Notes: generated by a model from the letters alone, not told the origin. Positions 1-64,000 are shown, counted from the stretch's first letter. The stretch: 64,000 nucleotides of DNA from Arthrobacter sp. Marseille-P9274 (GCF_946892675.1 NZ_CAMPOV010000001.1:1896033-1960032), one strand, 5' to 3'. A program made the numbers and translations.

Positions 1-8
1 AGACAGCA

Positions 9-35
9 GGACCCGGACCGTATGGGTCCGGGTCC
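9..35. terminator. Hairpin, probable bidirectional terminator
   Basis: Perfect inverted repeat with 11-bp GC-rich arms (9-19 and 25-35) and a 5-nt loop. It lies just past the stop codon of the MarR gene on the minus strand, at the window edge. There is no T-run on either side, so termination is inferred from the stem alone. Confidence 0.55.
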
Positions 36-63
36 TCCTCGAAGGCTGCGTCGGCAGCGCGGA

Positions 64-546
64 CTAGCCGTGGTCGGATAGCCCCTCGTTGCCGGCAAGT
101 TCCATAGGCTCTGGCACGGTGCCGCCCCAACGGGTCGTCCCCAGGCGCCGGATCACCGACGCGAGCCGGTCGCGCAGGTCATCCGCCCCGGCATCGCCGC
201 CCGGGGTGAGATTGCGCTCCAGCTCGCGAGACGACTCGAGGGCCTGCTGACCCAAATCGGAGATGCTGACAAGTTGGGACCGGCGGTCCGACTGGCTCCT
301 GACCCGCGTGATGTGCCCGTGGGCCTCGAGCCGCGACAACGTCTTTCCCATCGTCTGCGCCTGGACCCGCACCTTCGCCGCAAGTTGGGCCTGCGCCAAA
401 GCGCCCTCGGCATCGAGGACCTCCAACGCAATAACGCCCGCATGGGTCAACCCCAGCGAGGCGAGCTTCTCGTTCCAAGCATGTTCGACCAGCCGTGCCG
501 CGGTTGAAAGTAACCGGGCGGTAGGCCAGTTCTGTAAATCCGGCAT
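64..546 (-). CDS. MarR-family transcriptional regulator
   Basis: Winged-helix DNA-binding protein of about 160 residues, the usual MarR length. The middle holds the typical HTH and wing: a stretch on alternating Leu/Ala helices, then the recognition part around VRVQAQTMGKTLSRLEAHG and the wing with RVRSQSDRRSQLVSISDLG. MarR proteins are dimeric repressors that often sense phenolics or oxidants. The reading frame is open further upstream, but I chose the Met beginning MPDLQNWPTARLL because the family fold starts there and the longer form would run into the divergent bcp start. It is transcribed away from bcp, so it may control the peroxiredoxin gene; that is inference. The ligand cannot be told from sequence. 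Confidence 0.85.
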   Translation of the reverse strand: MPDLQNWPTARLLSTAARLVEHAWNEKLASLGLTHAGVIALEVLDAEGALAQAQLAAKVRVQAQTMGKTLSRLEAHGHITRVRSQSDRRSQLVSISDLGQQALESSRELERNLTPGGDAGADDLRDRLASVIRRLGTTRWGGTVPEPMELAGNEGLSDHG

Positions 547-641
547 TATCCAATTATAGCCAGTAGGCTTGCCGGTCGAGGACGAAATGACGAATCCGGA
601 GGCCTCCAATAAGACTTCCGGAACTACCCCAGGAGCATCAG
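547..641. promoter_or_regulatory. Divergent MarR/bcp promoter region
   Basis: A 95-bp gap between two divergent starts that must hold both promoters. It contains a 10-bp perfect palindrome GGAGGCCTCC at 598-607 and a bcp ribosome-binding site (AGGAG) ending about 7 nt before the ATG. Whether MarR binds the palindrome is unknown; MarR sites are usually longer and more AT-rich. Confidence 0.4.
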
Positions 642-1124
642 ATGGCCCAACGTTTGGCAACAGGCGACACCGCCCCGGACTTCACGCTGCAGGATTCGAC
701 GGGTAAAGAGGTGTCGCTCGCCGAATTCCGCGGACGCAATGTCGTTGTCTACTTCTATCCCGCCGCGTCGACGCCGGGGTGCACGAAAGAGGCCTGCGAC
801 TTCCGCGATAGCCTCTCTTCCTTGGCCGGGTCCGGGTACGACGTCGTGGGCATCTCTCCCGATGCCGCGCCCAAGCTCGTGAAGTTCGCCGAAGCGGAGC
901 AGTTGAATTTCCCGCTGCTGTCGGACACTGACCATGCCGTTGCCGAGGCCTACGGTGCCTGGGGAGAAAAGAAGAACTACGGCAAAACCTATGAAGGCCT
1001 GATCCGCTCTACGATCGTCGTCGGCCCCGACGGCAAGGTCGCGCTGGCCCAGTACAACGTGCGCGCCACCGGCCATGTGGCCAAACTGCGCCGCGATCTG
1101 GGCCTCGAAGCGGCAAGCAAGTAG
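642..1124 (+). CDS. bcp: Thioredoxin-dependent peroxiredoxin, Bcp/PrxQ type
   Basis: Cytosolic thiol peroxidase that reduces hydrogen peroxide and organic hydroperoxides, recycled by thioredoxin. The 160-residue length matches the family. The AhpC/TSA fold is evident from DTAPDFTLQDSTGK near the start and VVVYFYPAASTPGCTKEACDF around residues 34-54. The peroxidatic Cys is C47 and the PrxQ-type resolving Cys is C52 (CX4C). The start has AGGAG at good spacing. Transcribed divergently from the MarR gene, which may regulate it. Confidence 0.95.
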   Translation: MAQRLATGDTAPDFTLQDSTGKEVSLAEFRGRNVVVYFYPAASTPGCTKEACDFRDSLSSLAGSGYDVVGISPDAAPKLVKFAEAEQLNFPLLSDTDHAVAEAYGAWGEKKNYGKTYEGLIRSTIVVGPDGKVALAQYNVRATGHVAKLRRDLGLEAASK

Positions 1125-1186
1125 CTCAGGGCGATTCCCGAGCAGGTACAATTGACCTCGGCCTGCGGCACGCCCGCCGGCCGACT

Positions 1187-1268
1187 GCGCGAGTGGCGAA
1201 ATTGGCAGACGCGCTGGATTTAGGTTCCAGTGTCTTCGGACGTGCGGGTTCAAGTCCCGCCTTGCGCA
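1187..1268 (+). tRNA. tRNA-Leu (anticodon UAG)
   Basis: Class II tRNA of about 82 nt. The acceptor stem pairs GCGCGAG (1187-1193) with CTTGCGC (1261-1267), with A1268 as discriminator. The anticodon stem-loop is ctgga-TTTAGGT-tccag, giving anticodon TAG, which reads CUA. A long variable arm follows and the T-arm is CGGGTTCAAGTCCCG. The 3' CCA is not fully encoded (CCT follows). Confidence 0.93.
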
Positions 1269-1279
1269 CCTCATCGACG

Positions 1280-1307
1280 GGGAGCCGCGGCACCGGCCGC
1301 GGCTCCC
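1280..1307 (+). terminator. Hairpin downstream of tRNA-Leu
   Basis: Perfect 11-bp stem GGGAGCCGCGG (1280-1290) with CCGCGGCTCCC (1297-1307) and a 6-nt loop, 12 nt after the tRNA. A short T-run follows a few bases later (TGTGCGTTT). Likely the tRNA terminator. From here to about 1520 the DNA is C-rich and shows nothing else I recognise. Confidence 0.65.
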
Positions 1308-1523
1308 TGTGCGTTTCATGGACGTCGCCTCCCTGCCCTGGCCGAAGCCACGCGCGCCGCGGCAACGCGGACACGCCGTGCACCCGCCGGCATCGCACAC
1401 TCTCCCGCCGCCCCCGCAGGCCACCTACTCCGCGCACCGCCCCGCCGCCGTCGTACACTCCCCCGCAGCCGTACTGCCGGCGTGACCGGATTGTGATGGA
1501 TTTCCCCGCCCGGCCGGAGCGAG

Positions 1524-1581
1524 GCGGTGCATTTAACCGCTTCATGTGATTAGGCTCTCATCAAGCGGTTGCGCTAACCGC
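1524..1581. promoter_or_regulatory. Pair of 17-bp palindromes upstream of the binding-protein gene
   Basis: Two matching 17-bp inverted repeats, GCGGTGCATTTAACCGC (1524-1540) and GCGGTTGCGCTAACCGC (1565-1581). Both fit GCGGT-N5-TAACCGC and start 41 bp apart, close to four helical turns. They end 64 bp before the start codon at 1646. This is the layout of a paired operator for a dimeric repressor. No regulator gene is adjacent, so the binder is unknown. Confidence 0.5.
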
Positions 1582-1645
1582 GCGATCGCCCGGGCGTGCC
1601 GCACCCCGCACGGCCCAGCCATCACTCGTTGACGAGGAGCGATTC

Positions 1646-3334
1646 ATGTCTTTCAGTGGTCCTACACCCGCGCGGCGCAGGCCTCGACGGTTTGCCGCCA
1701 TCGCCGCGGGACTCGCCGCCGGCGCACTCATCCTGAGCGGTTGTGCCCAAAGCCAGCGCGGCGGGGCGGAAGGGACCGGGGACGACTCGGTCAACTCGAC
1801 GTTCATCTTTGCTGCCTCATCGGATCCGAAGTCCCTGGATCCGGCATTCGCCAGCGATGGTGAGTCCTTCCGCGTGAGCCGGCAGATCTTCGAGGGACTC
1901 GTCGGGGTGGAACCCGGAACGGCCGATCCTGCCCCGCTGCTTGCCGAATCTTGGGAGACGTCCAAAGACGGGCTGTCCTACACTTTCAAGCTCAAAGACG
2001 GCGTGAAATTCCACGACGGCACCGACTTCAACGCCGAGGCTGTGTGCTTCAACTTCGACCGCTGGTACAACTTCGAGGGGCTCCAGCAGTCCGAGTCCGT
2101 GGCCTACTACTACGGCTCCCTGTTCCGCGGCTTTGCGGACAGCCCGGACACGGCGGTGTACAAGTCCTGCGACGCAACCAGCGAAACCGAAGTGACGGTG
2201 AACCTCGCGAAGCCCTTCGCCGGTTTCATCGCGGCGCTGTCGCTTCCCGCCTTCGGCATGCAGAGCCCGTCTGCCCTGGAGGAGTTCAAGGCCGACGAGA
2301 TCGGCGGCTCCGAGGAAGCGCCCGTGCTCAGCGAGTACGCGCAGGGCCATCCGGTGGGCACCGGACCGTTCAAGTTCGACAAGTGGGACGTCGGGCAGCA
2401 GATCGAGGTGTCGGCCTTCGGGGATTACTGGGGCGAACAGGGCCAGGTCCAAAAGGTCATCTTCCGGGTCATCGACGATCCGCAGGCCCGCCGGCAGTCG
2501 CTGGAGTCGGGGGACATCGACGGCTATGACCTTGTGGCTCCGGCCGACACCAAGGCCCTCGCCGACGCCGGCTTCAACATCGTGACCCGCGACCCGTTCA
2601 CCATCCTCTATCTGGGCCTCAACCAGACGAACGAGGCGCTGGCCAAGCCGGAGGTTCGCCAGGCGCTGGCCTACGCCATCGACAAGGAAGCCCTCGTGCG
2701 CCAGACCCTTCCCGAGGGCACGGAAGTCGCCAGCCAGTTCATTCCGCCGATCGTCAACGGCTACAACAAGGACGTCACCACCTACGACTTCAACCCGGAG
2801 AAGGCCCGCCAACTGCTGGAGCAGGCCGGCTACGGGGACGGGCTGACCCTCGAGTTCAACTACCCCACCGGCGTCTCGCGGCCCTACATGCCGACGCCGG
2901 AGCAGGTCTTCACAAACCTCAGCGCACAGCTGGAGGACGTCGGCATCACCATCAAGGCGGCGCCGGACAAGTGGTCCCCGGACTACCTGGACCGTGTGCA
3001 GGCGAGTGCGAACCACGACATCCACCTGCTGGGCTGGACCGGCGACTACAACGACACCGACAACTTCGTCGGAGTCTTCTTCGGCCGCGAGAAGCCGGAG
3101 TTCGGCTTCGACAATCCGGAGCTGTTCAAGGCGCTGGACGAGGCACGGCAGGAAAGCGTCCTCGAGGAGCAGACCCCGCTGTACGAGCAGATCAATGAGG
3201 ACATCGCCAAGTATGTCCCGGCCGTTCCGCTGGCCCATCCGGCACCGTCGCTGGCTTTCGCGCCGCGGGTGACGTCCTACCCGGCGAGCCCGGTCAATGA
3301 CGAGGTCTACAACATGATCAAGCTCAGCGAATAG
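1646..3334 (+). CDS. ABC transporter substrate-binding lipoprotein, peptide/nickel (DppA/OppA) family
   Basis: Extracytoplasmic solute-binding protein of SBP family 5, about 562 residues, the normal size. It begins with a basic stretch, a hydrophobic segment and the lipobox LSGC, so the mature protein should be lipid-anchored at C33. Family features include SDPKSLDPAFASDGESFRVSRQIFEGL after the linker and FKLKDGVKFHDGTDFNAEAV around residues 110-135. GAGGAG precedes the ATG at good spacing. It is followed by two permease genes; a second, clearly paralogous binding protein lies at 7510-9183. Substrate is probably short peptides but could be another oligomeric ligand. Confidence 0.93.
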   Translation: MSFSGPTPARRRPRRFAAIAAGLAAGALILSGCAQSQRGGAEGTGDDSVNSTFIFAASSDPKSLDPAFASDGESFRVSRQIFEGLVGVEPGTADPAPLLAESWETSKDGLSYTFKLKDGVKFHDGTDFNAEAVCFNFDRWYNFEGLQQSESVAYYYGSLFRGFADSPDTAVYKSCDATSETEVTVNLAKPFAGFIAALSLPAFGMQSPSALEEFKADEIGGSEEAPVLSEYAQGHPVGTGPFKFDKWDVGQQIEVSAFGDYWGEQGQVQKVIFRVIDDPQARRQSLESGDIDGYDLVAPADTKALADAGFNIVTRDPFTILYLGLNQTNEALAKPEVRQALAYAIDKEALVRQTLPEGTEVASQFIPPIVNGYNKDVTTYDFNPEKARQLLEQAGYGDGLTLEFNYPTGVSRPYMPTPEQVFTNLSAQLEDVGITIKAAPDKWSPDYLDRVQASANHDIHLLGWTGDYNDTDNFVGVFFGREKPEFGFDNPELFKALDEARQESVLEEQTPLYEQINEDIAKYVPAVPLAHPAPSLAFAPRVTSYPASPVNDEVYNMIKLSE

Positions 3335-3344
3335 CAGCGGCAAT

Positions 3345-3400
3345 GGCTGCGGCTGCACCCCGCGCGGGTCAGCCGCAGCCGCCGCGTCCCCCGCGGGACG
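3345..3400 (+). terminator. Two consecutive hairpins between binding-protein and permease genes
   Basis: A perfect 11-bp stem (3345-3355 with 3370-3380) is followed by a 6-bp stem (3385-3390 with 3395-3400) inside the 85-bp spacer. No T-run follows. Such intercistronic hairpins often trim or protect the upstream mRNA so that binding protein is made in excess over permease; that role is inferred. Confidence 0.5.
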
Positions 3401-3419
3401 GCGAACGCGAAAGGACGCT

Positions 3420-4424
3420 GTGTTAAGAGTCATCGGCAAGCGCATAGCGCTGCTCATTCCCACCCTGCTGGGACTGTCGGTCCTGCTGTTCCTCTGGGTC
3501 CGCAGCCTGCCCGGCGGTCCGGCCACCGCGCTGCTGGGCGACCGGGCAACGCCGGAAGCCGTCGCCAGGATCAACGAGCTGTACGGTTTCAATCGCCCGC
3601 TGATCGAGCAGTACTTCATCTACATGGGCAAGCTCCTGCAGGGTGACTTCGGCACGTCGTTGCTGACCGGCCGTCCCGTCCTGGAGGAGTTCACCACCCG
3701 CTTTCCCGCCACGGTGGAATTGACCATCGTGGCGCTGGTGTTCGCGATCGGGCTAGGCATCCCGCTGGGCTACTGGGCCGCCAAGCACTACGGCCGCTGG
3801 CCGGACCACGGTTCGGTACTGCTGAGCCTGGTCGGCATCACCGTCCCGGTCTTCTTCCTGGCCTTCATCCTCAAGTGGCTGTTCGCGATCCGGCTGCCGC
3901 TTCTCCCGACGGACGGTCGGCAGAATCCGCGGATCGACGCCACCCACGTGACGGACTTCTACGTGCTGGACGGCCTCCTCACCCGGGAGTGGGATGCTGC
4001 CTGGGACGCCTTCCTGCATCTGATCCTGCCCGGCATCGCGCTGGGCACCATCCCGCTGGCCATCATCGTCCGCATCACGCGGGCCTCCGTGCTGGAGGTG
4101 CAGAACGCCGACTACGTGCGCACGGCCCGGGCCAAGGGACTGCTGGAGCGGACCATCCGCAATCGCTTCATCCTGCGCAACGCCATGCTGCCGGTAACCA
4201 CCACCATCGGCCTCCAGCTGGGCCTGCTGATCTCCGGAGCCGTCCTGACCGAAACCGTCTTCGCCTTCAGCGGCATCGGCCGCTTCCTGCGGGACGCCAT
4301 CTTCAACCTCGACTATCCGGTGCTGCAGGGCTTCATCATCTTCATCGCGATCCTCTATTCGCTCATCAACCTACTCGTCGACGTGACGTACAGCGTCATC
4401 GATCCCAGGGTGCGTGTCCAATGA
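3420..4424 (+). CDS. ABC transporter permease, DppB/OppB family
   Basis: Inner-membrane permease of about 334 residues with roughly six hydrophobic segments. The first is near the N-terminus (IALLIPTLLGLSVLLFLWV), followed by a conserved extracytoplasmic loop LPGGPATALLGDRATPEAV. The EAA-type loop that contacts the ATPase is visible as NADYVRTARAKGLLERTIRNRFILRNAMLP near residues 225-255. It starts with GTG, preceded by AAAGGA. The stop overlaps the next start (ATGA), so it is translationally coupled to the second permease. Confidence 0.92.
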   Translation: MLRVIGKRIALLIPTLLGLSVLLFLWVRSLPGGPATALLGDRATPEAVARINELYGFNRPLIEQYFIYMGKLLQGDFGTSLLTGRPVLEEFTTRFPATVELTIVALVFAIGLGIPLGYWAAKHYGRWPDHGSVLLSLVGITVPVFFLAFILKWLFAIRLPLLPTDGRQNPRIDATHVTDFYVLDGLLTREWDAAWDAFLHLILPGIALGTIPLAIIVRITRASVLEVQNADYVRTARAKGLLERTIRNRFILRNAMLPVTTTIGLQLGLLISGAVLTETVFAFSGIGRFLRDAIFNLDYPVLQGFIIFIAILYSLINLLVDVTYSVIDPRVRVQ

Positions 4425-5362
4425 CCACAACGCTTCCCCCCACCAGCGGCTCGACCGCCCCGAGCCCCAATCCGGAGGCGCCGGGGACCGCCGGCACCGG
4501 CCTCTTCCGCGACGCCTTCCACCGGCTGCGGCGCAATCCCCAAGCCATCGCCGGCGCCATCATCGTGGCGCTGTTCCTGCTGGTGGCCGCGCTGGCCCCC
4601 GTCCTGGCTCCCTACGGCGGCGAGGACCTTCCCGGCCGCACGTTGATCACCCCGACGCATATCCCGGGCCCGGGAGAGACTCCCGGCTTTGTGCTGGGGC
4701 TGGATCGGTTCGGCGGGGACCTGCTGAGCAAGCTCATCTGGGGTGCCCAGGCCTCGCTGCTGATCGGCATCATCTCGACGGCTATGGGCCTGGTCGGCGG
4801 GATGTTGTTGGGAATCCTTGCGGGCGGCTTCGGCGGCTGGGTGGACAACGTCATCATGCGCCTGGTGGACATCATGCTGTCCGTGCCGAACCTGCTGCTG
4901 GCCGTCTCGATCGCCGCGGTTCTGGGCCAGGGGCCCTACGCGGTGATGATCGCCATCGGCGTCGCCCAGGTGCCCGTCTTTGCGCGGCTGCTGCGCTCCT
5001 CAATGCTTTCCCAGCGCAGTGCCGACTATGTCCTGGCCGCCCGGACCCTGGGCCTCAGCAAGGGGACCATCACGATGAACCACCTGCTGCCCAACAGCGT
5101 GGGCCCGGTGATCGTGCAGGCAACGCTGACCCTGGCCACGGCGGTCATCGACGCCGCCGCGTTGTCTTTCCTGGGCCTCGGCGGCGGGAGGCCGCAGACC
5201 GCTGAGTGGGGACGGATGCTGACCTACGCGCAGAACGAGCTCGGCATTGCCCCGCAGCTGGCCTTCCTCCCCGGCATCTGCATTGCCATCACTGCACTGG
5301 GCTTCACGCTGCTGGGCGAATCGCTGCGCGAATCGCTGGATCCGAAGTCGCGGCAGAAATAG
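4421..5362 (+). CDS. ABC transporter permease, DppC/OppC family
   Basis: Partner permease of 313 residues. The N-terminal part is Pro/Ser/Thr-rich, followed by RRNPQAIAGAIIVALFLLVAALAPVLAPYG, the first membrane helix typical of DppC. The EAA loop reads SADYVLAARTLGLSKGTITMNHLLPN near residues 200-225. The start ATG overlaps the TGA of the upstream permease by 4 bp. It ends convergently with a small membrane-protein gene and the ATPase gene on the other strand. Confidence 0.92.
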   Translation: MTTTLPPTSGSTAPSPNPEAPGTAGTGLFRDAFHRLRRNPQAIAGAIIVALFLLVAALAPVLAPYGGEDLPGRTLITPTHIPGPGETPGFVLGLDRFGGDLLSKLIWGAQASLLIGIISTAMGLVGGMLLGILAGGFGGWVDNVIMRLVDIMLSVPNLLLAVSIAAVLGQGPYAVMIAIGVAQVPVFARLLRSSMLSQRSADYVLAARTLGLSKGTITMNHLLPNSVGPVIVQATLTLATAVIDAAALSFLGLGGGRPQTAEWGRMLTYAQNELGIAPQLAFLPGICIAITALGFTLLGESLRESLDPKSRQK

Positions 5363-5407
5363 TCCGGCCGGACCACCGTGGCGCGCGCCGGCAACAACGA
5401 CGGCGGG

Positions 5408-5692
5408 TCAGGCCGGCGGGGGCGTACCGTGCGGGCGGTGGCGCTGGCGTGCCATGTGGACCATTGCGCCAAAGCCTGCGATGAACAGCAGTTCCAGCAC
5501 CACCAGGGCCAGCACGTAGCCCCAGCGCCCCGCATCCGCGAGGATCACCGCGCCGATCGCCAGCAACACCGTCCCCAGGGCCAGCACGAACACGGCGAAG
5601 CCAATCGCCACGGCTTCGCTGCGCACCCCGGTCCGGAAGCCGAATCCTTCCGGCCTGGGCTGCTCGTCACGAGGCGATGTCGGGGTCGTCAT
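5408..5692 (-). CDS. Small two-helix membrane protein, unknown function
   Basis: I do not recognise the family. The 94-residue product has a hydrophilic Pro-rich N-terminus, two strongly hydrophobic segments (AVAIGFAVFVLALGTVLLAI and VLALVVLELLFIAGFGAMVH), and a His/Arg/Pro-rich tail. The ATG overlaps the last 26 bp of the upstream ATPase gene, suggesting co-transcription and coupling. Whether it belongs to the transporter is unknown. The first 36 codons of the longer open frame lie inside the ATPase gene and are Arg/Pro-rich, so I excluded them. Confidence 0.6.
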   Translation of the reverse strand: MTTPTSPRDEQPRPEGFGFRTGVRSEAVAIGFAVFVLALGTVLLAIGAVILADAGRWGYVLALVVLELLFIAGFGAMVHMARQRHRPHGTPPPA

Positions 5693-7400
5693 CGTAGATC
5701 TCCAATTCATTACCCGGGATGGAGGCCAGCAGGCGGCGGGTGTAGGGGTGGCGCGGGTTGGTGAACACTTCTTCCGACGACGCCGCCTCCACCAGTTCAC
5801 CGTCTTTCATTACGCACACATAGTCGGAGATCAAGCGGACAACCGCAAGGTCGTGGGAGATCAAGAGGTAGCTCAGGCCCAGCTCGGCCTGCAGATCGCC
5901 GAGCAGCTTCAGGATCTGGGCCTGGACCAGGACGTCGAGCGCGGAGACAGGCTCATCGCAGACCAGGAGTTCGGGCTTCAGCGCCAGTGCCCGGGCGATG
6001 GCCACGCGCTGGCGTTGTCCGCCGGAGAGCTCGGACGGGTAGCGGCGGAGCATGGAGTGCGGCAGTGCCACCTGGTCCATCAGCTCCCGCACGCGGGCAG
6101 CACGCTCCCCGGCATTGCCTCGTTTGTAGGTGCTGAGGGGCTCCTCGATGATCCGTCCGATAGTGAACACCGGGTTCAGCGAGGAGTACGGGTCCTGGAA
6201 GACGGGCTGGACCCGCTGCCGGAAGTCGCGCAGCTGCTCCTTGCTAAGCCTGGCGACGTCCATGCCGTCGAAGGTCATGCTCCCGCTCGTCGGCTCGATC
6301 AGCTTCAGGAGCATGCGGGCCGTAGTGGTTTTGCCGGAGCCGGACTCGCCGACGATGGCGACGGTGCGCCCGCGCGGAACCTCGAGGGTGACGTTCCTGG
6401 CCGCGTAGAAGTCGTCCTCCCGGCCGCGGATCTTGTAGGCCTTGGTCAGGTTCCGCAGCTCCACGATGTTGTCGGCGTCCCTGGCCATCGATACCGCATC
6501 GGGCTTTGCGGCAAAGTCTTCCTCCGCATGACTGGTCCGTTCGTCGGTGCCGGCCGCGTACGCCCCCGGCTGGAGCCGCACGGCAGCGACGCTGGGCGCC
6601 GCCTTCACCAGGGAACGGGTATAGGGGTGCCGGGGGTCTTCGAGGAGCTGTTCGGCCGGGCCCGTCTCGACCACCATCCCGCGGTGCATGACCACCAGCT
6701 GCTCGGCCCGTTCGGCGGCCAGGCCCAAGTCGTGCGTGATCAGCAGCACCGCGGTGCCGAGTTCTTCGGTCATCCGGTCGATCTGGTCCAGGATGGTCCG
6801 TTGGACCGTGACGTCCAGGGCGGACGTCGGCTCGTCGGCGATCAGCAGCCGCGGCCGGCAGGCCAGGCCGATGGCGATCAGCGCGCGCTGCCGCATACCG
6901 CCCGAAAATTCGTGCGGGTACTGCCTGGCGCGTTCCCGGGCGTCCGGCAGGCCGGCCGCCTCGAGCGCCTCCACGACCTTGGCCTCGACGTTGCGCGGCG
7001 TAGCCATGCCGTGCACCAGCAACGTTTCGGCGACCTGCGTACCGATCCTCGTGACGGGATTCAGGTTGGACATCGGGTCCTGGGGCACGAGTCCGATCTG
7101 CCGTCCGCGGATCCGTCGCATCCGTTGCTCGGGCATCCCCACGAGCTCCTCGCCGTCGAACAGGATGCTCCCGGAACTGACCCCGCCGTTCCGCGGCAAA
7201 AGCCCGATGGCCGCCATCGCCGTCGTCGATTTCCCGGAACCGGACTCCCCCACGATGGCCAGTGTCTGGCCCTCCGCAAGGCTAAAGCTGGCGTCCTTCA
7301 CGGCCGAGACCTCGCCATAGGTCGTGCGGAAGTCGACTGCGAGGTTGCGGATCTCAAGCAGCGGCTGGGCGGTATCGATCATGGGACTATCGTGCCGCAT
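5667..7400 (-). CDS. ABC transporter ATP-binding protein with two fused ATPase domains (DppD-DppF type)
   Basis: Cytoplasmic energy unit for the peptide importer encoded on the opposite strand. Two complete ABC domains lie in 577 residues. Domain 1 (about 10-260) has Walker A GESGSGKST and signature FSGGMRQRALIA. Domain 2 (about 310-560) has Walker A GESGSGKTT and signature LSGGQRQRVAIA. Each is followed by a Walker B ending in DEP. A Q-loop reading VPQDPMSNLNPV or VFQDPYSSLNPV is present in both, typical of the Opp/Dpp class. Fusion of the two ATPases is common in actinobacteria. A second Met six codons in is an equally possible start; neither has a strong Shine-Dalgarno. Confidence 0.92.
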   Translation of the reverse strand: MRHDSPMIDTAQPLLEIRNLAVDFRTTYGEVSAVKDASFSLAEGQTLAIVGESGSGKSTTAMAAIGLLPRNGGVSSGSILFDGEELVGMPEQRMRRIRGRQIGLVPQDPMSNLNPVTRIGTQVAETLLVHGMATPRNVEAKVVEALEAAGLPDARERARQYPHEFSGGMRQRALIAIGLACRPRLLIADEPTSALDVTVQRTILDQIDRMTEELGTAVLLITHDLGLAAERAEQLVVMHRGMVVETGPAEQLLEDPRHPYTRSLVKAAPSVAAVRLQPGAYAAGTDERTSHAEEDFAAKPDAVSMARDADNIVELRNLTKAYKIRGREDDFYAARNVTLEVPRGRTVAIVGESGSGKTTTARMLLKLIEPTSGSMTFDGMDVARLSKEQLRDFRQRVQPVFQDPYSSLNPVFTIGRIIEEPLSTYKRGNAGERAARVRELMDQVALPHSMLRRYPSELSGGQRQRVAIARALALKPELLVCDEPVSALDVLVQAQILKLLGDLQAELGLSYLLISHDLAVVRLISDYVCVMKDGELVEAASSEEVFTNPRHPYTRRLLASIPGNELEIYDDDPDIAS

Positions 7401-7509
7401 GGAAGCGTGATCCCGGCCACGTTCCGGAATGGTTTTGCGGCTTCTTTATTTTCCGGCCGGTCAACTACACTGAACATTCCCAATTCCCAGCGGCCCATGA
7501 GGAGCACGA

Positions 7510-9183
7510 GTGCAAGATTCGCCTGCGCGGCGCACGTTCCTCAAGGCCGGCGCGGCGGCTGCGGCACTGGTGCTCACCGGCTGCACCGGGCAGCCAGGCG
7601 CACCGCGTTCGACGGCGACGACATCGCGGGTGCCGCTGCCCGCGAACCTCAAATTCACCATGGGCACGGCCGCGGACCCGGCCGTCCTCGATCCCGTCCT
7701 GGCCGTCGACACGGAATCCTTCCGCATCACCCGCCAGGTCATGGAGACCCTCGTCGGCGTCAATCGGGACACCGGGGTTCCGGCGCCCGGACTGGCAACC
7801 GAATTCACGGAGGAGGCCGACGGCCGCGCCTACGTGTTCAAGCTGCGGGAGGGCGTGACTTTCCACGACGGCACTGCTTTCGATGCCGAGGCCGTGCGCG
7901 CCAACTTCGAGCGCTGGTTCCGGCTGCCCCGTGCCCTCCGGCCAAGCAGCGGGAGCCTGCCGTACAGCGCCGTCTTCGGGTCCTTTGCCGATGAGGAGCC
8001 CGAGTCCGTCTACCGGGGCTGCGAAGTGCTGGGGCCGCTGGAGATCAGGCTGGAACTCAACCGCCGCTACACCGGACTCGTGGCCGCGCTCTCTATGCCG
8101 TCCTTCGCCATCGCGTCACCGGCGGCGCTCGAGGCTAAGACGGCGGACAAGCTGAGCGAGGAGCGCGGCGGAAGGCGGCTGTCCGCCTTCGGGCTGCACC
8201 CCGTCGGGACCGGCCCGTACCGGCTGAAGGAGTTCTCGGAGGGCAAGGTCCTGCTGGAAGAGTTCGACCAGTATTGGGGGCCGGCGGCGCAGGTCGGCAC
8301 GGTGGAGTTCACCACGCTCTCGCATCCGGCCGCCCGGCTCCGCGAACTGAGGACCGGCGACATCGATGGCTACGACCTGGCGACGCCGGAAACCTACGCC
8401 GGGCTGGTCCGGGGCGGCATGCAGATCCTCCAGCGCGACCCGTTCGCCGTGACCTATCTGGGCATCAATAAGGCCTTCGGCCCGCTCGATGACGTCCGCA
8501 TCCGCCAGGCCATCGCCCACGCGATCGACCGGGACGCGTTGCTGAAGTCCTTCTTCCTGCAGGGTTCGGTGGAAGCCAAGCAGTTCGTGCCGCCGAGCCT
8601 GGGCGTCAACAGCGAGGACATTCCCTACTACGAGTATGCCCCGGACCGCGCCAGGGAACTGCTCGCGGAGGCGGAGTACGACGGCGCGGAGCTGCCCTTC
8701 TACTATCCGCTGGATGTCACCCGGGCATACCTGCCCACCCCGGAGAAGATCTACGCCGAACTGAGCCGCCAGCTGACGGCGGCCGGCTTCAACATCCGGC
8801 CCAAGCCGGTGGCCTGGTCGGACGGCTACCTGGACCGGGTGCGCGAAAGCAAGGACCAGGCCCTCCACCTCGGCGGTATGAACGGCAGCTACCGCGATCC
8901 GGACAACTTTCTCGGCACGCTCTTCGGCACGGAGTCGAGCGAATTCGGGCTGGACAGCGCGCAACTGACCAGCAGGCTGGCGCGGGCACGGACGCTGGAG
9001 CCCGGCGAGGAGCGGACGGCCGCCTACCTGCAGATCAACGAGCAGCTGGCGCGGCTGCTGCCGGCAGTGCCGCTGGCGTTCCCGGTGTCGGCCCTGGCCA
9101 TGGGGCCCCGGGTCGAAAGCTACCCGGCCAGCCCCATGCTGAATGAGCCCTGCAACCTGATCCGTATCCGCTCCGAAGCCTAG
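7510..9183 (+). CDS. Second substrate-binding lipoprotein, peptide/nickel family, probable Tat export
   Basis: SBP family 5 protein of 557 residues, paralogous to the product of 1646-3334: compare ADPAVLDPVLAVDTESFRI with SDPKSLDPAFASDGESFRV. The leader has a twin-arginine motif ARRTFLK at residues 6-12, a hydrophobic Ala/Val/Leu stretch, and lipobox LTGC with C25 as lipid site. It therefore looks like a Tat-dependent lipoprotein, unlike the first binding protein. GTG start, with GAGGA upstream. Transcribed divergently from the ATPase gene. It probably feeds the same permease with a second ligand range; this is inference. Confidence 0.9.
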   Translation: MQDSPARRTFLKAGAAAAALVLTGCTGQPGAPRSTATTSRVPLPANLKFTMGTAADPAVLDPVLAVDTESFRITRQVMETLVGVNRDTGVPAPGLATEFTEEADGRAYVFKLREGVTFHDGTAFDAEAVRANFERWFRLPRALRPSSGSLPYSAVFGSFADEEPESVYRGCEVLGPLEIRLELNRRYTGLVAALSMPSFAIASPAALEAKTADKLSEERGGRRLSAFGLHPVGTGPYRLKEFSEGKVLLEEFDQYWGPAAQVGTVEFTTLSHPAARLRELRTGDIDGYDLATPETYAGLVRGGMQILQRDPFAVTYLGINKAFGPLDDVRIRQAIAHAIDRDALLKSFFLQGSVEAKQFVPPSLGVNSEDIPYYEYAPDRARELLAEAEYDGAELPFYYPLDVTRAYLPTPEKIYAELSRQLTAAGFNIRPKPVAWSDGYLDRVRESKDQALHLGGMNGSYRDPDNFLGTLFGTESSEFGLDSAQLTSRLARARTLEPGEERTAAYLQINEQLARLLPAVPLAFPVSALAMGPRVESYPASPMLNEPCNLIRIRSEA

Positions 9184-9213
9184 GATTCCGGCGCCGCATC
9201 CTAGCCGGAGTCC
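9183..9213 (+). terminator. Hairpin after second binding-protein gene
   Basis: GGATTCCGGC (9183-9192) pairs with GCCGGAGTCC (9204-9213), with one G-T wobble and an 11-nt loop, starting at the stop codon. A short pyrimidine-rich stretch follows. It would separate the transporter unit from mqo. Confidence 0.5.
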
Positions 9214-9321
9214 GCTTTCACGTCTGTCTTTCGGGTCACATCCTGACGGCGGAATTTTAGAGTCAATGCCGGGGCGGGGTAATCTTCTAAACGCTGGCGA
9301 AGCTGCTACGGGAGATGGAAG

Positions 9322-10815
9322 TTGACTGCTATTAACCCTTCGGGATCATCCAAAAACATTGACGTTGCGCTGATCGGCGTCGGCATCATGAGCACCACGC
9401 TCGGCTCCCTGCTCAAGCAGCTGCAGCCCACGTGGAGCATCTCCCTCTACGAGAACCTCGCCCAGGGCGGGCTTGAAAGCTCCGACCCCTGGAACAACGC
9501 CGGCACCGGCCACGCCGCGCTGTGCGAGCTGAACTACACGCCGGCCGCGGCGGACGGCTCCGTCCCCACCGCCAAGGCCGTGGGAATCAACGAGCAGTTC
9601 CATGTCTCCCGCCAGTTCTGGGCCCACATGGTGTCCGAGGGCCACATCGGTTCTCCGAAGGAATTCATCAACCCGCTGCCGCACATGAGCTTCGTCTGGG
9701 GCAACGAACACTCGGATTACCTCAAGCGCCGCTACGAAGCCCTGCGCGCCGAGCCCCTGTTCGAAAAGATCGAATACAGCGAGGACCACGCCGAACTCGC
9801 CGACTGGGTACCGCTGGTCATGGAAGGCCGCGACCCCAGCCAGCGCGTGGCCGGCTCCCGCGTCGTCGGCGGAACCGATGTCGATTTCGGCACCCTGACC
9901 CGCAAGCTCGCCGGCTACATGGACGCCAACGGCGCCGAGCTGAATTACGGCCACAAGGTGCTGGATGTCAGCCGCGCCAGCAACGGCCGCTGGGAGCTGA
10001 AGGTCAAGAACAACTCGACCGGCGAGACCAGCACGGTCTCGGCCCGCTTCGTCTTCGTCGGCGCCGGCGGCGGGGCCCTGCATCTGCTGCAGCGCTCCGG
10101 CATTCCGGAGGCCAAGGGCTTCGGCGGCTTCCCGGTTTCCGGCCAGTTCCTGCGCTCTACCGACGAGTCCGTCATCGCGCGCCACAACGCCAAGGTCTAC
10201 GGCCAGGCGTCGGTCGGCGCCCCGCCAATGTCCGTGCCGCACCTGGACACGCGCTTCGTCGACGGCAAGCGCTCCCTGCTCTTCGGCCCGTACGGCGGAT
10301 TCTCCCCGAACTTCCTGAAGTCCGGCTCCTTCCTGGACCTGCCGCTCTCGGTTCGCCCGCACAACCTGATTCCGATGCTGGCCGTCGCCAAGGACAACAT
10401 GAGCCTGGTCAAGTACCTGGTCACCGAGGTCCTCAAGAGCCGGCCGAAGAAGATCGCCGCGCTGCGGGAATTCTACCCCGACGTCGTCGGAGATGCTTGG
10501 GAACTGATCACCGCCGGCCAGCGCGTCCAGGTCATCAAGAAGGATCCGAAGAGCGGCGGCGTGCTGCAGTTCGGCACCGAGGTCATCACCTCGGCCGACG
10601 GCAGCATCAGCGGCCTGCTCGGCGCCTCGCCCGGAGCCTCCACCGCGGCGCCGATCATGATCCAGGTGCTGCAGCGCTGCTTCCCCACCGAGTTCAAGAA
10701 CTGGGAGCCCAAGCTCAAGGGCATGATCCCCGGTTATGGCGCGAAGCTCAACGAAAACGCCTCGCTGCTCTCCGACATCACCTCGGACACCGACCGGGTG
10801 CTGGAACTAGGCTAA
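9322..10815 (+). CDS. mqo: Malate:quinone oxidoreductase
   Basis: Membrane-associated FAD enzyme that oxidises L-malate to oxaloacetate and passes electrons to menaquinone, serving the TCA cycle and respiratory chain. Its 497 residues match the family. The N-terminal dinucleotide-binding motif is [18 protein letters not shown] (about 16-33), followed by [16 protein letters not shown] near residues 57-72, a strongly conserved Mqo segment. The start is TTG with GGGAGA upstream; an ATG 7 bp earlier is out of frame and soon stops. The RND gene starts 9 bp downstream and is probably co-transcribed. Confidence 0.95.
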
Positions 10816-10824
10816 CGCCCGCCC

Positions 10825-13800
10825 GTGCACAAGCTGGCTTCGCTGTCGCTGGGCAACCGGGCCCTGATCGCCCTGATTACCGTGTTTGCCACGGTCTTCG
10901 GGGTGATCACCATGGGCTCGCTCAAGCAAGAGCTGATTCCGTCGCTGGAGTTCCCGCGCATCACCGTCGTCTCGGCGATGCCGGGGGCTTCCCCGGAAGT
11001 AGTGGACAAACAGATCAGCGAACCGCTGGAATCCGCGCTCAACGCCGTCGAGGGTCTCGAATCCTCGGCGGCGACGTCGCGTACCGGGCTGTCCACGGTC
11101 AATCTGACGTTCGCCTACGGCACCAACCTGGACCGTGCGCGCAGCCAGGTGGACCGGGCCATTTCCAATGCCCGCCAGCTGCTGCCCGACGACGTGGCGC
11201 CGCAATCACTGGCCGGAAGCATCAGCGACTTCCCGGTCGTCTTCCTGGCGGTGTCCTCCGACCTTGAGCTCAGTGAGCTCAACACGGAGCTGAGCCGGCT
11301 CACGGTCCCGCGCCTGCAGAAGCTTGAGGGCGTTCGCAGCGCCGACGTCTCCGGCGGCGCGCGCCGCCATATCTCCATTCTCCCGGACGAAGCGGCGCTG
11401 GCAGAACGGGGTCTGACCGCCGGTTCCATCGTGGACAGCCTGCAGAACAGCGGCGGCCTCGTCCCCGCAGGCACCGTCGAGCCGGACGGCCGCAGCATCT
11501 CGGTCCAGATCGGCAGCCCGCTGGACAGCCTCAAAGCCATCGAAGCCCTGCCGCTGGCCCCTGCGGAGAGCTCGACGACGCAGTCCCCGGCCGCGGCGGA
11601 CGGGGCGACGACCGGGGAATCCACGGCGCAGACACCGGGTGCCGCGGCTCCCCCGGCGGGAAGTACGACGGCGGAACCACCGGCCGCGGGTGTGTCGCCG
11701 GAGGCGTCCGGCCAGGTTCCGGGCCAGGTTCCCGGGGAATCGCAGACCGCGCCCCCGGCCCAGTCCGGAGCGCCTGCCGAGACCGCACCGCAGGGTGGCT
11801 CAGCGGCCCCGGCCACCATCGGCGAGGTTGCCAAAGTCAGCATCGCCGACGATGCCCGCACCTCCATCACCCGCACCAACGGCGTCGAGACCCTCGCCCT
11901 GTCAATCACCAAGACGCCGGACGGCGACACCGTCGGCCTCTCCCACGCCGTCGCCGACCTGCTGCCCGAACTCGAAGCCGAAATCGGGCACGGCGCCAAG
12001 TTCACCACTGTTTTCGACCAGGCCCCCTTCATCGAGAAGTCCATCAAGGACCTCACCACCGAAGGCCTGCTCGGTCTCGGCTTTGCCGTCCTGGTCATCC
12101 TCGTCTTCCTGCTCTCGGTGCGCTCGACCCTGATAACGGCCATCTCCATCCCGCTGTCGCTGCTGGTCACGTTCATCGGCCTCTCGGCGTTCGGCTACTC
12201 GCTCAACATCCTCACCCTCGGCGCCCTGACCATCGCCATCGGCCGCGTGGTCGACGACTCGATCGTCGTCGTCGAAAACATCAAACGCCACCTGGGCTAC
12301 GGGGAGCACAAGCGCACTGCGATCCTGACGGCCGTCCGCGAAGTGGCCGGAGCAATCACCGCCTCCACGCTGACCACGGTGGCGGTCTTCCTCCCGATCG
12401 CGTTTGTCCAGGACCTGGCCGGCGAGCTGTTCCGGCCCTTCGCCATCACCACGGCCCTGGCTCTCCTGGCTTCGCTGCTCGTGTCGCTGACCATCGTTCC
12501 GGTGCTCGCCTACTGGTTCGTGAAGTCCCCGCCGCAGCTGGAGGATCCCGCGGCGGTACGCGCCCGCGCCACCGCGTCGGAGAAGCGCTCTCGACTCCAG
12601 CGCGGCTACCTGCCGCTGCTGGCCGGTACGCAGCGGCACCCCGTCATCACGTGCGTGGCCGCCGTCATCGTGCTCGCCGGAACCGTAGCCATGGTCCCCC
12701 TGATGCAGACCAACCTGCTGGGCGACTCGGGACAGAACAGCTTCAGCCTCCGCCAGGAGCTTCCGCCGGGAACCAGCCTCGAGGCCACGGACCGGGCCGC
12801 GCAGGACGTCGAAGACCTGCTGTCCGGGACTGAAGGCGTGCGGGATGTCCAGGTCACCATCGGCAACAGCGTCGATGGCGTGGGCGCGTTCCGCTCCGCC
12901 GGCGCGTCGGTGGCCCAGTACACCGTCATCACCGAGGAAGGCGCAGACCAGGAGGTCCTGCGGGCCAGCGTCCGCACCTCGGTCGCAGACCTGCCGGACG
13001 CCGGCGCAATCACGCTGAGCACGCAGGGCGGCGGCTTCGGCACCTCCGGAACCGTGGACGTCAATCTCTCCGCCGCCGACCCGAAGCAGCTTCAGGCTTC
13101 CTCCGATACCGTGGCTGCCGCGCTGCGCGAGGTCCCCGGCGCGGCGGAAGTATCGAGCAACCTGGCGGCATCCGAGCCGGTGATCGAGGTTTCGGTGGAC
13201 CGGGCCAAGGCTATCGAGGCGGGGCTCAACGAGGAGCAGATCGCCGGCCTGGTCGCCTCCACGATCAGCCCGCTCCCGGGCGGCACGGTGCGGATCGGCA
13301 CCACCGATTTCCCGGTGCAGGTCGGCGAGGGAACGGAACTCACCAGCATCGGGCAACTGCGCGACGTCCAGATCCCCACGGCGGCCGGACCCGTCCCGCT
13401 GACCGACGTCGCCACGGTCGAGGAAGTAGGGGTGCCGACCTCGATCACTTCTTCCGGCGGGGAACGCACGGCGGTCATTTCCGTCACCGCCGCAGGCGAC
13501 GACCTCGGCGCCCTCAGCCGCGAGGTTCAGTCCGCCCTTGACGGACTGGACCTGCCGGCAGGTGTCGACGCGGCGCTCGGCGGTGCGGCGACCCAGCAGG
13601 CGGAATCCTTCGAACAGCTTGGCCTGGCCCTCCTCGCCGCCGTGGCGATCGTCTACGTGATCATGGTCGCGGCCTTCAAGAGCCTGCTCCAGCCGCTCAT
13701 CCTGCTCGTCTCGGTGCCCTTCGCCGCGACCGGCGCCATCGGCCTGCTCGTCATCACCCAGATTCCGCTCGGCCTGCCGTCACTGATCGGCATGCTGATG

Positions 13801-14178
13801 CTGGTTGGCATCGTGGTGACCAACGCCATTGTGCTGATCGACCTGATCAACCAGTACCGCGCCCCTCACGACGGCAGCCCCGGCCTGCCCGTGGCCGAGG
13901 CCATCGAACACGGCGCGCGCCAGCGCCTCCGCCCGATCCTCATGACCGCACTGGCCACGGTGTTCGCGCTGACGCCCATGGCGTTGGGACTGACCGGCGG
14001 AGGAGGATTCATCGCCCAGCCGCTCGCCGTCGTCGTTATTGGCGGCCTGGCCTCCTCCACTGCCCTGACGCTGATCCTGGTCCCGGTCCTGTACCGCCTG
14101 GTGGAAGGCCGGCGCGAGCGCCGGGCGGCTGCACGGCAGCAGCCCGTGGAGAAAGTGCCCGAGCCCGCCATCGTCTGA
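10825..14178 (+). CDS. RND-superfamily efflux permease (AcrB/HAE1-like)
   Basis: Proton-driven multidrug or lipid efflux pump of 1117 residues, with about 12 membrane helices and two large extracytoplasmic loops. N-terminus LASLSLGNRALIALITVFATVFGVITMG is the first helix; PGASPEVVDKQISEPLESALNAVEG matches the AcrB porter domain. The proton-relay acidic pair sits in GRVVDDSIVVVENIKRHLG near residue 475. An Ala/Pro/Ser/Thr/Gly-rich insertion of about 95 residues (about 237-332) interrupts the first porter loop and is unlike the rest of the protein. GTG start without an obvious Shine-Dalgarno, 9 bp after mqo. The substrate is unknown. Confidence 0.88.
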   Translation: MHKLASLSLGNRALIALITVFATVFGVITMGSLKQELIPSLEFPRITVVSAMPGASPEVVDKQISEPLESALNAVEGLESSAATSRTGLSTVNLTFAYGTNLDRARSQVDRAISNARQLLPDDVAPQSLAGSISDFPVVFLAVSSDLELSELNTELSRLTVPRLQKLEGVRSADVSGGARRHISILPDEAALAERGLTAGSIVDSLQNSGGLVPAGTVEPDGRSISVQIGSPLDSLKAIEALPLAPAESSTTQSPAAADGATTGESTAQTPGAAAPPAGSTTAEPPAAGVSPEASGQVPGQVPGESQTAPPAQSGAPAETAPQGGSAAPATIGEVAKVSIADDARTSITRTNGVETLALSITKTPDGDTVGLSHAVADLLPELEAEIGHGAKFTTVFDQAPFIEKSIKDLTTEGLLGLGFAVLVILVFLLSVRSTLITAISIPLSLLVTFIGLSAFGYSLNILTLGALTIAIGRVVDDSIVVVENIKRHLGYGEHKRTAILTAVREVAGAITASTLTTVAVFLPIAFVQDLAGELFRPFAITTALALLASLLVSLTIVPVLAYWFVKSPPQLEDPAAVRARATASEKRSRLQRGYLPLLAGTQRHPVITCVAAVIVLAGTVAMVPLMQTNLLGDSGQNSFSLRQELPPGTSLEATDRAAQDVEDLLSGTEGVRDVQVTIGNSVDGVGAFRSAGASVAQYTVITEEGADQEVLRASVRTSVADLPDAGAITLSTQGGGFGTSGTVDVNLSAADPKQLQASSDTVAAALREVPGAAEVSSNLAASEPVIEVSVDRAKAIEAGLNEEQIAGLVASTISPLPGGTVRIGTTDFPVQVGEGTELTSIGQLRDVQIPTAAGPVPLTDVATVEEVGVPTSITSSGGERTAVISVTAAGDDLGALSREVQSALDGLDLPAGVDAALGGAATQQAESFEQLGLALLAAVAIVYVIMVAAFKSLLQPLILLVSVPFAATGAIGLLVITQIPLGLPSLIGMLMLVGIVVTNAIVLIDLINQYRAPHDGSPGLPVAEAIEHGARQRLRPILMTALATVFALTPMALGLTGGGGFIAQPLAVVVIGGLASSTALTLILVPVLYRLVEGRRERRAAARQQPVEKVPEPAIV

Positions 14179-14295
14179 CCGGGAATGCCTGGCTGGGAAT
14201 GAACGGAGCCGTTCCGCGGTTGAGTCCATAGATGCAATCGCATGTAACATGGAAAGCGGCCACGCACCGGCCTCATCATGAAAGGACTCGCCACC

Positions 14296-15393
14296 ATGGA
14301 AATCGGCGTCTTCAGCGTTTCGGACATCACCCGGGACCCGACCAACGGCAGCATGCCCACCGAGTCGGAGCGGATCAAGGCATCCATCGCCATCGCCAAG
14401 AAGGTGGAAGAGATCGGGATGGACGTCTACGCCATCGGCGAGCACCACAATGAACCCTTCTTCTCCAGCTCCCCCACCACCCTGCTGGGCTACATCGCGG
14501 CGCAGACCGAGCGGATCACGCTGTCCACCGCAACCACGCTGATCACCACGAACGACCCGGTCAAGATCGCCGAGGACTTCGCCATGCTGCAGCACGTCTC
14601 CGACGGCCGCGTGGACCTGGTGCTGGGCCGCGGCAACACGGCCCCCGTGTACCCGTGGTTCGGCAAGAACATCCAGGACTCGCTGGAGCTGACGGTGGAG
14701 AACTACGCGCTGCTACGCAAGCTCTGGGACCAGGCCGTGGTCAACTGGCAGGGCAAGCACCGCACCCCGCTGCAGAACTTCACCTCCACCCCGCGCCCGC
14801 TCGACGGCGTCGCCCCCTTTGTCTGGCACGGTTCCATCCGCACGCCGCAGATCGCGGAACTCGCCGCGTACTACGGCGACGGTTTCTTCGCCAACAACAT
14901 CTTCTGGCCGAAGGAGCACTACATGCAGCTCATCGGTCTCTACCGGGAGCGCTACGAGCACTACGGCCACGGCAAGGCGGACCAGGCGATCGTCGGGCTC
15001 GGCGGACAGTTCTTCATGCGGAAGAACTCGCAGGACGCCGTCAATGAGTTCCGCCCATACTTCGACAACGCACCGGTCTACGGCCACGGCCCGTCGATGG
15101 AGGACTTTACCGCGCAGACCCCGTTGACCGTCGGCAGCCCCCAGCAGGTCATCGAGAAGACGCTCAGCTTCGCCGACTCCTTCGGTGACTACCAGCGCCA
15201 GCTCTTCCTGATCGACCACGCCGGCCTGCCGCTGAAGACTGTGCTCGAGCAGCTCGACCTCTTCGGCGAGGAAGTCCTGCCGGTACTCAAGCGCGAGTTC
15301 GCAGCCCGCAGGCCGGCCCATGTGCCGGACGCTCCGACCCACGCCAGCCGCAAGGCTGCACGCAAGGAAGCCGAGGCAGTAGCGCATGGCTAA
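14296..15393 (+). CDS. LLM-class flavin-dependent oxidoreductase (luciferase-like)
   Basis: Bacterial-luciferase-like TIM-barrel enzyme using reduced FMN or F420, about 365 residues. Family features are MEIGVFSVSDITRDP at the start, the EHHNEPFF segment near residue 52, LSTATTLITTNDPVKIAEDFAMLQHVSDGRVDLVLGRGN at about 75-115, and a C-terminal FLIDHAGLP. I placed the start at 14296 because AAAGGA sits 9 nt upstream; the Met six codons earlier overlaps that site. The substrate is unknown. The stop overlaps the following MarR gene by 8 bp, so the two are coupled. Confidence 0.88.
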   Translation: MEIGVFSVSDITRDPTNGSMPTESERIKASIAIAKKVEEIGMDVYAIGEHHNEPFFSSSPTTLLGYIAAQTERITLSTATTLITTNDPVKIAEDFAMLQHVSDGRVDLVLGRGNTAPVYPWFGKNIQDSLELTVENYALLRKLWDQAVVNWQGKHRTPLQNFTSTPRPLDGVAPFVWHGSIRTPQIAELAAYYGDGFFANNIFWPKEHYMQLIGLYRERYEHYGHGKADQAIVGLGGQFFMRKNSQDAVNEFRPYFDNAPVYGHGPSMEDFTAQTPLTVGSPQQVIEKTLSFADSFGDYQRQLFLIDHAGLPLKTVLEQLDLFGEEVLPVLKREFAARRPAHVPDAPTHASRKAARKEAEAVAHG

Positions 15394-15838
15394 CCAGCCG
15401 CAGATCCGCACCACGACAGAAGCCTGGGAGTCCCTCTTCCGGACCCAGGTAGCCGTGATGCGACGGCTCCAGCAGCTGCCGGAATTCAAGAAGCTGGGCA
15501 TGCGCGAATACGACGTCCTGTTCAATCTCAGCAACTGTCCCTCCGGCTGGACACGGCTGAATGAGCTGAACGAAGCCCTGCTGATCAGCCAGCCGAGCCT
15601 GAGCCGGATGGTGGAGCGTCTCGAGGCCAAGGGACTAGTCCGGCGGCGCACCGCGGAGGCGGACCAGCGCGGCATCGAGATCTCGCTGACCGAGGCCGGT
15701 GCGCAGCTGCAGCAGGAGATCGGGCGGGAGCATGTCCGGCATCTGCACGAAATGCTCGCCCCGCGGCTGAGCGAGGCCGAGTTCCGCCAGCTCCACGAGC
15801 TGACGGACAAGCTCCGGACCGGACTCAAGAACAGCTAA
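15386..15838 (+). CDS. MarR-family transcriptional regulator
   Basis: Winged-helix regulator of 150 residues. The HTH is around LLISQPSLSRMVERLEAKGLV (about 70-90) and the wing RRRTAEADQRGIEISLTEAG follows, both typical of MarR. It overlaps the monooxygenase gene by 8 bp and is probably its dedicated regulator. It ends convergently with the lipoprotein gene, with an 18-bp tandem repeat array in between. Confidence 0.88.
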   Translation: MANQPQIRTTTEAWESLFRTQVAVMRRLQQLPEFKKLGMREYDVLFNLSNCPSGWTRLNELNEALLISQPSLSRMVERLEAKGLVRRRTAEADQRGIEISLTEAGAQLQQEIGREHVRHLHEMLAPRLSEAEFRQLHELTDKLRTGLKNS

Positions 15839-15870
15839 GCCTGGCGCACCGCTGGCCGGCCTGCCGGGTC

Positions 15871-15960
15871 TGCTCCAGCGGCCGGGCCGGCTCCAGCGGC
15901 CGGGTCTGCTCCAGCGGCCGGGCCGGCTCCAGCGGCCGGGCCGGCTCCAGCGGCCGGGCC
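15871..15960. repeat. Tandem repeat, 5 copies of 18 bp
   Basis: Five consecutive 18-bp units built on GCTCCAGCGGCCGGG, differing only at a Y/K position near each junction. They lie in the 209-bp gap between two convergent genes. Internal GGCC/CCGG content makes each unit self-complementary, so the array could fold in RNA. It is likely to vary in copy number between strains. Confidence 0.9.
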
Positions 15961-16047
15961 GGCAAGGCACTGGGGCTGCACTCACCGGGCTTGCAAAGCG
16001 GCCACTGCGGCAAGCAGTCCCCGGCACTCTTGCTGCCGGAGGCGTCG

Positions 16048-16812
16048 TCAGGCCTTGCCTTCCGGGTGGATCTTCAGGGACTTAATGACCTGCTTGATCG
16101 TCTTGAAGCGCTCCGTCTGCGTGAACGCCTTTGCCTCCGCGATCAGGCCGAACATCTCCAGCGCCCCGGTGTCCTTGCCCTGCGCCGGCGCCCCGTGCAC
16201 GGCCGCATTGGCGAAGGAGTACACGCCGACTGGTTTCGGACCCGCCACGGTGTTCTGCAGGCGGCACGCGGAAATCCCGTCTCCGCCGGCCTGGTCGGTA
16301 AGCCCATAGGAGCCGAAGTACTGGTAGCCCAGCAGCGTCCGGAACACGAACAGCGGCTTGAGCGAATCCTTGCCGCCGGCCGAAGCCACCTTGGCGGGTT
16401 CCGTGAGCACCACCGAATATTCCCTGGCCTCTCCCGGACCGCACTTGTCCTTCGGCACCTTCAGCCGGGTGTGCAGCTCCGCGACGACCTTGCCTGCGGC
16501 ATCCCGTACGTTCAGGTGGAGGCCTCCGTCCGAAGACATCGTCGGCTTGGCCTGGCGCTGCACGATCCAGTCGGCCGGCAGCTCGAAGCTGATGGTCCGG
16601 TCCGGATCGGAGTACACCTTCCAACCCTTGACGGAGGCCTTCGGCAGCGGTGCCGCCCCGGAGGCTTGGCTGGCCCCCGCCGAAGCCGTGGCCGTGGCAG
16701 CGGCGCTGCCGGACGAACTGCCGTCAGGTTCTCCCGAAGCGCAGCCCGATAGCAGCGCAAGGCACAGCACAGCCGCCGCAACGCGCCGGTACCGGCTCCC
16801 CGTGATCCGCAT
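16048..16812 (-). CDS. Secreted lipoprotein, unknown function
   Basis: I recognise no specific family. After RITGSRYRR comes a hydrophobic segment and lipobox LSGC (C24), so it should be membrane-anchored outside the cell. A Ser/Ala/Gly/Thr linker of about 35 residues leads to a globular domain starting VKGWKVYSDPDRTISFELPADW, reminiscent of PsbP-like or similar secreted beta-rich domains. The Met at 16812 is preferred over an upstream one because AAAGGGGAG precedes it. It sits downstream of a transglutaminase-like gene on the same strand. Confidence 0.75.
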   Translation of the reverse strand: MRITGSRYRRVAAAVLCLALLSGCASGEPDGSSSGSAAATATASAGASQASGAAPLPKASVKGWKVYSDPDRTISFELPADWIVQRQAKPTMSSDGGLHLNVRDAAGKVVAELHTRLKVPKDKCGPGEAREYSVVLTEPAKVASAGGKDSLKPLFVFRTLLGYQYFGSYGLTDQAGGDGISACRLQNTVAGPKPVGVYSFANAAVHGAPAQGKDTGALEMFGLIAEAKAFTQTERFKTIKQVIKSLKIHPEGKA

Positions 16813-16987
16813 GGCGCTCCCCTTTCCCCAAAAGCCGACCTGGCCCACCGCCGCCCGGCAACCGCCCGGACCCGTGCCGGGCCCGCAGCGTCCTCCGCGC
16901 AGTCGATGCGCATGGAGTCAACGGTACCGACGGAGCGGAGCAGTCCGGTATAGGCGGGAGCGCCGTGTCCAAAGTGTTGCAGACCGG

Positions 16988-17794
16988 TCAGCCCAGCTGG
17001 AACGGCAGCGAGGGATCCTCCTCCGACGGGAAGCCCTCGGCTTCGGCCGTGACCCGCATTTCCTGCAGCCTCAGGCTGCCGCCGACGGTCGACAGGAACG
17101 CCGTGTCCGCCGTGTCCCTTCCCGTGGCAATCCGCAGCATCGAGGCGCGCGGCGCCATGCCCGTGGCGTCCACCATGTGCCACGTGCCGTCGACGTAGGC
17201 CTCCGCCACGGCGTGGAAGTCCATGGGCTGCAGCCCGGGGGCGTAGACGGCGGCGAGTCGGGCCGGGACGTCCTTGGCGCGCAGCAGCGAAATCACCAGG
17301 TGCGCATAGTCGCGGCAGACCCCGCGGCGTGCCAGCAGGGTCTCGACGGCGCCGTCGGTGAACCGCGACGACCCGCTGACATAGCTCAGCTCCTTCGCCA
17401 CCCACTCGCGCACGCTCCGGATCAGCTCCGTTCCCCGCCGGGACCCGAACTCGGCGTAGGACGTGGGCAGCAGCTTGTCCGACTCGCAGTAGCGGCTGGG
17501 CCGCACGTACTTGATCAGTTCCGTGGGCCGGCCCGCCGCGGGAGCGGCCTCGCCGAGCACGGTGGCCCGGTAATCCAGTTGAACGACGGCGGGATCCGCC
17601 ACCTGCAGCGTGTGCAAGCGTCCGCCGTGGTCGTCGGCGTGCTCCTGCAGTTCGACCGGCTCGCCGTCGACGGTGAGGACAAACTCCTCGTCGCAGGACG
17701 CGAAGCTCTGCGGCCGGGCAATGGCGACGGCGAATACCAGCGACGTATTGGCGGCGGTTTTGGCAACAAGGCGGGCCGAGACCGCTCGTTTCAT
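16988..17794 (-). CDS. Transglutaminase-like domain protein
   Basis: Protein of 268 residues with an N-terminal beta-rich domain and a C-terminal transglutaminase/protease-like core. The papain-type triad is visible: Cys in ARRGVCRDYAHL (about residue 158), His in DFHAVAEAYVDG (about 192), Asp in WHMVDATGMAPR (about 208). Such proteins act as peptidases or crosslinking enzymes; many in actinobacteria have unknown substrates. No signal peptide is obvious, so it is likely cytosolic. GAGGAG precedes the ATG. Same strand as the nad operon but separated from nifS by about 107 bp downstream of its own start. Confidence 0.85.
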   Translation of the reverse strand: MKRAVSARLVAKTAANTSLVFAVAIARPQSFASCDEEFVLTVDGEPVELQEHADDHGGRLHTLQVADPAVVQLDYRATVLGEAAPAAGRPTELIKYVRPSRYCESDKLLPTSYAEFGSRRGTELIRSVREWVAKELSYVSGSSRFTDGAVETLLARRGVCRDYAHLVISLLRAKDVPARLAAVYAPGLQPMDFHAVAEAYVDGTWHMVDATGMAPRASMLRIATGRDTADTAFLSTVGGSLRLQEMRVTAEAEGFPSEEDPSLPFQLG

Positions 17795-17901
17795 GGAGGC
17801 TCCTCTGGGGTGGCTGTGCGGCGACCCCAGGCGGGTTCGCCCTTTCCGCCCACACTATCGGCTCCGGCACGGCGGGCTGAATCCGCCCGGCCCTGCCCGT
17901 G

Positions 17902-19044
17902 TCAGCGGGCGAGCGACCGGACCGACTGCACTGCGCCGGCAATCGACCTGGCCGCGAGCGCGATCTCGGCCTCCTTGACGGCGGACGTGAAGGTCAGCCG
18001 CACGGCCGTCCGGGCCGCGTCGGGGTCGATGCCCATGGCCAGCAGGACGACGGAGGGCTCGTCGGACCCGGCCGCGCAGGCCGACCCGCTGGAACACACC
18101 ACGCCCCGCCGCTCCAGCTCCAGCAGCACGGCCTCCCCGGAGGTTCCCGGGAAGCAGAAGGAGGCGCTGGCGGGAAGTCGTTCGGTCCGGTGGCCGGTCA
18201 CGAATGCATCCGGCACGGCCTTGAGCACCGTGTCAATCAGAAAGTCGCGGTAGCCCCGGAGGCGTTCGGCCGACGCCGGGCGCTCGGCCTCGGCCAGTTT
18301 CAGCGCAGTGGCGACGCCGACGGCTCCGGCGACGTTTTCGGTGCCGGAGCGGCGCCCGCGTTCCTGGCCGCCGCCGTGCAGCACCGGCTCCAGCGGCAGC
18401 CGCCCGGCGACGTACAGCAGCCCGCAGCCCTTGGGGGCGCCGAGCTTGTGGCCGGAGATGCTGATCGCGTCGGCGCCCAGCGCGGCCGCGTCAAGCGGCA
18501 GCCAGCCGGCGGCCTGGACAGCGTCCGTGTGGAAGGGCACCCCGGCCTCGAGGCAAAGCTCGGCGATCCGGGCCACGGGCTGGACGGTCCCGACCTCGTT
18601 GTTCGCGTACATCACGGTGCACAGGGTCGTCCCGGCTGTCAGCGCCCCGGCCAACTGCGCCAGGTCCACGACGCCGTCGGCGTCCGCGCCCACACGCGTC
18701 ACGCGGAAGCCGTGGAACCGCTCCAGGTAATCCGCGGCTTCCAGCACCGAGGGATGTTCGACAGCGGAGGTCACCACGTGGCGGTCCCGCGGCGTCGCGA
18801 GGCTGATCCCCTTGATTGCCAGGTTGTTCGATTCCGTCCCGCCGGAGGTGAAAACGATCTCGCCGGCCCGGCACCCAAGCACGGATGCCGCCGTCGTCCG
18901 CGCATACTCCAGGGCACGGGCCGCCGCCTCCCCGACCGTGTGGTGGCTCGAGGGATTGCCGAAGTCCTGGGTCAGGGCCGGCCACATGGCTTCGAGGACT
19001 TCCCGGCGGACCGGGGCAGTGGCGGCGGCGTCGAGGTAGATCAT
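17902..19044 (-). CDS. nifS: Cysteine desulfurase, NifS/IscS-like
   Basis: PLP enzyme of 380 residues that takes sulfur from L-cysteine for Fe-S cluster assembly. Landmarks are MIYLDAAATAPVRREVLEAM at the start, NPSSHH near residue 28, the PLP lysine in SGHKLGAPKGCG (about 195), and the active Cys in SSGSACAAGSDEPS (about 318). Its ATG overlaps the nadC stop (ATGA). A desulfurase at the end of a nadABC operon fits a role in building the 4Fe-4S cluster of NadA. Confidence 0.93.
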   Translation of the reverse strand: MIYLDAAATAPVRREVLEAMWPALTQDFGNPSSHHTVGEAAARALEYARTTAASVLGCRAGEIVFTSGGTESNNLAIKGISLATPRDRHVVTSAVEHPSVLEAADYLERFHGFRVTRVGADADGVVDLAQLAGALTAGTTLCTVMYANNEVGTVQPVARIAELCLEAGVPFHTDAVQAAGWLPLDAAALGADAISISGHKLGAPKGCGLLYVAGRLPLEPVLHGGGQERGRRSGTENVAGAVGVATALKLAEAERPASAERLRGYRDFLIDTVLKAVPDAFVTGHRTERLPASASFCFPGTSGEAVLLELERRGVVCSSGSACAAGSDEPSVVLLAMGIDPDAARTAVRLTFTSAVKEAEIALAARSIAGAVQSVRSLAR

Positions 19045-19910
19045 GGGATGCTGATGTCCAGTCCGAGGTCGAGCGAGCGGACGCTGTGGGTCAGCGCCCC
19101 GGAGGAGATGATGTCGACGCCGGTGGCGGCGATGTCCGCGACCGTGTCCAGCCGGACGTTGCCGCTGGCCTCCACCAGCGCGCGGCCCGCCACCTGCGCG
19201 ACGCCAGCGCGCAGCTGGTCGACGGTGAAGTTGTCCAGCATGATCGTGTCCACCCCGGCGGCCAGCACGGGCTCGATCTGCTCCGCCCGGTCCACCTCGA
19301 CCTCGAAATGGACCGTATGCGGCAGGCCGGCCTTCGCCTCCAGGAGCGCCTCCGTCAGGTCCCGCCGCCCGCCCTCGGTGATGACGGCCAGATGGTTGTC
19401 TTTGGCCAGAACGGCGTCCGAGAGCGAGTACCGGTGATTGTGCCCGCCGCCGCAGCGCACGGCGTAGCGCTCCAGCGCGCGCAGGCCCGGGGTGGTCTTG
19501 CGGGTGTCGGCAATCCGGGCCTTGGTGCCCTCGGCCCGCGCCACGAACGCCGCGGTCTGGGTGGCGATGCCGCACAGCCGCTGCAGCAGGTTCAGGCCCA
19601 CCCGTTCGGCGAGCAGGATGGAGCGCGCGCTGCCGCTGGCGACGGCCAGCACCTGGCCGGCCTCGAACACCTCCCCGTCCTGCACCTTGAGCTCCACGGC
19701 GACGGCGGAATCCACGTGGCGGAACACGGTCTGCAGCACCGGAGCCCCGGCGAACACGCCGGGCTCGCGTGCGGTGAGTTCCGCCGTCGCGCCGGCCACC
19801 GCGGGAATCAGCGCGTTGGAGGTGACGTCGCCCCACGGCGCGTCCTCGGCGAGCGCGGCGGCGACGATGCGCTCCACGGCGGGCTGGTCGGGCGGAAGGA
19901 TGGGGCTCAT
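19041..19910 (-). CDS. nadC: Nicotinate-nucleotide pyrophosphorylase (carboxylating), quinolinate phosphoribosyltransferase
   Basis: Converts quinolinate and PRPP to nicotinate mononucleotide, CO2 and pyrophosphate, the third step of NAD de novo synthesis. At 289 residues it has normal length. Family motifs are EDAPWGDVTSNALIP (about 20-34), the substrate-binding RIADTRKTTPGLRALERYAVRCGGGHNHR (about 137-165), and VEASGNVRLDTV near residue 245. The start overlaps the nadB stop by 4 bp and its stop overlaps the nifS start. Confidence 0.96.
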   Translation of the reverse strand: MSPILPPDQPAVERIVAAALAEDAPWGDVTSNALIPAVAGATAELTAREPGVFAGAPVLQTVFRHVDSAVAVELKVQDGEVFEAGQVLAVASGSARSILLAERVGLNLLQRLCGIATQTAAFVARAEGTKARIADTRKTTPGLRALERYAVRCGGGHNHRYSLSDAVLAKDNHLAVITEGGRRDLTEALLEAKAGLPHTVHFEVEVDRAEQIEPVLAAGVDTIMLDNFTVDQLRAGVAQVAGRALVEASGNVRLDTVADIAATGVDIISSGALTHSVRSLDLGLDISIP

Positions 19911-21793
19911 GCAGGCTCCTTGACGAGGCGGCGCGCGGCCGCGTTGGCGTTGCTGGCTTGGGGGCCGGGCAGGTTGGTGCTGGCCGGGCTGGTGCTGGCC
20001 GGGTCGGTGCCGACCGGGCCGATACTTACCGGGCTGGTGCTGACCGAGCTGATCACGTTGGCATTGCTGGCGGAGGCCCCGGCCGCGTTGGCATTGCTGG
20101 CCGAGGCCCCGGCCGCGTTGGCATTGCTGGCCGAGGCCCCGGCCGCGTTGGCATTGCTGGCCGAGGCGTTGACCGCGCTGGCGTTGACGAAGTGCAGGCG
20201 GTCCGCACCGGCCGGCGACTGGCTGAAGTCGGTGCGGAAGTGGGCGCCGACCGAATCGCGCCGCGCGGCGGCGGCGGCGACCACCAGCCGGGCGTTGGTG
20301 AGCAGGTTGCGATGTTCCGCCGCGGCCGGACCCGCGCCGGCCCTCCCCGATTCGACCGAGCCCGGACCGGGCGCGCGCCACTGCCGGAGCTGCTTCGCCG
20401 CCAGCTCCAGCCCCGCCGCATCGCGCGTGACGCCGGCGGCCTCCGACATCAGGGTGCGGACCTGGGCCGGCGTGCACTCGACGGTCCCGTCCTGCAGCTC
20501 CAGCGGCACGGCCGCGAAGACCGGCGTACTGCCGCTCCCGGCATGCAGCGCATCGACGGCGCGGCGGGCGAAGACCAGCCCCTCCAGGAGGGAATTCGAG
20601 GCCAGCCGGTTGGCACCATGCACCCCGGTGCACGCCGTTTCCCCGACCGCAAACAGGCCCGGCAGGGACGTCCGCCCCGACGTGTCCGTCCGGATCCCGC
20701 CCATCCAGTAGTGCGACGCGGGCACAACGGGCAGCGGCACGGTGTTCCAGTCGAAGCCGAGGGACTTCACGGTCCGGTCGATGGTCGGGAACCGGCGGGC
20801 CAGAAAGTCCGGGCCGCGCCTCGCCGCAATCCCCGTGACGTCCAGGTAGACCCGCGGTTCGTCGCCCCGGCCTTCGAGCAGCCGCAGCTGCTGGCAGATG
20901 GCGCGCGAGACCACGTCCCGCGGCGCCAGTTCGGCCCGCTCGTCGTATTCCGCCATGAACCGCCGCCCGGACGCATCCACTAGCAGGGCGCCTTCGCCCC
21001 GCACCGCCTCGGAGATCATGAAGGCGGCGCCGCCGGTCGCCGCCGGGTCCAGCAGCGTCGGGTGGAACTGGATGAACTCCAAGTCCGCGAGCACCGCGCC
21101 GGCTTCCCACGCCAGCGCCACTCCGTCCCCGGTCGCCGAAGCAGGATTCGTGGTCGCCTCGAAAAGCTGGCCCGCTCCCCCGGTCGCGAGGATCACGACG
21201 TCGGCAGCAACCTCGGTGCTCCGTGTGGTCCGCGTCCCCTCGAGCACTTCGACCCCCGTGACGCGGTTGCCGTCCAGCAGCAGCCGCTGCACGAAGGCGT
21301 GCTCGCGGATACGCAGCCGGTCGGCGTCGGCGAGCGCCCGCACCCGGTCGACCAGGACCCGGGCGATCCGGGCTCCGGTGCTGTCCCCGCCAGCGTGCAG
21401 GATGCGCGCGGCCGAGTGCGCTCCCTCCAGCCCGAGGGCCAGCCGGTTTCCGTCCAGGTCGAAGGCCACGCCCCAGTCCCGCAGGACCGCGATCTCGCCG
21501 GCAGCGGCGGAGCACAGGAGCTGCACCGCGTCGTCGTCGTTCATGCCCGCGCCCGCGCGGAAGGTGTCCGCGGCATGCGCCTGCACCGAATCGCCGGCCG
21601 CGCCGCCCTGGGCAGTGACGGCGGTGATGCCGCCCTGCGCGAACCATGTGTTGCTCATTTCCAGCGCGCCCTTGGCCAGCAGGGTCACCTCGACGCCCGG
21701 GCGTTCCGCGGCCAGTGCGGCGGCGTACAGTCCGGCAATGCCGGAACCAACGACGACGGCGCGCAGCGGGCCTGCGCTAGGGGCCGCGGTCAT
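19907..21793 (-). CDS. nadB: L-aspartate oxidase with a repetitive C-terminal tail
   Basis: FAD enzyme that oxidises L-aspartate to iminoaspartate, the first step of NAD synthesis. The FAD motif GSGIAGLYAAALAAE is at about 15-29 and NTWFAQGGITAV at about 48-59; the catalytic region GVHGANRLASNSLLEGLVF lies near residue 385. The canonical fold ends near residue 535 (HFRTDFSQSP). About 90 extra residues follow, built of Asn/Ala/Ser repeats (unit ASNANAAGAS) then degenerate Thr/Ser/Pro/Ala units, encoded by DNA tandem repeats. The tail is low-complexity, probably disordered, and not part of the enzyme. Overlaps nadA upstream and nadC downstream by 4 bp each. Confidence 0.94.
   Translation of the reverse strand: MTAAPSAGPLRAVVVGSGIAGLYAAALAAERPGVEVTLLAKGALEMSNTWFAQGGITAVTAQGGAAGDSVQAHAADTFRAGAGMNDDDAVQLLCSAAAGEIAVLRDWGVAFDLDGNRLALGLEGAHSAARILHAGGDSTGARIARVLVDRVRALADADRLRIREHAFVQRLLLDGNRVTGVEVLEGTRTTRSTEVAADVVILATGGAGQLFEATTNPASATGDGVALAWEAGAVLADLEFIQFHPTLLDPAATGGAAFMISEAVRGEGALLVDASGRRFMAEYDERAELAPRDVVSRAICQQLRLLEGRGDEPRVYLDVTGIAARRGPDFLARRFPTIDRTVKSLGFDWNTVPLPVVPASHYWMGGIRTDTSGRTSLPGLFAVGETACTGVHGANRLASNSLLEGLVFARRAVDALHAGSGSTPVFAAVPLELQDGTVECTPAQVRTLMSEAAGVTRDAAGLELAAKQLRQWRAPGPGSVESGRAGAGPAAAEHRNLLTNARLVVAAAAARRDSVGAHFRTDFSQSPAGADRLHFVNASAVNASASNANAAGASASNANAAGASASNANAAGASASNANVISSVSTSPVSIGPVGTDPASTSPASTNLPGPQASNANAAARRLVKEPA
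20057..20170. repeat. In-frame 30-bp tandem repeat inside nadB
   Basis: Three full copies (20057-20086, 20087-20116, 20117-20146) and a partial fourth. Each encodes the ten-residue unit ASNANAAGAS on the minus strand. Because 30 bp is a multiple of three, copy changes would lengthen or shorten the NadB tail without a frameshift. Degenerate 15-bp units follow at about 19970-20050. Confidence 0.9.
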
Positions 21794-23097
21794 GGGCGTG
21801 CGGCCAGCATCCGCTCGAGGGCCACGCGGGCCGGGACGGCGACGGACTCGGGCACGGTGATGCGATTGAGGATCTCGCCGCCGGACAGCGAGTCCGTTCC
21901 CGCATAGGCCTCCAGCACCCATGCCAGGTAGCCGGGGTGGATCCGGTACATCGTGGAGCAGGGGCAGACCACCGGGTCCAGGCAGAAGATGGTGTGCTGC
22001 GGGTACTCGGCCGCGAGCCGGTTGACCATGTTGATCTCGGTACCGACGGCGAAAACCGTAGGCTCCTCGGCGGCGGCGATGGCCTTGCGGATGTAGTCGG
22101 TGGAGCCCGACTCGTCCGCGGCGTCGACCACCGGCATTGGGCACTCCGGGTGCACTATCACGCGCACGCCAGGGTAGTCGGCCCGGGCCTTCTCGATCTG
22201 GTCCACGGTGAACCGCTTGTGCACGGAGCAGAACCCGTGCCAGAGGATCACGCGGGAATCGAGCAGGGTCTGCTCGTCATTGCCACCGAGGGCCTGGCGC
22301 GGGTTCCACATCGGCATCTGCTCCAGCGGGACACCCATGGCCTTGGCAGTGTTGCGGCCCAGGTGCTGGTCCGGGAAGAACAGCACCCGCTGTGCGCGCC
22401 GGAAGGCCCATTCCAGCACGGTCGCCGCGTTGGAGGAGGTGCACACGATGCCGCCGTGCTCCCCCACGAAGGCCTTCAGCGCGGCAGAGCAGTTCATGTA
22501 TGTCACCGGCATGACCGGGATCTTGCCGTCCTCGTCCGGCTCGGTGCCGAAGATGCCGCTCAGTTGGTCCCAGCAGGCCTGCACCGAATCGGAGTCCGCC
22601 ATGTCCGCCATGGAGCAGCCGGCGGCCAGGTTCGGCAGGATCACGGCCTGGTCCTCGCCGGAGAGCATGTCAGCGGTTTCGGCCATGAAGTGCACGCCGC
22701 AGAAGACGATGACCTCGGCCTCCGGCTTCTCCTTGGCCGCCTGCGCCAGCTGGAAGGAGTCGCCCACGAAGTCCGCGTACTTCACGACCTCGTCGCGCTG
22801 GTAGAAGTGCCCGAGGATGACCAGTCTGTCCCCCAGCTTCTCCTTGGCCGCGAGGATCCGGGCATCGAGCTCTTCGTCCGAGGCCAGCCGGTACTCCTCG
22901 GCGATCTGCCCCTGCCGCGGCGTGGCCGCCGGCGCGCTGTCCGCCATCGAGGCCCCGGGCCCGTACGCCGGGAGGGCGCCGCCGTCAAAATTCCACGGCG
23001 CCTTCACCAAGTCCGAGCTGCAGGTGCCGCCGGACGCCGCGGCCGCCTCGGCCTCGGGCCGGGTCATGAGGTCGATGGTGCTGCTGATCGATGCCAT
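21790..23097 (-). CDS. nadA: Quinolinate synthase
   Basis: Fe-S enzyme condensing iminoaspartate with dihydroxyacetone phosphate to quinolinate, the second step of NAD synthesis. The length of 435 residues fits the long actinobacterial form with an N-terminal extension. Core motifs include LGHFYQRDEVVKYADFVGDSF (about 95-115), FCGVHFMAETADML (about 130-143), and the C-terminal Cys cluster CLDPVVCPCSTMYRIHPGY near residue 385, which helps ligate the 4Fe-4S cluster. GGAGAG precedes the ATG. Second gene of the nrtR-nadABC-nifS operon. Confidence 0.96.
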   Translation of the reverse strand: MASISSTIDLMTRPEAEAAAASGGTCSSDLVKAPWNFDGGALPAYGPGASMADSAPAATPRQGQIAEEYRLASDEELDARILAAKEKLGDRLVILGHFYQRDEVVKYADFVGDSFQLAQAAKEKPEAEVIVFCGVHFMAETADMLSGEDQAVILPNLAAGCSMADMADSDSVQACWDQLSGIFGTEPDEDGKIPVMPVTYMNCSAALKAFVGEHGGIVCTSSNAATVLEWAFRRAQRVLFFPDQHLGRNTAKAMGVPLEQMPMWNPRQALGGNDEQTLLDSRVILWHGFCSVHKRFTVDQIEKARADYPGVRVIVHPECPMPVVDAADESGSTDYIRKAIAAAEEPTVFAVGTEINMVNRLAAEYPQHTIFCLDPVVCPCSTMYRIHPGYLAWVLEAYAGTDSLSGGEILNRITVPESVAVPARVALERMLAARP

Positions 23098-23109
23098 GGG
23101 TCTCTCCGT

Positions 23110-23137
23110 TAATCTGGCTGTCGTAATCTGGCTGTCG
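23110..23137. repeat. 14-bp direct repeat, two copies
   Basis: TAATCTGGCTGTCG occurs twice in tandem (23110-23123, 23124-23137) in the short gap between nrtR and nadA, followed by a partial third (CTGGCTGTG). No role can be assigned. Confidence 0.7.
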
Positions 23138-23159
23138 CTGGCTGTGGAAGGGTGCCGGC

Positions 23160-23861
23160 TCAGGCGAGCGGGCCGTTTTTGGGACCGGTCGAACCGGTGT
23201 AGCGGAAGAGCCGGGGCGGACGGTGCCGGCCACCCTGGAGGTATTCGTCGGTCGCCTCGATATCCGGTGCCGTCCGCAACTGGCGCCGGAAATTGGCGGG
23301 ATCAAGGGTCTTGCCGAGCACTGCCTCGTAGACTTCGCGGACCTGGGCCAGGGTGAACTTCTCGCCGAGGAACGCGTAGGCGATGGAACTGTAGGCAACC
23401 TTGTTCCGCAGCCTCCAGAGCGCATAGTCGACGATCTGGTTGTGGTCGAAGGCGAGCTGGCCCACCCCGTCCGCCCGGAACCACCGGACATTGTCGGTTT
23501 CCTGCGCGAGCGCCGCCTCGTCCGGCTTGACGAGCGCCCAGTAGACGATCGAGACGACGCGCTGGGCGGGCGAACGGTCAAGCCCGCCGAAGGCGTAGAG
23601 CTGCTCCAGGTAGTCCGGCTGCAGGCCCGTGGTCTCCTGGAGGTTCCTGGCTGCCGCGTCCTGCAGGGATTCGGCCGCGCTCAGCGGCCCGCCGGGCAGG
23701 GCCCACAGTTCCTGGTACGGCTGGCGGGTGCGCCGGACCAGCGGCAGCCAGAGCGTCGGCCCCGACGTCTCGCCGTCGCCCCGCAGCGCGAAGATCACGG
23801 TGGAAATCGCCAGCTCCGGCGGCTGCCGGCGCCGCTCTGACACATTCGCTGAATACACCAT
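23160..23861 (-). CDS. nrtR: NrtR-type Nudix transcriptional regulator of NAD biosynthesis
   Basis: 233 residues. The N-terminal Nudix-like domain (about 15-145) carries a degenerate Nudix box around GGPLSAAESLQDAAARNLQE: the spacing is right but the REUXEE core reads RNLQET. The C-terminal part (GEKFTLAQVREVYEAVLGKTLDPANFRRQL, about 165-195) is the winged-helix DNA-binding domain of NrtR. NrtR represses NAD genes and is released by ADP-ribose. It is the first gene of the nadABC-nifS unit, with strong GGAGGGGAG before the ATG, and two GTCA-N3-TGAC palindromes flank its promoter, consistent with autoregulation. A plain Nudix hydrolase is the alternative. Confidence 0.88.
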   Translation of the reverse strand: MVYSANVSERRRQPPELAISTVIFALRGDGETSGPTLWLPLVRRTRQPYQELWALPGGPLSAAESLQDAAARNLQETTGLQPDYLEQLYAFGGLDRSPAQRVVSIVYWALVKPDEAALAQETDNVRWFRADGVGQLAFDHNQIVDYALWRLRNKVAYSSIAYAFLGEKFTLAQVREVYEAVLGKTLDPANFRRQLRTAPDIEATDEYLQGGRHRPPRLFRYTGSTGPKNGPLA

Positions 23862-23905
23862 GGCGCCGCTCCCCTCCGTGCCAACACATCGCCGTCGCTA
23901 GTAAA

Positions 23906-23953
23906 GGTCAAGATGACCAGAACTCATTGTAGCGGGTTAAAGTCATTTTGACC
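23906..23953 (-). promoter_or_regulatory. Probable nrtR-nad promoter with two NrtR operator candidates
   Basis: Two 13-bp near-identical palindromes, GGTCAAGATGACC (23906-23918) and AGTCATTTTGACC (23941-23953), share GTCA-N3-TGAC and start 35 bp apart. Between them, read on the minus strand, is a good -10 hexamer TACAAT (complement of 23926-23931). One palindrome would cover the -35 area and the other the transcription start, a classical repression layout. Assignment to NrtR rests on context. Confidence 0.6.
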
Positions 23954-24090
23954 CAATCTCGTGCTGCGGCTAGGCGCACTGTGACGCACATGGCGTGCCG
24001 CTTCTGGCCGGATGCGCCTGGGCGCCAACGGCCCCTGAAGCTGCCGGTTGACGAAGCCGACCAGTTGGTAAAGCTGGCCGTTGGTGCAGC

Positions 24091-24250
24091 TGCCCGTTGG
24101 TGCTGCCCTGCATGCCGGAGGCCCGTACAACCTCCGCCGCGCCCTACCCTGTTCCCGTTACCGAAGCAGCCCGTTGATGAAGCAGCCCGCTGGTGCCGCC
24201 CTGCATGCCGGAGGCCCGGGCAGCCTCCGCCGACCCCTACCCTGCTCCCG
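24091..24250. repeat. 67-bp direct repeat, two copies at 93-bp spacing
   Basis: Segments 24091-24157 and 24184-24250 match at all but about nine positions and include the shared core CTGCATGCCGGAGGCCC. They lie in the 467-bp gap between nrtR and the Lrp-family gene. I see no gene in this gap; besides the nrtR promoter and this duplication the DNA is C-rich and featureless. Confidence 0.8.
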
Positions 24251-24328
24251 ATCCCGGAGCTCCCCCGGAGCTTCCGTCAACGCTTCCGGCTCGGCGCTCC
24301 GTCATGGACCTCGGCACCCGGTCCGGCG

Positions 24329-24820
24329 CTATCCTTGCGGCTCGGCGTCCCGCCTCCCGGACGCAGCCTGGACCAAAGGCAGCGTCCGGCTTTCGAAATG
24401 GCTGTTCAGGACAATCACCGAGGAGGACCGAAGCACGGTATTAGTGCCTGTGATTTCGTCCAGCACGCGCTGCAGGTCGGCGTTGGACCTGGCGACGACG
24501 CAGGCGAGTAGGTCGCTCTCGCCGGATACGGTATGCAGTTCCAGGACCTCGGGAATGCGTGCGAGCGCGGCAGCGACGGCGTCGTGGCCGATCTCCTGCC
24601 GGATGACGAGCGAACAGTAGGCCTTCACGACGTAGCCGAGTTCGGCCGGCTCCAGGCGCGGTCCCCACCCGGCGATCACCCCGGCGCGTTGCATCTTGTC
24701 GAGCCGGGCCTGTACCGTGGCACGGGCCACTTTAAGGACCCGGGAGGCTTCCAGGACGGACATTCTCGGGTCCTGGCTGAACAGCGTGACGATATCCGAA
24801 TCCAGCGAATCGATATTCAT
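24329..24820 (-). CDS. Lrp/AsnC-family transcriptional regulator
   Basis: 163 residues with an N-terminal HTH (LFSQDPRMSVLEASRVLKVARATVQARLDKMQRAGVI, about 14-50) and a C-terminal ligand-binding RAM domain (VLELHTVSGESDLLACVVA, about 90-110). These proteins sense amino acids. It is divergent from an amino-acid permease and about 1.7 kb from a 2-oxoacid dehydrogenase-like operon, both plausible targets. An inverted repeat AAACC-N6-GGTTT (24827-24842) overlaps its Shine-Dalgarno region and could be an autoregulatory site; weak evidence. Confidence 0.9.
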   Translation of the reverse strand: MNIDSLDSDIVTLFSQDPRMSVLEASRVLKVARATVQARLDKMQRAGVIAGWGPRLEPAELGYVVKAYCSLVIRQEIGHDAVAAALARIPEVLELHTVSGESDLLACVVARSNADLQRVLDEITGTNTVLRSSSVIVLNSHFESRTLPLVQAASGRRDAEPQG

Positions 24821-24969
24821 CCGTTGAAACCTCTTTCGGTTTGACTAGCCATTCGGCTGCGGGACATACAAATTGTCATCCGGGCCGCCGGCTGGACCAA
24901 ATGCAGCGGCGAAGGCCCGCGCCCGCTGCCTGCCGCCACCGCGGCAGTGTGATGACAGGAAATTCCACA

Positions 24970-26379
24970 ATGACGAGATTCCCCCGTACGTCCGGGCAGT
25001 CCACTGGCACCCATCACGCCGGACTCGGCCAATCCATGAAGCCGCGGCAGCTGATCATGATGGGACTCGGCAGCGCCATCGGCGCGGGCCTGTTCCTCGG
25101 CTCCGGAGCAGGGGTCCAGGCGGCCGGGCCCGCGGTGCTGGTGTCCTACCTGATCGCCGGGACCCTGGTGATCATCGTGATGGGAGCGCTGGGCGAGATG
25201 GCCGCCGCGCATCCCAGCAGCGGCGCCTTCTCCACCTATGCAGAGAAGGCGCTGGGTCCGACGGCGGGTGCCACTATCGGCTGGCTCTGGTGGGGACAGC
25301 TGGTCATTGTGATCGCAGCGGAAGCGGTGGGGGCCGCCGGGCTGATCGCCTCCGTCTGGCCGGGGCTGCCGGTGTGGCTGCTGGCCCTGACGTTCATGGT
25401 CATATTCACCGCCATCAACCTGCTCGGCGTGAACAACTACGGCGAGTTCGAATTCTGGTTCGCCATCATTAAGGTTGCGGCCATCCTGGCCTTCCTGGCC
25501 GTCGGCGTAGCCCTGATGGCCGGCTGGCTGCCGCAGACACCGTCGCCGGGCCTGACCAACATCCTCGGAACGGACGGCTTCGCCCCGGCAGGCCTCGGCG
25601 GCATCGCCACCGGCCTGCTGGTGGTCATCTTCGCCTTCGGAGGCACCGAAATCGTCGCGGTTGCCGCCGCCGAAACCAGGAACCCGCAGCGCAGCGTGGC
25701 CCGGGCGGTCAAGACGGTGGTGTGGCGCATCCTGGTGTTCTATGTCGGCTCCGTCCTGGTCATCACGCTGGCGGTGCCGTGGGATTCGCCGTCCCTGGCC
25801 TCGCCCTTCGCGGCGGTCCTCACGGAGGCCCGGATCCCCGGCGCGGACGTCGCCATCACGCTGATCGCCGCCGTCGCCCTGCTGTCCGCCCTCAACGCGA
25901 ATCTTTACGGCGCATCCCGCATGATCTTCTCGCTTTCCCGGCGCCGCGATGCCCCGGCCGGGCTGCAGATCATCACCTCGCGCGGCGTCCCCGTTCCCGC
26001 CGTGCTCGCCTCGGTGGCCTTCGGCTTCGCCGCCACCGTCCTGGAGCTTTTGTTCCCGGAAAAGGTGCTCCCGGTGCTGCTGAACTTTGTCGGCTCGACC
26101 TGCCTGGCCGTATGGGGAATGGTGCTGCTGTCCCAGCTCATCCTCCGCCGGCGTGCCGTGCGCGAGGGCGAACCGCTGCCGATGAAACTGCCTGGTTATC
26201 CCTGGACAAGCGGCATCGGCCTCGTGCTGCTGGCCGGGATCATCATCATCGGCCTGTTCTCTCCGGCCACAGCACTCCAGCTCGGCAGCACAGCCGCCCT
26301 GATCACCGTGATTGCACTGCTGAGCAGACTCGCCGTGAACCGAAGGCACACCACCGCCGATGCCCTGCACCACAGCTGA
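24970..26379 (+). CDS. Amino acid permease, APC superfamily (AAT-like)
   Basis: Proton-coupled amino-acid transporter of about 469 residues with 12 predicted helices. The AAT-type N-terminal signature MKPRQLIMMGLGSAIGAGLFLGSG begins near residue 19, followed by GALGEMAAAHPSSGAFSTYAEKALG near residue 80. I placed the start at 24970 (AGGA 9 nt upstream); the frame is open further 5' but that part is Arg/Pro-rich and unlike the family. Divergent from an Lrp regulator, which probably controls it. The substrate is not evident. Confidence 0.9.
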   Translation: MTRFPRTSGQSTGTHHAGLGQSMKPRQLIMMGLGSAIGAGLFLGSGAGVQAAGPAVLVSYLIAGTLVIIVMGALGEMAAAHPSSGAFSTYAEKALGPTAGATIGWLWWGQLVIVIAAEAVGAAGLIASVWPGLPVWLLALTFMVIFTAINLLGVNNYGEFEFWFAIIKVAAILAFLAVGVALMAGWLPQTPSPGLTNILGTDGFAPAGLGGIATGLLVVIFAFGGTEIVAVAAAETRNPQRSVARAVKTVVWRILVFYVGSVLVITLAVPWDSPSLASPFAAVLTEARIPGADVAITLIAAVALLSALNANLYGASRMIFSLSRRRDAPAGLQIITSRGVPVPAVLASVAFGFAATVLELLFPEKVLPVLLNFVGSTCLAVWGMVLLSQLILRRRAVREGEPLPMKLPGYPWTSGIGLVLLAGIIIIGLFSPATALQLGSTAALITVIALLSRLAVNRRHTTADALHHS

Positions 26380-26416
26380 CAAATTGCCCCCAGAGCAGGA
26401 ATCCGAACCTCACTGA

Positions 26417-26478
26417 TTGCACACTCTGCATGGTGGTTCTTGCTCTTGTTGCACACTCCTGGCGCCGGTGATTAGGGT
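26417..26478 (+). promoter_or_regulatory. Candidate promoter with direct repeats upstream of E1-alpha gene
   Basis: TTGCACACTC occurs twice, at 26417-26426 and 26449-26458, 32 bp apart (about three helical turns). The second copy supplies a possible -35 (TTGCAC, 26449-26454), with a weak -10 TAGGGT at 26473-26478 after 18 nt. A regulator binding both repeats would sit at and above the -35. Confidence 0.4.
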
Positions 26479-26558
26479 CACTGGCAGAAACCCCACGGCT
26501 TCCGACGGCGCCGATTCCAGCGCGGCCGGCCTGCCTTGACGAGCTAGGAGGAACCAGC

Positions 26559-27587
26559 ATGGCCGCTGAATTGCCTGGCCTTGACCACGCTGTCCTGACC
26601 GACGATGACCAGCGCCGGCTGTACCGCCTCATGGTGGCCGTGCGCCGCCTGGACGAGTCGGCCATCCGCTGGCAGCGGCAGGGCCTGATCCCCGGCTACG
26701 CCCCCGAACTGGGGCAGGAGGCGGCACAGGTCGGCAGCGGCTACGTGCTGGACATGTCCCGCGACTTCGTGTTCCCCACCTACCGGGAGATGGGCGTGGC
26801 CCGCACCGTCGGCGTCGACATGGTGGAGTACATGGCCACGCACAAAGCCACCTGGCACGGCGGGCTCTACGACCCCGCGGCGTCGCGCTTCGCGCCGATC
26901 CAGGCCGTCGTGGCCGGCTCCGTGCTGCACGCCGTCGGCTGGGCCCATGCCCAGACCATGGACGGAACCGGCGGCGCAGCCATCACCTACTTCGGTGACG
27001 GCGCCAGCTCCCAAGGCGACGTCCATGAGGCAATGAACTTCGCTGCCGTCATGAAGGCCCCCGTGGTCTTCTTCATCCAGAACAACGGCTGGGCCATTTC
27101 CATGCCCACGGAACGCCAGGTCGCCGGCGGGTCGGTCGCGGCCCGCGCGGCGGGCTACGGCATTCCTTCGCTGCAGGTTGACGGGAACGACGTCGTTGCC
27201 GTCGCCGAGGCGACGGCGGCCGCACTGGCGCACGCCCGCTCGCGCAAGGGACCGGCCATCGTCGAGGCCATGACCTACCGCCGCGGACCGCACTCCACCA
27301 GCGATGACCCAGGGCGGTACCGCACCCTCGAGGCCGAGCGGGCCGACGCGGGCGAGGATCCGATCCAGCGCATGCGCGCGCACCTCCTGGCAGAGGGACT
27401 TGCCGATGAGGCTTTCTTCGACGAAGCGCTCGCCGCGGCCAAGGCGGAGGAGGAACGCATCCGCGAGGGCATCATCGGCCTTGGATCACGCCCCGGCACG
27501 GAGATGTTCGACTTCGTCTACCAGGAACCGACACCAGCTTTGAAGGCACAGGCCCGCGCCTGGCGGGAGGAGTCCGAACATGTCTGA
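26559..27587 (+). CDS. Thiamine-dependent 2-oxoacid (or acetoin) dehydrogenase E1, alpha subunit
   Basis: TPP enzyme subunit of 342 residues that with E1-beta decarboxylates a 2-oxoacid or cleaves acetoin and passes the acyl group to lipoate. The TPP motif runs from GDGASSQGDVHEAMNFAAV to the closing NN (about 147-178). YRRGPHSTSDDPGRYR (about 246-261) is the phosphorylation-loop region seen in branched-chain and pyruvate E1-alpha. AGGAGG precedes the ATG. Overlaps the beta gene by 8 bp. Pyruvate, branched-chain acids or acetoin are all possible substrates; the downstream lipoyl and hydrolase genes favour an aco-like system. Confidence 0.9.
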   Translation: MAAELPGLDHAVLTDDDQRRLYRLMVAVRRLDESAIRWQRQGLIPGYAPELGQEAAQVGSGYVLDMSRDFVFPTYREMGVARTVGVDMVEYMATHKATWHGGLYDPAASRFAPIQAVVAGSVLHAVGWAHAQTMDGTGGAAITYFGDGASSQGDVHEAMNFAAVMKAPVVFFIQNNGWAISMPTERQVAGGSVAARAAGYGIPSLQVDGNDVVAVAEATAAALAHARSRKGPAIVEAMTYRRGPHSTSDDPGRYRTLEAERADAGEDPIQRMRAHLLAEGLADEAFFDEALAAAKAEEERIREGIIGLGSRPGTEMFDFVYQEPTPALKAQARAWREESEHV

Positions 27588-28749
27588 GCACACCACCCTC
27601 AGCGACCTCGAAGCAGCGCGCGACAACACCCGGGATGCCGCGGCGCAGCTGGAATTCGTCGAGACGATCGAACCTGCGGCAGGGAGCGGGCGTCAGGCCC
27701 CGGCTTACACAGACACGGCTGCCACCCAGACGGCTGTTGCAGAGGCGACGGTTGCAGAGCCGGCCATCGAGACCTTGTCCATGCAGCAGGCCCTGAACCG
27801 CGCACTCTCCGAGGTCCTTGAGGCCGACCCCAAGGCCATGGTCCTGGGCGAGGACGTCGGCCAGCTCGGCGGCGTCTTCCGCGTCACCGACGGCCTGCAG
27901 CGCAGGTACGGCGAAGACCGGGTCTTCGACACCCCGCTCGCCGAATCCGGCATCCTCGGCATGTCCGTCGGCCTGGCCATGGCCGGCTACCACCCGATTC
28001 CCGAGGTTCAGTTCGACGGTTTCGCCTACCCGGCGGTCAACCAGATCATCTGCCAGGTCGGCCGCATGAACTACCGCAGCCGCGGCAAGCTGCCCATGCC
28101 CATCACCCTGCGCGTGCCGAGCTTCGGCGGCATCCGCGCCCCGGAGCACCACGGGGAATCGCTCGAGGCGCTCTTCGCGCACGTTCCCGGGCTCAAGGTG
28201 GTCTCGCCGTCGAGCCCGAATGAGGCGTACCACCTGCTCAAGTTCGCTGCCGGCAGGCCCGACCCGGTGGTCTTCATGGAGCCGAAGTCCCGCTACTGGC
28301 AGAAGGGCCCCGTGGACACCGCCGGCACCGGCTACTCCCCCGAAGGCGCCCGCGTTGTCCGCGGGGGCCGGCATCTGACGCTGGTGGCCTGGGGCGCCAT
28401 GGTCGTCCGCTGCCTGCAGGTTGCCGAACTCGCAGCCGAAGACGGAATCGACATCGAGGTGCTGGACCTGCGCTGGCTCAAGCCCATTGACGCCGAAGCA
28501 CTGGCGGCCTCCGTCACCAAGACGCGCCGCGCCGTCGTCGTCCACGAAGCACCCCTGACCTCCGGCCTGGGCGCGGAAGTAGCCGCGCTCATTACCCAGC
28601 ACTGCTTCGCGACACTGAAGGCGCCCGTTGAGCGGGTCACAGGTTTCGACGTACCGTATCCCTCAGGAGACCTGGAGGACGAGTACATTCCCAACATTGA
28701 CCGCATCCTGTTCGGGATCCAGCGAGTATTGGAGTATCGCCGTGGCTGA
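27580..28749 (+). CDS. Thiamine-dependent dehydrogenase E1, beta subunit, with N-terminal extension
   Basis: 389 residues. The transketolase-like core starts at ETLSMQQALNRALSEVLEADP (about residue 65) and includes VLGEDVGQLGGVFRVTDGL (about 88-106) and PLAESGILGMSVGLAMAGY. About 65 extra Ala/Thr/Glu-rich residues precede the core. They look genuine because a strong GGAGGAG lies 8 nt before the ATG at 27580, within the alpha gene. Overlaps both neighbours by 8 bp, so the whole operon is coupled. Confidence 0.9.
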   Translation: MSEHTTLSDLEAARDNTRDAAAQLEFVETIEPAAGSGRQAPAYTDTAATQTAVAEATVAEPAIETLSMQQALNRALSEVLEADPKAMVLGEDVGQLGGVFRVTDGLQRRYGEDRVFDTPLAESGILGMSVGLAMAGYHPIPEVQFDGFAYPAVNQIICQVGRMNYRSRGKLPMPITLRVPSFGGIRAPEHHGESLEALFAHVPGLKVVSPSSPNEAYHLLKFAAGRPDPVVFMEPKSRYWQKGPVDTAGTGYSPEGARVVRGGRHLTLVAWGAMVVRCLQVAELAAEDGIDIEVLDLRWLKPIDAEALAASVTKTRRAVVVHEAPLTSGLGAEVAALITQHCFATLKAPVERVTGFDVPYPSGDLEDEYIPNIDRILFGIQRVLEYRRG

Positions 28750-29071
28750 AATTTCCTTTCCACTGCCGGACCTGGGCGAGGGCCTGATCGAGGCAACCGT
28801 GCTGGAGTGGCTCGTCGCCGAGGGCGAACAGATCGAGCGGAACCACCCGCTGGTCGAGGTCGAAACCACCAAATCCGCCGTGGAACTCCCCTCCCCGCAG
28901 GCCGGCAAGGTCCTACGGGTTTACGGCGAACCCGGTGACATCATCAAGGTCGGCGAGCCGCTGATCGTCTTCGAAGTCCCGGACGACACCGCCGGCATCG
29001 TCGGCACGGTGCCCCAGGAGCAGGCACCCAAGCGCCGCGTCCGGCTGACCGCCAACCTGGACGAGGACTGA
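28742..29071 (+). CDS. Stand-alone lipoyl-domain protein (truncated E2)
   Basis: Only 109 residues: a single lipoyl domain with the lipoyl-lysine motif VETTKSAVEL near residue 44 (Lys in the ETTKSAV hairpin), then a short charged tail EQAPKRRVRLTANLDED. The peripheral subunit-binding and acyltransferase domains of ordinary E2 are absent, and the open frame ends here by a clean stop. GTG start with GGAG 7 nt upstream, inside the E1-beta gene. The next gene encodes an alpha/beta hydrolase; together they correspond to the two halves of AcoC, the E2 of some acetoin dehydrogenases. Function as the swinging arm of this complex is inferred. Confidence 0.85.
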   Translation: MAEISFPLPDLGEGLIEATVLEWLVAEGEQIERNHPLVEVETTKSAVELPSPQAGKVLRVYGEPGDIIKVGEPLIVFEVPDDTAGIVGTVPQEQAPKRRVRLTANLDED

Positions 29072-29076
29072 CCGGC

Positions 29077-29883
29077 ATGGGCAGGCACCGCGATCAGACC
29101 GTGGAGGGCGTGGACCCGCACCTGAACGTGCACGTCCACGAGGCCGCACCGGGAACCACCGGCCCGCACCGTCCGATCATCCTGCTCCACGGGTTCGCAT
29201 CCTCCACCAAGCTCAACTGGGAGGACGCAGGCTGGATCACCGCGCTGACCCAGGCCGGGCGGCGCGTCGTCACCGTGGACCTGCCCGGCCACGGGGGCAG
29301 CCCCGCACCGGAGGAGATGGACGCCTACTCGCCCAGCCGGATCCGCGCGGACCTGCTGCAGCTGATCCTCAATGCGCACGTGCGCCCCTTAAAGGACGAC
29401 GACGATTCCACCGGAGTGGACCTGATCGGCTATTCGCTGGGCGCGCGTCTGGCGTGGGAGTTCGGTGCCACCCAGCCCGAACTGGTCCACAGAATCGTGC
29501 TCGGCGGGCCCGGCGCCCACGACCCCCTGGCCGACTTCGACCTGCCGGCCGCCCAGCGCTACCTGGCGGACGGCTCGGAGATCGCAGACCCGTCCACGGC
29601 GGAGCTGCTGCGCATGGCCCAGCTGGTGCCCGGCAATGACGTCTTTGCCCTGCTGACCATGATCGAAGCGATCAAGACGGAGCCGTTCGTCCCCTCCGAG
29701 GCCGTACCGCGAATGCCCGTGCTGCTGGTGGCGGGTGAACGAGATGAGATGGCGCGGACGGCACCGGAGCTGGCCAAGCTGGCTCCCCGCGCCGAGCTGC
29801 AGTGGCTCCCGGCCAGGACCCATGCCAACGCCATCACCAGCCGGGCCTTCAAGACAGCCGCCATCGACTTCCTCGCCAGCTAG
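29077..29883 (+). CDS. Alpha/beta hydrolase, AcoC C-terminal-like
   Basis: 268 residues with the alpha/beta-hydrolase fold: oxyanion-hole region HRPIILLHGFASSTKLNWED (about 28-47), nucleophile elbow GYSLGA (Ser about 117), and catalytic His in ARTHANAITSRAF near the end. It begins 5 bp after the lipoyl gene with GAGGA upstream, so it belongs to the operon. In AcoC-type E2 proteins a lipoyl domain is fused to just such a hydrolase domain; here they are separate. An unrelated esterase role cannot be excluded. Confidence 0.85.
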   Translation: MGRHRDQTVEGVDPHLNVHVHEAAPGTTGPHRPIILLHGFASSTKLNWEDAGWITALTQAGRRVVTVDLPGHGGSPAPEEMDAYSPSRIRADLLQLILNAHVRPLKDDDDSTGVDLIGYSLGARLAWEFGATQPELVHRIVLGGPGAHDPLADFDLPAAQRYLADGSEIADPSTAELLRMAQLVPGNDVFALLTMIEAIKTEPFVPSEAVPRMPVLLVAGERDEMARTAPELAKLAPRAELQWLPARTHANAITSRAFKTAAIDFLAS

Positions 29884-29889
29884 AGGCCT

Positions 29890-30001
29890 CCTCACGGCAG
29901 CCAGCCGTGATGGGCGGGCGCCTCGCGGCAGCCAGCCGTGACGGGCGGGCGCCTCGCGGCAGCCAGCCGTGATGGGCGGGCGCCTCGCGGCAGCCGCCCA
30001 T
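29890..30001. repeat. Tandem repeat, about 3.6 copies of 31 bp
   Basis: Units start at 29890, 29921, 29952 and 29983 (partial), built on CTCGCGGCAGCCAGCCGTG. They directly follow the hydrolase stop. The rest of the gap to the kinase gene (30002-30260) holds two imperfect copies of a segment containing CCCGCTGCGGCACT (about 30052 and 30115) and no gene. Confidence 0.9.
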
Positions 30002-30261
30002 GATACGCCGATCTATGCGCGACGTCCTGGCCCTCCAGCCCGCTGCCCCGCTGTCCCGCTGCGGCACTCACGCCTAGCTGCGTCACGTCGGCGTCCTCCC
30101 CGGCCCGTTCCGCTGCCCCGCTGCGGCACTTACAGCCCAACTGGGCTGCCTCGCCGGCGGTGCGGCGCTGCTCACGATGCCGGGAAATGGTCCCGGGTGC
30201 GACAGCCGTACCGTAGAATTGAGGCAAATCAGCAGACTTACATCCTGGGCGTGGAGGCTTG

Positions 30262-31245
30262 GTGGACATTCTCCTTGGGGGTCGCTACAGGACTGGCGAA
30301 CTCATCGGTACGGGCGGCGCAGCCACCGTATTCCGGGCACTCGACGAAACGTTGCACAGGGACGTGGCGGTCAAGATGTTCACGCCGACAACGCCCGACG
30401 ACGACGCTTACCGGCGGCAGCATACCGAAACCCTGCTGCTGGCGACCTTGAGCCACCCGGTGCTGGTCACCCTGCTCGACGCCGGGCTGTACGAAGATTC
30501 CAGCGGCACCATGAGCAACTATCTGGTGATGGAGCTCATCGAGGGCCAGGACCTGCGCAAGATGCTGGCCGCCGGCCCGCTTAAGCCAGCAGCCGTCGCC
30601 AACATCGGCGCCGACTTGGCTGATGCCCTTAATTACATTCATGAGAACGGCGTCGTGCACCGCGACATCAAGCCTGCCAACATCCTGATGTCCAACACCG
30701 GCAGCCTGGACACGCGGCTGCACCCGAAACTGTCGGACTTCGGCATCGCGCGCGTCGTCGATGCCTCGGTAGCCACGGTTCATGGAGCAACCATCGGTAC
30801 AGCCAACTACCTCAGCCCGGAACAGGCCCTGAGCCAGCCCGTCACGCCGGCCTCGGACATTTACTCACTCGGCTTGGTGCTGCTGGAATGCCTCACCGGG
30901 GAAAAGGCCTTCCCCGGTCCCATCGTCGAATCCGCCGTCGCCAGGCTTCTGAAGGACCCGCCGATCCCGGAGACCATCGGCGCCGACTGGCAAGAACTCC
31001 TGGGCCGGATGACTGCCCGTGAACCCGACAACCGGCCGACGGCGCATGAAGTCGCACTGCAGCTACGGTCCTGGACCGAAACCGTCGTTCTGCCACCGAA
31101 CGCTGGAACCCGGGAGTCGTCTCCTCCCGCTCCCGTTGAGGCACAGCTGCACCGTATCAGCGCCGTCAGTCCCGACACCGGCAACGTCACCACGGGCAAT
31201 GTGGTGATCCCCACTCCGCCGAACCGGGCGCCCAGCGTCGGCTGA
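30262..31245 (+). CDS. Serine/threonine protein kinase, soluble
   Basis: Hanks-type kinase of 327 residues. Visible motifs are the Gly-rich loop IGTGGAATVF (about 15-24), the Lys in DVAVKMF (about 39), the catalytic loop HRDIKPANIL (about 133-142), DFG (about 156), and SPEQ (about 178). The tail after residue 275 is Pro/Thr/Val-rich, with no membrane helix and no PASTA domain, so it is likely cytosolic. GGAGG lies 4 nt before the GTG at 30262; the TTG one codon earlier is too close to it. The substrate is unknown. Confidence 0.9.
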   Translation: MDILLGGRYRTGELIGTGGAATVFRALDETLHRDVAVKMFTPTTPDDDAYRRQHTETLLLATLSHPVLVTLLDAGLYEDSSGTMSNYLVMELIEGQDLRKMLAAGPLKPAAVANIGADLADALNYIHENGVVHRDIKPANILMSNTGSLDTRLHPKLSDFGIARVVDASVATVHGATIGTANYLSPEQALSQPVTPASDIYSLGLVLLECLTGEKAFPGPIVESAVARLLKDPPIPETIGADWQELLGRMTAREPDNRPTAHEVALQLRSWTETVVLPPNAGTRESSPPAPVEAQLHRISAVSPDTGNVTTGNVVIPTPPNRAPSVG

Positions 31246-31372
31246 ACTGAGTTGGCTACGGGGAACAACCTAGGCCGCAGTTCGACTAGCAGCTCCAAAT
31301 CCCAACGAACCCGGGATGTCGCCCTCCGCTTTCACCGCCGACGCCCAGCGGCCGTCATGGCTGTTCCTGGAA

Positions 31373-31493
31373 GTAGCTACTGCTCCGGTGTGACTACGTC
31401 CTAACGCGACTGGTGTATCGACGAAGGTAGCTACTGTCTTGACGGAAGTAGCTACAGCCCTGACGGGGCTACCGTCTTGACGGAAGTAGCTGC
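31373..31493. repeat. Cluster of GTAGCTAC palindromes
   Basis: The 8-bp palindrome GTAGCTAC occurs at 31373-31380, 31427-31434 and 31448-31455, with a near copy GTAGCTGC at 31486-31493. The last two sit in a longer shared segment TCTTGACGGAAGTAGCT repeated 38 bp apart. The cluster lies in the convergent gap between the kinase and HNH genes and runs a few codons into the HNH 3' end. Confidence 0.75.
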
Positions 31494-33262
31494 TGACTTC
31501 GTGACTTTGGTCGAGGCGGGAGGCTCGTCTGCCAATACGCATTGCGCAAAGGTCTTCTATCCGGATCAATGTAGGCGGGCGGAGTGAACCAAGGAATCCC
31601 CTCTGCAACTTTGATCGTCCAGTTGCCTTGCTCGATCAAATCATGATGCAGAATGCACAGGCAGACGCCGTTGGAGACACTCGTGTGCCCGCCGGCCCAC
31701 CACGGCACGATATGGTGCGCTTCCGTCCAGAAGGCCGGCATCGTGCATCCCGGGAAGGCGCAGCCCTTGTCCCTGGCCACGAGCGCCCGGCGTGTGGCTC
31801 GGTTGAAGAACCGTTGTGAGCGACCCAGATCCAGGACTTCGCCTCGGGACCCGAGAACGGCAGGGATTATCTCTGCATCGCAGGCCATGCGGCGGGCTGC
31901 CGTCGCTGAAATGGGCCCGTTGAAAACCGCATTTGCGCCGCCTGTCAGGAGTCCGGCGAGTTGCTCGTATCCGGTGGTAACAACGACCTGGGCCCGGTGT
32001 CCGCCGGAATCCGGAAGCCGACCGGTGTTCAGGGCAATCTTGCACGTGCTGACAAGTCCGGCGAGCAATTTCTGCGCCCTGGTGCAGCCGTCCAGTCCCG
32101 CCAGCACGCTAGGCGCCAGGGCCGGATTGTCCGACACAAAGGCCGCGTCCGCCTGATCGGCCCACCTCGCGTCTTCGTCGGCGCGGGTTTGCCGACCGAG
32201 GGTGTCTGCTTCGGCTTCAATTCGCCCACCCACACCACCCGTCCCGACCGCTTCAGAGCCTCCGCCGACACCAGCCGTCCCGACCCCTTCCACGCCACCG
32301 CCAACACCAGCCGTCCCGACCGGTTCAACGCCTCCACCCACACCACCCGTCCCGACCGATTCAGATCCTCCGTCGGCCGCGACTTGGATCGCGTCCGGTC
32401 GAATGCGCGGGTTGGTCGCGGTGTTCATGGCGGTCGCCATGGCTTCGTACTGTTCGTCCGTGGTGTTGATGACGAACTGGTGCAGCCCCCGCCGCCGGCC
32501 TCGGTAGAAGACGCCTTGGCGGGCCTTGAGCTCTTCCTCGCTCGGCTCGGCTCCATTCTGGTCGACGGCGGTTTCCCAGGTTTTGGCCACCATGCCCAAG
32601 GTGTCGGCATCCGTTTCGGCAGCCTGCTGCACTAGGGAGGCTTCCATGGCTTCCAACGTCTCGTTGTCGGCAACGCAGGCAACACGGGCGAGCGAATCGG
32701 TCACCAGGGCAGCAGCGTGGCCGCTGACCTCACCTGCAGCCATCGCCTGGGCGAGCGACGGCAGGGCAGGTGCTCCGACTTCCCCATCGAGCCGAACCGG
32801 CCTAGCGATGGCCTTCCCGACCCTGATCCGGCGCCGCGCCTCCACAATGCCGATTCCCAACCGCGAGCGCAGATACTCAGCGTTGTTGGCGAACTCGGTC
32901 TTCCGCCGTTTGCGGTTCCTTACTGCCAGCTCCGACGAGCCCAATGGGTCCTGCATCCCAATGGCGGCCGCAGGGTCGGCCCACGCAGCGGTGCCGAAAT
33001 CGGCCGCCGTCGACTGACTGGGAGCGGAGTTTCCAACCGTGGCGGCTAGGTCAGCCTGTTCGACGGCGTGGGCACCCACGGCCTGGAAGAACTCCACGAC
33101 CTTCGATACATCTTCGAAGGCTGCTACAACTGCAGCCAAATCCAGAGGTGGCAGAACCGCTGCCTCGGCTTGGAACCGGGCAGCCAATTCCAGCAGGCGC
33201 TCACGGATTCCGAGGATGGATGCTTCCATCTCTTCGGTTGCGTCCAATGGGATGAGGGCCAT
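31469..33262 (-). CDS. HNH endonuclease-domain protein with DUF222 (13E12-repeat family)
   Basis: 597 residues. The N-terminal two thirds resemble DUF222, the conserved region of 13E12-type proteins found in many copies in actinobacteria. The C-terminal HNH motif is seen in DKGCAFPGCTMPAFWTEAHHIVPWWAGGHTSVSNG, with HH and a Cys pair near residues 490-525, then LHHDL. A glycine-rich insert of four 12-residue repeats (VGTGGVGGGVEP-like) interrupts the middle at about 298-345, encoded by a 36-bp tandem array. The biological role of the family is unknown; nuclease activity is inferred from the HNH motif. Confidence 0.87.
   Translation of the reverse strand: MALIPLDATEEMEASILGIRERLLELAARFQAEAAVLPPLDLAAVVAAFEDVSKVVEFFQAVGAHAVEQADLAATVGNSAPSQSTAADFGTAAWADPAAAIGMQDPLGSSELAVRNRKRRKTEFANNAEYLRSRLGIGIVEARRRIRVGKAIARPVRLDGEVGAPALPSLAQAMAAGEVSGHAAALVTDSLARVACVADNETLEAMEASLVQQAAETDADTLGMVAKTWETAVDQNGAEPSEEELKARQGVFYRGRRRGLHQFVINTTDEQYEAMATAMNTATNPRIRPDAIQVAADGGSESVGTGGVGGGVEPVGTAGVGGGVEGVGTAGVGGGSEAVGTGGVGGRIEAEADTLGRQTRADEDARWADQADAAFVSDNPALAPSVLAGLDGCTRAQKLLAGLVSTCKIALNTGRLPDSGGHRAQVVVTTGYEQLAGLLTGGANAVFNGPISATAARRMACDAEIIPAVLGSRGEVLDLGRSQRFFNRATRRALVARDKGCAFPGCTMPAFWTEAHHIVPWWAGGHTSVSNGVCLCILHHDLIEQGNWTIKVAEGIPWFTPPAYIDPDRRPLRNAYWQTSLPPRPKSRSQQLLPSRR
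32226..32369. repeat. In-frame 36-bp tandem repeat inside the HNH gene
   Basis: Four copies; the marker CCGTCCCGACC recurs at 32239, 32275, 32311 and 32347, exactly 36 bp apart. It encodes Gly/Val-rich 12-residue units. Copy changes would preserve frame. Confidence 0.9.
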
Positions 33263-33344
33263 GCCGCCACCCTACGAGCACAGGCATTCGAAGGCGAGAA
33301 AAAACAGGCGGTGTGTAGGTACAGTCGGCATCCCGGCAGTAGGC

Positions 33345-33424
33345 GGTTCTGAGCGGAGCCGGTTCTGAGCGGAGCCGGTTCTGAGCGGAGTCGGTTCTGA
33401 GCGGAGTCGGTTCTGAGCGGAGTC
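33345..33424. repeat. Tandem repeat, 5 copies of 16 bp
   Basis: Five perfect or near-perfect units of GGTTCTGAGCGGAGYC, where Y is C in the first two and T in the rest. They lie 83 bp upstream of the HNH start in the 345-bp divergent gap before the FAH-RraA gene. Copy-number variation is likely. The remainder of the gap holds the hpa-type promoter. Confidence 0.95.
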
Positions 33425-33539
33425 GTCCCATTCGTGGAGTCGTCCGCCAGAAGGGGCCACAGCCCGCCCGCGTCCCCGCTCCCGCCCCACGCTCCAAGGG
33501 AGCGAATGACTGACCGTTTGGAAATGTTCCGACCAGGGG

Positions 33540-33582
33540 TTGACGTGATCGGCCACACAGGCCATGATGGATCGTATACGAT
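33540..33582 (+). promoter_or_regulatory. Promoter and GntR-type operator of the FAH-RraA/gntR/hpaE/hpaD genes
   Basis: TTGACG (33540-33545) and CATGAT (33563-33568) form a plausible -35/-10 pair with 17-nt spacing. The 12-bp perfect palindrome ATCGTATACGAT (33571-33582) overlaps the expected start point. The GTATAC centre is typical of FadR/VanR-type GntR operators, and a GntR gene is second in the unit, so autoregulated repression is likely. Confidence 0.6.
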
Positions 33583-33607
33583 TTCGTACATCACATCAGG
33601 AGGAGCT

Positions 33608-35125
33608 TTGTCCGACGGCAACAACGCCCGAAGCACCGCGCAGGCCACCCTGCAGCAAGTGGACGCCCAGACCATCAATGAGGCCGGCAAGGTCCTGGCG
33701 GTCCACCTCTCCTACCGCTCGCGCGCCGAACAGCGCGGCCGGATTCCCGCCAACCCCTCGTACTTCATGAAGGCCCCGTCGTCGCTGGCCCTCACCGGCG
33801 GAACGGTCGAACGTCCGGCCGGTACTGAACTTCTGGCCTTCGAGGGTGAAGTCGCCTTGGTGATCGGCACCGCCGCACGCCGCGTTTCGGTCGAGGACGC
33901 GTGGGGACACGTCGGCTTCGTGACCGCCAGCAATGACCTCGGCGTCTACGACATCAAGTACGCCGACAAGGGTTCGAACATCCGCTCCAAGTCAGGCGAC
34001 GGCTTCACGCCGTTCGGCCCGGCCCTGCTGCCGGCGGCCGACGTCAACCCGGACGCGCTGCGCATCCGCACTTGGGTCAATGGCGAGATTGTCCAGGACG
34101 ACACGACCGCGGGGCTGATCTTTTCCTTCGCCCGGATCGTTGCCGACCTGTCCCAGCTGATGACCCTGCAGCCGGGTGACGTCATTCTCACCGGAACGCC
34201 CGCCGGCTCCTCGGTCATTGTTCCCGGCGATGTCGTGGAGGTCGAGGTCGCTGACGAGGCAGCGGGGCTGAGCACCGGACGCCTGGCAACGACCGTAGTC
34301 CAGGGCGAGCACGGCTTCGCGTCCTTTGGCGACACCCCGAAGATCACGGACAAGGACCGCGTCGATGCCTTCGGCAGCGAAGAGGCGGCCGGTTTGGCTC
34401 CGGCCGTAACGGGCAAGTCGGCGCTGACGGACGACGTCAAGGCCAAGCTGCTCTCGGTCGCCACGGCGACGATTTCCGGCGCACTGCGCAAGCGCGGCCT
34501 CAACAACGTCAGCGTCGATGGGCTGCTGGCCACCAAGCCGGGCCAGAAAGTCATCGGCACTGCCCGGACGCTGCGTTACGTGCCCAATCGCGAAGACCTG
34601 TTCAAGAGCCACGGCGGCGGCTACAACGCCCAGAAGCGGATCATCGACGCCGTCGGACCCGGCGAGATCCTGGTCATGGAGGCGCGCGGCGAGAAGGGCT
34701 CGGGCACGCTCGGCGACATTCTCGCCATGCGCGCCCAGGTCCGCGGCGCCGAAGCCATCATTACCGACGGCGGCGTCCGTGACCTTTCCGAGGTGGCGGC
34801 CCTGGACATCCCCACGTTCTACAACGGTGCCCATCCCGCGGTGCTCGGGCGCAAGCATGTCCCGTGGGACTACGACGTGACCATCGGCTGCGGCGGCGCC
34901 ACGATCCAGCCCGGGGACATCATCGTCGCGGACGACAACGGCATCCTCGTGATCCCGCCGGCCCTGGCCGCCGAAATCGCCGACGAGGTCGTCGAGCAGG
35001 AACGCCGCGACAGCTTCGTGTTCCAGATGGTCAAGGAAGGCCACAAGATCGATGGTCTGTTCCCGATGAACGCCGACTGGCTGGCCAAGTACCAGCAGTG
35101 GGTTGCAGAAGGCAACGGGGCCTGA
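33608..35125 (+). CDS. Fumarylacetoacetate hydrolase-family domain fused to RraA-like aldolase domain
   Basis: 505 residues with two enzymes in one chain. The N-terminal half (about 1-225) is FAH-like, related to the HpaG isomerase/decarboxylase or HpaH hydratase: KAPSSLALTGG, FEGEVALVIG, FVTASNDLGVYD and ILTGTPAGSS. The C-terminal half (about 265-480) is RraA/HMG-aldolase-like, with GDILAMRAQ and DGGVRDLSEV; the RD-X2-E pattern is that of active metal-dependent pyruvate aldolases rather than E. coli RraA. The start is TTG at 33608 with a strong AGGAGGAG immediately upstream. Its neighbours hpaE and hpaD place it in homoprotocatechuate degradation, where it would handle steps after the semialdehyde dehydrogenase. 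Exact reactions are inferred. Confidence 0.85.
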   Translation: MSDGNNARSTAQATLQQVDAQTINEAGKVLAVHLSYRSRAEQRGRIPANPSYFMKAPSSLALTGGTVERPAGTELLAFEGEVALVIGTAARRVSVEDAWGHVGFVTASNDLGVYDIKYADKGSNIRSKSGDGFTPFGPALLPAADVNPDALRIRTWVNGEIVQDDTTAGLIFSFARIVADLSQLMTLQPGDVILTGTPAGSSVIVPGDVVEVEVADEAAGLSTGRLATTVVQGEHGFASFGDTPKITDKDRVDAFGSEEAAGLAPAVTGKSALTDDVKAKLLSVATATISGALRKRGLNNVSVDGLLATKPGQKVIGTARTLRYVPNREDLFKSHGGGYNAQKRIIDAVGPGEILVMEARGEKGSGTLGDILAMRAQVRGAEAIITDGGVRDLSEVAALDIPTFYNGAHPAVLGRKHVPWDYDVTIGCGGATIQPGDIIVADDNGILVIPPALAAEIADEVVEQERRDSFVFQMVKEGHKIDGLFPMNADWLAKYQQWVAEGNGA

Positions 35126-35127
35126 CC

Positions 35128-35805
35128 ATGTCGACCGCCGCGACGGCGACCGCTTCGAAGTCGGAACGGGCCTACCAGCTGCTCCATGAGCGGATCGGCA
35201 ACGGCCAGCTGGTGCCTGGCTACCGCTTGGTGCTGAGCAGCATCGCCGACGAGCTCGGTTGCAGCGTAGTTCCGGTCCGGGAAGCGATCCGACGGCTCGA
35301 GGCCGAAGGACTCGTCACCTTCGAGCGGAACGTCGGAGCAACGGTTGCCTCCATCGACGCGACGCTCTACCTGCACACTATGCAGACCTTGAGCATCGTC
35401 GAAGGCGCCGCGACAGGCCTGGCCGCCCACCTCATCACCGACGAGGACCTTCGCCGGGCGCGCGAGCTGAACAACCAGCTGCGCGAGTGCCTGGAGAACT
35501 TCGAACCGGTCCGCTTCACGCGGCTGAACAACCAATTCCACGCCATCCTTTACGGCCGGTGCCCCAATCCGCACATCCTGGACCTGGTGCACCGCGGCTG
35601 GAACCGCTTGAACGCCATGCGTGCCTCCAGCTTCGACCTCGTGCCCGGCCGGGCGCGGGAGTCCGTCGAAGAACACGAAGGGCTGCTCGAACTCCTGGAG
35701 GCCAAAGCCAGCCCGCACGAGATCGAGATGGCCGCCCGGGCCCACCGGACCGGAACCCTCAACGCCTACATGGCCCAGAAGAACCAACCACCCTCCGTCC
35801 TTTAG
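35128..35805 (+). CDS. GntR-family regulator with FCD ligand domain
   Basis: 225 residues. The winged-helix HTH is at about 15-75 (GYRLVLSSIADELGCSVVPVREAIRRLEAEGLV) and the all-helical FCD domain follows, with HAILYGRC and an acid-rich helix. It starts 2 bp after the fusion gene stop, so it is co-transcribed with the pathway it probably represses. The palindrome at 33571-33582 is the expected operator. The inducer is probably homoprotocatechuate or a pathway intermediate (inference). Confidence 0.9.
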   Translation: MSTAATATASKSERAYQLLHERIGNGQLVPGYRLVLSSIADELGCSVVPVREAIRRLEAEGLVTFERNVGATVASIDATLYLHTMQTLSIVEGAATGLAAHLITDEDLRRARELNNQLRECLENFEPVRFTRLNNQFHAILYGRCPNPHILDLVHRGWNRLNAMRASSFDLVPGRARESVEEHEGLLELLEAKASPHEIEMAARAHRTGTLNAYMAQKNQPPSVL

Positions 35806-35839
35806 CAAACCTCCGCCAACCCGCAACGAAAGGTAGATC

Positions 35840-37369
35840 ATGGCCGACCACTTTGTGCCCGAAAACCTGCCCACCCACCTCCAGCACTACATCGGCGGCA
35901 AGCTCGTCGACTCGATCGATGGCGATACCTTCGACGTCCTGGACCCCGTCACCAACAAGCCGTACATCAAGGCCGCATCCGGCAAGGTCGCCGACGTGGC
36001 CGCGGCGGTCGCCGCCGCCAAGGACGCTTTCGAGAACGGCCCCTGGCCGACCATGCTTCCCCGCGAGCGCTCCCGCGTGCTGCACCGCATCGCTGACATC
36101 GTCGAATCCCGCGGCCAGGAACTGGCCGAGATGGAGTGCTTCGACACCGGCCTGCCGATCAAGCAGGCCCTGGGCCAGGCACGCCGCGCGGCGGAGAACT
36201 TCCGCTTCTTCGCCGACCTGATCGTCGCCCAGCACGATGACGCCTTCAAGGTCCCCGGCCGCCAGGCCAACTACGTCAACCGCAAGCCCATCGGCGTTGC
36301 CGGCCTGATCACGCCGTGGAACACCCCCTTCATGCTGGAGTCCTGGAAGCTGGGCCCGGCCCTGGCGACCGGCAACACCGTGGTCCTGAAGCCGGCCGAG
36401 TTCACCCCGCTCTCCGCCTCCCTGTGGCCGGGGATCTTCGAAGAGGCCGGCCTGCCGGAGGGTGTCTTCAACATCGTCCACGGCTTCGGTGAAGAGGGCT
36501 ACGCCGGCGATTCCCTGGTCAAGCACCCGGATGTCCCGCTGATCTCCTTCACCGGCGAGTCCCGCACCGGCCAGATCATCTTCGGCAACGCGGCTCCCTA
36601 CCTCAAGGGCCTGTCCATGGAGCTGGGCGGCAAGTCCCCCGCCGTCGTCTTCGCGGATGCCGACTTGGAGGCCGCCATCGACGCGACCATCTTCGGCGTC
36701 TTCTCCCTCAACGGCGAGCGCTGCACCGCCGGATCCCGCATCCTGGTCGAGCGGAGCATCTACAACGAGTTCGTGGAGCGCTACTCCGCCCAGGCCAAGC
36801 GCGTGAAGGTCGGCTACCCCCACGACGAGGCCACCGAGGTCGGCGCCCTGGTCCACCCGGAGCACTTCGAAAAGGTCATGTCCTACGTCGAGATCGGCAA
36901 GCAGGAGGCGCGCCTGACTGCCGGCGGCGGCCGCCCGGAGGCATTCCCCGAGGGCAACTTCATCCAGCCGACCGTCTTCGCCGACGTCGCACCGGACGCC
37001 CGGATCTTCCAGGAGGAGATCTTCGGACCGGTCGTCGCCATCACCCCGTTCGATTCGGACGAGGAGGCCCTCGAACTGGCCAACAACACGAAGTACGGCC
37101 TCGCTGCCTACATCTGGACCAATGACCTCAAGCGGGCCCACAACTTCGCCCAGGATGTCGAGGCCGGCATGGTGTGGCTGAACTCCAACAACGTCCGCGA
37201 TCTGCGCACCCCCTTCGGCGGCGTCAAGGCTTCAGGCCTGGGCCACGAGGGCGGTTACCGCTCCATCGACTTCTACACCGACCAGCAGGCCGTCCACATC
37301 AACCTCGGCGAGGTGCACAACCCGGTCTTCGGCAAGGCCGAGGACGCCGCCGCCGTAAGCGACAGCTAG
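35840..37369 (+). CDS. hpaE: 5-carboxymethyl-2-hydroxymuconate semialdehyde dehydrogenase
   Basis: NAD-dependent aldehyde dehydrogenase of 509 residues, oxidising the ring-cleavage semialdehyde of homoprotocatechuate. ALDH landmarks are the N-terminal INGK-like YIGGKLVDS, ITPWNTPFMLESWKLGPALATGNTVVLKPAE with the cofactor site, catalytic Glu in LSMELGGKSP (about 262) and catalytic Cys in NGERCTAGSRI (about 296). GAAAGG precedes the ATG. Assignment to HpaE rather than another ALDH rests on the adjacent dioxygenase. Confidence 0.88.
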   Translation: MADHFVPENLPTHLQHYIGGKLVDSIDGDTFDVLDPVTNKPYIKAASGKVADVAAAVAAAKDAFENGPWPTMLPRERSRVLHRIADIVESRGQELAEMECFDTGLPIKQALGQARRAAENFRFFADLIVAQHDDAFKVPGRQANYVNRKPIGVAGLITPWNTPFMLESWKLGPALATGNTVVLKPAEFTPLSASLWPGIFEEAGLPEGVFNIVHGFGEEGYAGDSLVKHPDVPLISFTGESRTGQIIFGNAAPYLKGLSMELGGKSPAVVFADADLEAAIDATIFGVFSLNGERCTAGSRILVERSIYNEFVERYSAQAKRVKVGYPHDEATEVGALVHPEHFEKVMSYVEIGKQEARLTAGGGRPEAFPEGNFIQPTVFADVAPDARIFQEEIFGPVVAITPFDSDEEALELANNTKYGLAAYIWTNDLKRAHNFAQDVEAGMVWLNSNNVRDLRTPFGGVKASGLGHEGGYRSIDFYTDQQAVHINLGEVHNPVFGKAEDAAAVSDS

Positions 37370-37398
37370 CCCCGAGACCCATTCCAAAGGAGAGAACA

Positions 37399-38496
37399 AT
37401 GAGCAACGAGATTCCCAAGCCCTCCGTCCCGGCACCCGACATCCTGCGCTGCGCGTACATGGAGATCGTCGTCACCGACCTCGCCAAGTCCCGCGCCTTC
37501 TATGTCGACCTGCTCGGCCTGCACGTGACCGAAGAAGACGAAAACGCGATCTACCTGCGCTCCTTCGAGGAGTTCATCCACCACAACCTCGTGCTCCGCA
37601 AGGGTCCGGTCGCCGCCGTCGCCGCCTTCGCCTACCGCGTGCGCAGCCCCGAGGACGTGGATAAGGCCGAGGCCTACTACAAGGAACTCGGCTGCCGCAC
37701 CGAGCGCCGCAAGGAAGGCTTCGTCAAGGGCATCGGCGACTCGCTCCGCGTCGAGGATCCGCTGGGCTTCCCCTACGAGTTCTTCCACGAGACGGAGCAC
37801 GTCGAGCGCCTGCACATGCGCTACGACCTGTACTCCGCCGGCGAACTCGTCCGCCTGGACCACTTCAACCAGGTCACCCCGAATGTGCCGCGCGGCCGCA
37901 AGTACCTCGAAGACCTCGGCTTCCGCGTGACCGAGGACATCAAGGACGCCGAGGGCACCACCTACGCCGCCTGGATGCACCGCAAGGGCACCGTGCACGA
38001 CACCGCCCTGACCGGCGGCAACGGCCCGCGCATGCACCACGTCGCCTTCTCCACCCACGAGAAGCACAACATCATCCAGATCTGCGACAAGATGGGCGCC
38101 CTGCGCATGTCCGACCGGATCGAGCGCGGCCCCGGCCGGCACGGCGTCTCCAACGCCTTCTACCTGTACATCCTGGATCCGGACGGCCACCGCGTGGAGA
38201 TCTACACCCAGGACTACTACACCGGCGACCCGGACAACCCCGTCATCACCTGGGACGTCCACGACAACCAGCGCCGCGACTGGTGGGGCAACCCCGTCGT
38301 CCCGTCCTGGTACACCGAAGCATCGCTGGTCCTCGACCTGGACGGCAACCCGCAGGAAGTCGTCAAGCGCGAAGATACCTCCGAAATGGAGGTGACCATC
38401 GGCGCCGACGGGTTCTCCTACACCCGTGCGGACGATGAGTCCGGCTCCTACCGCGGCGAGGCGGCCAAGGGCTTCAAGCTCGGCAACCTGGTCTGA
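37399..38496 (+). CDS. hpaD: 3,4-dihydroxyphenylacetate (homoprotocatechuate) 2,3-dioxygenase
   Basis: Extradiol dioxygenase of the vicinal-oxygen-chelate class, 365 residues, cleaving the aromatic ring of homoprotocatechuate. The metal ligands fall at H155, H214 and E267 and the second-shell acid/base at H200, the same numbers known for the Mn enzyme MndD of Arthrobacter globiformis and the Fe enzyme HPCD of Brevibacterium fuscum. Metal choice (Mn or Fe) cannot be read from sequence. Each half has a VOC repeat (YMEIVVTDLAKSRAFYVDLLGL and RLDHFNQVT). AAAGGAGA precedes the ATG. Last gene of the unit, followed by a strong hairpin. Confidence 0.95.
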   Translation: MSNEIPKPSVPAPDILRCAYMEIVVTDLAKSRAFYVDLLGLHVTEEDENAIYLRSFEEFIHHNLVLRKGPVAAVAAFAYRVRSPEDVDKAEAYYKELGCRTERRKEGFVKGIGDSLRVEDPLGFPYEFFHETEHVERLHMRYDLYSAGELVRLDHFNQVTPNVPRGRKYLEDLGFRVTEDIKDAEGTTYAAWMHRKGTVHDTALTGGNGPRMHHVAFSTHEKHNIIQICDKMGALRMSDRIERGPGRHGVSNAFYLYILDPDGHRVEIYTQDYYTGDPDNPVITWDVHDNQRRDWWGNPVVPSWYTEASLVLDLDGNPQEVVKREDTSEMEVTIGADGFSYTRADDESGSYRGEAAKGFKLGNLV

Positions 38497-38563
38497 TCCC
38501 GGACCGGGGCCCCAACGCTCCGGGGCCCCAACGCTCCGGGGACCGGAGGTAACCAGGACAAAC

Positions 38564-38609
38564 GGTGACAAGTACGACGGCGGCACGCACCGCCGTCGTA
38601 CTTGTCACC
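38564..38609. terminator. Strong bidirectional hairpin between convergent hpaD and MFS genes
   Basis: Perfect 19-bp stem (38564-38582 with 38591-38609) and 8-nt loop, containing GACAAGTACGACGGCG. No T-run follows. It lies between two convergent genes. A shorter duplicated segment GGGGCCCCAACGCTCC precedes it at about 38508-38540. A related stem occurs at 59731-59796. Confidence 0.75.
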
Positions 38610-38712
38610 TTCCGCGTTAAGGGCCACGGGCGACGCCCGCTTGGCCGGAACGGACTTCAGCGCCCGGAACGGACGGGACCGGCGCATCCGTACATGCCCG
38701 AAGCCGCGACGC

Positions 38713-40200
38713 TCAGACGCGGCCGGCCCGGACGCGGGTCCGCTGGTCCTTAACCGCGATGGCCAGCGTCGCGAGGACGATCACGGCGATCGCCGAGAAC
38801 CCGATGGTGATCGCCGCCGCCCAGTTGGCCTGTGCCAGGGTGGCGAAGGAAATGGCGGTGATGAGGGCGATGCCGACGGCCGTGCCGATGCGCTGGCCGG
38901 TCTGCTGGACGCCGCCGGCGCTGCCCGCATAGTCGATCGGCACCTCGGCGAGCGTCAGCGTCTGGTTCGGGCTGACGACCAGCCCCTGTGCGGCGCCGAC
39001 GAAGGACAGGCTCAGCAGCAGCCACCAGATGCTGGTCCCGTTCAACTGGTTCAGATGCACCACCAGGACGCTCGAGGCCAGGCCGACCAGCGCGCTGGCA
39101 ATCCCCCAGATGACCACCTTGCGGCCGTATTCCGTGACCTTGCCGCCCGCCCACTGCGAGCCGACGGCCACCATCACCGCCGCGGGTAGCCCCACCAGGC
39201 CGGCCTCCAGCGCTGTGCGGCCGAGCCCGTCCTGCAGGTACAGGGCGACCAGCACCCAGACGCTGGTCATGCCCATCATGTAGAGGCCGGAGATCGCGGT
39301 GCCGTTGGCGAAGCTGGAGAGCCGGAAGAGCGCCGGATCCACCATCGGGCTGCGGCCGATCCGCTTGTACCGGTTCTCCCACCACACCCAGGCCACGAGT
39401 CCGGCCAGCCCCACGGGCAGCAGCGCCCACACCCAGGCGGCTTCCCGCGACTCGACGAACGGCAGCAGGACGACCAGCACCACGGCCCCCAGCAGCATGG
39501 CGCCCACCGGATCCAGGTCGCGCGGCTCACGCCCGCCGCGGGCGCGGCGCGTGTCCTGGTCCGCCGAGGGCGCAGTCCTGGTCCGCATCGGCTTGGGGAA
39601 CCAGAGAAAGGCCAGGAAGGTGGCCAGGACTCCGACCGGGACGTTGACCAGGAAGGTCCAGCGCCAGCCGTTCTCCTCGCCGGCCATCTCGACGAGGAGG
39701 CCGCCGATGAGCGGGCCGATGGCGGCCGAGACACCGATGACGCTGCCCAGCAGGCCGAAGGCCCGGGCCCGTTCCTCGCCGCGGAAATACTGCTGGATCA
39801 TGCCGATGGCCTGTGGGTTCAGCAGGCCCGCGCCGATGCCCTGGATAAACCGGATGAAGTTGAGGCTGACCGGGTCCTGGGCCAGCCCCGCAGCCACGGA
39901 CGAGAGCGTGAACGTGATGAGGCCGGCGATGAAGATGGGCCCGCGGCCGAATATGTCGCCGGCCCGGCCTGCCGCCACCAGCACCACACCGAAAGACAGC
40001 GCGTAGCCCGAGAGCACCCATTGGATGTCGGACTGGGTGGCCCCGAGGCCGATCTCGATCGAGGGCAGCACAACATTGACGATGCTCACGCCCAGCAGGG
40101 CCATGAACACCGTCACGAGGAGGACCGTGAGGATGCGCCAGCGGCCGGGGTCCGGAACGAAGTCCGGATCCACCGGCGGCTGGTTCGGGGACGCGCTCAC
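38713..40200 (-). CDS. MFS exporter, DHA2 (14-helix) family
   Basis: Drug:proton antiporter of 495 residues with about 14 membrane segments. Motifs include the DHA2 N-terminal helix ILTVLLVTVFMALLGVSIVNVVLPSIE (about 20-46), ATQSDIQWVLSGYAL, and GRAGDIFGRGPIF (motif A), plus motif C in the fifth helix region. It is convergent with hpaD. Substrate unknown; export of aromatic intermediates or drugs are both possible. Confidence 0.9.
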   Translation of the reverse strand: MSASPNQPPVDPDFVPDPGRWRILTVLLVTVFMALLGVSIVNVVLPSIEIGLGATQSDIQWVLSGYALSFGVVLVAAGRAGDIFGRGPIFIAGLITFTLSSVAAGLAQDPVSLNFIRFIQGIGAGLLNPQAIGMIQQYFRGEERARAFGLLGSVIGVSAAIGPLIGGLLVEMAGEENGWRWTFLVNVPVGVLATFLAFLWFPKPMRTRTAPSADQDTRRARGGREPRDLDPVGAMLLGAVVLVVLLPFVESREAAWVWALLPVGLAGLVAWVWWENRYKRIGRSPMVDPALFRLSSFANGTAISGLYMMGMTSVWVLVALYLQDGLGRTALEAGLVGLPAAVMVAVGSQWAGGKVTEYGRKVVIWGIASALVGLASSVLVVHLNQLNGTSIWWLLLSLSFVGAAQGLVVSPNQTLTLAEVPIDYAGSAGGVQQTGQRIGTAVGIALITAISFATLAQANWAAAITIGFSAIAVIVLATLAIAVKDQRTRVRAGRV

Positions 40201-40295
40201 CCTCCATTCATACGCCGCGTGGCGGAAGCCACAAAACCTGCCCGGCCGTGTCCTGCGAAGCAGACTGCGGATCTATCTATCCAGGGCCGCGACCG

Positions 40296-40817
40296 CTATA
40301 GTTGTCCGGCTGATCTCCTGATCCAGGTGGCAGCGGCCATCGCCCCCGCCAGTTCCAGCAAGATGACGGTCAACATGGGACCGGCGCTGCCCGTTCCGCC
40401 GCCGGCTCCGGAGGACGCGGCCTGCACCGTGGCAGCGACCGCGGTGTGGTGCAGGTGCGGTGCGTGGGCCCCGCCGCCCAGCGGCTGCACGAGCAGCAGC
40501 AGGTGGAAACCGGCCATCGCCAGAGCCATGCCCATGAAGCTCCGGGCCGCTCCGGCGCATCCGGACCGCCAGAGCTGCACGACGCAGGACAGGCAGGCGG
40601 CAGCCATCAAGACCATCAGGCCGGACTCCCACCAGCTCCCGCGGTGCAGCCACGCCATCCAGCCGTGCGCGGCGGCCGATGCCACTGCCGCCCCGGCGCA
40701 GAGCCTGGGGTGCAGCGGCACCGGCCGTCGGACCGCGAGGAGGGGGCGTGCCTGCAGGGCCGGGCCCACGATGGCAGCGTCAGCCACAGCAGCGTCAGCC
40801 ACAGCCGTCTCAGCCAT
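40296..40817 (-). CDS. Membrane protein coupled to amine oxidase, unknown function
   Basis: No family recognised. 173 residues with three or four hydrophobic segments ([51 protein letters not shown]), and a short His-rich loop [12 protein letters not shown]. Its ATG overlaps the last 8 bp of the copper amine oxidase gene, so it is translationally coupled. The His-rich loop and coupling make a role in copper delivery or in membrane placement of the oxidase conceivable, but there is no direct evidence. Confidence 0.7.
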
Positions 40818-42720
40818 GGCAGTGCCCGCCGGCGGGCTTGTTCGGCGGCACGTCGAGGACGGGGCTCCGGTCGAAGAAGCCTTCCGGCCGCAGCTTGAAG
40901 CCGGCGGTGTCCACCGGCATGATCGGCCAGTCCTCCACCCGCGGGTAATGCGTCAGGCCGAAGGTATGCCAGAGCACGATGTCCTCGCCGTCGATCCCCC
41001 GGTCCTGCGCCACATAGGCCGGCAGGCCGGCATCCCCGGCGTGCTGGTTAACGAAATCCCCGGTCGGGTAGCGCTCCTCTTCGGCGTGGCGGGTCACCCA
41101 GAGGTCCTTCGTGGCAAAGGCCGCGCGCCGCGCCACCGATGACCCGGGATCCGCGAGCAGCATGGGCTGGCCCTGCGGATGCAGCTTGTAGCCCACCGGC
41201 TCGCCCAGGCGGTTCAGCGACTCCGGATTGGAAATGAGCCAGGTGCGACCGGCCGCCATGTCGGCTTCCCTGGCACCCTCGGCCTCCGTTCGCAGCAGCG
41301 TACGACGGCGGGTGAACGCGTTTCCGCGCTCGTTGCCTTCGCCGAGGGGGACCCGGACCGCCTCTTCCTCTTCCACCCGGTTCGTCAGGCCGTCCAAAGC
41401 CATGTCCAGGCGGGCGCTGAACAGGTGCTGGTGGAAGGGGGCACCCAGGCCGGGAGCCATTTCGGAAGCGTAGGGGTAGCCCTTGCCGGGGTGGGCGCTG
41501 GTGAACACGATGCCGGTGGCCTTCGCCTCGAACTCGATCGTGCCGTCCAGGTAGAGGTACCAGTAGAAGCCGTAGTCGTAGTTGCCGATGGTGGTGAAGA
41601 ACGAAACGACCATCCGGCGGTTGCGTCGGGTGTAGTTGATGCCGGTCCACAGGTCGGAGTGCTTGGCCAGGATGGACCAGTCCTCCTCGTGCATGCAGAT
41701 GCCGTTGCGGATCTCGCGCGGGTTGCCGAAGCCGTCGGCGATCACGGGCGACAGGTAGGTGATGTCGCCCAGGCAGTCGCAGCCCAGCTCCAGGGAGTTG
41801 GCATACTGGCCCACCAGGTACTCGCCGGTGTCGAAGTAGTTCTGCCAGGACCGCACGGGCGAGGGGTCGCCGTAGGGGACCACCATTTCGGCGATCGATG
41901 CGCGCCGGATGATCGAGCGCTTGCGTTCCCCGTCCTGGAAGGCGATGTTGTGCAGGACCACGCCCTCGCGGACGTCGAAGCCGACATCGAAGCTCCACTT
42001 TTCCCACTCGATGTGGTTGCCGCCGGAGACCGTGAAGCTCGGGCCCTCCGGCTGGGTGATGCTGATCGGCTTCTGGGTCTCGCGCAGGGGCCCGGTCAGC
42101 TCAGGATCGGTGTAGTTGCCGTGCTCGGCCGGGACCGCGACCGGACCGAAGTCCAGCACCTGGTCCACCGTCTTGCTGACGATGTCGACGTAGGCAACCA
42201 GCCCGTCCACCGGATGCGCCCAGGCGCTGTCTTCGGGGAAATTCTGGTAGAAGGCGAGACCGCGCAGGATGCGCCGGCCCTTCTCCTCGGGGTATTCGAA
42301 GACACCGGCGGAGAGCGGGGCAACCCGCACCTTATCGACGTCGAGGTTCCGGTCGGCGAGCGCCTTCAGCCAGCGCTCGTCCCCGGCGAGGATTTCCTCG
42401 ACGACGGCGAACTCCTCCTCGAGTACCGGCAGCTCGCCGGTGACGGAGGTATCCAGGTCGGTTACCGATTCCACCTCGTCCCGGGTTACCGACACCACCA
42501 CGTCCTTCGGTGCTGCACCCGAGACGTCGTGCAGGAAAGCGCGGAACCGCCGGTCCTCCTTGGACGCCGCTCCGCGGGGCGGGTCGAGCAGGCCCAGGTA
42601 GGCGAAGCGGATGTTTTCTCCGGCGAGGCCAGCGTCGGCCAGGATCCGGCGGACCTGGGTGATTTCGTCGGCGGACGCCAGCGCGTAGGCGGAGGAAAGT
42701 TCCGTAGAGGAGATGGTCAT
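40810..42720 (-). CDS. Copper-containing primary amine oxidase, phenylethylamine oxidase type
   Basis: Quinoprotein oxidase of 636 residues that converts primary amines to aldehydes with ammonia and hydrogen peroxide. The cofactor tyrosine that becomes topaquinone is in [11 protein letters not shown] near residue 380; copper ligands are in [11 protein letters not shown] (about 430) and [14 protein letters not shown] (about 590). The sequence looks very close, from memory, to Arthrobacter globiformis AGAO, including the terminal HCHG. Phenylethylamine, tyramine or dopamine are likely substrates, feeding phenylacetate or hydroxyphenylacetate pathways such as the neighbouring hpa genes. GGAAGGG precedes the ATG. 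Divergent from a TetR regulator. Confidence 0.94.
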
Positions 42721-42742
42721 GGCTGCCCTTCCAGCGGTTTCG

Positions 42743-42817
42743 CGACGCCGATTGCGTCGTTTTTCTATGACTGTAGAGAATAGCCGTCCGTAAAATAGCT
42801 CACAAGGGTTTTTCTAC
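42743..42817. promoter_or_regulatory. Divergent amine oxidase/TetR control region
   Basis: In a 121-bp divergent gap: perfect inverted repeat CGACGC-N5-GCGTCG (42743-42759); a smaller one TCTA-N6-TAGA (42764-42777); and the octamer TTTTTCTA twice (the second at 42809-42816). AT-rich compared with its surroundings. Either could be a TetR operator; no assignment is possible. Confidence 0.4.
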
Positions 42818-42841
42818 AATTGACGCAAAACAAGGAGCACG

Positions 42842-43468
42842 ATGCCCAAGATCGTCGACCACGACCAGCGCCGGGTCGAACTGGTCAACGCAACCTGGCG
42901 CATCATCGCGCGCCATGGCATGGAAGGCGCGACCATGCGGGAGATCGCCACCGAAGCGGGATTCGCCAACGGTGCGCTGAAGCCGTACTTTCCCACGAAG
43001 GACGACCTGCTGACCTTCGCCTTCGGGCACGTCTTCAACCAGACGAACCGGCGGATGGAAGCGAAGACGGCGGACCTGGCCGGCCTCGAAGCCCTGCGCG
43101 CCTTCTGCCACGAAATCCTTCCCCTCGACGAGGAAAGGATCAGCGAGGCCCGCATCGTCATTCCGTTCTGGCAGAAGGCCTTGACCGATCCCGCAAAGAC
43201 GCGACTGCACGAGGAGTCCATGGCCCAATGGCAGGCATCCCTCCGCAAGTACCTCGGCCAAGCGCGCACGGCAGGAGAAATTTCGGCCGAAACCCTGGAC
43301 GACCAGGTCGCCGGATTCCTCATGACCTTCGTCCTGGGCGCGCAGATCACCGCAGCCCTCACCCCGGCGACGCATGCCCCGGAGCAACTCGCCGCTCAAC
43401 TGGACGCCTACCTGAAGCTCCTCGCCGGCCGCCTGACTAGTTTTTCGCCCGACGTCGAAAAAAGGTGA
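42842..43468 (+). CDS. TetR-family transcriptional regulator
   Basis: 208 residues. The N-terminal HTH is clear: QRRVELVNATWRIIARHGMEGATMREIATEAGFANGALKPYFPTKDDLL (about 9-57). The helical C-terminal ligand domain follows. Divergent from the amine oxidase and upstream of AraC and permease genes on the same strand, so it probably controls amine catabolism. The ligand is unknown. AAGGAG precedes the ATG. Confidence 0.92.
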   Translation: MPKIVDHDQRRVELVNATWRIIARHGMEGATMREIATEAGFANGALKPYFPTKDDLLTFAFGHVFNQTNRRMEAKTADLAGLEALRAFCHEILPLDEERISEARIVIPFWQKALTDPAKTRLHEESMAQWQASLRKYLGQARTAGEISAETLDDQVAGFLMTFVLGAQITAALTPATHAPEQLAAQLDAYLKLLAGRLTSFSPDVEKR

Positions 43469-43502
43469 CATTGCGGCCCTCCCGGGCTAGATTGGATGCA
43501 TT

Positions 43503-44606
43503 GTGATTCACGCCACGCCGTTATTGCAGCCATCTTCCGCCGCCGGCCATCCCGCGGCGGACGGCGCCGTCGCCCCAACACCGCAGGTCGAAGCAGCCCG
43601 CACCGCACTTGGCCCCGAGGTCGGGACGGCCCCGGGCCCCGAAGCCGAGGCCGCCCGCGCCGCGCCGGCCCCGGGTGTCGAGACGGCCCACGCCGCCAGC
43701 TTTGCCCAGTGGCGCAACCTGGTCAACCAGTCCTTCGTGCCGCTGGATGTGCAGACGGACGCGACGGAAGCGTTCCGCGGGCGGATCCGCTCGCGCGTGC
43801 TGGACGAGCTCTCCATCGTCGAAGTCTCCGCCAACGGCCACCGCGTGCTCCGCACGCCGTCGCTGATCTCGTCCTCCGACCGGCTGTACTACAAGCTCAA
43901 CCTCCAGCTCTCGGGCCACGGCCTGCTTATCCAGGACAACCGCGAAGCCAGCCTGCGGCCGGGCGACCTCGCCGTCTACGACACTCACAGGCCCTACACC
44001 CTGGGCTTCGAGTCGGACTTCCGTACCCTGGTCCTGATGTTCCCGCATGAGGCGCTCGATCTGCCCGCCGATGCAGTCGGCCAGCTCACCGCCGTCCGGC
44101 TCCCCGGCGACGCCGGCCTGGGACGGATGATCAGCCCGTTCATGGCACAACTCGCCGAGAACCTGGACGCGCTCTCGGGCAACAGCGGCCAGCGGCTTGC
44201 CAACAACGCTGTGGACCTGATCGCCACCATGTTCGAGAGCGAACTCGACGCCCGGCGCGAAACGGATGCGGGGAGCCACCCGGAACTCCTCGCCAGGATC
44301 CGCCGCTACATCGAGGCCAACCTGGGCAATCCGGACCTCTCCCCCGCCGAGATCGCTGCTGCCCACTACGTCTCGACCCGCCACCTGCACAATATTTTCG
44401 CCGCTTCGGGCACGACGGTAGCGAGCTGGATCCGGGCCCGCAGGCTGGACCACTGCCGGAGGGACCTGCGCGACCCGATCCTGGCGGACCGGCCGGTCGG
44501 CAGCATCGCCGCCCGCTGGGGTTTCCTTGATGCCGCGCACTTCAGCCGCATCTTCCGCAGCAGCTTCGGCGTGCCGCCCAGCAGTTACCGCCGCCAGGAC
44601 GCCTGA
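43503..44606 (+). CDS. AraC-family transcriptional regulator (FeaR-like)
   Basis: 367 residues. After an Ala/Pro/Glu-rich repetitive N-terminus of about 60 residues, the ligand/dimer domain of the AraC-binding-like type runs from FAQWRNLVNQSFVPLDV to about residue 240 (GDLAVYDTHRPYTLGFE). The two-HTH DNA-binding domain is at the end (LSPAEIAAAHYVSTRHLHNIF and GSIAARWGFLDAAHFSRIFRSSFGVPPSSYRR). In E. coli the similar regulator FeaR activates amine oxidase genes; the same role here is inferred from position. GTG start at 43503 with no clear Shine-Dalgarno; a downstream start in the Ala/Pro region is possible. Confidence 0.87.
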   Translation: MIHATPLLQPSSAAGHPAADGAVAPTPQVEAARTALGPEVGTAPGPEAEAARAAPAPGVETAHAASFAQWRNLVNQSFVPLDVQTDATEAFRGRIRSRVLDELSIVEVSANGHRVLRTPSLISSSDRLYYKLNLQLSGHGLLIQDNREASLRPGDLAVYDTHRPYTLGFESDFRTLVLMFPHEALDLPADAVGQLTAVRLPGDAGLGRMISPFMAQLAENLDALSGNSGQRLANNAVDLIATMFESELDARRETDAGSHPELLARIRRYIEANLGNPDLSPAEIAAAHYVSTRHLHNIFAASGTTVASWIRARRLDHCRRDLRDPILADRPVGSIAARWGFLDAAHFSRIFRSSFGVPPSSYRRQDA

Positions 44607-44790
44607 CCGGAGACCGAGTAGGCCCCGCAAGCACGGATTTCGCCGTCCAGGCGAAGCACACGCAAGCGCCCTCGCCGGATTTCGCGGCGAGTCCGCCGTC
44701 GTGCCCCTGCCCCCGCGCAGTCCTGCCCTGCCCTCCTGCTGCTCCGCTCTGTCCTACCGGGCCTTACCCGAAGCAGTGCGCCGCCTCTCA

Positions 44791-44955
44791 CACGGCACCG
44801 GCCGCCGTCGCCCACGATCCACCGCCCCTGACCGCAACGGCCTCCGCCTCCGTCGCCCACGATCCACCACCGCTTACGCTGCTCTGGCCGCACACGGCCG
44901 CCGCCGCCGTCGCCCACGTTTCACCCCTGGCCGCACACGGCACCGGCCGCCGTCG
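44791..44955. repeat. Interspersed short repeats in gene-free spacer
   Basis: The 20-mer CACGGCACCGGCCGCCGTCG occurs at 44791-44810 and 44936-44955, and CCGTCGCCCACGATCCACC at 44805-44823 and 44850-44868 with a degenerate third copy near 44908. The whole gap 44607-45088 otherwise shows only the permease Shine-Dalgarno and no gene; open frames there are Arg/Pro-rich artefacts. Confidence 0.7.
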
Positions 44956-45088
44956 TCCGCCCGGCTGAGAGCCCCCACCAGCGCAAGCTGTGCACGATTC
45001 GACAAGTGCAGTACCGCCAAGGGCAAGGCCCGCCCGGGCCGCCGTTGCCACAATCGAAACATCTTTTATTCTCCCGTTGGAGGTTTTC

Positions 45089-46573
45089 ATGTCACAGGAA
45101 CGAACGATGCCACAGCTTCAAGGCGGTTCGGAGGCTGGCCTCGGCAAGCGCACGCTGGGTGTTCCGGCACTGGTCTTTATGATCGTCGCCGCCTCTGCGC
45201 CGCTCACCGTGGTGGCCGGCGGCACCACGAGCAACTTCGCCGTGACAGAGGTACTGGGGATTCCGCTCTCGTTCATCGTCCTCGGCGCTTGCCTGGCGCT
45301 GTTCACCGTCGGCTACGCCGCGATGAGCGCCCACATTAGCAATGCCGGCGCCTTCTACGCTTACATCGCCCAAGGCCTCGGCCGGGCGGCGGGTGTCGGC
45401 GCGGCGTGGGTGGCGCTGGTTTCCTACAACGCCATGCAGGTCGGGATCTATGGGCTGTTCGGGTTCGCGTCGGCGTCGTTCGTGAGTGCGAAACTCGGCG
45501 TGAATGTGCCCTGGTGGGCTACGGCGCTGGTCGGCTTCCTGGCGGTGGGCTGGCTGGGCGTCAGGAAGGTCGATCTGTCGGCCAAGGTTATCGCGGTCCT
45601 CGTCGGCCTTGAGTTCGTGGCCGTGCTGGTCTTCGACATCATTGCCATCGCCGTCGCGCCGGAGGGAATCTCCGGCGCTTCCATGGATCCCGCCAACCTG
45701 TTTACAGCGGGGGTCGGGGCCGCACTGGCCTTCAGCATCGCGGCCTTCATGGGCTTCGAATCGGCCGCCATTTACAGCGAAGAGGCCAAGGACCCCAAGC
45801 GCTCCATCGCCCGCGCCACCTACATCGCCGTCGCCGTCATCTCGCTCTTCTACGCCTTCTCCGGATGGGCCACCGCGACAGCCACCGGCCACAGCCAGAT
45901 CATCGCGAAGTCCCAGGAGTTCGGCCCCGACCTCATCTTCGTCTTCCTGACCGAGCACGGCGGTATGCTGCTGGCCGACATTGCCCAGGTGCTGTTCGTG
46001 ACGAGCCTGTTCGCGGCGCTGATGGCGTTCCACAATGCCGTGGCGCGCTACGTCTTCTCGCTGGCCCGGGAGGGCGTCCTCCCCCGCCGCCTGGCCTACG
46101 TCAATCCGGAGTCTTTCGCCCCGGTGGCGGGCTCACTGTCGCAGTCCGTTCTGGCCTTGGTCATGCTGGCGGTCTTCGCGATCGCCGGAATCGGATCGGA
46201 ACTGGGTGCGCTCTATCCCGTCCTGACGTTCTTCACCTGGCTGACCAACACCGGAGCGTTCGGGCTGGTCCTGCTGCTAGTGCTGATCTCGGCCGCAGTG
46301 ATCGGGTACTTCCGGAAGCATGGCGAAGGCTACTCGCTCTGGACCAAACTCATCGCGCCGGCCATGGCCGTCGTCACCCTGGGCAGCGTGTTCATCGTGA
46401 TCGTGGCCAACTTCAACGTACTGATCGGGTCCGAAGGCGCCTCCACGCTTTCCTGGCTGTTGCCGGCGGTTGCCGTGCTGCCCGGCGTGGCGGGGCTGGG
46501 CTGGGGCCTGTACCTGAAGTCGGCCCGACCCGACATCTACGTCGGCATCGGCCATGGCGGAACGGACAACTGA
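45089..46573 (+). CDS. APC-superfamily amino acid/amine permease
   Basis: 494 residues with about 12 membrane segments. LGVPALVFMIVAASAPLTVVAGG (about 25-47) is the first helix and FMGFESAAIYSEEAKDPKRSIARATYIAV (about 225-253) is the family's conserved loop after helix 6. Start chosen at 45089 because GGAGG lies 6 nt upstream; the longer open frame upstream is not family-like. Lying after TetR and AraC genes of the amine oxidase locus, it may import aromatic amines or their parent amino acids; inference. Confidence 0.9.
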   Translation: MSQERTMPQLQGGSEAGLGKRTLGVPALVFMIVAASAPLTVVAGGTTSNFAVTEVLGIPLSFIVLGACLALFTVGYAAMSAHISNAGAFYAYIAQGLGRAAGVGAAWVALVSYNAMQVGIYGLFGFASASFVSAKLGVNVPWWATALVGFLAVGWLGVRKVDLSAKVIAVLVGLEFVAVLVFDIIAIAVAPEGISGASMDPANLFTAGVGAALAFSIAAFMGFESAAIYSEEAKDPKRSIARATYIAVAVISLFYAFSGWATATATGHSQIIAKSQEFGPDLIFVFLTEHGGMLLADIAQVLFVTSLFAALMAFHNAVARYVFSLAREGVLPRRLAYVNPESFAPVAGSLSQSVLALVMLAVFAIAGIGSELGALYPVLTFFTWLTNTGAFGLVLLLVLISAAVIGYFRKHGEGYSLWTKLIAPAMAVVTLGSVFIVIVANFNVLIGSEGASTLSWLLPAVAVLPGVAGLGWGLYLKSARPDIYVGIGHGGTDN

Positions 46574-46683
46574 CGGCTGACGATCCAGCGGCGGCAAGTC
46601 GCACCCGTCGCAGTCCAGGGCGCGCCGCTCCTGCTGCCGGCCGGTCATCCCTTCGGGGCGGGCCGGCCGGTCCCGTTAAACAG

Positions 46684-46730
46684 AAAAGCCGGGGCTGCAG
46701 AGGTTGGGGGGCTGTGCAGCGCCGGCTTTT
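46684..46730. terminator. Rho-independent terminator after the APC permease
   Basis: Stem AAAAGCCGG (46684-46692) with CCGGCTTTT (46722-46730), extended by inner CTGCA/TGCAG pairing. Ends in a T-run in both directions, about 110 bp after the permease stop. Confidence 0.75.
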
Positions 46731-46900
46731 CCGGTTCCGGGCTCTCGTTCAGGACCCGGGTGGAGGCCGGCTTCTTCCCAAGCACGGCCGTCGGAACCCA
46801 CCTTAGCCTTGCGTTCAACGCGGGCGCGATGGGGAGAACTACCCATGCCCTCAGCTTGACCGCGGCCCCCACGGGATGCCTGCTACCGGCATAGATGCGC

Positions 46901-47075
46901 CCGGGCGCCGCTGTCACTCGATCCGCGCCATCCGCAGGTGCCGCGCACACCCGCCCGGGCCACCGCTGTCACTCGATCCGCGCCATCCGCAGGTGCCGCG
47001 CACACCCGCCCGGGCCACCGCCGTCGCTCGCTCCGCGTCGTCCGCGGATGACCCGCGCACACCCGCCGGGCGCGC
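46901..47075. repeat. Tandem repeat, about 3 copies of 55 bp
   Basis: The marker CTGTCACTCG recurs at 46911 and 46966, and as CCGTCGCTCG at 47021, exactly 55 bp apart. The first two copies are almost identical; the third has diverged. It occupies the 645-bp gene-free gap between the convergent permease and MHS symporter genes, which otherwise holds two terminators and no credible gene. Confidence 0.9.
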
Positions 47076-47159
47076 GCCGTCGCACCGGCACACGTGGTAC
47101 CGGCGACGCATGCAGGTCCCGCCGGGTGCCGCCGTCGCGACTTACGGGGTACAGCGAAA

Positions 47160-47196
47160 AGCCGGGCCGCCGCGTAAAGTTCGCGGCGACCCGGCT
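47160..47196 (-). terminator. Rho-independent terminator of the MHS symporter gene
   Basis: On the minus strand, about 22 bp after the stop: outer stem AGCCGGG/CCCGGCT (47160-47166 with 47190-47196), a 2-nt internal mismatch, inner stem GCCGCG/CGCGGC, 7-nt loop, then TTTT. Confidence 0.8.
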
Positions 47197-47218
47197 GTCG
47201 CTAGTGAAGAGCGGCTGG

Positions 47219-48601
47219 TCAGCGTGCCTCGGGATGCCCGCGCAGGTATTCCTCGTGCGCCTCCTCCACCCGCAGGTTATTGCCCTTGGTTTCCTTGATT
47301 AGGGACACCGCCACAAGCGAGATGACGCAGAGGACGGCGATGTAGATGCCAATGGAAATCGTTGTTCCGGTGGCGCCGAGCAGCAGCTCGGCGATCAACG
47401 GGGCGAAGGCGCCGCCGAGGATGGCACCGATGGCATAGCCGATGGAAACACCCGAGTAGCGGACGTTCGCCGGGAACATCTCGGCGAAAAGTGCCGACTG
47501 CGGACCGTAGGACAGGCCCAGGCCGATCGTCAGGACGAACGCGGCGACGGTGAACCAGATGATGCTCGCGGTATCGATGAGCAAGAACATCGGGACGGAC
47601 CACAGGAGCACCCAGACGTAGCCGATCTGGAAAGTGCGGATGCGCCCGATCCGGTCGGAGAGGATGCCGCCGTACATCGTGAAAATCAGCCAGCCGAACG
47701 CAGCGAGCGTGGTGGCCAGCAGAACCGCGGAGCGGTCCATGCCCAGGCCGCCGGCGTCGGGCGCCTTGGTGGCATAGGACGCAAAGAACGCGATGAGCAG
47801 GTAGCCGGCGGCGTTGTTGGCGATGAAGGTCAGCGCGGCGAGGATGACCTCTTTCGAGTTGTGCTTGAACAGCAGGGCCAAGGGGGCGGCCGATTCCTTC
47901 TTGCGCTCCAGCATTTCCTTGAAGACCGGGCTCTCATCAACCGCACGGCGGATGATGAAACCGACAATGATCAGCACGATGGAGAAGAGGAACGGAATGC
48001 GCCAGCCCCAGGCAAGGAAGGCTTCGTCACTCATGAGGGTGCTAAGCAGCCACATCACGCCGGTGGCCAGGATCATGCCGCAGGGGACGCCGATCTGCGG
48101 ATACGCGCCGAAGAAGCCGCGCTTGTTGATGGGCGCGTGCTCGACGGACATGAGCGCCGCGCCGCCCCATTCGCCGCCTGCCGAGAAGCCCTGCAGGATG
48201 CGCAGCAGCACCAGCAGGATCGGAGCCCAGACGCCGATCTGCGCGTAGGTGGGCAGCACACCAATCAGTGCTGTGGCCAGGCCCATCAGGACCAGGGTAA
48301 AGACGAGCATCATTTTGCGGCCGAGCCGGTCCCCCAGATGCCCCGCCACGATGGCCCCGAGGGGGCGGAACAGGAAGCTGATGCCCAGCGAGGCCCAGGA
48401 GGCGACCTGCGCCAGCCCGGCGTTCTCGGTGCCAAGCGGGGCGAAATACAGTTGGGCCAGGACCAAGCCGGCGGCCTGCGCGTAGATAAAGAAGTCGTAC
48501 CACTCGATGGTGGTGCCGACCAGCGTTCCGGCCAGCACCTTCCGCTCCTCTTTCCGCGTAGAGGGGCTGAGGTTGCCTGCCAGTTCTTCTGACGTTGACA
48601 T
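47219..48601 (-). CDS. MFS metabolite:proton symporter (MHS family)
   Basis: 460 residues, 12 helices. MHS hallmarks are VGTTIEWYDFFIYAQAAGLVLAQLYF (about 28-53), FRPLGAIVAGHLGDRLGRKMMLV with motif A (about 78-100), and LRILQGFSAGGEWGGAALMSVEHAP (about 132-156). The family takes up dicarboxylates, shikimate, betaine and aromatic acids. Here, beside a divergent IclR gene and next to the aromatic region, an aromatic or organic acid is likely but unproven. GGAG precedes the ATG. Confidence 0.92.
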   Translation of the reverse strand: MSTSEELAGNLSPSTRKEERKVLAGTLVGTTIEWYDFFIYAQAAGLVLAQLYFAPLGTENAGLAQVASWASLGISFLFRPLGAIVAGHLGDRLGRKMMLVFTLVLMGLATALIGVLPTYAQIGVWAPILLVLLRILQGFSAGGEWGGAALMSVEHAPINKRGFFGAYPQIGVPCGMILATGVMWLLSTLMSDEAFLAWGWRIPFLFSIVLIIVGFIIRRAVDESPVFKEMLERKKESAAPLALLFKHNSKEVILAALTFIANNAAGYLLIAFFASYATKAPDAGGLGMDRSAVLLATTLAAFGWLIFTMYGGILSDRIGRIRTFQIGYVWVLLWSVPMFLLIDTASIIWFTVAAFVLTIGLGLSYGPQSALFAEMFPANVRYSGVSIGYAIGAILGGAFAPLIAELLLGATGTTISIGIYIAVLCVISLVAVSLIKETKGNNLRVEEAHEEYLRGHPEAR

Positions 48602-48629
48602 GAAAACTCCGATACTCCCGGTCGAAGAT

Positions 48630-48858
48630 TACCGACAGAACGGTCGGTATGTGACGGATGCCATACTACACGACGGTGAGGAGTATCACACAGGAATTGC
48701 GGGCTCTTTGCGCCTCTCCGGCTGGCCATCCGCGCCCGCCGCGGCCGGGCGGGGCAGCAGGCGTCGTTGGCCCACCCGCCCATTGCCCAGCCCTGTTCTA
48801 TAGTTGGACATTTCGTGCCGATATAGAACAATGGTCGTATTGTGAGCGCACACACAAT
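48630..48858. promoter_or_regulatory. MHS/IclR divergent control region with three palindromes
   Basis: Three inverted repeats lie in the 296-bp gap. TACCGAC-N6-GTCGGTA (48630-48649) is near the symporter start. TGTTCTATA (48794-48802) and TATAGAACA (48822-48830) are 9-bp arms 19 bp apart. ATTGTG-N8-CACAAT (48839-48858) is 39 bp before the IclR start. The latter two would suit IclR autoregulation; the first resembles TetR-type sites. Confidence 0.5.
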
Positions 48859-48897
48859 CATAGGTGGGCGTCTCGACATTGACCGAAGGATGAACCG

Positions 48898-49653
48898 ATG
48901 AGCCAGCCCGTTCCCCCTACCGATCTGTCGCCCGCAGGAGGGGAGCTTGCAGCGCCGAAGGGGCAGGCCCATTCGCAGACCCTCTCGCGTGGCATCCGGG
49001 CGCTGGAGATCCTGGCGGAGGCACGGGCTCCGATGACGATTGCCGAACTATCCCAAGCCCTAGGGGTCCACCGGTCCATTGCCTACCGGATCCTTCGCAC
49101 GTTGGAGGACCATTCGCTGCTGATGCGCGATTCCGCCGGCCGGGTCCAGGCGGGCCCGGGGCTGGCTGCGCTGGCGCGCGGTGTCTCTAGGGATCTTCAG
49201 TCGGCCGCCCTGCCGGAACTGACGACCCTCGCCAACGACTTGGCCATGACCGCATTCATCGCTGTCTGGGATCAGCGGGATTGCGTGACTCTGGTGACGG
49301 TCGAGCCGCGGCACACCGCCGCGGCGCTCGTCCAACACCCGGGGATGCGGCATTCGTTCGCCAGCGGCGCCCCGGGCATCGCCATCCAGGCCGCCGTGGG
49401 ACGCGAGCAGTGGGAGCGGCAGGCGCCCGGGCAGCCGTTCCGCCCGGAAGCGGAGCTGGCCCGGAAGGTCGGCTATGCCGTCAGCCACGACGAGGTCATT
49501 CCCGGAGTATCGTCCGTGGCTGTGCCCGTTATTGTTCCGGGACAGCCTCCTGCGGCCATCTCCGTGGTGTACATCCGTACGACGACGTCCACGGAGGACA
49601 TCGCCGCTTCACTCCAGCGGGCGGCCTCCGCGATCGAAGCGGAACTTCGCTGA
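48898..49653 (+). CDS. IclR-family transcriptional regulator
   Basis: 251 residues. The N-terminal winged HTH is LSRGIRALEILAEARAPMTIAELSQALGVHRSIAYRILRTLEDHSLLMRD (about 28-77), followed by the IclR effector domain with HSFASGAPGIAIQAAV (about 156-171) and GVSSVAVPVIVPGQPPAAISVV. AGGA lies 8 nt before the ATG. Divergent from the MHS symporter, which it probably regulates in response to the transported acid. Confidence 0.92.
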   Translation: MSQPVPPTDLSPAGGELAAPKGQAHSQTLSRGIRALEILAEARAPMTIAELSQALGVHRSIAYRILRTLEDHSLLMRDSAGRVQAGPGLAALARGVSRDLQSAALPELTTLANDLAMTAFIAVWDQRDCVTLVTVEPRHTAAALVQHPGMRHSFASGAPGIAIQAAVGREQWERQAPGQPFRPEAELARKVGYAVSHDEVIPGVSSVAVPVIVPGQPPAAISVVYIRTTTSTEDIAASLQRAASAIEAELR

Positions 49654-49654
49654 A

Positions 49655-50992
49655 TTAGGCGTCCCGCTGGCCGCCGGGTGAGCTGCTCCGGGCGACGGCG
49701 GCGGCGAGGAAGCCGAGCACGAACAGGGCCGCTGCGGCGGCAATCGGGACAACGAACGCGTCGGCGTAGCCGCCTCGTTCGGCCACGGCACCGGCCGCAG
49801 CCGACCCGATGGCGCTGCCCAGCACGACGCCGCTGGCCAACAACGTCATGACGGTGCCGAGCCGGTCCTTCGGAGCGACCAGTGTGCCGATGCTGAAAAT
49901 GGTGACCATGGTCGGCCCGACCGGCAGGCCGACCACGAGCAGGACGATGACCATCGCCCCGACCTCGCCGGGCAGCAGCAGCAAGGCACTGAAGGCGGCC
50001 ATCGCCCCGGCGCACACGATCCAGCGTGATGCCGGTTTCCACCGGGCCGGCCAGTAGGCCACGGAGAGGGCGCCGAACGCGGAGGTCAGGCCGAGCAGCG
50101 CGTACAGCAGCCCCGCGGCATCGGCCGCCCCGAACGTTCCGCCGAAAGCACTGAGCGCATTCTGGGATCCGCCGAAGAAGGTTCCCATGGCGATCATGCC
50201 CAGCACAGGCACAGACGTCCGCAGCCAGTTGACGGGCTGGCGGCTCCTAAGGGCTTCGGCAGCGGCTTCGGGATGCTGATGCGTCAGGTTCCGTCCCACG
50301 GGAACGACGGCGAACGAGGTGCGGTGGAGGGCAAAGGCGGGCACCAGCGTGGCGGTGATCAGCACTGCCAGCACGAAGGGCAGCCACGGAGCGATCGCAG
50401 CAGCCAACAGTCCGACCAGTGCCGGGCCGAGGACGAAGGTCAGTTCGTCCGCGGTGCTCTCGTAGGAGAGTGCGGTGTCCAGCACCTGCTTGTCGTTGCG
50501 TGCCATGGCCATCCAGCGGACCCGGGCCAGCGGGCTGACCTGCGGAGATGTTGCCCCAACTGCCAATGATGCCGCGAGGATGGCGCCCATTCCGGCCCCT
50601 GCCGAGCCTGCGTAGACCACCAACAGCAGAATTCCGATTGCCAGGGTGTGCGCCGCGGCGGCGAGGAGCAGGACGGGACGCTGCCCCTCGCGGTCCGCGA
50701 AGTATCCCAGGGCCGGGGCGCCGATGGCTGAGCCGATACCGACGGCACCGGCGGCGAACCCGCCCAAGGCGTATGAGCCGGTGCTGGCAGTCACCATGGT
50801 CAGCGTTCCGATGGTCAGCATGGCCAGGGGCAGGCGCGCGGGGAAACCGATGGCCAGGAAGGACGGGCCGGCCAGTTCCGACAGCCGCGCGTAGCGGCCC
50901 CAGAGGTTGCGCTTTTGCCCGGTTGCCGGGCCCGAATGAGCACGGCGGATGGCAGGACGGTTAGGGAAGCCCGGCGCGGAGCGGCGATTCAT
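49655..50992 (-). CDS. MFS transporter, 12-helix
   Basis: About 445 residues. After a basic N-terminus come hydrophobic segments starting LAGPSFLAIGFPARLPLAMLTIGTL; the loop LGYFADREGQRPVLLLAA resembles motif A. It ends convergently with the IclR gene, separated by 1 bp. I started it at the Met of MNRRSAPGF because the longer frame is Arg/Pro-rich; no strong Shine-Dalgarno is seen at either. Substrate unknown; the family shape is drug or sugar efflux-like. Confidence 0.83.
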   Translation of the reverse strand: MNRRSAPGFPNRPAIRRAHSGPATGQKRNLWGRYARLSELAGPSFLAIGFPARLPLAMLTIGTLTMVTASTGSYALGGFAAGAVGIGSAIGAPALGYFADREGQRPVLLLAAAAHTLAIGILLLVVYAGSAGAGMGAILAASLAVGATSPQVSPLARVRWMAMARNDKQVLDTALSYESTADELTFVLGPALVGLLAAAIAPWLPFVLAVLITATLVPAFALHRTSFAVVPVGRNLTHQHPEAAAEALRSRQPVNWLRTSVPVLGMIAMGTFFGGSQNALSAFGGTFGAADAAGLLYALLGLTSAFGALSVAYWPARWKPASRWIVCAGAMAAFSALLLLPGEVGAMVIVLLVVGLPVGPTMVTIFSIGTLVAPKDRLGTVMTLLASGVVLGSAIGSAAAGAVAERGGYADAFVVPIAAAAALFVLGFLAAAVARSSSPGGQRDA

Positions 50993-51117
50993 TGATTTTC
51001 CGTACGCTAGCGTCGCGCATCGTCCCAACCTCCCGATGCGCAGAACCCGGATACGCGGACTATCATACCTGCCCCGGGTGCCCGTCGCGGGGCCCGGCGG
51101 CGTCGGGCTGGCCCGCA

Positions 51118-54100
51118 CTATTGGGCAGCGGCAAGCACCGTCTGGGCGGTCGACCCGTGGCGGCCCTTCGTGACCCGCAACTGCGCACCGATCCGCTGCT
51201 TCATCTCGGCGACGTGGCTGACCAGGCCGACGACCCGCCCGCCGTCCCGCAGTCCTTCGAGGGCGTCCATCACCTGCTCGAGCGACTGCTCGTCGAGACT
51301 GCCGAAACCCTCATCAACGAACAGCGTTTCGATGTCGATGCCGCCGGATTCGGCCTGCACCACGTCGGCGAGCCCGAGTGCCAGGGCCAACGACGCCATG
51401 AAGGATTCGCCGCCGGACAGCGTGGCCGTGTCCCGCCGCAGCCCGGTCCATTCGTCGCTCACGTGCAGCCCCAGCCCGGACTTCTTGTTGCCGGACTTCG
51501 AGTCATCGTGCACCAGGGTGTAGCGGCCATCCGTCATGGCGTTAAGCCGTTCCGATGCTGCCGCGGCAATCTGTTCGAGCCTGGCCGCCAGCACGTAGGT
51601 GGCCAGCGTCATTTTGCGGTCGTTGTCCCCCAGGCCGCGCACGGTGTCTGCGACCGACCTGACGAGTTCGAAGCGTTCCTCGACCGGCCGCAGGCGGGCC
51701 AGTTGCTCCGCGAGCCGGGTTCGGTAGCCCGCCAACTGTTCCTGCGCGGCCTTCACCATCCCGAGGCGCACCGCTTCCCGGCGGATCTCCTCGTCCAGCG
51801 CGCGCGCCTGCTGCCGGGCCGCTTCGACGTCTTCGGCCTTCGGGAGGCTCACGTTGTTTTCGGCTGCCGCCCGGGCCCTGATGACAGCGGCCGATTCAGC
51901 CAGCAGCCGCAGCCGCTGGCCGGTTTCGTCGTAAGCCTTCCGGCGGCGCGTCAGGTCGGCAAGCGCCGCCTGGTCCAGCAGCGCGACGCGGGCTTCTTCT
52001 TCCGTGCCGAACTCCGATTCCGCCACCGCCGCGGCGAGTTCCTCCTCCGCCCGGTCGAGGGCCTGGCTTGCGTGGTCACGCTGGACCAGCAACTCCGTAC
52101 ACGCGGTGATCAGCCGCTCGAGCCGGGTAAGTTCGGCCACTCGGTCCTGGAGCTGGCCGCCTTCCGGCAGGACTTCGGCGAGCCTTCGTTCAAGCTCCGC
52201 GATACGGGTACGGGCGGACCTCAACTCGGATTCTGCCGTGGCCCGGTCCACGGCCGTTGCCGAAAGCTGCTGCTGCAGCGACTGCAACCGCCGGGCATTG
52301 TCCTGGATCTTTTCCTGGAGGTTCTCCAGCCGACGGCGTTCGGCGAGGGCGGCCTCCAGCCGTTCCTCGGCAGCGCGCACAGCATCGTCCGCTTCGTCCG
52401 GGGACGTCGTCCCGCCGCGTGAAGCCAAGACCGAGAGCTCCTGCTCCAGCGCGGAGCAGGCTTGCTGCGCTGCCACATGCCGGGCTTCGGCTTCCGCGTG
52501 CCGGCTCCGTGCCTGCCCTTCCTGCTCGCGGGTGACAAGTCCATCCCGATCAGGCTCCGCCGGGGCCGGGTGTTCGGTTCCGCCACACACCGGGCAAGGG
52601 CCGCCTGCTGTCAGTGTCTCTGCCAGTTCCGCGGCGGCCTGTTCCAGCCGCCGCTCCAGCAGCTGCAGCCAGCCCTGCTTAAGGTCGAGCTGCTCTGCCT
52701 GGGCCAGGTCGCGGCGCCGACGGGCGTCCTCGGTCCTGCGGCCACAGTCGGCGTAGGCAGCGACGGCTTCCCTGATGTCCTTCGCCTGGTCCACCCTTTC
52801 GGCCAGCAAAGCCGGATCCTGCGGGAGCCGCTCGACGGATTCAAGCTGCGACTGAAGCAGCACCTGTTCCTGCTCCGCCTCCCGCTGCCCCTTTTCCGCC
52901 GCTTCCAGCTGTGCCCGCAGGTCTGCGACGTGCCGGTCCTTCCGCAGCCCGGCTTCCTTGGCTTCTGCCAGCCGCTCCGCCTCGGGGAGCATGGCGCGGG
53001 CACGGCCGAGCTCGTCCGAAAGCTGCCTCGAGATACCGTCCAGCAGATCCTTGCCCCCGCGGTCCGGTTCCGGGCGGTCCGCTGCGAAGTGCGGATAGAG
53101 CCTGTGGGCCTGCGCGGCGTCCGAGCTCTCGAAGAAGTCCTTGGTGGCCTGCTCCACTGCCCGGGCTGCCTGGTCCCGGTGCCGGATCGGCGCCGCGAGC
53201 AGTTCCGCGGCCCGGTGCGCTTCCAGCGTCCCCATGAGCTCGGCGTGCGCTGTGGCACCTGCCCGGTGGGCGGCCGCCAGCTTCTCCATGCCGGCCAGTT
53301 CGGCGGCATCGGCCAGGGCGCGTTCCTGGACGACAATGGCGTCCTGCAGCCGTTGGACCTGCTGCCGCCCGTCATCCACTGCGGACCGGCCAACGGCGGC
53401 CTTCTCCGCCAACGCTCCTTCCAAGAACTGGAACAGGTCCTCATCCGGCAGCGATTCCGCGGGCAGCGCGTCCTCAGGCAAGTGGCGCTGCGCTTCTTCC
53501 AACGCCCGGGCCCGGAGCTGGCCGATGCCCGCCCCGGCGGCCTCGTAGGCTGTCCTCGCTTTGGCCGCTTCGTCCGCGAGCAACTGCTCTACCGTTTCGA
53601 AGCGCTCAGTATTGAACAGGCGCTGCAGCAGCGGCCGCCGGTCTTTGGCGTCGGCCCGCAGGAAGGCCGCGAAGTCTCCCTGCGGAAGCAGCACTACCTT
53701 GGTGAACTGCTCGAGGCTCATGCCGAGGATGGCCAGGAGTTCGGAACCAGCTTCATCATTGCGCCAGGTCTTCGGGATCCATGCGCCATCCGCCTTTTCG
53801 CGGAGCAGGGTCAGCGCCTTCTCCGTCACGGACCCCTTGCGGGAGCGGCTGGAGGGCCGTTCCCACTGGGGGCTGCGCGTCACTTCAAAACGCCGGTTGC
53901 GGGCGCTGAACTCGCAGACGACTTCCGGGACGGCGTCCGGAGCCGCGTGGTCGCTGCGCAGCCGCTTGCCCTGCTGCCGCGCGCCGGGAACCGAGCCGTA
54001 AAGTGCGAAGCAGACAGCGTCCAGGATGCTTGTCTTGCCGGCGCCGGTGGGTCCGTTCAGCAGGAACAGTCCCTGGCTGCTGAGCTCATCGAAGTCAATG

Positions 54101-54156
54101 ACTTCGCGTCCCGCGAAGGGCCCGAACGCCTGGATCTCGAGGCGGTGGATCCTCAT
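51118..54156 (-). CDS. sbcC: Exonuclease SbcCD, ATPase subunit SbcC
   Basis: SMC/Rad50-like ATPase of 1012 residues that with SbcD trims hairpins and DNA ends. The N-terminal Walker A is NGPTGAGKTSILDAVCF (about 34-50), followed by a long Glu/Arg/Ala-rich coiled coil; the zinc-hook CPVC lies in GGPCPVCGGTEHP near residue 520; the C-terminal signature LSGGESFMASLALALGLADVV and Walker B TLFVDEGFGSLD follow near 910-955. The ATG overlaps the sbcD stop by 4 bp. Confidence 0.95.
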   Translation of the reverse strand: MRIHRLEIQAFGPFAGREVIDFDELSSQGLFLLNGPTGAGKTSILDAVCFALYGSVPGARQQGKRLRSDHAAPDAVPEVVCEFSARNRRFEVTRSPQWERPSSRSRKGSVTEKALTLLREKADGAWIPKTWRNDEAGSELLAILGMSLEQFTKVVLLPQGDFAAFLRADAKDRRPLLQRLFNTERFETVEQLLADEAAKARTAYEAAGAGIGQLRARALEEAQRHLPEDALPAESLPDEDLFQFLEGALAEKAAVGRSAVDDGRQQVQRLQDAIVVQERALADAAELAGMEKLAAAHRAGATAHAELMGTLEAHRAAELLAAPIRHRDQAARAVEQATKDFFESSDAAQAHRLYPHFAADRPEPDRGGKDLLDGISRQLSDELGRARAMLPEAERLAEAKEAGLRKDRHVADLRAQLEAAEKGQREAEQEQVLLQSQLESVERLPQDPALLAERVDQAKDIREAVAAYADCGRRTEDARRRRDLAQAEQLDLKQGWLQLLERRLEQAAAELAETLTAGGPCPVCGGTEHPAPAEPDRDGLVTREQEGQARSRHAEAEARHVAAQQACSALEQELSVLASRGGTTSPDEADDAVRAAEERLEAALAERRRLENLQEKIQDNARRLQSLQQQLSATAVDRATAESELRSARTRIAELERRLAEVLPEGGQLQDRVAELTRLERLITACTELLVQRDHASQALDRAEEELAAAVAESEFGTEEEARVALLDQAALADLTRRRKAYDETGQRLRLLAESAAVIRARAAAENNVSLPKAEDVEAARQQARALDEEIRREAVRLGMVKAAQEQLAGYRTRLAEQLARLRPVEERFELVRSVADTVRGLGDNDRKMTLATYVLAARLEQIAAAASERLNAMTDGRYTLVHDDSKSGNKKSGLGLHVSDEWTGLRRDTATLSGGESFMASLALALGLADVVQAESGGIDIETLFVDEGFGSLDEQSLEQVMDALEGLRDGGRVVGLVSHVAEMKQRIGAQLRVTKGRHGSTAQTVLAAAQ

Positions 54157-55313
54157 GCCGACACCTCCGCGGCTGCCGCTCCGGCCAGCGTGTCCCGGAG
54201 GAGTTCCCGCTCCGCGTCGTTGGCATCGCGGGAACGGACGTGGTCGAGGAAGCCACAGCAGAGCTCAAGGTCATTCCGGGCCTCGGCGATCCTCCGGCTG
54301 TAGCTCATCGCCGCCTTCTCCGGCGGGGAGGCTGGCTCGAAGGACAGCATCAGCGTGTCGGCGAATCGCTGGCGAAGGCGTTCCATGGCCTTGGCCGGGC
54401 GCTCGTCGTCAGTCAGAGTGATCTGGCAGTAGGCGTCCTCTGCCCAGGCGTAGTCGGGTGAAGCCAGCAGTTCCTCCAAGGTTCCCTTCAACACCGCCAG
54501 GCGCCGGGCCGCGGGCCAGTTCACCGGCTCGACCGAGGTAAGTCCGTCCCCGGCGAATTCCAGGATGAATCCGCCCTTCTCGTGCCCCGCTTCGGAAAAC
54601 GAGTAGGGCAGCGGCGAGCCGGAATAGCGGACCGTGTCGCTCAGTTTCTGGCGTCCGTGCAGATGGCCCAGTGCCGCGTAGTCCAGCCCGTCGAACAGAT
54701 CGAGCGGAACTGCCCCGACGCCGCCGATGCTGAGGTCCCGTTCGCTGTCTGAGGTCAGGCCTCCGCTGGCGAAGGTGTGGGCCATGACGAGCGAATGTAC
54801 GCGCCCCTTCGAGCGCCTGGCCTCGAGGTCATCCCGCACCCGGTCGAGGGCGGCGCGGGTCACCGCGGCGTGGCTGGGAACCGAAGCCCCGAGTTCTTCC
54901 GCGGTCAGCCGGGGTTCGAGATAAGGAATGCCGTAGACGGCCAACGTAGCCGTCCCGAGGTCCAGTTCGACCGGAATGGCCAGCTGGTCCAGCCTGGTAC
55001 GCAAATGCACGCCGCCGTGGGCCAGGATCTCCGATCCGAACCCGAGCCGGGACGCGGAGTCATGGTTGCCGCTGCTGAGGATGACGGCCGCGCCCGCCTC
55101 CCGAATCCGGGAGAGCGTTTCCGAAAAGAGCGTCACTGCGTCCACCCCGGGCAGCGCACGGTCATAGACATCCCCGGCGATCAGCACAACATCGATACCC
55201 CGACTGCTGACCGTTTCAAGCAGCTGGTCGACGAAATGCCGTTGCGCAGCGAGCATGCCGACGCCGTGGAACGATCGGCCGAAATGCCAGTCGGATGTGT
55301 GCAGTAACCTCAT
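54153..55313 (-). CDS. sbcD: Exonuclease SbcCD, nuclease subunit SbcD
   Basis: Mre11-like metallophosphoesterase nuclease of 386 residues. The metal-binding motifs are in order: HTSDWHFGRSFHGV (about 5-18), IAGDVYDRALPG (about 45-56), SGNHDSASRLGF (about 81-92), and later AHTFASGG and ALGHLHGRQ. First gene of the sbcDC pair, coupled to sbcC by a 4-bp overlap. Confidence 0.95.
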   Translation of the reverse strand: MRLLHTSDWHFGRSFHGVGMLAAQRHFVDQLLETVSSRGIDVVLIAGDVYDRALPGVDAVTLFSETLSRIREAGAAVILSSGNHDSASRLGFGSEILAHGGVHLRTRLDQLAIPVELDLGTATLAVYGIPYLEPRLTAEELGASVPSHAAVTRAALDRVRDDLEARRSKGRVHSLVMAHTFASGGLTSDSERDLSIGGVGAVPLDLFDGLDYAALGHLHGRQKLSDTVRYSGSPLPYSFSEAGHEKGGFILEFAGDGLTSVEPVNWPAARRLAVLKGTLEELLASPDYAWAEDAYCQITLTDDERPAKAMERLRQRFADTLMLSFEPASPPEKAAMSYSRRIAEARNDLELCCGFLDHVRSRDANDAERELLRDTLAGAAAAEVSA

Positions 55314-55406
55314 GCCTTCAACGCTATCCGCGCCCTCCGACAGTTTTGCGCAAGCAGGGGCGGCACGTCCGCATTTGGTCGTGCCGCCCCTGCCCTGGCT
55401 GCCGCC

Positions 55407-56408
55407 TTACTTTTCCTGGTCCCGCTTGCTGCCTGCCCCGCCGTCGAAGAAGTCGCGTGCCTCCTCGGCGCCGCGGTCGTCCTTCGCGGCGGCCTGAGCC
55501 TCCGCGGCGGGGGCGGAAGAGGCTGCGGAAGAGACGGCTGGCCGGCCGGCATCACGGGTATCGGCGGCAACCGGGGTTCCGGCAGGGGCCTGCTCCTGCA
55601 CCGTGTCCTCCGGCGCCTCGACTGCCGCGTCGTCCTCGGCCTTGGCCGGCGGGACCGTCTCGGCGCTGCGGTACAGCAGGCCGGCGATGACGGCGCCCAG
55701 CAGCGGGGCGACCCAGAAGAGCCAGAGTTCGCCCAGCGCGGCCGGCTCGGCGAAGTACACACCGGCCGTGGAACGGGCCGGGTTCATGCCCGCGTTGGAG
55801 ATCGGAATGAGGACCGCGGACAAGACTGCGAACGCGAAGCCGACGGCGTAGGGCGCGCCGCGCAGCCGCTCCTTCGAGGAAGTCGCGCCGAGATAGACGG
55901 CGACGAGGACGGCCGTGGCAATGGTCTCGGCAAGGAAAACTCCGGCCAGGCCGAAGCCCAGCTCGTCGCCGCTGGCATACTTGTTCGCCACCGAGCTGAA
56001 CACCTGTGCGGCCTGGCTGCCCACGGGATGGCTGAGCATCACGACCCACAGCACCACGGCCGCCAGCGACGTGCCGGCCAGCTGAGCGATGACGTACGGG
56101 AGGACGCTCTTCCAGCGGGTCCGCCCGGCGAGCGCGCTGCCCAGCGTGATGGCGGGATTGAAGTGGCCGCCGGAGATATACCCGAAGGCCAGCATCCCCG
56201 CGACGACGGCGAGGCCGAAGCCGAACGGAACGGCGAATCCGCCCTGGGGATTGAACATGCCGATGCCCATGGCGCCGAAGAACAACAGGAAAGCCCCGGC
56301 GGCCTCGGCTGCAATGCGGGCCGACAGCCCGTAGCCCTCACCCAGGCGGAGCGGGCGCGCAGCCGCGGGTCCTGCCGCCTCCGGTCGCGCGGTCTGGTCT
56401 GCCGACAT
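55407..56408 (-). CDS. Aquaporin/MIP family channel with long C-terminal tail
   Basis: Six-helix channel with both NPA loops: GGHFNPAIT (about 83-91) and NAGMNPARS (about 205-213). The residue pattern after the second NPA (ARS) is aquaporin-like rather than glycerol facilitator-like. The core ends near residue 250; an Ala/Glu/Asp-rich, probably disordered tail of about 80 residues follows. It lies between sbcD and a divergent hydrolase gene, with no evident functional link. Confidence 0.9.
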   Translation of the reverse strand: MSADQTARPEAAGPAAARPLRLGEGYGLSARIAAEAAGAFLLFFGAMGIGMFNPQGGFAVPFGFGLAVVAGMLAFGYISGGHFNPAITLGSALAGRTRWKSVLPYVIAQLAGTSLAAVVLWVVMLSHPVGSQAAQVFSSVANKYASGDELGFGLAGVFLAETIATAVLVAVYLGATSSKERLRGAPYAVGFAFAVLSAVLIPISNAGMNPARSTAGVYFAEPAALGELWLFWVAPLLGAVIAGLLYRSAETVPPAKAEDDAAVEAPEDTVQEQAPAGTPVAADTRDAGRPAVSSAASSAPAAEAQAAAKDDRGAEEARDFFDGGAGSKRDQEK

Positions 56409-56543
56409 GTAGTAAGTACCTCCTCGGACCGGCCCGACGCCGGCATTTTGAACACAAACGGTTACAGCGTTTCACCGCTGACTGGGAATTTGCTGAACGC
56501 CTGCTGGGCCAAAGGCTCCGGGCCTCCCTCATAGACTGGTCTG

Positions 56544-57656
56544 GTGAACGACGCCCAGCACCCCGCGGAATCCGGCCTCCCTTCCCCAGCCACCCCGAAT
56601 TCGTCCGGCACGGCCGGTCCCACTGGTTTCCCGTCGCGCGTGCGCGGATGCCTGCTCGGGGGCTCACTCGGCGACCAGCTGGGCTATCCGGTCACCGCAA
56701 GCAGCCTGGCAGGCATCAGGATCCGGTTCGGAGCCGAGGGCCTGCGCGGCTTCGACCAACTGCCCGACGGCGCCCGCATTTCCGGCACGACGCAGCTGGC
56801 GCTCTACACGGTGGATGCGCTCGTCGAGGCGCTCGAGTGGGCAAATTCCGGCACTGCCGCCGACGAGACCGCGTGCCTGTGGCTTTCCTATTTGCGCTGG
56901 TACGCCGGCCAGGAAGGCAGGTTCCCGGAGACGGCACCGCAGCCCCTGCCTCGCTGGATCGACGAACGGCAGCTACTGCATGAGCGGCGCTCCCCCAGCG
57001 CTGCCTGCCTGGCGGCCTTGGCCACGGGCGAGATGGGCAGCCGCGTCCGGCCGCTGAATCCCGCGGCCGAGGGCGCCGAGAGCGTTGCCCGGTCCGCAGC
57101 CTTCGGGCTGCTGCCGCATGTGGCGCCCGAATTCGCCGCCCGCCTCGCGGTTCACGGCGCCGCGTTGACCCACGGGCATCCAGTGGCGCAGCAGGGCGCG
57201 GCGGCCTTCAGCGGCATGATCCGGCTCCTCGCCCACGAGGGTGCCTCACCGGCCCGGGCCGCGGCGGCGGTGCTGGCGGGCTTGGAATCCGACCCCGAGG
57301 CCTCCCGCCTGGCCGGCCGGCTGCGGGCCGCCCTTCGGCTAGGAGAGTCGGGACAGGTACCGACGGAGGAGCGCCGGGACGCGCTCGGTGCCGGTCTGGC
57401 CGCCGACGAAGCCCTCGCCGTCGCGCTGTACGCGGTCCTGGTCGGGGAGGACCCGGACCCGCAGGAGCACTTCCGTTCCACTCTGGCCCTGGCCATCAAC
57501 GACGACGGCGACAGTTCCTCCGTCGGCAGCATTGCCGGCAGCCTGCTCGGCGCCTACTACGGAGAGGCGGCGCTGCCGCCGGCATGGCTCGCCAGTGCCG
57601 AGGGGACCGAGGAGGTCACCGCAATGGCTGCCCTCTTCCTGGCCCAGACCGCCTGA
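56544..57656 (+). CDS. ADP-ribosylglycohydrolase-family protein, degenerate metal site
   Basis: 370 residues with the ARH/DraG helical fold: GCLLGGSLGDQLGYPV (about 35-50) and the C-terminal AGSLLGAYYG (about 333-342). The metal-binding motifs are damaged. The usual TDDT before QMAL reads SGTT (ISGTTQLAL, about 79-87), and the C-terminal DTDT reads DSSS. Since these Asp residues hold the two Mg ions, hydrolase activity is doubtful; a pseudoenzyme or binding role is possible. GTG start. Thirty bp upstream of the SDR gene. Confidence 0.83.
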   Translation: MNDAQHPAESGLPSPATPNSSGTAGPTGFPSRVRGCLLGGSLGDQLGYPVTASSLAGIRIRFGAEGLRGFDQLPDGARISGTTQLALYTVDALVEALEWANSGTAADETACLWLSYLRWYAGQEGRFPETAPQPLPRWIDERQLLHERRSPSAACLAALATGEMGSRVRPLNPAAEGAESVARSAAFGLLPHVAPEFAARLAVHGAALTHGHPVAQQGAAAFSGMIRLLAHEGASPARAAAAVLAGLESDPEASRLAGRLRAALRLGESGQVPTEERRDALGAGLAADEALAVALYAVLVGEDPDPQEHFRSTLALAINDDGDSSSVGSIAGSLLGAYYGEAALPPAWLASAEGTEEVTAMAALFLAQTA

Positions 57657-57686
57657 CCCCGGGCCCGGCCCGCCTAGGAGTATCGC

Positions 57687-58613
57687 GTGAACGAAGCGCA
57701 CGACCCCACGGACATCCCGCCGCTGCATGGACGGACCATCGTGGTGACCGGCGGCAACGCCGGACTGGGCTATTTCGCCTCGGAGCAGCTGGCGGCAGCC
57801 GGAGCCCATGTGGTCATCGCGGCGCGGAATCAGTCCAGGGCCGCCGCCGCGGCGGCCGCCATCACTGCGCGCATTCCCGGCGCGCGGATCAGCTGCGAAC
57901 CACTCGATCTGGCCAGCCTGGACTCGGTCCACACTGCAGTTGCGTCCTTGGCCCGCCTCGAGCGGATCGATGCGCTGCTGGCCAACGCTGGGGTCATCGG
58001 ATCACCCACTCGACGGGACACGGCAGACGGTTTCGAGCTGCAGTTCGGCACCAACCACCTGGGCCACTACGCGCTGATCTGCGGCCTCCTGCCTGAGCTT
58101 GAGCGGCACCGTGCCCGGATCGTCCACGTCGGCAGCATCAGCCACCGGTGGGTCCGGCCTGGCTTCCGCTCCGCCGCCCATCCGGAGAGCTACTCCAGCT
58201 ACCGCCAGTACGCGCTGTCCAAGCTCGCCGTCATGAGCTTCGGCTTCGAGCTGGCCTGCCTCCTCGAGCTGTCCGGCTCCAGCGTCAGTTCCGTGGTGGC
58301 ACATCCCGGCTACGCCCGCAGCATGTTCACGCCTTCCAGGCCGGGGATCGAGGTGCGGCCGCATCCGGGCCGGATGCAGCGGTTGCTGGCCCGCCCGTTT
58401 GCCCAAGGCAAGGACGACGGCGCGACGCCGCTGGTGCACGCTGTCGGCGGCCCGGATGTACGCAGCGGCGAGTACTGGGGGCCGGACGGTTTCTTCCAGC
58501 TCACCGGGCGGCCGGCACTGGTCCGGCCGCGGCCGCACGCGCTCGAGCGCAATGCGGCGTCCCGCCTGATCGACCTTTCGCGCGACCTGACCGGGTCCCG
58601 GCTCCCGCTGTAG
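57687..58613 (+). CDS. Short-chain dehydrogenase/reductase
   Basis: 308 residues with a Rossmann fold: cofactor motif TGGNAGLGYF (about 17-26), NAG (about 101-103), and catalytic YxxxK in YALSKLAV (about 172-179). The overall shape resembles the retinol-dehydrogenase/WWOX-like SDR group. GTG start with AGGAG upstream. Follows the ARH gene after 30 bp and may be co-transcribed. Substrate unknown. Confidence 0.88.
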   Translation: MNEAHDPTDIPPLHGRTIVVTGGNAGLGYFASEQLAAAGAHVVIAARNQSRAAAAAAAITARIPGARISCEPLDLASLDSVHTAVASLARLERIDALLANAGVIGSPTRRDTADGFELQFGTNHLGHYALICGLLPELERHRARIVHVGSISHRWVRPGFRSAAHPESYSSYRQYALSKLAVMSFGFELACLLELSGSSVSSVVAHPGYARSMFTPSRPGIEVRPHPGRMQRLLARPFAQGKDDGATPLVHAVGGPDVRSGEYWGPDGFFQLTGRPALVRPRPHALERNAASRLIDLSRDLTGSRLPL

Positions 58614-58676
58614 GCCGGGCGGCCCCGGCAGCGTCGCCGGTTTGGCCGACCCGGAAGCCTTCCGGAAGCACGCCGC

Positions 58677-59690
58677 CTAGGCGCTGGCCGCCGGCCATTC
58701 GCCGCCGAGCATCTGCAGGAACTCGCCCTCGGAAAGGACTTCGATCTGCTGGCCCCGGCCGTGCAGCTGGAGCACCTTCTGCGCCTTGGCGGTGATGCGG
58801 CCGCGCTTGAGGTCCGCTGCAACAAAACCGTCCCCCACCACCAGCACGGTGGTCTTCCGGGTGACGCTGCTGGCCGGCTGCGCGCCGAGGGCGGCGGCGC
58901 GGCTCTTGGCCTGCTGCCGCTCGATGCCCAGGTTGCCGGTGAAGACCACGGTCTGGCCGTACAGCGGGTGGGTCCCGTCCGCCTCCGTGTTGGCCGGCGG
59001 ATTGGCCCCCTCCTGCGGCCAGTAGGCCCAGGCGGTCTGCGGCACCGGACCGCCCGCCTGCAGTTCCTGCCGCTCGCGGGCCGCCAGGGTGGGCTTGGAG
59101 ACGCCGTCCCGTCCCGGCAGGTACTCCTGCAACCGGGACGCCGAAAGCTTCAGCCCCAGGAGCAGTTCCGCCACGCTCGAGGCCTGGTGTCGTCCGGCGA
59201 TGTCGATCATGATGCCGGCGCAGGCGCGCGCGTCCTCGACCGCGTCGTGGTGGTTGCGCAGCGGCACTCCGGCGGCCTCGGCCACGAAGGGCAGCGAATA
59301 GGACACCAGGGAGTAGCTCCGCCGGGAGAGGATGACCGTGCAGGCATAGTCGTACGCCGGCCCGGCCAGCTCGGATACTTCCAGCGCCGAGCGGATGACG
59401 CCGAGGTCGAAGGCGGCGTTGTGTGCCACGACCAGGTCGCCGCCGATGAAGCCTGCCATTTCGGGAAACACATCGCCGAACCGCGGTTTGTCCGCGACCA
59501 TGTCCGCGGTGATGCCGTGGATCTGCACGTTGCGGGGATCGAAGCGGTCGAATCCTTCCGGCGGACGCATGAGCCAGGAAGCTTCCTCGACGACGTTGCC
59601 GTCCCTGACCTTGCTCAGCCCTACCGAACATGGGGAGCCCCGGAATCCGTTTGCTGTCTCGAAGTCGATGGCCGTGAACTCAATTCCCAC
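58677..59690 (-). CDS. DEDDh 3'-5' exonuclease with C-terminal BRCT domain
   Basis: 337 residues. Exo I DFET (D9, E11), Exo II HNAAFDLGV (about 90) and Exo III HHDAVEDARA (about 148) mark a DnaQ/epsilon-type proofreading-like nuclease. A BRCT domain follows at about 240-330 (GQTVVFTGNLG, VTRKTTVLVVGD). This combination is seen in actinobacteria as a DNA-repair accessory protein. Convergent with the SDR gene. Confidence 0.9.
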   Translation of the reverse strand: MGIEFTAIDFETANGFRGSPCSVGLSKVRDGNVVEEASWLMRPPEGFDRFDPRNVQIHGITADMVADKPRFGDVFPEMAGFIGGDLVVAHNAAFDLGVIRSALEVSELAGPAYDYACTVILSRRSYSLVSYSLPFVAEAAGVPLRNHHDAVEDARACAGIMIDIAGRHQASSVAELLLGLKLSASRLQEYLPGRDGVSKPTLAARERQELQAGGPVPQTAWAYWPQEGANPPANTEADGTHPLYGQTVVFTGNLGIERQQAKSRAAALGAQPASSVTRKTTVLVVGDGFVAADLKRGRITAKAQKVLQLHGRGQQIEVLSEGEFLQMLGGEWPAASA

Positions 59691-59730
59691 GTCGCCAAGA
59701 CTACCCGCCGACTCGGACAGTCACGGGGAG

Positions 59731-59796
59731 GCACGACGACGGCGGCCGGCCCTCAGGGAACCCCTGGTCCCTCAAGCCCGGCCGCCGCCGTCGTAC
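59731..59796 (-). terminator. Hairpin downstream of the ABC operon
   Basis: 19-bp near-perfect stem (59731-59749 with 59778-59796) with a 28-nt loop. The minus-strand arm begins GTACGACGGCGGCGGCCGG. The sequence resembles the hairpin at 38564-38609. It follows the ABC membrane-protein stop by about 12 bp. Confidence 0.6.
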
Positions 59797-59808
59797 TTTC
59801 ACGCTGGC

Positions 59809-60498
59809 TCAGGGCGTGGCCCGGCGCAGCGTCAGATAGGAACCGCAGGCCAGCACGGCGCAGAACAGCGAGGCCCAGGCGGAAACACTCAGCGGGGTCT
59901 GCGCCACGAACCACGCGCCGACCTCCGGCCACCAGCCCTGCCACGTGGTCAACGCCACAAGCCCCAGCAGCACGACGGCCACGGCGGCCCACACCACCAG
60001 CATGCCGGTCGCCCGCCAGCGCTTGTAGACCGTGGCGAACCAGAAACCGATCATGAACAGGGCGACCATGGCGATGAAGTAGAAGTAAATCTGCACCGGC
60101 GCCGGCTCACCGGCCAGCCATCCCAGCGCGTAGAGCTGGCCGTTCAGACCCCAGCCGTCCGTGGCCTTCTCGATCAGGCCCAGGATGTAGTAGAGGACGC
60201 TGATGGCCAGCGCCACCACGGCGAACAGCCCTACGGTTCCGAGGTAGAACGTCCGCCGGCTGACGCTCATGGCCTGGGAGAACGGGAACGTCAGCGTCAT
60301 CGACATGATGCCGAGCGCCAGGAAATACCACATCACGGACTGGGCAGCGCCCGAGTAGATGATCTCGCCGCCGCTGGGAACGATCGCCCAGATGGCATAG
60401 GTAATGAGGAACGCGCTGGCCATGATGATCGCGGGGATGCCCAGGTACGTCCATTTATTGATCAGCTGCATGCGTGCAACATTGACCACGCGGTTCAT
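59809..60498 (-). CDS. ABC-2-type membrane protein
   Basis: 229 residues with six hydrophobic segments, e.g. YLGIPAIIMASAFLITYAIWAIV near the start. Membrane partner of the ATPase encoded upstream; its ATG overlaps that gene's stop by 4 bp. No specific substrate motif. Last gene of a GntR-ATPase-permease unit like the ytr operons of Gram-positives, often linked to cell-envelope stress. Confidence 0.85.
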   Translation of the reverse strand: MNRVVNVARMQLINKWTYLGIPAIIMASAFLITYAIWAIVPSGGEIIYSGAAQSVMWYFLALGIMSMTLTFPFSQAMSVSRRTFYLGTVGLFAVVALAISVLYYILGLIEKATDGWGLNGQLYALGWLAGEPAPVQIYFYFIAMVALFMIGFWFATVYKRWRATGMLVVWAAVAVVLLGLVALTTWQGWWPEVGAWFVAQTPLSVSAWASLFCAVLACGSYLTLRRATP

Positions 60499-61439
60499 CT
60501 CGTTGCCTCCAGTTCAGGGTCGTTCTCCCGCTCCACCGCGGCGAGGTCCGTCCCCGTCGCGGCCATGGTTTTCCGGACGATCAGCTGCTGCAGGGTGACA
60601 GGCGCCAGTTCAAGTCCGAGTTCGCCCGCCTCGGCGCGTTCCTGCGCACTCAGCCGGGCTTCGATGGTGACCGAGGCCAGCGAGGCAAACGCCTCGCGGT
60701 GAAGCACGGTCCGGCCCGCCGTGAACCCGTCGACCAGCGCGGCCGGTCCGACCACGGTCACCGCAGAGCCCCGAATGGATTCGGCGTCCTCGTCGACGAG
60801 GATGCGGCCCTTGTCGATGAGGATCACGTGCTCCAGCAGGTTCGCTACCTCATCGATCAGGTGCGAGGAGAGGACGATGGTGCGCGGGTGCTCGGTGAAG
60901 TCCTGCACCAGCCGGTCGTAGAAGATCTGCCGCGCGACCGCGTCGAGGCCCAGGTACGGCTCATCGAAGAACGTGATTTCGGCGCGCGAGGCGAGGCCGA
61001 TAATGACGCCGACCGCGGAGAGCTGCCCGCGCGAGAGCTTCTTGATCCGCCGCTTGGCCGGCAGCTGGAATTCCTCGACCAGGCGGTCCGCAAAGGCCTG
61101 GTCCCAGCCGCCGAAAAACATCGAGGCAGCCTTGAAGGCCTGCGCGGCGGTGAAGTCGTCCGGGTACTTCTGCGATTCCCGGATGAAGCAGATCCGGCTC
61201 AGGACGCCATCGTTCTCGTATGGACGCTGGCCGAAGACCCGCACCTCCCCCGAGGTCTGGAAATTCTGCGCCGTCAGCACGGACATCAAGGTGGTCTTGC
61301 CGGCGCCGTTGCGGCCCAGCAGTCCGTAGATCTTGCCGCCCTCAAGGGTCAGGTCGACACTGTCGAGCGCGAGCGAGTCCTTGTACTTCTTGCTGACATT
61401 GCGCACGCTGATGACTTCAGGTGTGGCTGTGCCGGTCAC
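60495..61439 (-). CDS. ABC transporter ATP-binding protein
   Basis: 314 residues. Walker A GRNGAGKTT (about 38-46), a modified signature LSRGQLSAVGV (about 135-145) in which the usual second Gly of LSGGQ is Arg, Walker B ITFFDEPYLGLD (about 154-165), and H-loop SSHLIDEV. It begins in the overlap (ATGA) with the GntR gene and ends in one with the permease gene. Confidence 0.92.
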   Translation of the reverse strand: MTGTATPEVISVRNVSKKYKDSLALDSVDLTLEGGKIYGLLGRNGAGKTTLMSVLTAQNFQTSGEVRVFGQRPYENDGVLSRICFIRESQKYPDDFTAAQAFKAASMFFGGWDQAFADRLVEEFQLPAKRRIKKLSRGQLSAVGVIIGLASRAEITFFDEPYLGLDAVARQIFYDRLVQDFTEHPRTIVLSSHLIDEVANLLEHVILIDKGRILVDEDAESIRGSAVTVVGPAALVDGFTAGRTVLHREAFASLASVTIEARLSAQERAEAGELGLELAPVTLQQLIVRKTMAATGTDLAAVERENDPELEATR

Positions 61440-61828
61440 TGTGCAACGCTCCCCTCAGGTAGTTGTGTACCGCTATCGCTCCGGCCAAGCATCTGCATCA
61501 GCTGCTCGGAAGTAATGCCCAGTTTTCGCGCTTCCCGGGTCAGCGGCTGCACGTACTGGCGGAAGAACTCTTCCCGCCGCCGTTCCAGCAGCTTCGCCCG
61601 GGACCCGGCTGCGACGAACATGCCGATCCCCCTTTTCTTGTAGAGCAGGCCCTCATCCACGAGCCTGCCCACTCCCTTGGCCGCCGTCGCCGGATTGATC
61701 CGGTAGAAGGCAGCAAACTCATTGGTCGACGGGACCTGGCTTTCCTCCGCCAGCGTCCCGTCGACGATGTCGTTTTCGATCCGTTCGGCGATCTGCACGA
61801 AGATCGGACGCGAGTCGTCAATCAGCAC
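61436..61828 (-). CDS. GntR-family regulator, YtrA subfamily
   Basis: 130 residues, the short YtrA type: winged HTH (ESQVPSTNEFAAFYRINPATAAKGVGRLVDEGLLYKKRGIGMFV, about 30-73) and a small C-terminal dimer region lacking a large ligand domain. YtrA regulators repress their own ABC operon. A matching palindrome lies at 61880-61895, about 50 bp upstream. Strong GGAGG precedes the ATG. Confidence 0.93.
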   Translation of the reverse strand: MLIDDSRPIFVQIAERIENDIVDGTLAEESQVPSTNEFAAFYRINPATAAKGVGRLVDEGLLYKKRGIGMFVAAGSRAKLLERRREEFFRQYVQPLTREARKLGITSEQLMQMLGRSDSGTQLPEGSVAQ

Positions 61829-61879
61829 CTCCGTCCTCCTTTCGTTTGCACGCCCTTGGTTGACCGGTGCAGTGGTTCA

Positions 61880-61895
61880 TTACTTGTGTAAGTAA
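61880..61895 (-). promoter_or_regulatory. YtrA-type operator candidate
   Basis: Perfect 16-bp palindrome TTACTTGTGTAAGTAA, AT-rich against high-GC surroundings, 52 bp upstream of the GntR start. Position and symmetry fit an autoregulatory operator. The rest of the gap to 62180 contains a 15-bp repeat GCGGTCAAGGGTGGG (61918-61932 and 61943-61957) and no gene. Confidence 0.6.
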
Positions 61896-62180
61896 CCATA
61901 GCACCTGGGGCGCCGCAGCGGTCAAGGGTGGGGATTGGGCCGGCGGTCAAGGGTGGGATTGGTCAGGCCGTCAATCAGGGATTGGCTTGGCGACCGGTGG
62001 CGGGCGGTGTCCTGTGGGCCGGTTCTCCGTCAGGGGCGGTAGTTCGCGCTACGGCCGCGGGAAGAACGACGACGGCGGGCAGCGGGTGCGGCGGGGTGGC
62101 AGGGGCAGGGCGGGACAAACCTTCACAGAGTGTTTACGTCAGAGCTGCGCGCCGTGCCGGCCGAGGTCTACTCTGGTCCC

Positions 62181-62779
62181 ATGGACAACCGACCCGACCT
62201 CACTGGTACGTCTTCGACTACGGCATGGTTATCTCCACGGCGCCCGAAGATGCGGATTGGCTGGCGATGGAAGACGCCGCGGGACTGGAACTGCGGCATC
62301 CGGCCAGCACCTACTGGCGGCACCGGCGCGACTACGACGAGGGACGCTTGTCCTCGGTTGAATACTGGAGCCAGGTGCTGGGCGTTCCGGTGTCCCTGGG
62401 AAAGGCCGACGAGCTGGACTCCCTCGACGCGTTCCAGTGGTCCCACCTGAACCTGGACACCCTGGACGTGCTGGAACTGCTCAGCTCACGCTCCGCAGGA
62501 TTGGCCGTCCTGTCCAATATGCCTGCGTCCATGGCCGACGAGTTCGACGGCGCCAGCTGGACCAAGTACTTCGCGCAGTCCTTCTACAGCTCCCGGATCG
62601 GCATGACGAAACCGCATCCCGGCGTCTTCCGGCACGTGGCGGCGGAGCTGGGCGCCGAGCCCTCGTCAATCGTCTTCATCGATGACAAGGCCGAGAACAT
62701 CGCCGCCGCGGCGGCACTGGGCTTCAATACCGTGCACCATGTTCCGGGCACGGACCTGCTGCGAGAGCTGCAGCTCTAG
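62181..62779 (+). CDS. HAD-superfamily hydrolase, apparent 5' frameshift
   Basis: HAD phosphatase-like protein of about 200 residues. Motif I is VFDYGMVIST (nucleophile Asp), motif II LSNMPASM, motif III with Lys in GMTKPHPGVF and motif IV IVFIDDKAEN. The only sensible start, ATG at 62181 (MDNRPDL), is one base out of frame with the HAD domain, which from about 62205 onward is in the other frame. One missing base near 62208 would restore MDNRPDLTWYVFDYG. The next ATG in frame lies after the nucleophile, and an in-frame GTG at 62096 would add unlike-family residues. Either a sequencing error, a real frameshift, or an unusual start. Substrate unknown. Confidence 0.65.
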
Positions 62780-62872
62780 GGCAAGCCGTGGGCTGCCAGC
62801 ACCGGCTCTGAGTTCTCCGGGCGGGGGGCTGCCGCCAGCCGCCTACTCGAGCCGTCGGTCGCGAATCTGCCG

Positions 62873-63544
62873 TCAGGAGGCGGATTTCTTCCGGTTGCGC
62901 GTCTTGATGATTTTCGACGTGACCCAGTACGCGGCAAACAGTACGACGACGGCGATCACGATCTTCTGGAAGATGCCGGCATACTGCTCGACGACATGCC
63001 AGTTCTCGCCCAGGTAGAAACCGGCCAGGACGAAGATCGTGTTCCAGACCAGGCTGCCGGCTGCCGTGAGGCCGAGGAACTTCCAGATCGGCATGCGCTC
63101 GATGCCGGCCGGGATGGAGATCAGCGATCGGAAGATCGGGATCATTCGGCCAAAGAAGATCGCACTGTAGCCGTGCCGGTTGAACCACGCTTCCGTCCGC
63201 TCCACGTCCTCGACGTCCACCAGCGGCAGCTTGTCGGCGATGGCGAGCATCCGCCTGCGGCCCAACAACGCGCCGAGGCCGTAGAGTGCCAGGGCGCCGA
63301 TGACCGAGCCCAAGGTCGTCCACAGCAGGGCCTCGAAGAGGCTGAAGTTTCCCCTGCTGGCGGTGAAGCCGGCCAGCGGCAGGATGACCTCGCTCGGCAG
63401 CGGCGGGAAGAGGTTCTCCAGCGCGATGGCCAGGCCCGCTCCGGGGGCACCGATCGTTTCCATCACATCGACGGCCCACTGGGCCACGCCGGTCAGGTGG
63501 GTGGATTCGGCGGACTGGGCGGCTACAGACGCGACGATACTCAT
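62873..63544 (-). CDS. DedA-family membrane protein
   Basis: 223 residues with five or six hydrophobic segments. DedA/SNARE-associated features are ENLFPPLPSEVILPLAGF (about 43-60), the conserved FGRMIPIFRSLISIPAGIERM (about 129-149), and basic C-terminal RNRKKSAS. The family is linked to lipid flipping and membrane proton homeostasis. The Met of MSIVASVAAQ was chosen because GAAGGC precedes it and the longer frame is not family-like. Confidence 0.9.
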   Translation of the reverse strand: MSIVASVAAQSAESTHLTGVAQWAVDVMETIGAPGAGLAIALENLFPPLPSEVILPLAGFTASRGNFSLFEALLWTTLGSVIGALALYGLGALLGRRRMLAIADKLPLVDVEDVERTEAWFNRHGYSAIFFGRMIPIFRSLISIPAGIERMPIWKFLGLTAAGSLVWNTIFVLAGFYLGENWHVVEQYAGIFQKIVIAVVVLFAAYWVTSKIIKTRNRKKSAS

Positions 63545-63665
63545 AGTGCCTTCAAGTGTGCACCATGCTTCTGTCCCGCTGCCAACCGGCACCGGCCATC
63601 CGTGACGAAGGCCACGCGGCATGCCGCGCCGGTCCGCCGGGCTGTCCCGGCGGGGCGGCGCCTGG

Positions 63666-64000
63666 TCAGGAGAGGGCCTTGACCAGGTGCGGCAGCAGGG
63701 CCCGGAAGGCCTGGCCGCGGTGGCTGATGGCGTTCTTCTCCTCGGGGCTGAGTTCGGCGCAGCTGCGCTCCATCCCTTCGGGCTGCAGGATCGGATCGTA
63801 GCCGAACCCGTTGGTCCCGCGCGGCTCGGTCAGCAGGGTGCCCGCCAGGCGGCCTTCCTCAACTGCCTCCAGCTCCGGGGAAACCATGCTGGCCGCGCAG
63901 ACGAACGCGGCGGTGCGGTGCGGCGCGGCGATGTCCGAAAGCTGGTCCAGCAGCAGGCGCAGGTTGGCGGCGTCGTCGCCGTGCGCGCCGGCCCAGCGCG
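63666..64000 (-). CDS. rdgB: Non-canonical purine NTP pyrophosphatase (RdgB/HAM1), partial
   Basis: Only the C-terminal part is in the window; the frame stays open to the right edge. It cleans XTP/ITP from the nucleotide pool. Seen here are the conserved GFGYDPIL (in RGTNGFGYDPILQPEG) and ELSPEEKNAISHRGQAFRALL, both signatures of the family. An internal Met in AASMVSPELE is not the start, because the family sequence continues upstream of it (GAHGDDAANLRLLLDQL). Confidence 0.93.
   Translation of the reverse strand, partial: RWAGAHGDDAANLRLLLDQLSDIAAPHRTAAFVCAASMVSPELEAVEEGRLAGTLLTEPRGTNGFGYDPILQPEGMERSCAELSPEEKNAISHRGQAFRALLPHLVKALS

Follow-up and report, generated by a model that had tools for sequence, protein, structure and literature searches.

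The window, that is the whole stretch of 64,000 nucleotides of Arthrobacter sp. Marseille-P9274 DNA that was analysed, carries four adjoining genes on the plus strand. Genes for E1-alpha (342 aa, 26559..27587; PF00676, 261 bits) and E1-beta (389 aa, 27580..28749; Transketolase Pfam domains) are followed by those for a stand-alone lipoyl protein of 109 aa (28742..29071; PF00364) and an alpha/beta hydrolase of 268 aa (29077..29883; PF00561/PF12697). With its start at GTG 28742 the lipoyl gene overlaps the end of E1-beta, whose stop is at 28747-28749, by a few codons, and it ends with the stop at 29069-29071; the hydrolase gene begins at ATG 29077, five bases on, and stops at 29881-29883. The original prediction, which had described an E1 pair followed by a lipoyl-only protein and 5 bp later by a hydrolase, was exact in its coordinates for the latter two genes (28742-29883). 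Upstream of E1-alpha lies an amino-acid permease of the GABA/proline/aromatic APC type (24841..26379, plus strand; Pfam AA_permease, 339 bits), which is kept in this position in most Arthrobacter and Sinomonas loci; its nearest NCBIfam models are those of the GABA permease, ProY and the phenylalanine and AroP transporters, all below their cut-offs. It is preceded by a divergent regulator of the Lrp/AsnC family (24329..24820, minus strand; Pfam AsnC_trans_reg and HTH_AsnC), an orthologue of which adjoins most of these four-gene cassettes, also divergently.

Within 10 kb downstream the window contains neighbouring homoprotocatechuate (hpa) genes, all on the plus strand. These comprise an HpaG-like FAH-RraA fusion (PRK12764; 33434..35125; NF009399, 813 bits), a GntR/FCD regulator of the hpa cluster (35131..35805; Pfam GntR and FCD), HpaE, the 5-carboxymethyl-2-hydroxymuconate semialdehyde dehydrogenase (35840..37369; TIGR02299, 645 bits, above cut-off), and HpaD, the 3,4-dihydroxyphenylacetate 2,3-dioxygenase (TIGR02295, 458 bits against a cut-off of 321), whose open reading frame spans 37174..38496 with the profile match starting near 37438. 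A FeaR-like regulator is also found downstream of the hpa genes, together with an AGAO-type copper amine oxidase, an aromatic amine oxidase given here as context (40810..42720, minus strand; PF01179, 503 bits, and an AGAO-like N2 domain).

The complexes that act on 2-oxo acids are built round an E2 core, which hands the acyl group to CoA. In Pfam neither a peripheral subunit-binding domain (PSBD) nor a PF00198 core was found in the lipoyl protein, in the hydrolase or in the rest of the cluster. The absence of both from the two products had been noted beforehand and it holds, as the first product matches lipoyl families and the second matches alpha/beta-hydrolase families only. The lipoyl protein matches Biotin_lipoyl PF00364 with 61.5 bits, along with weaker biotin/lipoyl-like families, and no GcvH family match appears in its Pfam listing. 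Its lipoyl domain takes up residues 1-80 and contains the lipoyl lysine K44 in VEVETTKSAVEL; K44, within an ETTK motif, is invariant in the lipoyl protein alignments and is the predicted lipoylation site. The tail, residues 85-109, is conserved as well and brings the protein to its C-terminus ...KRRVRLTANLDED. All lipoyl proteins have in common the tail pattern GI(V/I)Gx(V/I)P...RRV(R/K)L, and RRV(R/K)L occurs in every row of the alignments across three families. In the structure model pLDDT is about 90 for residues 1-80 and about 52 for residues 81-109, the tail being disordered. The genome's own BCKDH-type E2s carry after their lipoyl domain a similar stretch, VLVGYG or VLIGYG followed by an arginine-rich (RRRR) segment, with the PSBD further on. 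Because of this motif ahead of the PSBD, the lipoyl protein looks, from its sequence, like an actinobacterial BCKDH-type E2 truncated between the VLVGYG...R-rich motif and the PSBD. The GIVG.VP..RRVRL tail may serve as a docking peptide in place of the PSBD.

At residue 146 E1-alpha carries GDG...NN, the motif for thiamine diphosphate; it scores 387 bits with TIGR03181, slightly below the cut-off, and matches PDH E1-alpha in the PDB (1w85, 5e-59). E1-beta has a poorly conserved N-terminal extension of about 60 residues, and its residues 66-386 match a 2-oxoacid dehydrogenase beta subunit (1um9, 2e-82). By sequence the pair is classed as a heteromeric thiamine-dependent E1 closest to PDH/BCKDH-type enzymes; the identity of its substrate is not revealed by the E1 sequences. 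In the genome of 4.78 Mb, PF00198 cores and E1_dh proteins number six each. For four of the E1 clusters an E2 of their own lies nearby, a further core is part of the fused Kgd, and the sixth belongs to a two-lipoyl E2. The E1 pair of the window is the only one in the genome with no adjacent PF00198 core. In the tree its E1-beta clusters with three PDH/BCKDH-type E1-betas of the same genome, the cassette clade (97/97) standing apart from AcoB, while the fourth own E1-beta groups with AcoB on a long branch.

The hydrolase contains the nucleophile motif GYSxG with S120, which is invariant, and S120, D223 and H249 are all invariant in two hydrolase alignments of 33 and 29 sequences. These three residues form the putative catalytic triad, as judged by motif and position. 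The structure model has a pLDDT of 91.8, and in a fold search esterases, lactonases and MenH-like hydrolases were tied at Z of about 25; the fold is generic and not diagnostic. A MenH model matches the hydrolase with 61 bits, above the score of the AcoC model. In a tree with 14 background hydrolases and two AcoC sequences only, the cassette hydrolases of all three families group in a single clade (100/99) that includes none of these. It was observed that the main groups in the hydrolase tree and in the E1-beta tree are alike, and because of this the sequences suggest that the four cassette genes travelled together.

The lipoyl protein and the hydrolase had been compared at the outset with the two parts of AcoC, and both their order and their summed length do fit that protein, as would be expected of an acetoin dehydrogenase whose AcoC is in two pieces and whose substrate is acetoin. 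A profile search against the AcoC family (NF011457) gave 50.3 and 49.4 bits for the two open reading frames, far below the cut-off of 307. E1-beta is 36-39% identical to AcoB as against 49-52% to the three own BCKDH-type E1-betas, and the lipoyl protein 36-40% identical to AcoC as against 49-53% to the own E2s. A tblastn search of the hydrolase against actinobacterial AcoC gave no match. Full-length fused AcoC proteins are present in Actinomycetota; the lipoyl protein and the hydrolase are separate open reading frames in all of the named loci, the best 80 of 366 matches in a scan of genome contigs. Neither descent from AcoC nor equivalence to it is borne out, for the profile scores, the identities and the E1-beta and hydrolase trees all keep the cassette separate from it, and a split acetoin dehydrogenase is accordingly very improbable.

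The same split order was sought in related genomes and was found in 65 of 197 sampled Micrococcaceae genomes and, among the best 80 of 366 matches, in three families. A hydrolase orthologue is present in 137 of the 197 Micrococcaceae genomes and the lipoyl-only protein in 65; both exceed the threshold in 64, and in the 65th lipoyl-bearing genome this position is occupied by a divergent hydrolase. The order E1-alpha, E1-beta, lipoyl protein, hydrolase occurs in every lipoyl-bearing Micrococcaceae locus examined. Among the best 80 of 366 matches the hydrolase follows the lipoyl gene in 80/80 and the E1 pair precedes it in 79/80, and the lipoyl open reading frame stops just past RRV(R/K)L in 80/80; by a coarse check the hydrolase is in the lipoyl frame in only four of these 80. 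The named loci belong to Arthrobacter, Paenarthrobacter (including P. aurescens TC1), Pseudarthrobacter, Sinomonas, Kocuria and Zhihengliuella in the Micrococcaceae, to Leifsonia, Agrococcus and Diaminobutyricibacter in the Microbacteriaceae, and to Nocardiopsis, Streptomonospora, Marinactinospora and Murinocardiopsis in the Nocardiopsidaceae. Phylum-wide draws gave no lipoyl-only protein outside these three families, only lipoyl domains in long E2-like frames, and on plasmids no cassette was found, only E2-like matches of 48-56% identity. Soil actinobacteria possess a conserved four-gene set that resembles a 2-oxoacid dehydrogenase without its central scaffold, in place of which there are a small free lipoyl carrier and a separate hydrolase.

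A sequencing slip can be excluded because the lipoyl stop and the gene order recur throughout the best 80 of 366 matches, and a frameshift of sequencing or assembly is ruled out by the conservation of this stop and of the open reading frames across three families. The same conserved separation excludes that one corrected base would join both frames into an AcoC. One might think of an E2 remnant, either decayed or mis-sequenced, as the lipoyl protein resembles a truncated E2, but open reading frames, active-site residues, stop and tail are all conserved in the three families, and this explanation can be given practically no credence.

Of the 137 Micrococcaceae genomes that have the hydrolase, 73 lack the lipoyl protein, E1 and lipoyl genes being missing in those inspected. 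Several such hydrolases are found at the same address, with nadA-nrtR on one side and a kinase on the other, and in the tree they are interspersed among those of cassette carriers. Since it survives without the lipoyl protein, the hydrolase has some use of its own, and the 73 genomes make the dependence one-way: the lipoyl protein needs the hydrolase, and the hydrolase does not need the lipoyl protein. The idea of an E2 split into two goes too far: the lipoyl protein resembles a truncated E2, and the hydrolase is an unrelated protein able to persist alone. One could then suppose that the lipoyl protein is an extra swinging arm for another E2 core, for example one of BCKDH type, and that the hydrolase cleaves esters or ring-fission products in an aromatic pathway. 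Full E2 cores do exist elsewhere in the genome, the lipoyl tail is similar to the VLVGYG...RRRR linker motif of the own E2s, and the hydrolases from the 73 genomes lacking the lipoyl protein have HpaD within 30 kb in 22 of 40 testable cases. Against this, the lipoyl protein has no PSBD or core-binding part and always occurs with the adjoining hydrolase among the best 80 of 366 matches, even in the Nocardiopsidaceae, which mostly lack HpaD; the agreement of the main groups in the hydrolase and E1-beta trees also tells against it. We regard this explanation as unlikely.

The gene structure, conservation, linkage and phylogeny of the cassette are observed features. On their basis a coreless system can be proposed, for which we infer every catalytic step and the substrate. 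The E1, as an alpha2beta2 enzyme, would decarboxylate a 2-oxo acid and reductively acylate the lipoate on K44 of the free lipoyl protein, as members of its family do. The Ser-Asp-His hydrolase would then cleave the acyl-dihydrolipoyl thioester to the free acid, so that CoA would not be needed, and the general cellular E3 would reoxidise the lipoyl carrier with NAD+. Like the glycine-cleavage H protein, the lipoyl protein would act as a shuttle. Free lipoyl domains are known substrates of E1 and E3, and we are highly confident that the E1 and the lipoyl protein act together. Because there is no acyltransferase, the adjacent serine hydrolase is the obvious release enzyme; water is probably the acyl acceptor, and hydrolytic release by this protein is rather probable. 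The mammalian alpha/beta hydrolase ABHD11 hydrolyses acyl-lipoyl and not acyl-CoA (PMC12643935). By analogy this offers a direct precedent for hydrolytic release from a lipoyl carrier, and the hydrolase has the Ser-Asp-His residues of an ABHD11-like acyl-lipoyl thioesterase, assigned by motif and position.

The hydrolase could instead be a stand-alone acyltransferase, convergent with AcoC, that takes over the acyl group from the lipoyl protein and passes it to CoA, with an acyl-CoA as product. Such a transfer is the role commonly ascribed to the alpha/beta-hydrolase part of AcoC. In AcoC (NF011457) the place in which one would expect an acyltransferase is taken by an alpha/beta-hydrolase domain, combined with a lipoyl domain, and the gene order of the cassette equals this domain order. 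But the hydrolase lies outside the AcoC clade and has no tblastn match to AcoC, and the neighbouring hpa pathway takes free 4-hydroxyphenylacetate and not its CoA ester. Transfer to CoA thus appears quite unlikely.

With hydrolytic release, the likely substrate in the Micrococcaceae and some Microbacteriaceae would be 4-hydroxyphenylpyruvate, derived from tyrosine, and the product 4-hydroxyphenylacetate would enter the adjoining homoprotocatechuate meta-cleavage genes. We infer this conversion from the linkage to hpaG, hpaE and hpaD. Linkage was tested in the Micrococcaceae cassette genomes that have HpaD and the hydrolase on one contig (n=39). In 28 of them HpaD and the hydrolase are no more than 15 kb apart, where about 0.8% would be expected if positions were independent; the binomial figure for this overstates the significance because the genomes counted are related. 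HpaD is present in 180 of 197 Micrococcaceae; being near-universal, its presence is uninformative there, and therefore linkage was used in this family and the presence test was moved to the Microbacteriaceae. In the latter HpaD occurs in 67 of 169 genomes, but in 7/7 of those with the cassette (P = 0.0013). In Sinomonas and Zhihengliuella the genes hpaG-GntR-hpaE-hpaD come directly after the hydrolase on the same strand, and two Microbacteriaceae have hpaD at a distance of 1-2 kb from the cassette, in the opposite orientation. Since the arrangements differ between genera and families, the linkage to hpa genes probably arose more than once. These independent arrangements and the Microbacteriaceae test are safer evidence than the binomial linkage figure.

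The association is not general. At least four Micrococcaceae cassette genomes are without HpaD, and in the Nocardiopsidaceae it is present in 2 of 20 cassette genomes and absent from 18. Therefore the use of 4-hydroxyphenylacetate via homoprotocatechuate is not the role of the cassette everywhere, and in the Nocardiopsidaceae the substrate or the downstream route differs. Their cassettes had no aromatic catabolism genes in the neighbourhood inspected; the genes near them include those for AtuA and acyl-CoA oxidase. This setting would suit a cassette that works by the same mechanism on branched-chain or other aliphatic 2-oxo acids, the hpa linkage being mostly an inherited neighbourhood. The Lrp-type regulator beside the cassette and the relationship of the E1 to PDH/BCKDH-type enzymes point in the same direction. 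However, the hpa genes adjoin it in differing orientations in several genera and two families, all seven Microbacteriaceae carriers have HpaD, and the Arthrobacter genome already contains three BCKDH-type E1-E2 clusters, close in the E1-beta tree. An aliphatic substrate thus seems somewhat unlikely to us, and an aromatic 2-oxo acid is slightly favoured for the Micrococcaceae. Taken jointly, the coreless mechanism and the aromatic substrate in this family have close to an even chance of being correct.

Blakley reportedly described in 1977 a 4-hydroxyphenylpyruvate oxidase (EC 1.2.3.13) in Arthrobacter. The enzyme is recorded as an oxidase using O2. The literature searched gave no sequence for it. 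For A. arilaitensis, which can grow on tyrosine and has hpa genes, the gene of this oxidase could not be located (PMC2991359). Tyrosine and 4-hydroxyphenylacetate support growth of strain Rue61a, and phenylacetate does not (PMC3534580); TC1, its nearest sequenced relative, carries the cassette. GapMind leaves out the route from tyrosine through this oxidase 'due to a lack of knowledge' (PMC9007349). As the cassette adjoins tyrosine-breakdown genes in several groups, it may represent the missing enzyme for the formation of 4-hydroxyphenylacetate from tyrosine, and it is a candidate for the sequence-less Arthrobacter oxidase. The full proposal, that the cassette encodes a CoA-independent coreless dehydrogenase with an acyl-lipoyl thioesterase and is in Micrococcaceae this very oxidase, is put forward tentatively, at rather less than an even chance. 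If true, it would give a concrete gene candidate for the tyrosine step that is missing in the A. arilaitensis genome paper (PMC2991359) and in GapMind (PMC9007349). It would also mean that the E1-lipoyl half can run alone with hydrolytic release, needing neither core nor CoA step.

The cassette shares features with several known systems. Like EC 1.2.3.13, it is proposed to convert 4-hydroxyphenylpyruvate to 4-hydroxyphenylacetate and CO2, and the organisms belong to the same group, but the oxidase is recorded as using O2, whereas the cassette system would pass electrons to NAD+ via E3. With the PDH/BCKDH complexes it has in common an E1 pair with a thiamine diphosphate motif, a lipoyl domain with its lysine and probably a shared E3; it differs in having no PSBD or PF00198 core, in its lipoyl domain being a free protein of 109 aa, and in the hydrolase that comes after. 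AcoABC likewise has a lipoyl domain followed by an alpha/beta-hydrolase unit next to an E1 pair, but in the cassette these are two proteins, E1-beta and hydrolase fall in other clades, and the lipoyl domain is nearer to those of BCKDH-type E2s. The glycine cleavage H protein and LbpA of sulfur oxidation are also small free lipoyl carriers between enzymes, whereas the cassette carrier has the fold of an E2-type lipoyl domain and would have E1 and a hydrolase as its partners. ABHD11 is likewise an alpha/beta hydrolase proposed to act on acyl-dihydrolipoyl thioesters rather than on acyl-CoA; it is a repair enzyme for OGDHc, whereas the cassette hydrolase would carry out normal product release and is encoded beside its carrier.

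The cassette encodes E1-alpha, E1-beta, the stand-alone lipoyl protein and the alpha/beta hydrolase. In the locus of Arthrobacter sp. AQ5-06 (L247) the lipoyl and hydrolase genes are kept, and both E1 genes are apparently absent between the permease and lipoyl genes; the cassette thus appears to be partly lost in this strain. Two divergent Micrococcaceae carry a second related hydrolase stretch close to the cassette hydrolase (L101:7412-8086 and L100:1004-1330, positions within each locus). In Agrococcus casei a gene for a GlcD-like FAD-linked 2-hydroxyacid oxidase (L195:1978-3333) adjoins the Lrp regulator of the cassette, and a similar ORF is found in another locus (L227:1801-3189). This oxidase may supply the cassette's 2-oxo acid.

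Repeats were observed in the window. A GC-rich 31-bp tandem repeat (3.4 copies, 29890-29995) lies immediately 3' of the hydrolase stop codon, 36-bp repeats (32232-32372) fall within a reverse-strand ORF (31469-33262), and a 16-bp array of five copies with 98% match (33344-33425) is located just outside this ORF.

Downstream of the cassette, positions 40810-46573 hold genes for an AGAO-type copper amine oxidase and another amino-acid permease, the second of the window, along with one for an AraC regulator that resembles FeaR. Together with the homoprotocatechuate (hpa) genes, this group makes a 20-kb region for the catabolism of aromatic amines and amino acids. The hpaG-like gene PRK12764 (33434-35125), in which a FAH-type hydrolase/decarboxylase is fused to an RraA-like domain, is likewise present as a fusion in the hpa clusters of Kocuria, Sinomonas and Diaminobutyricibacter.
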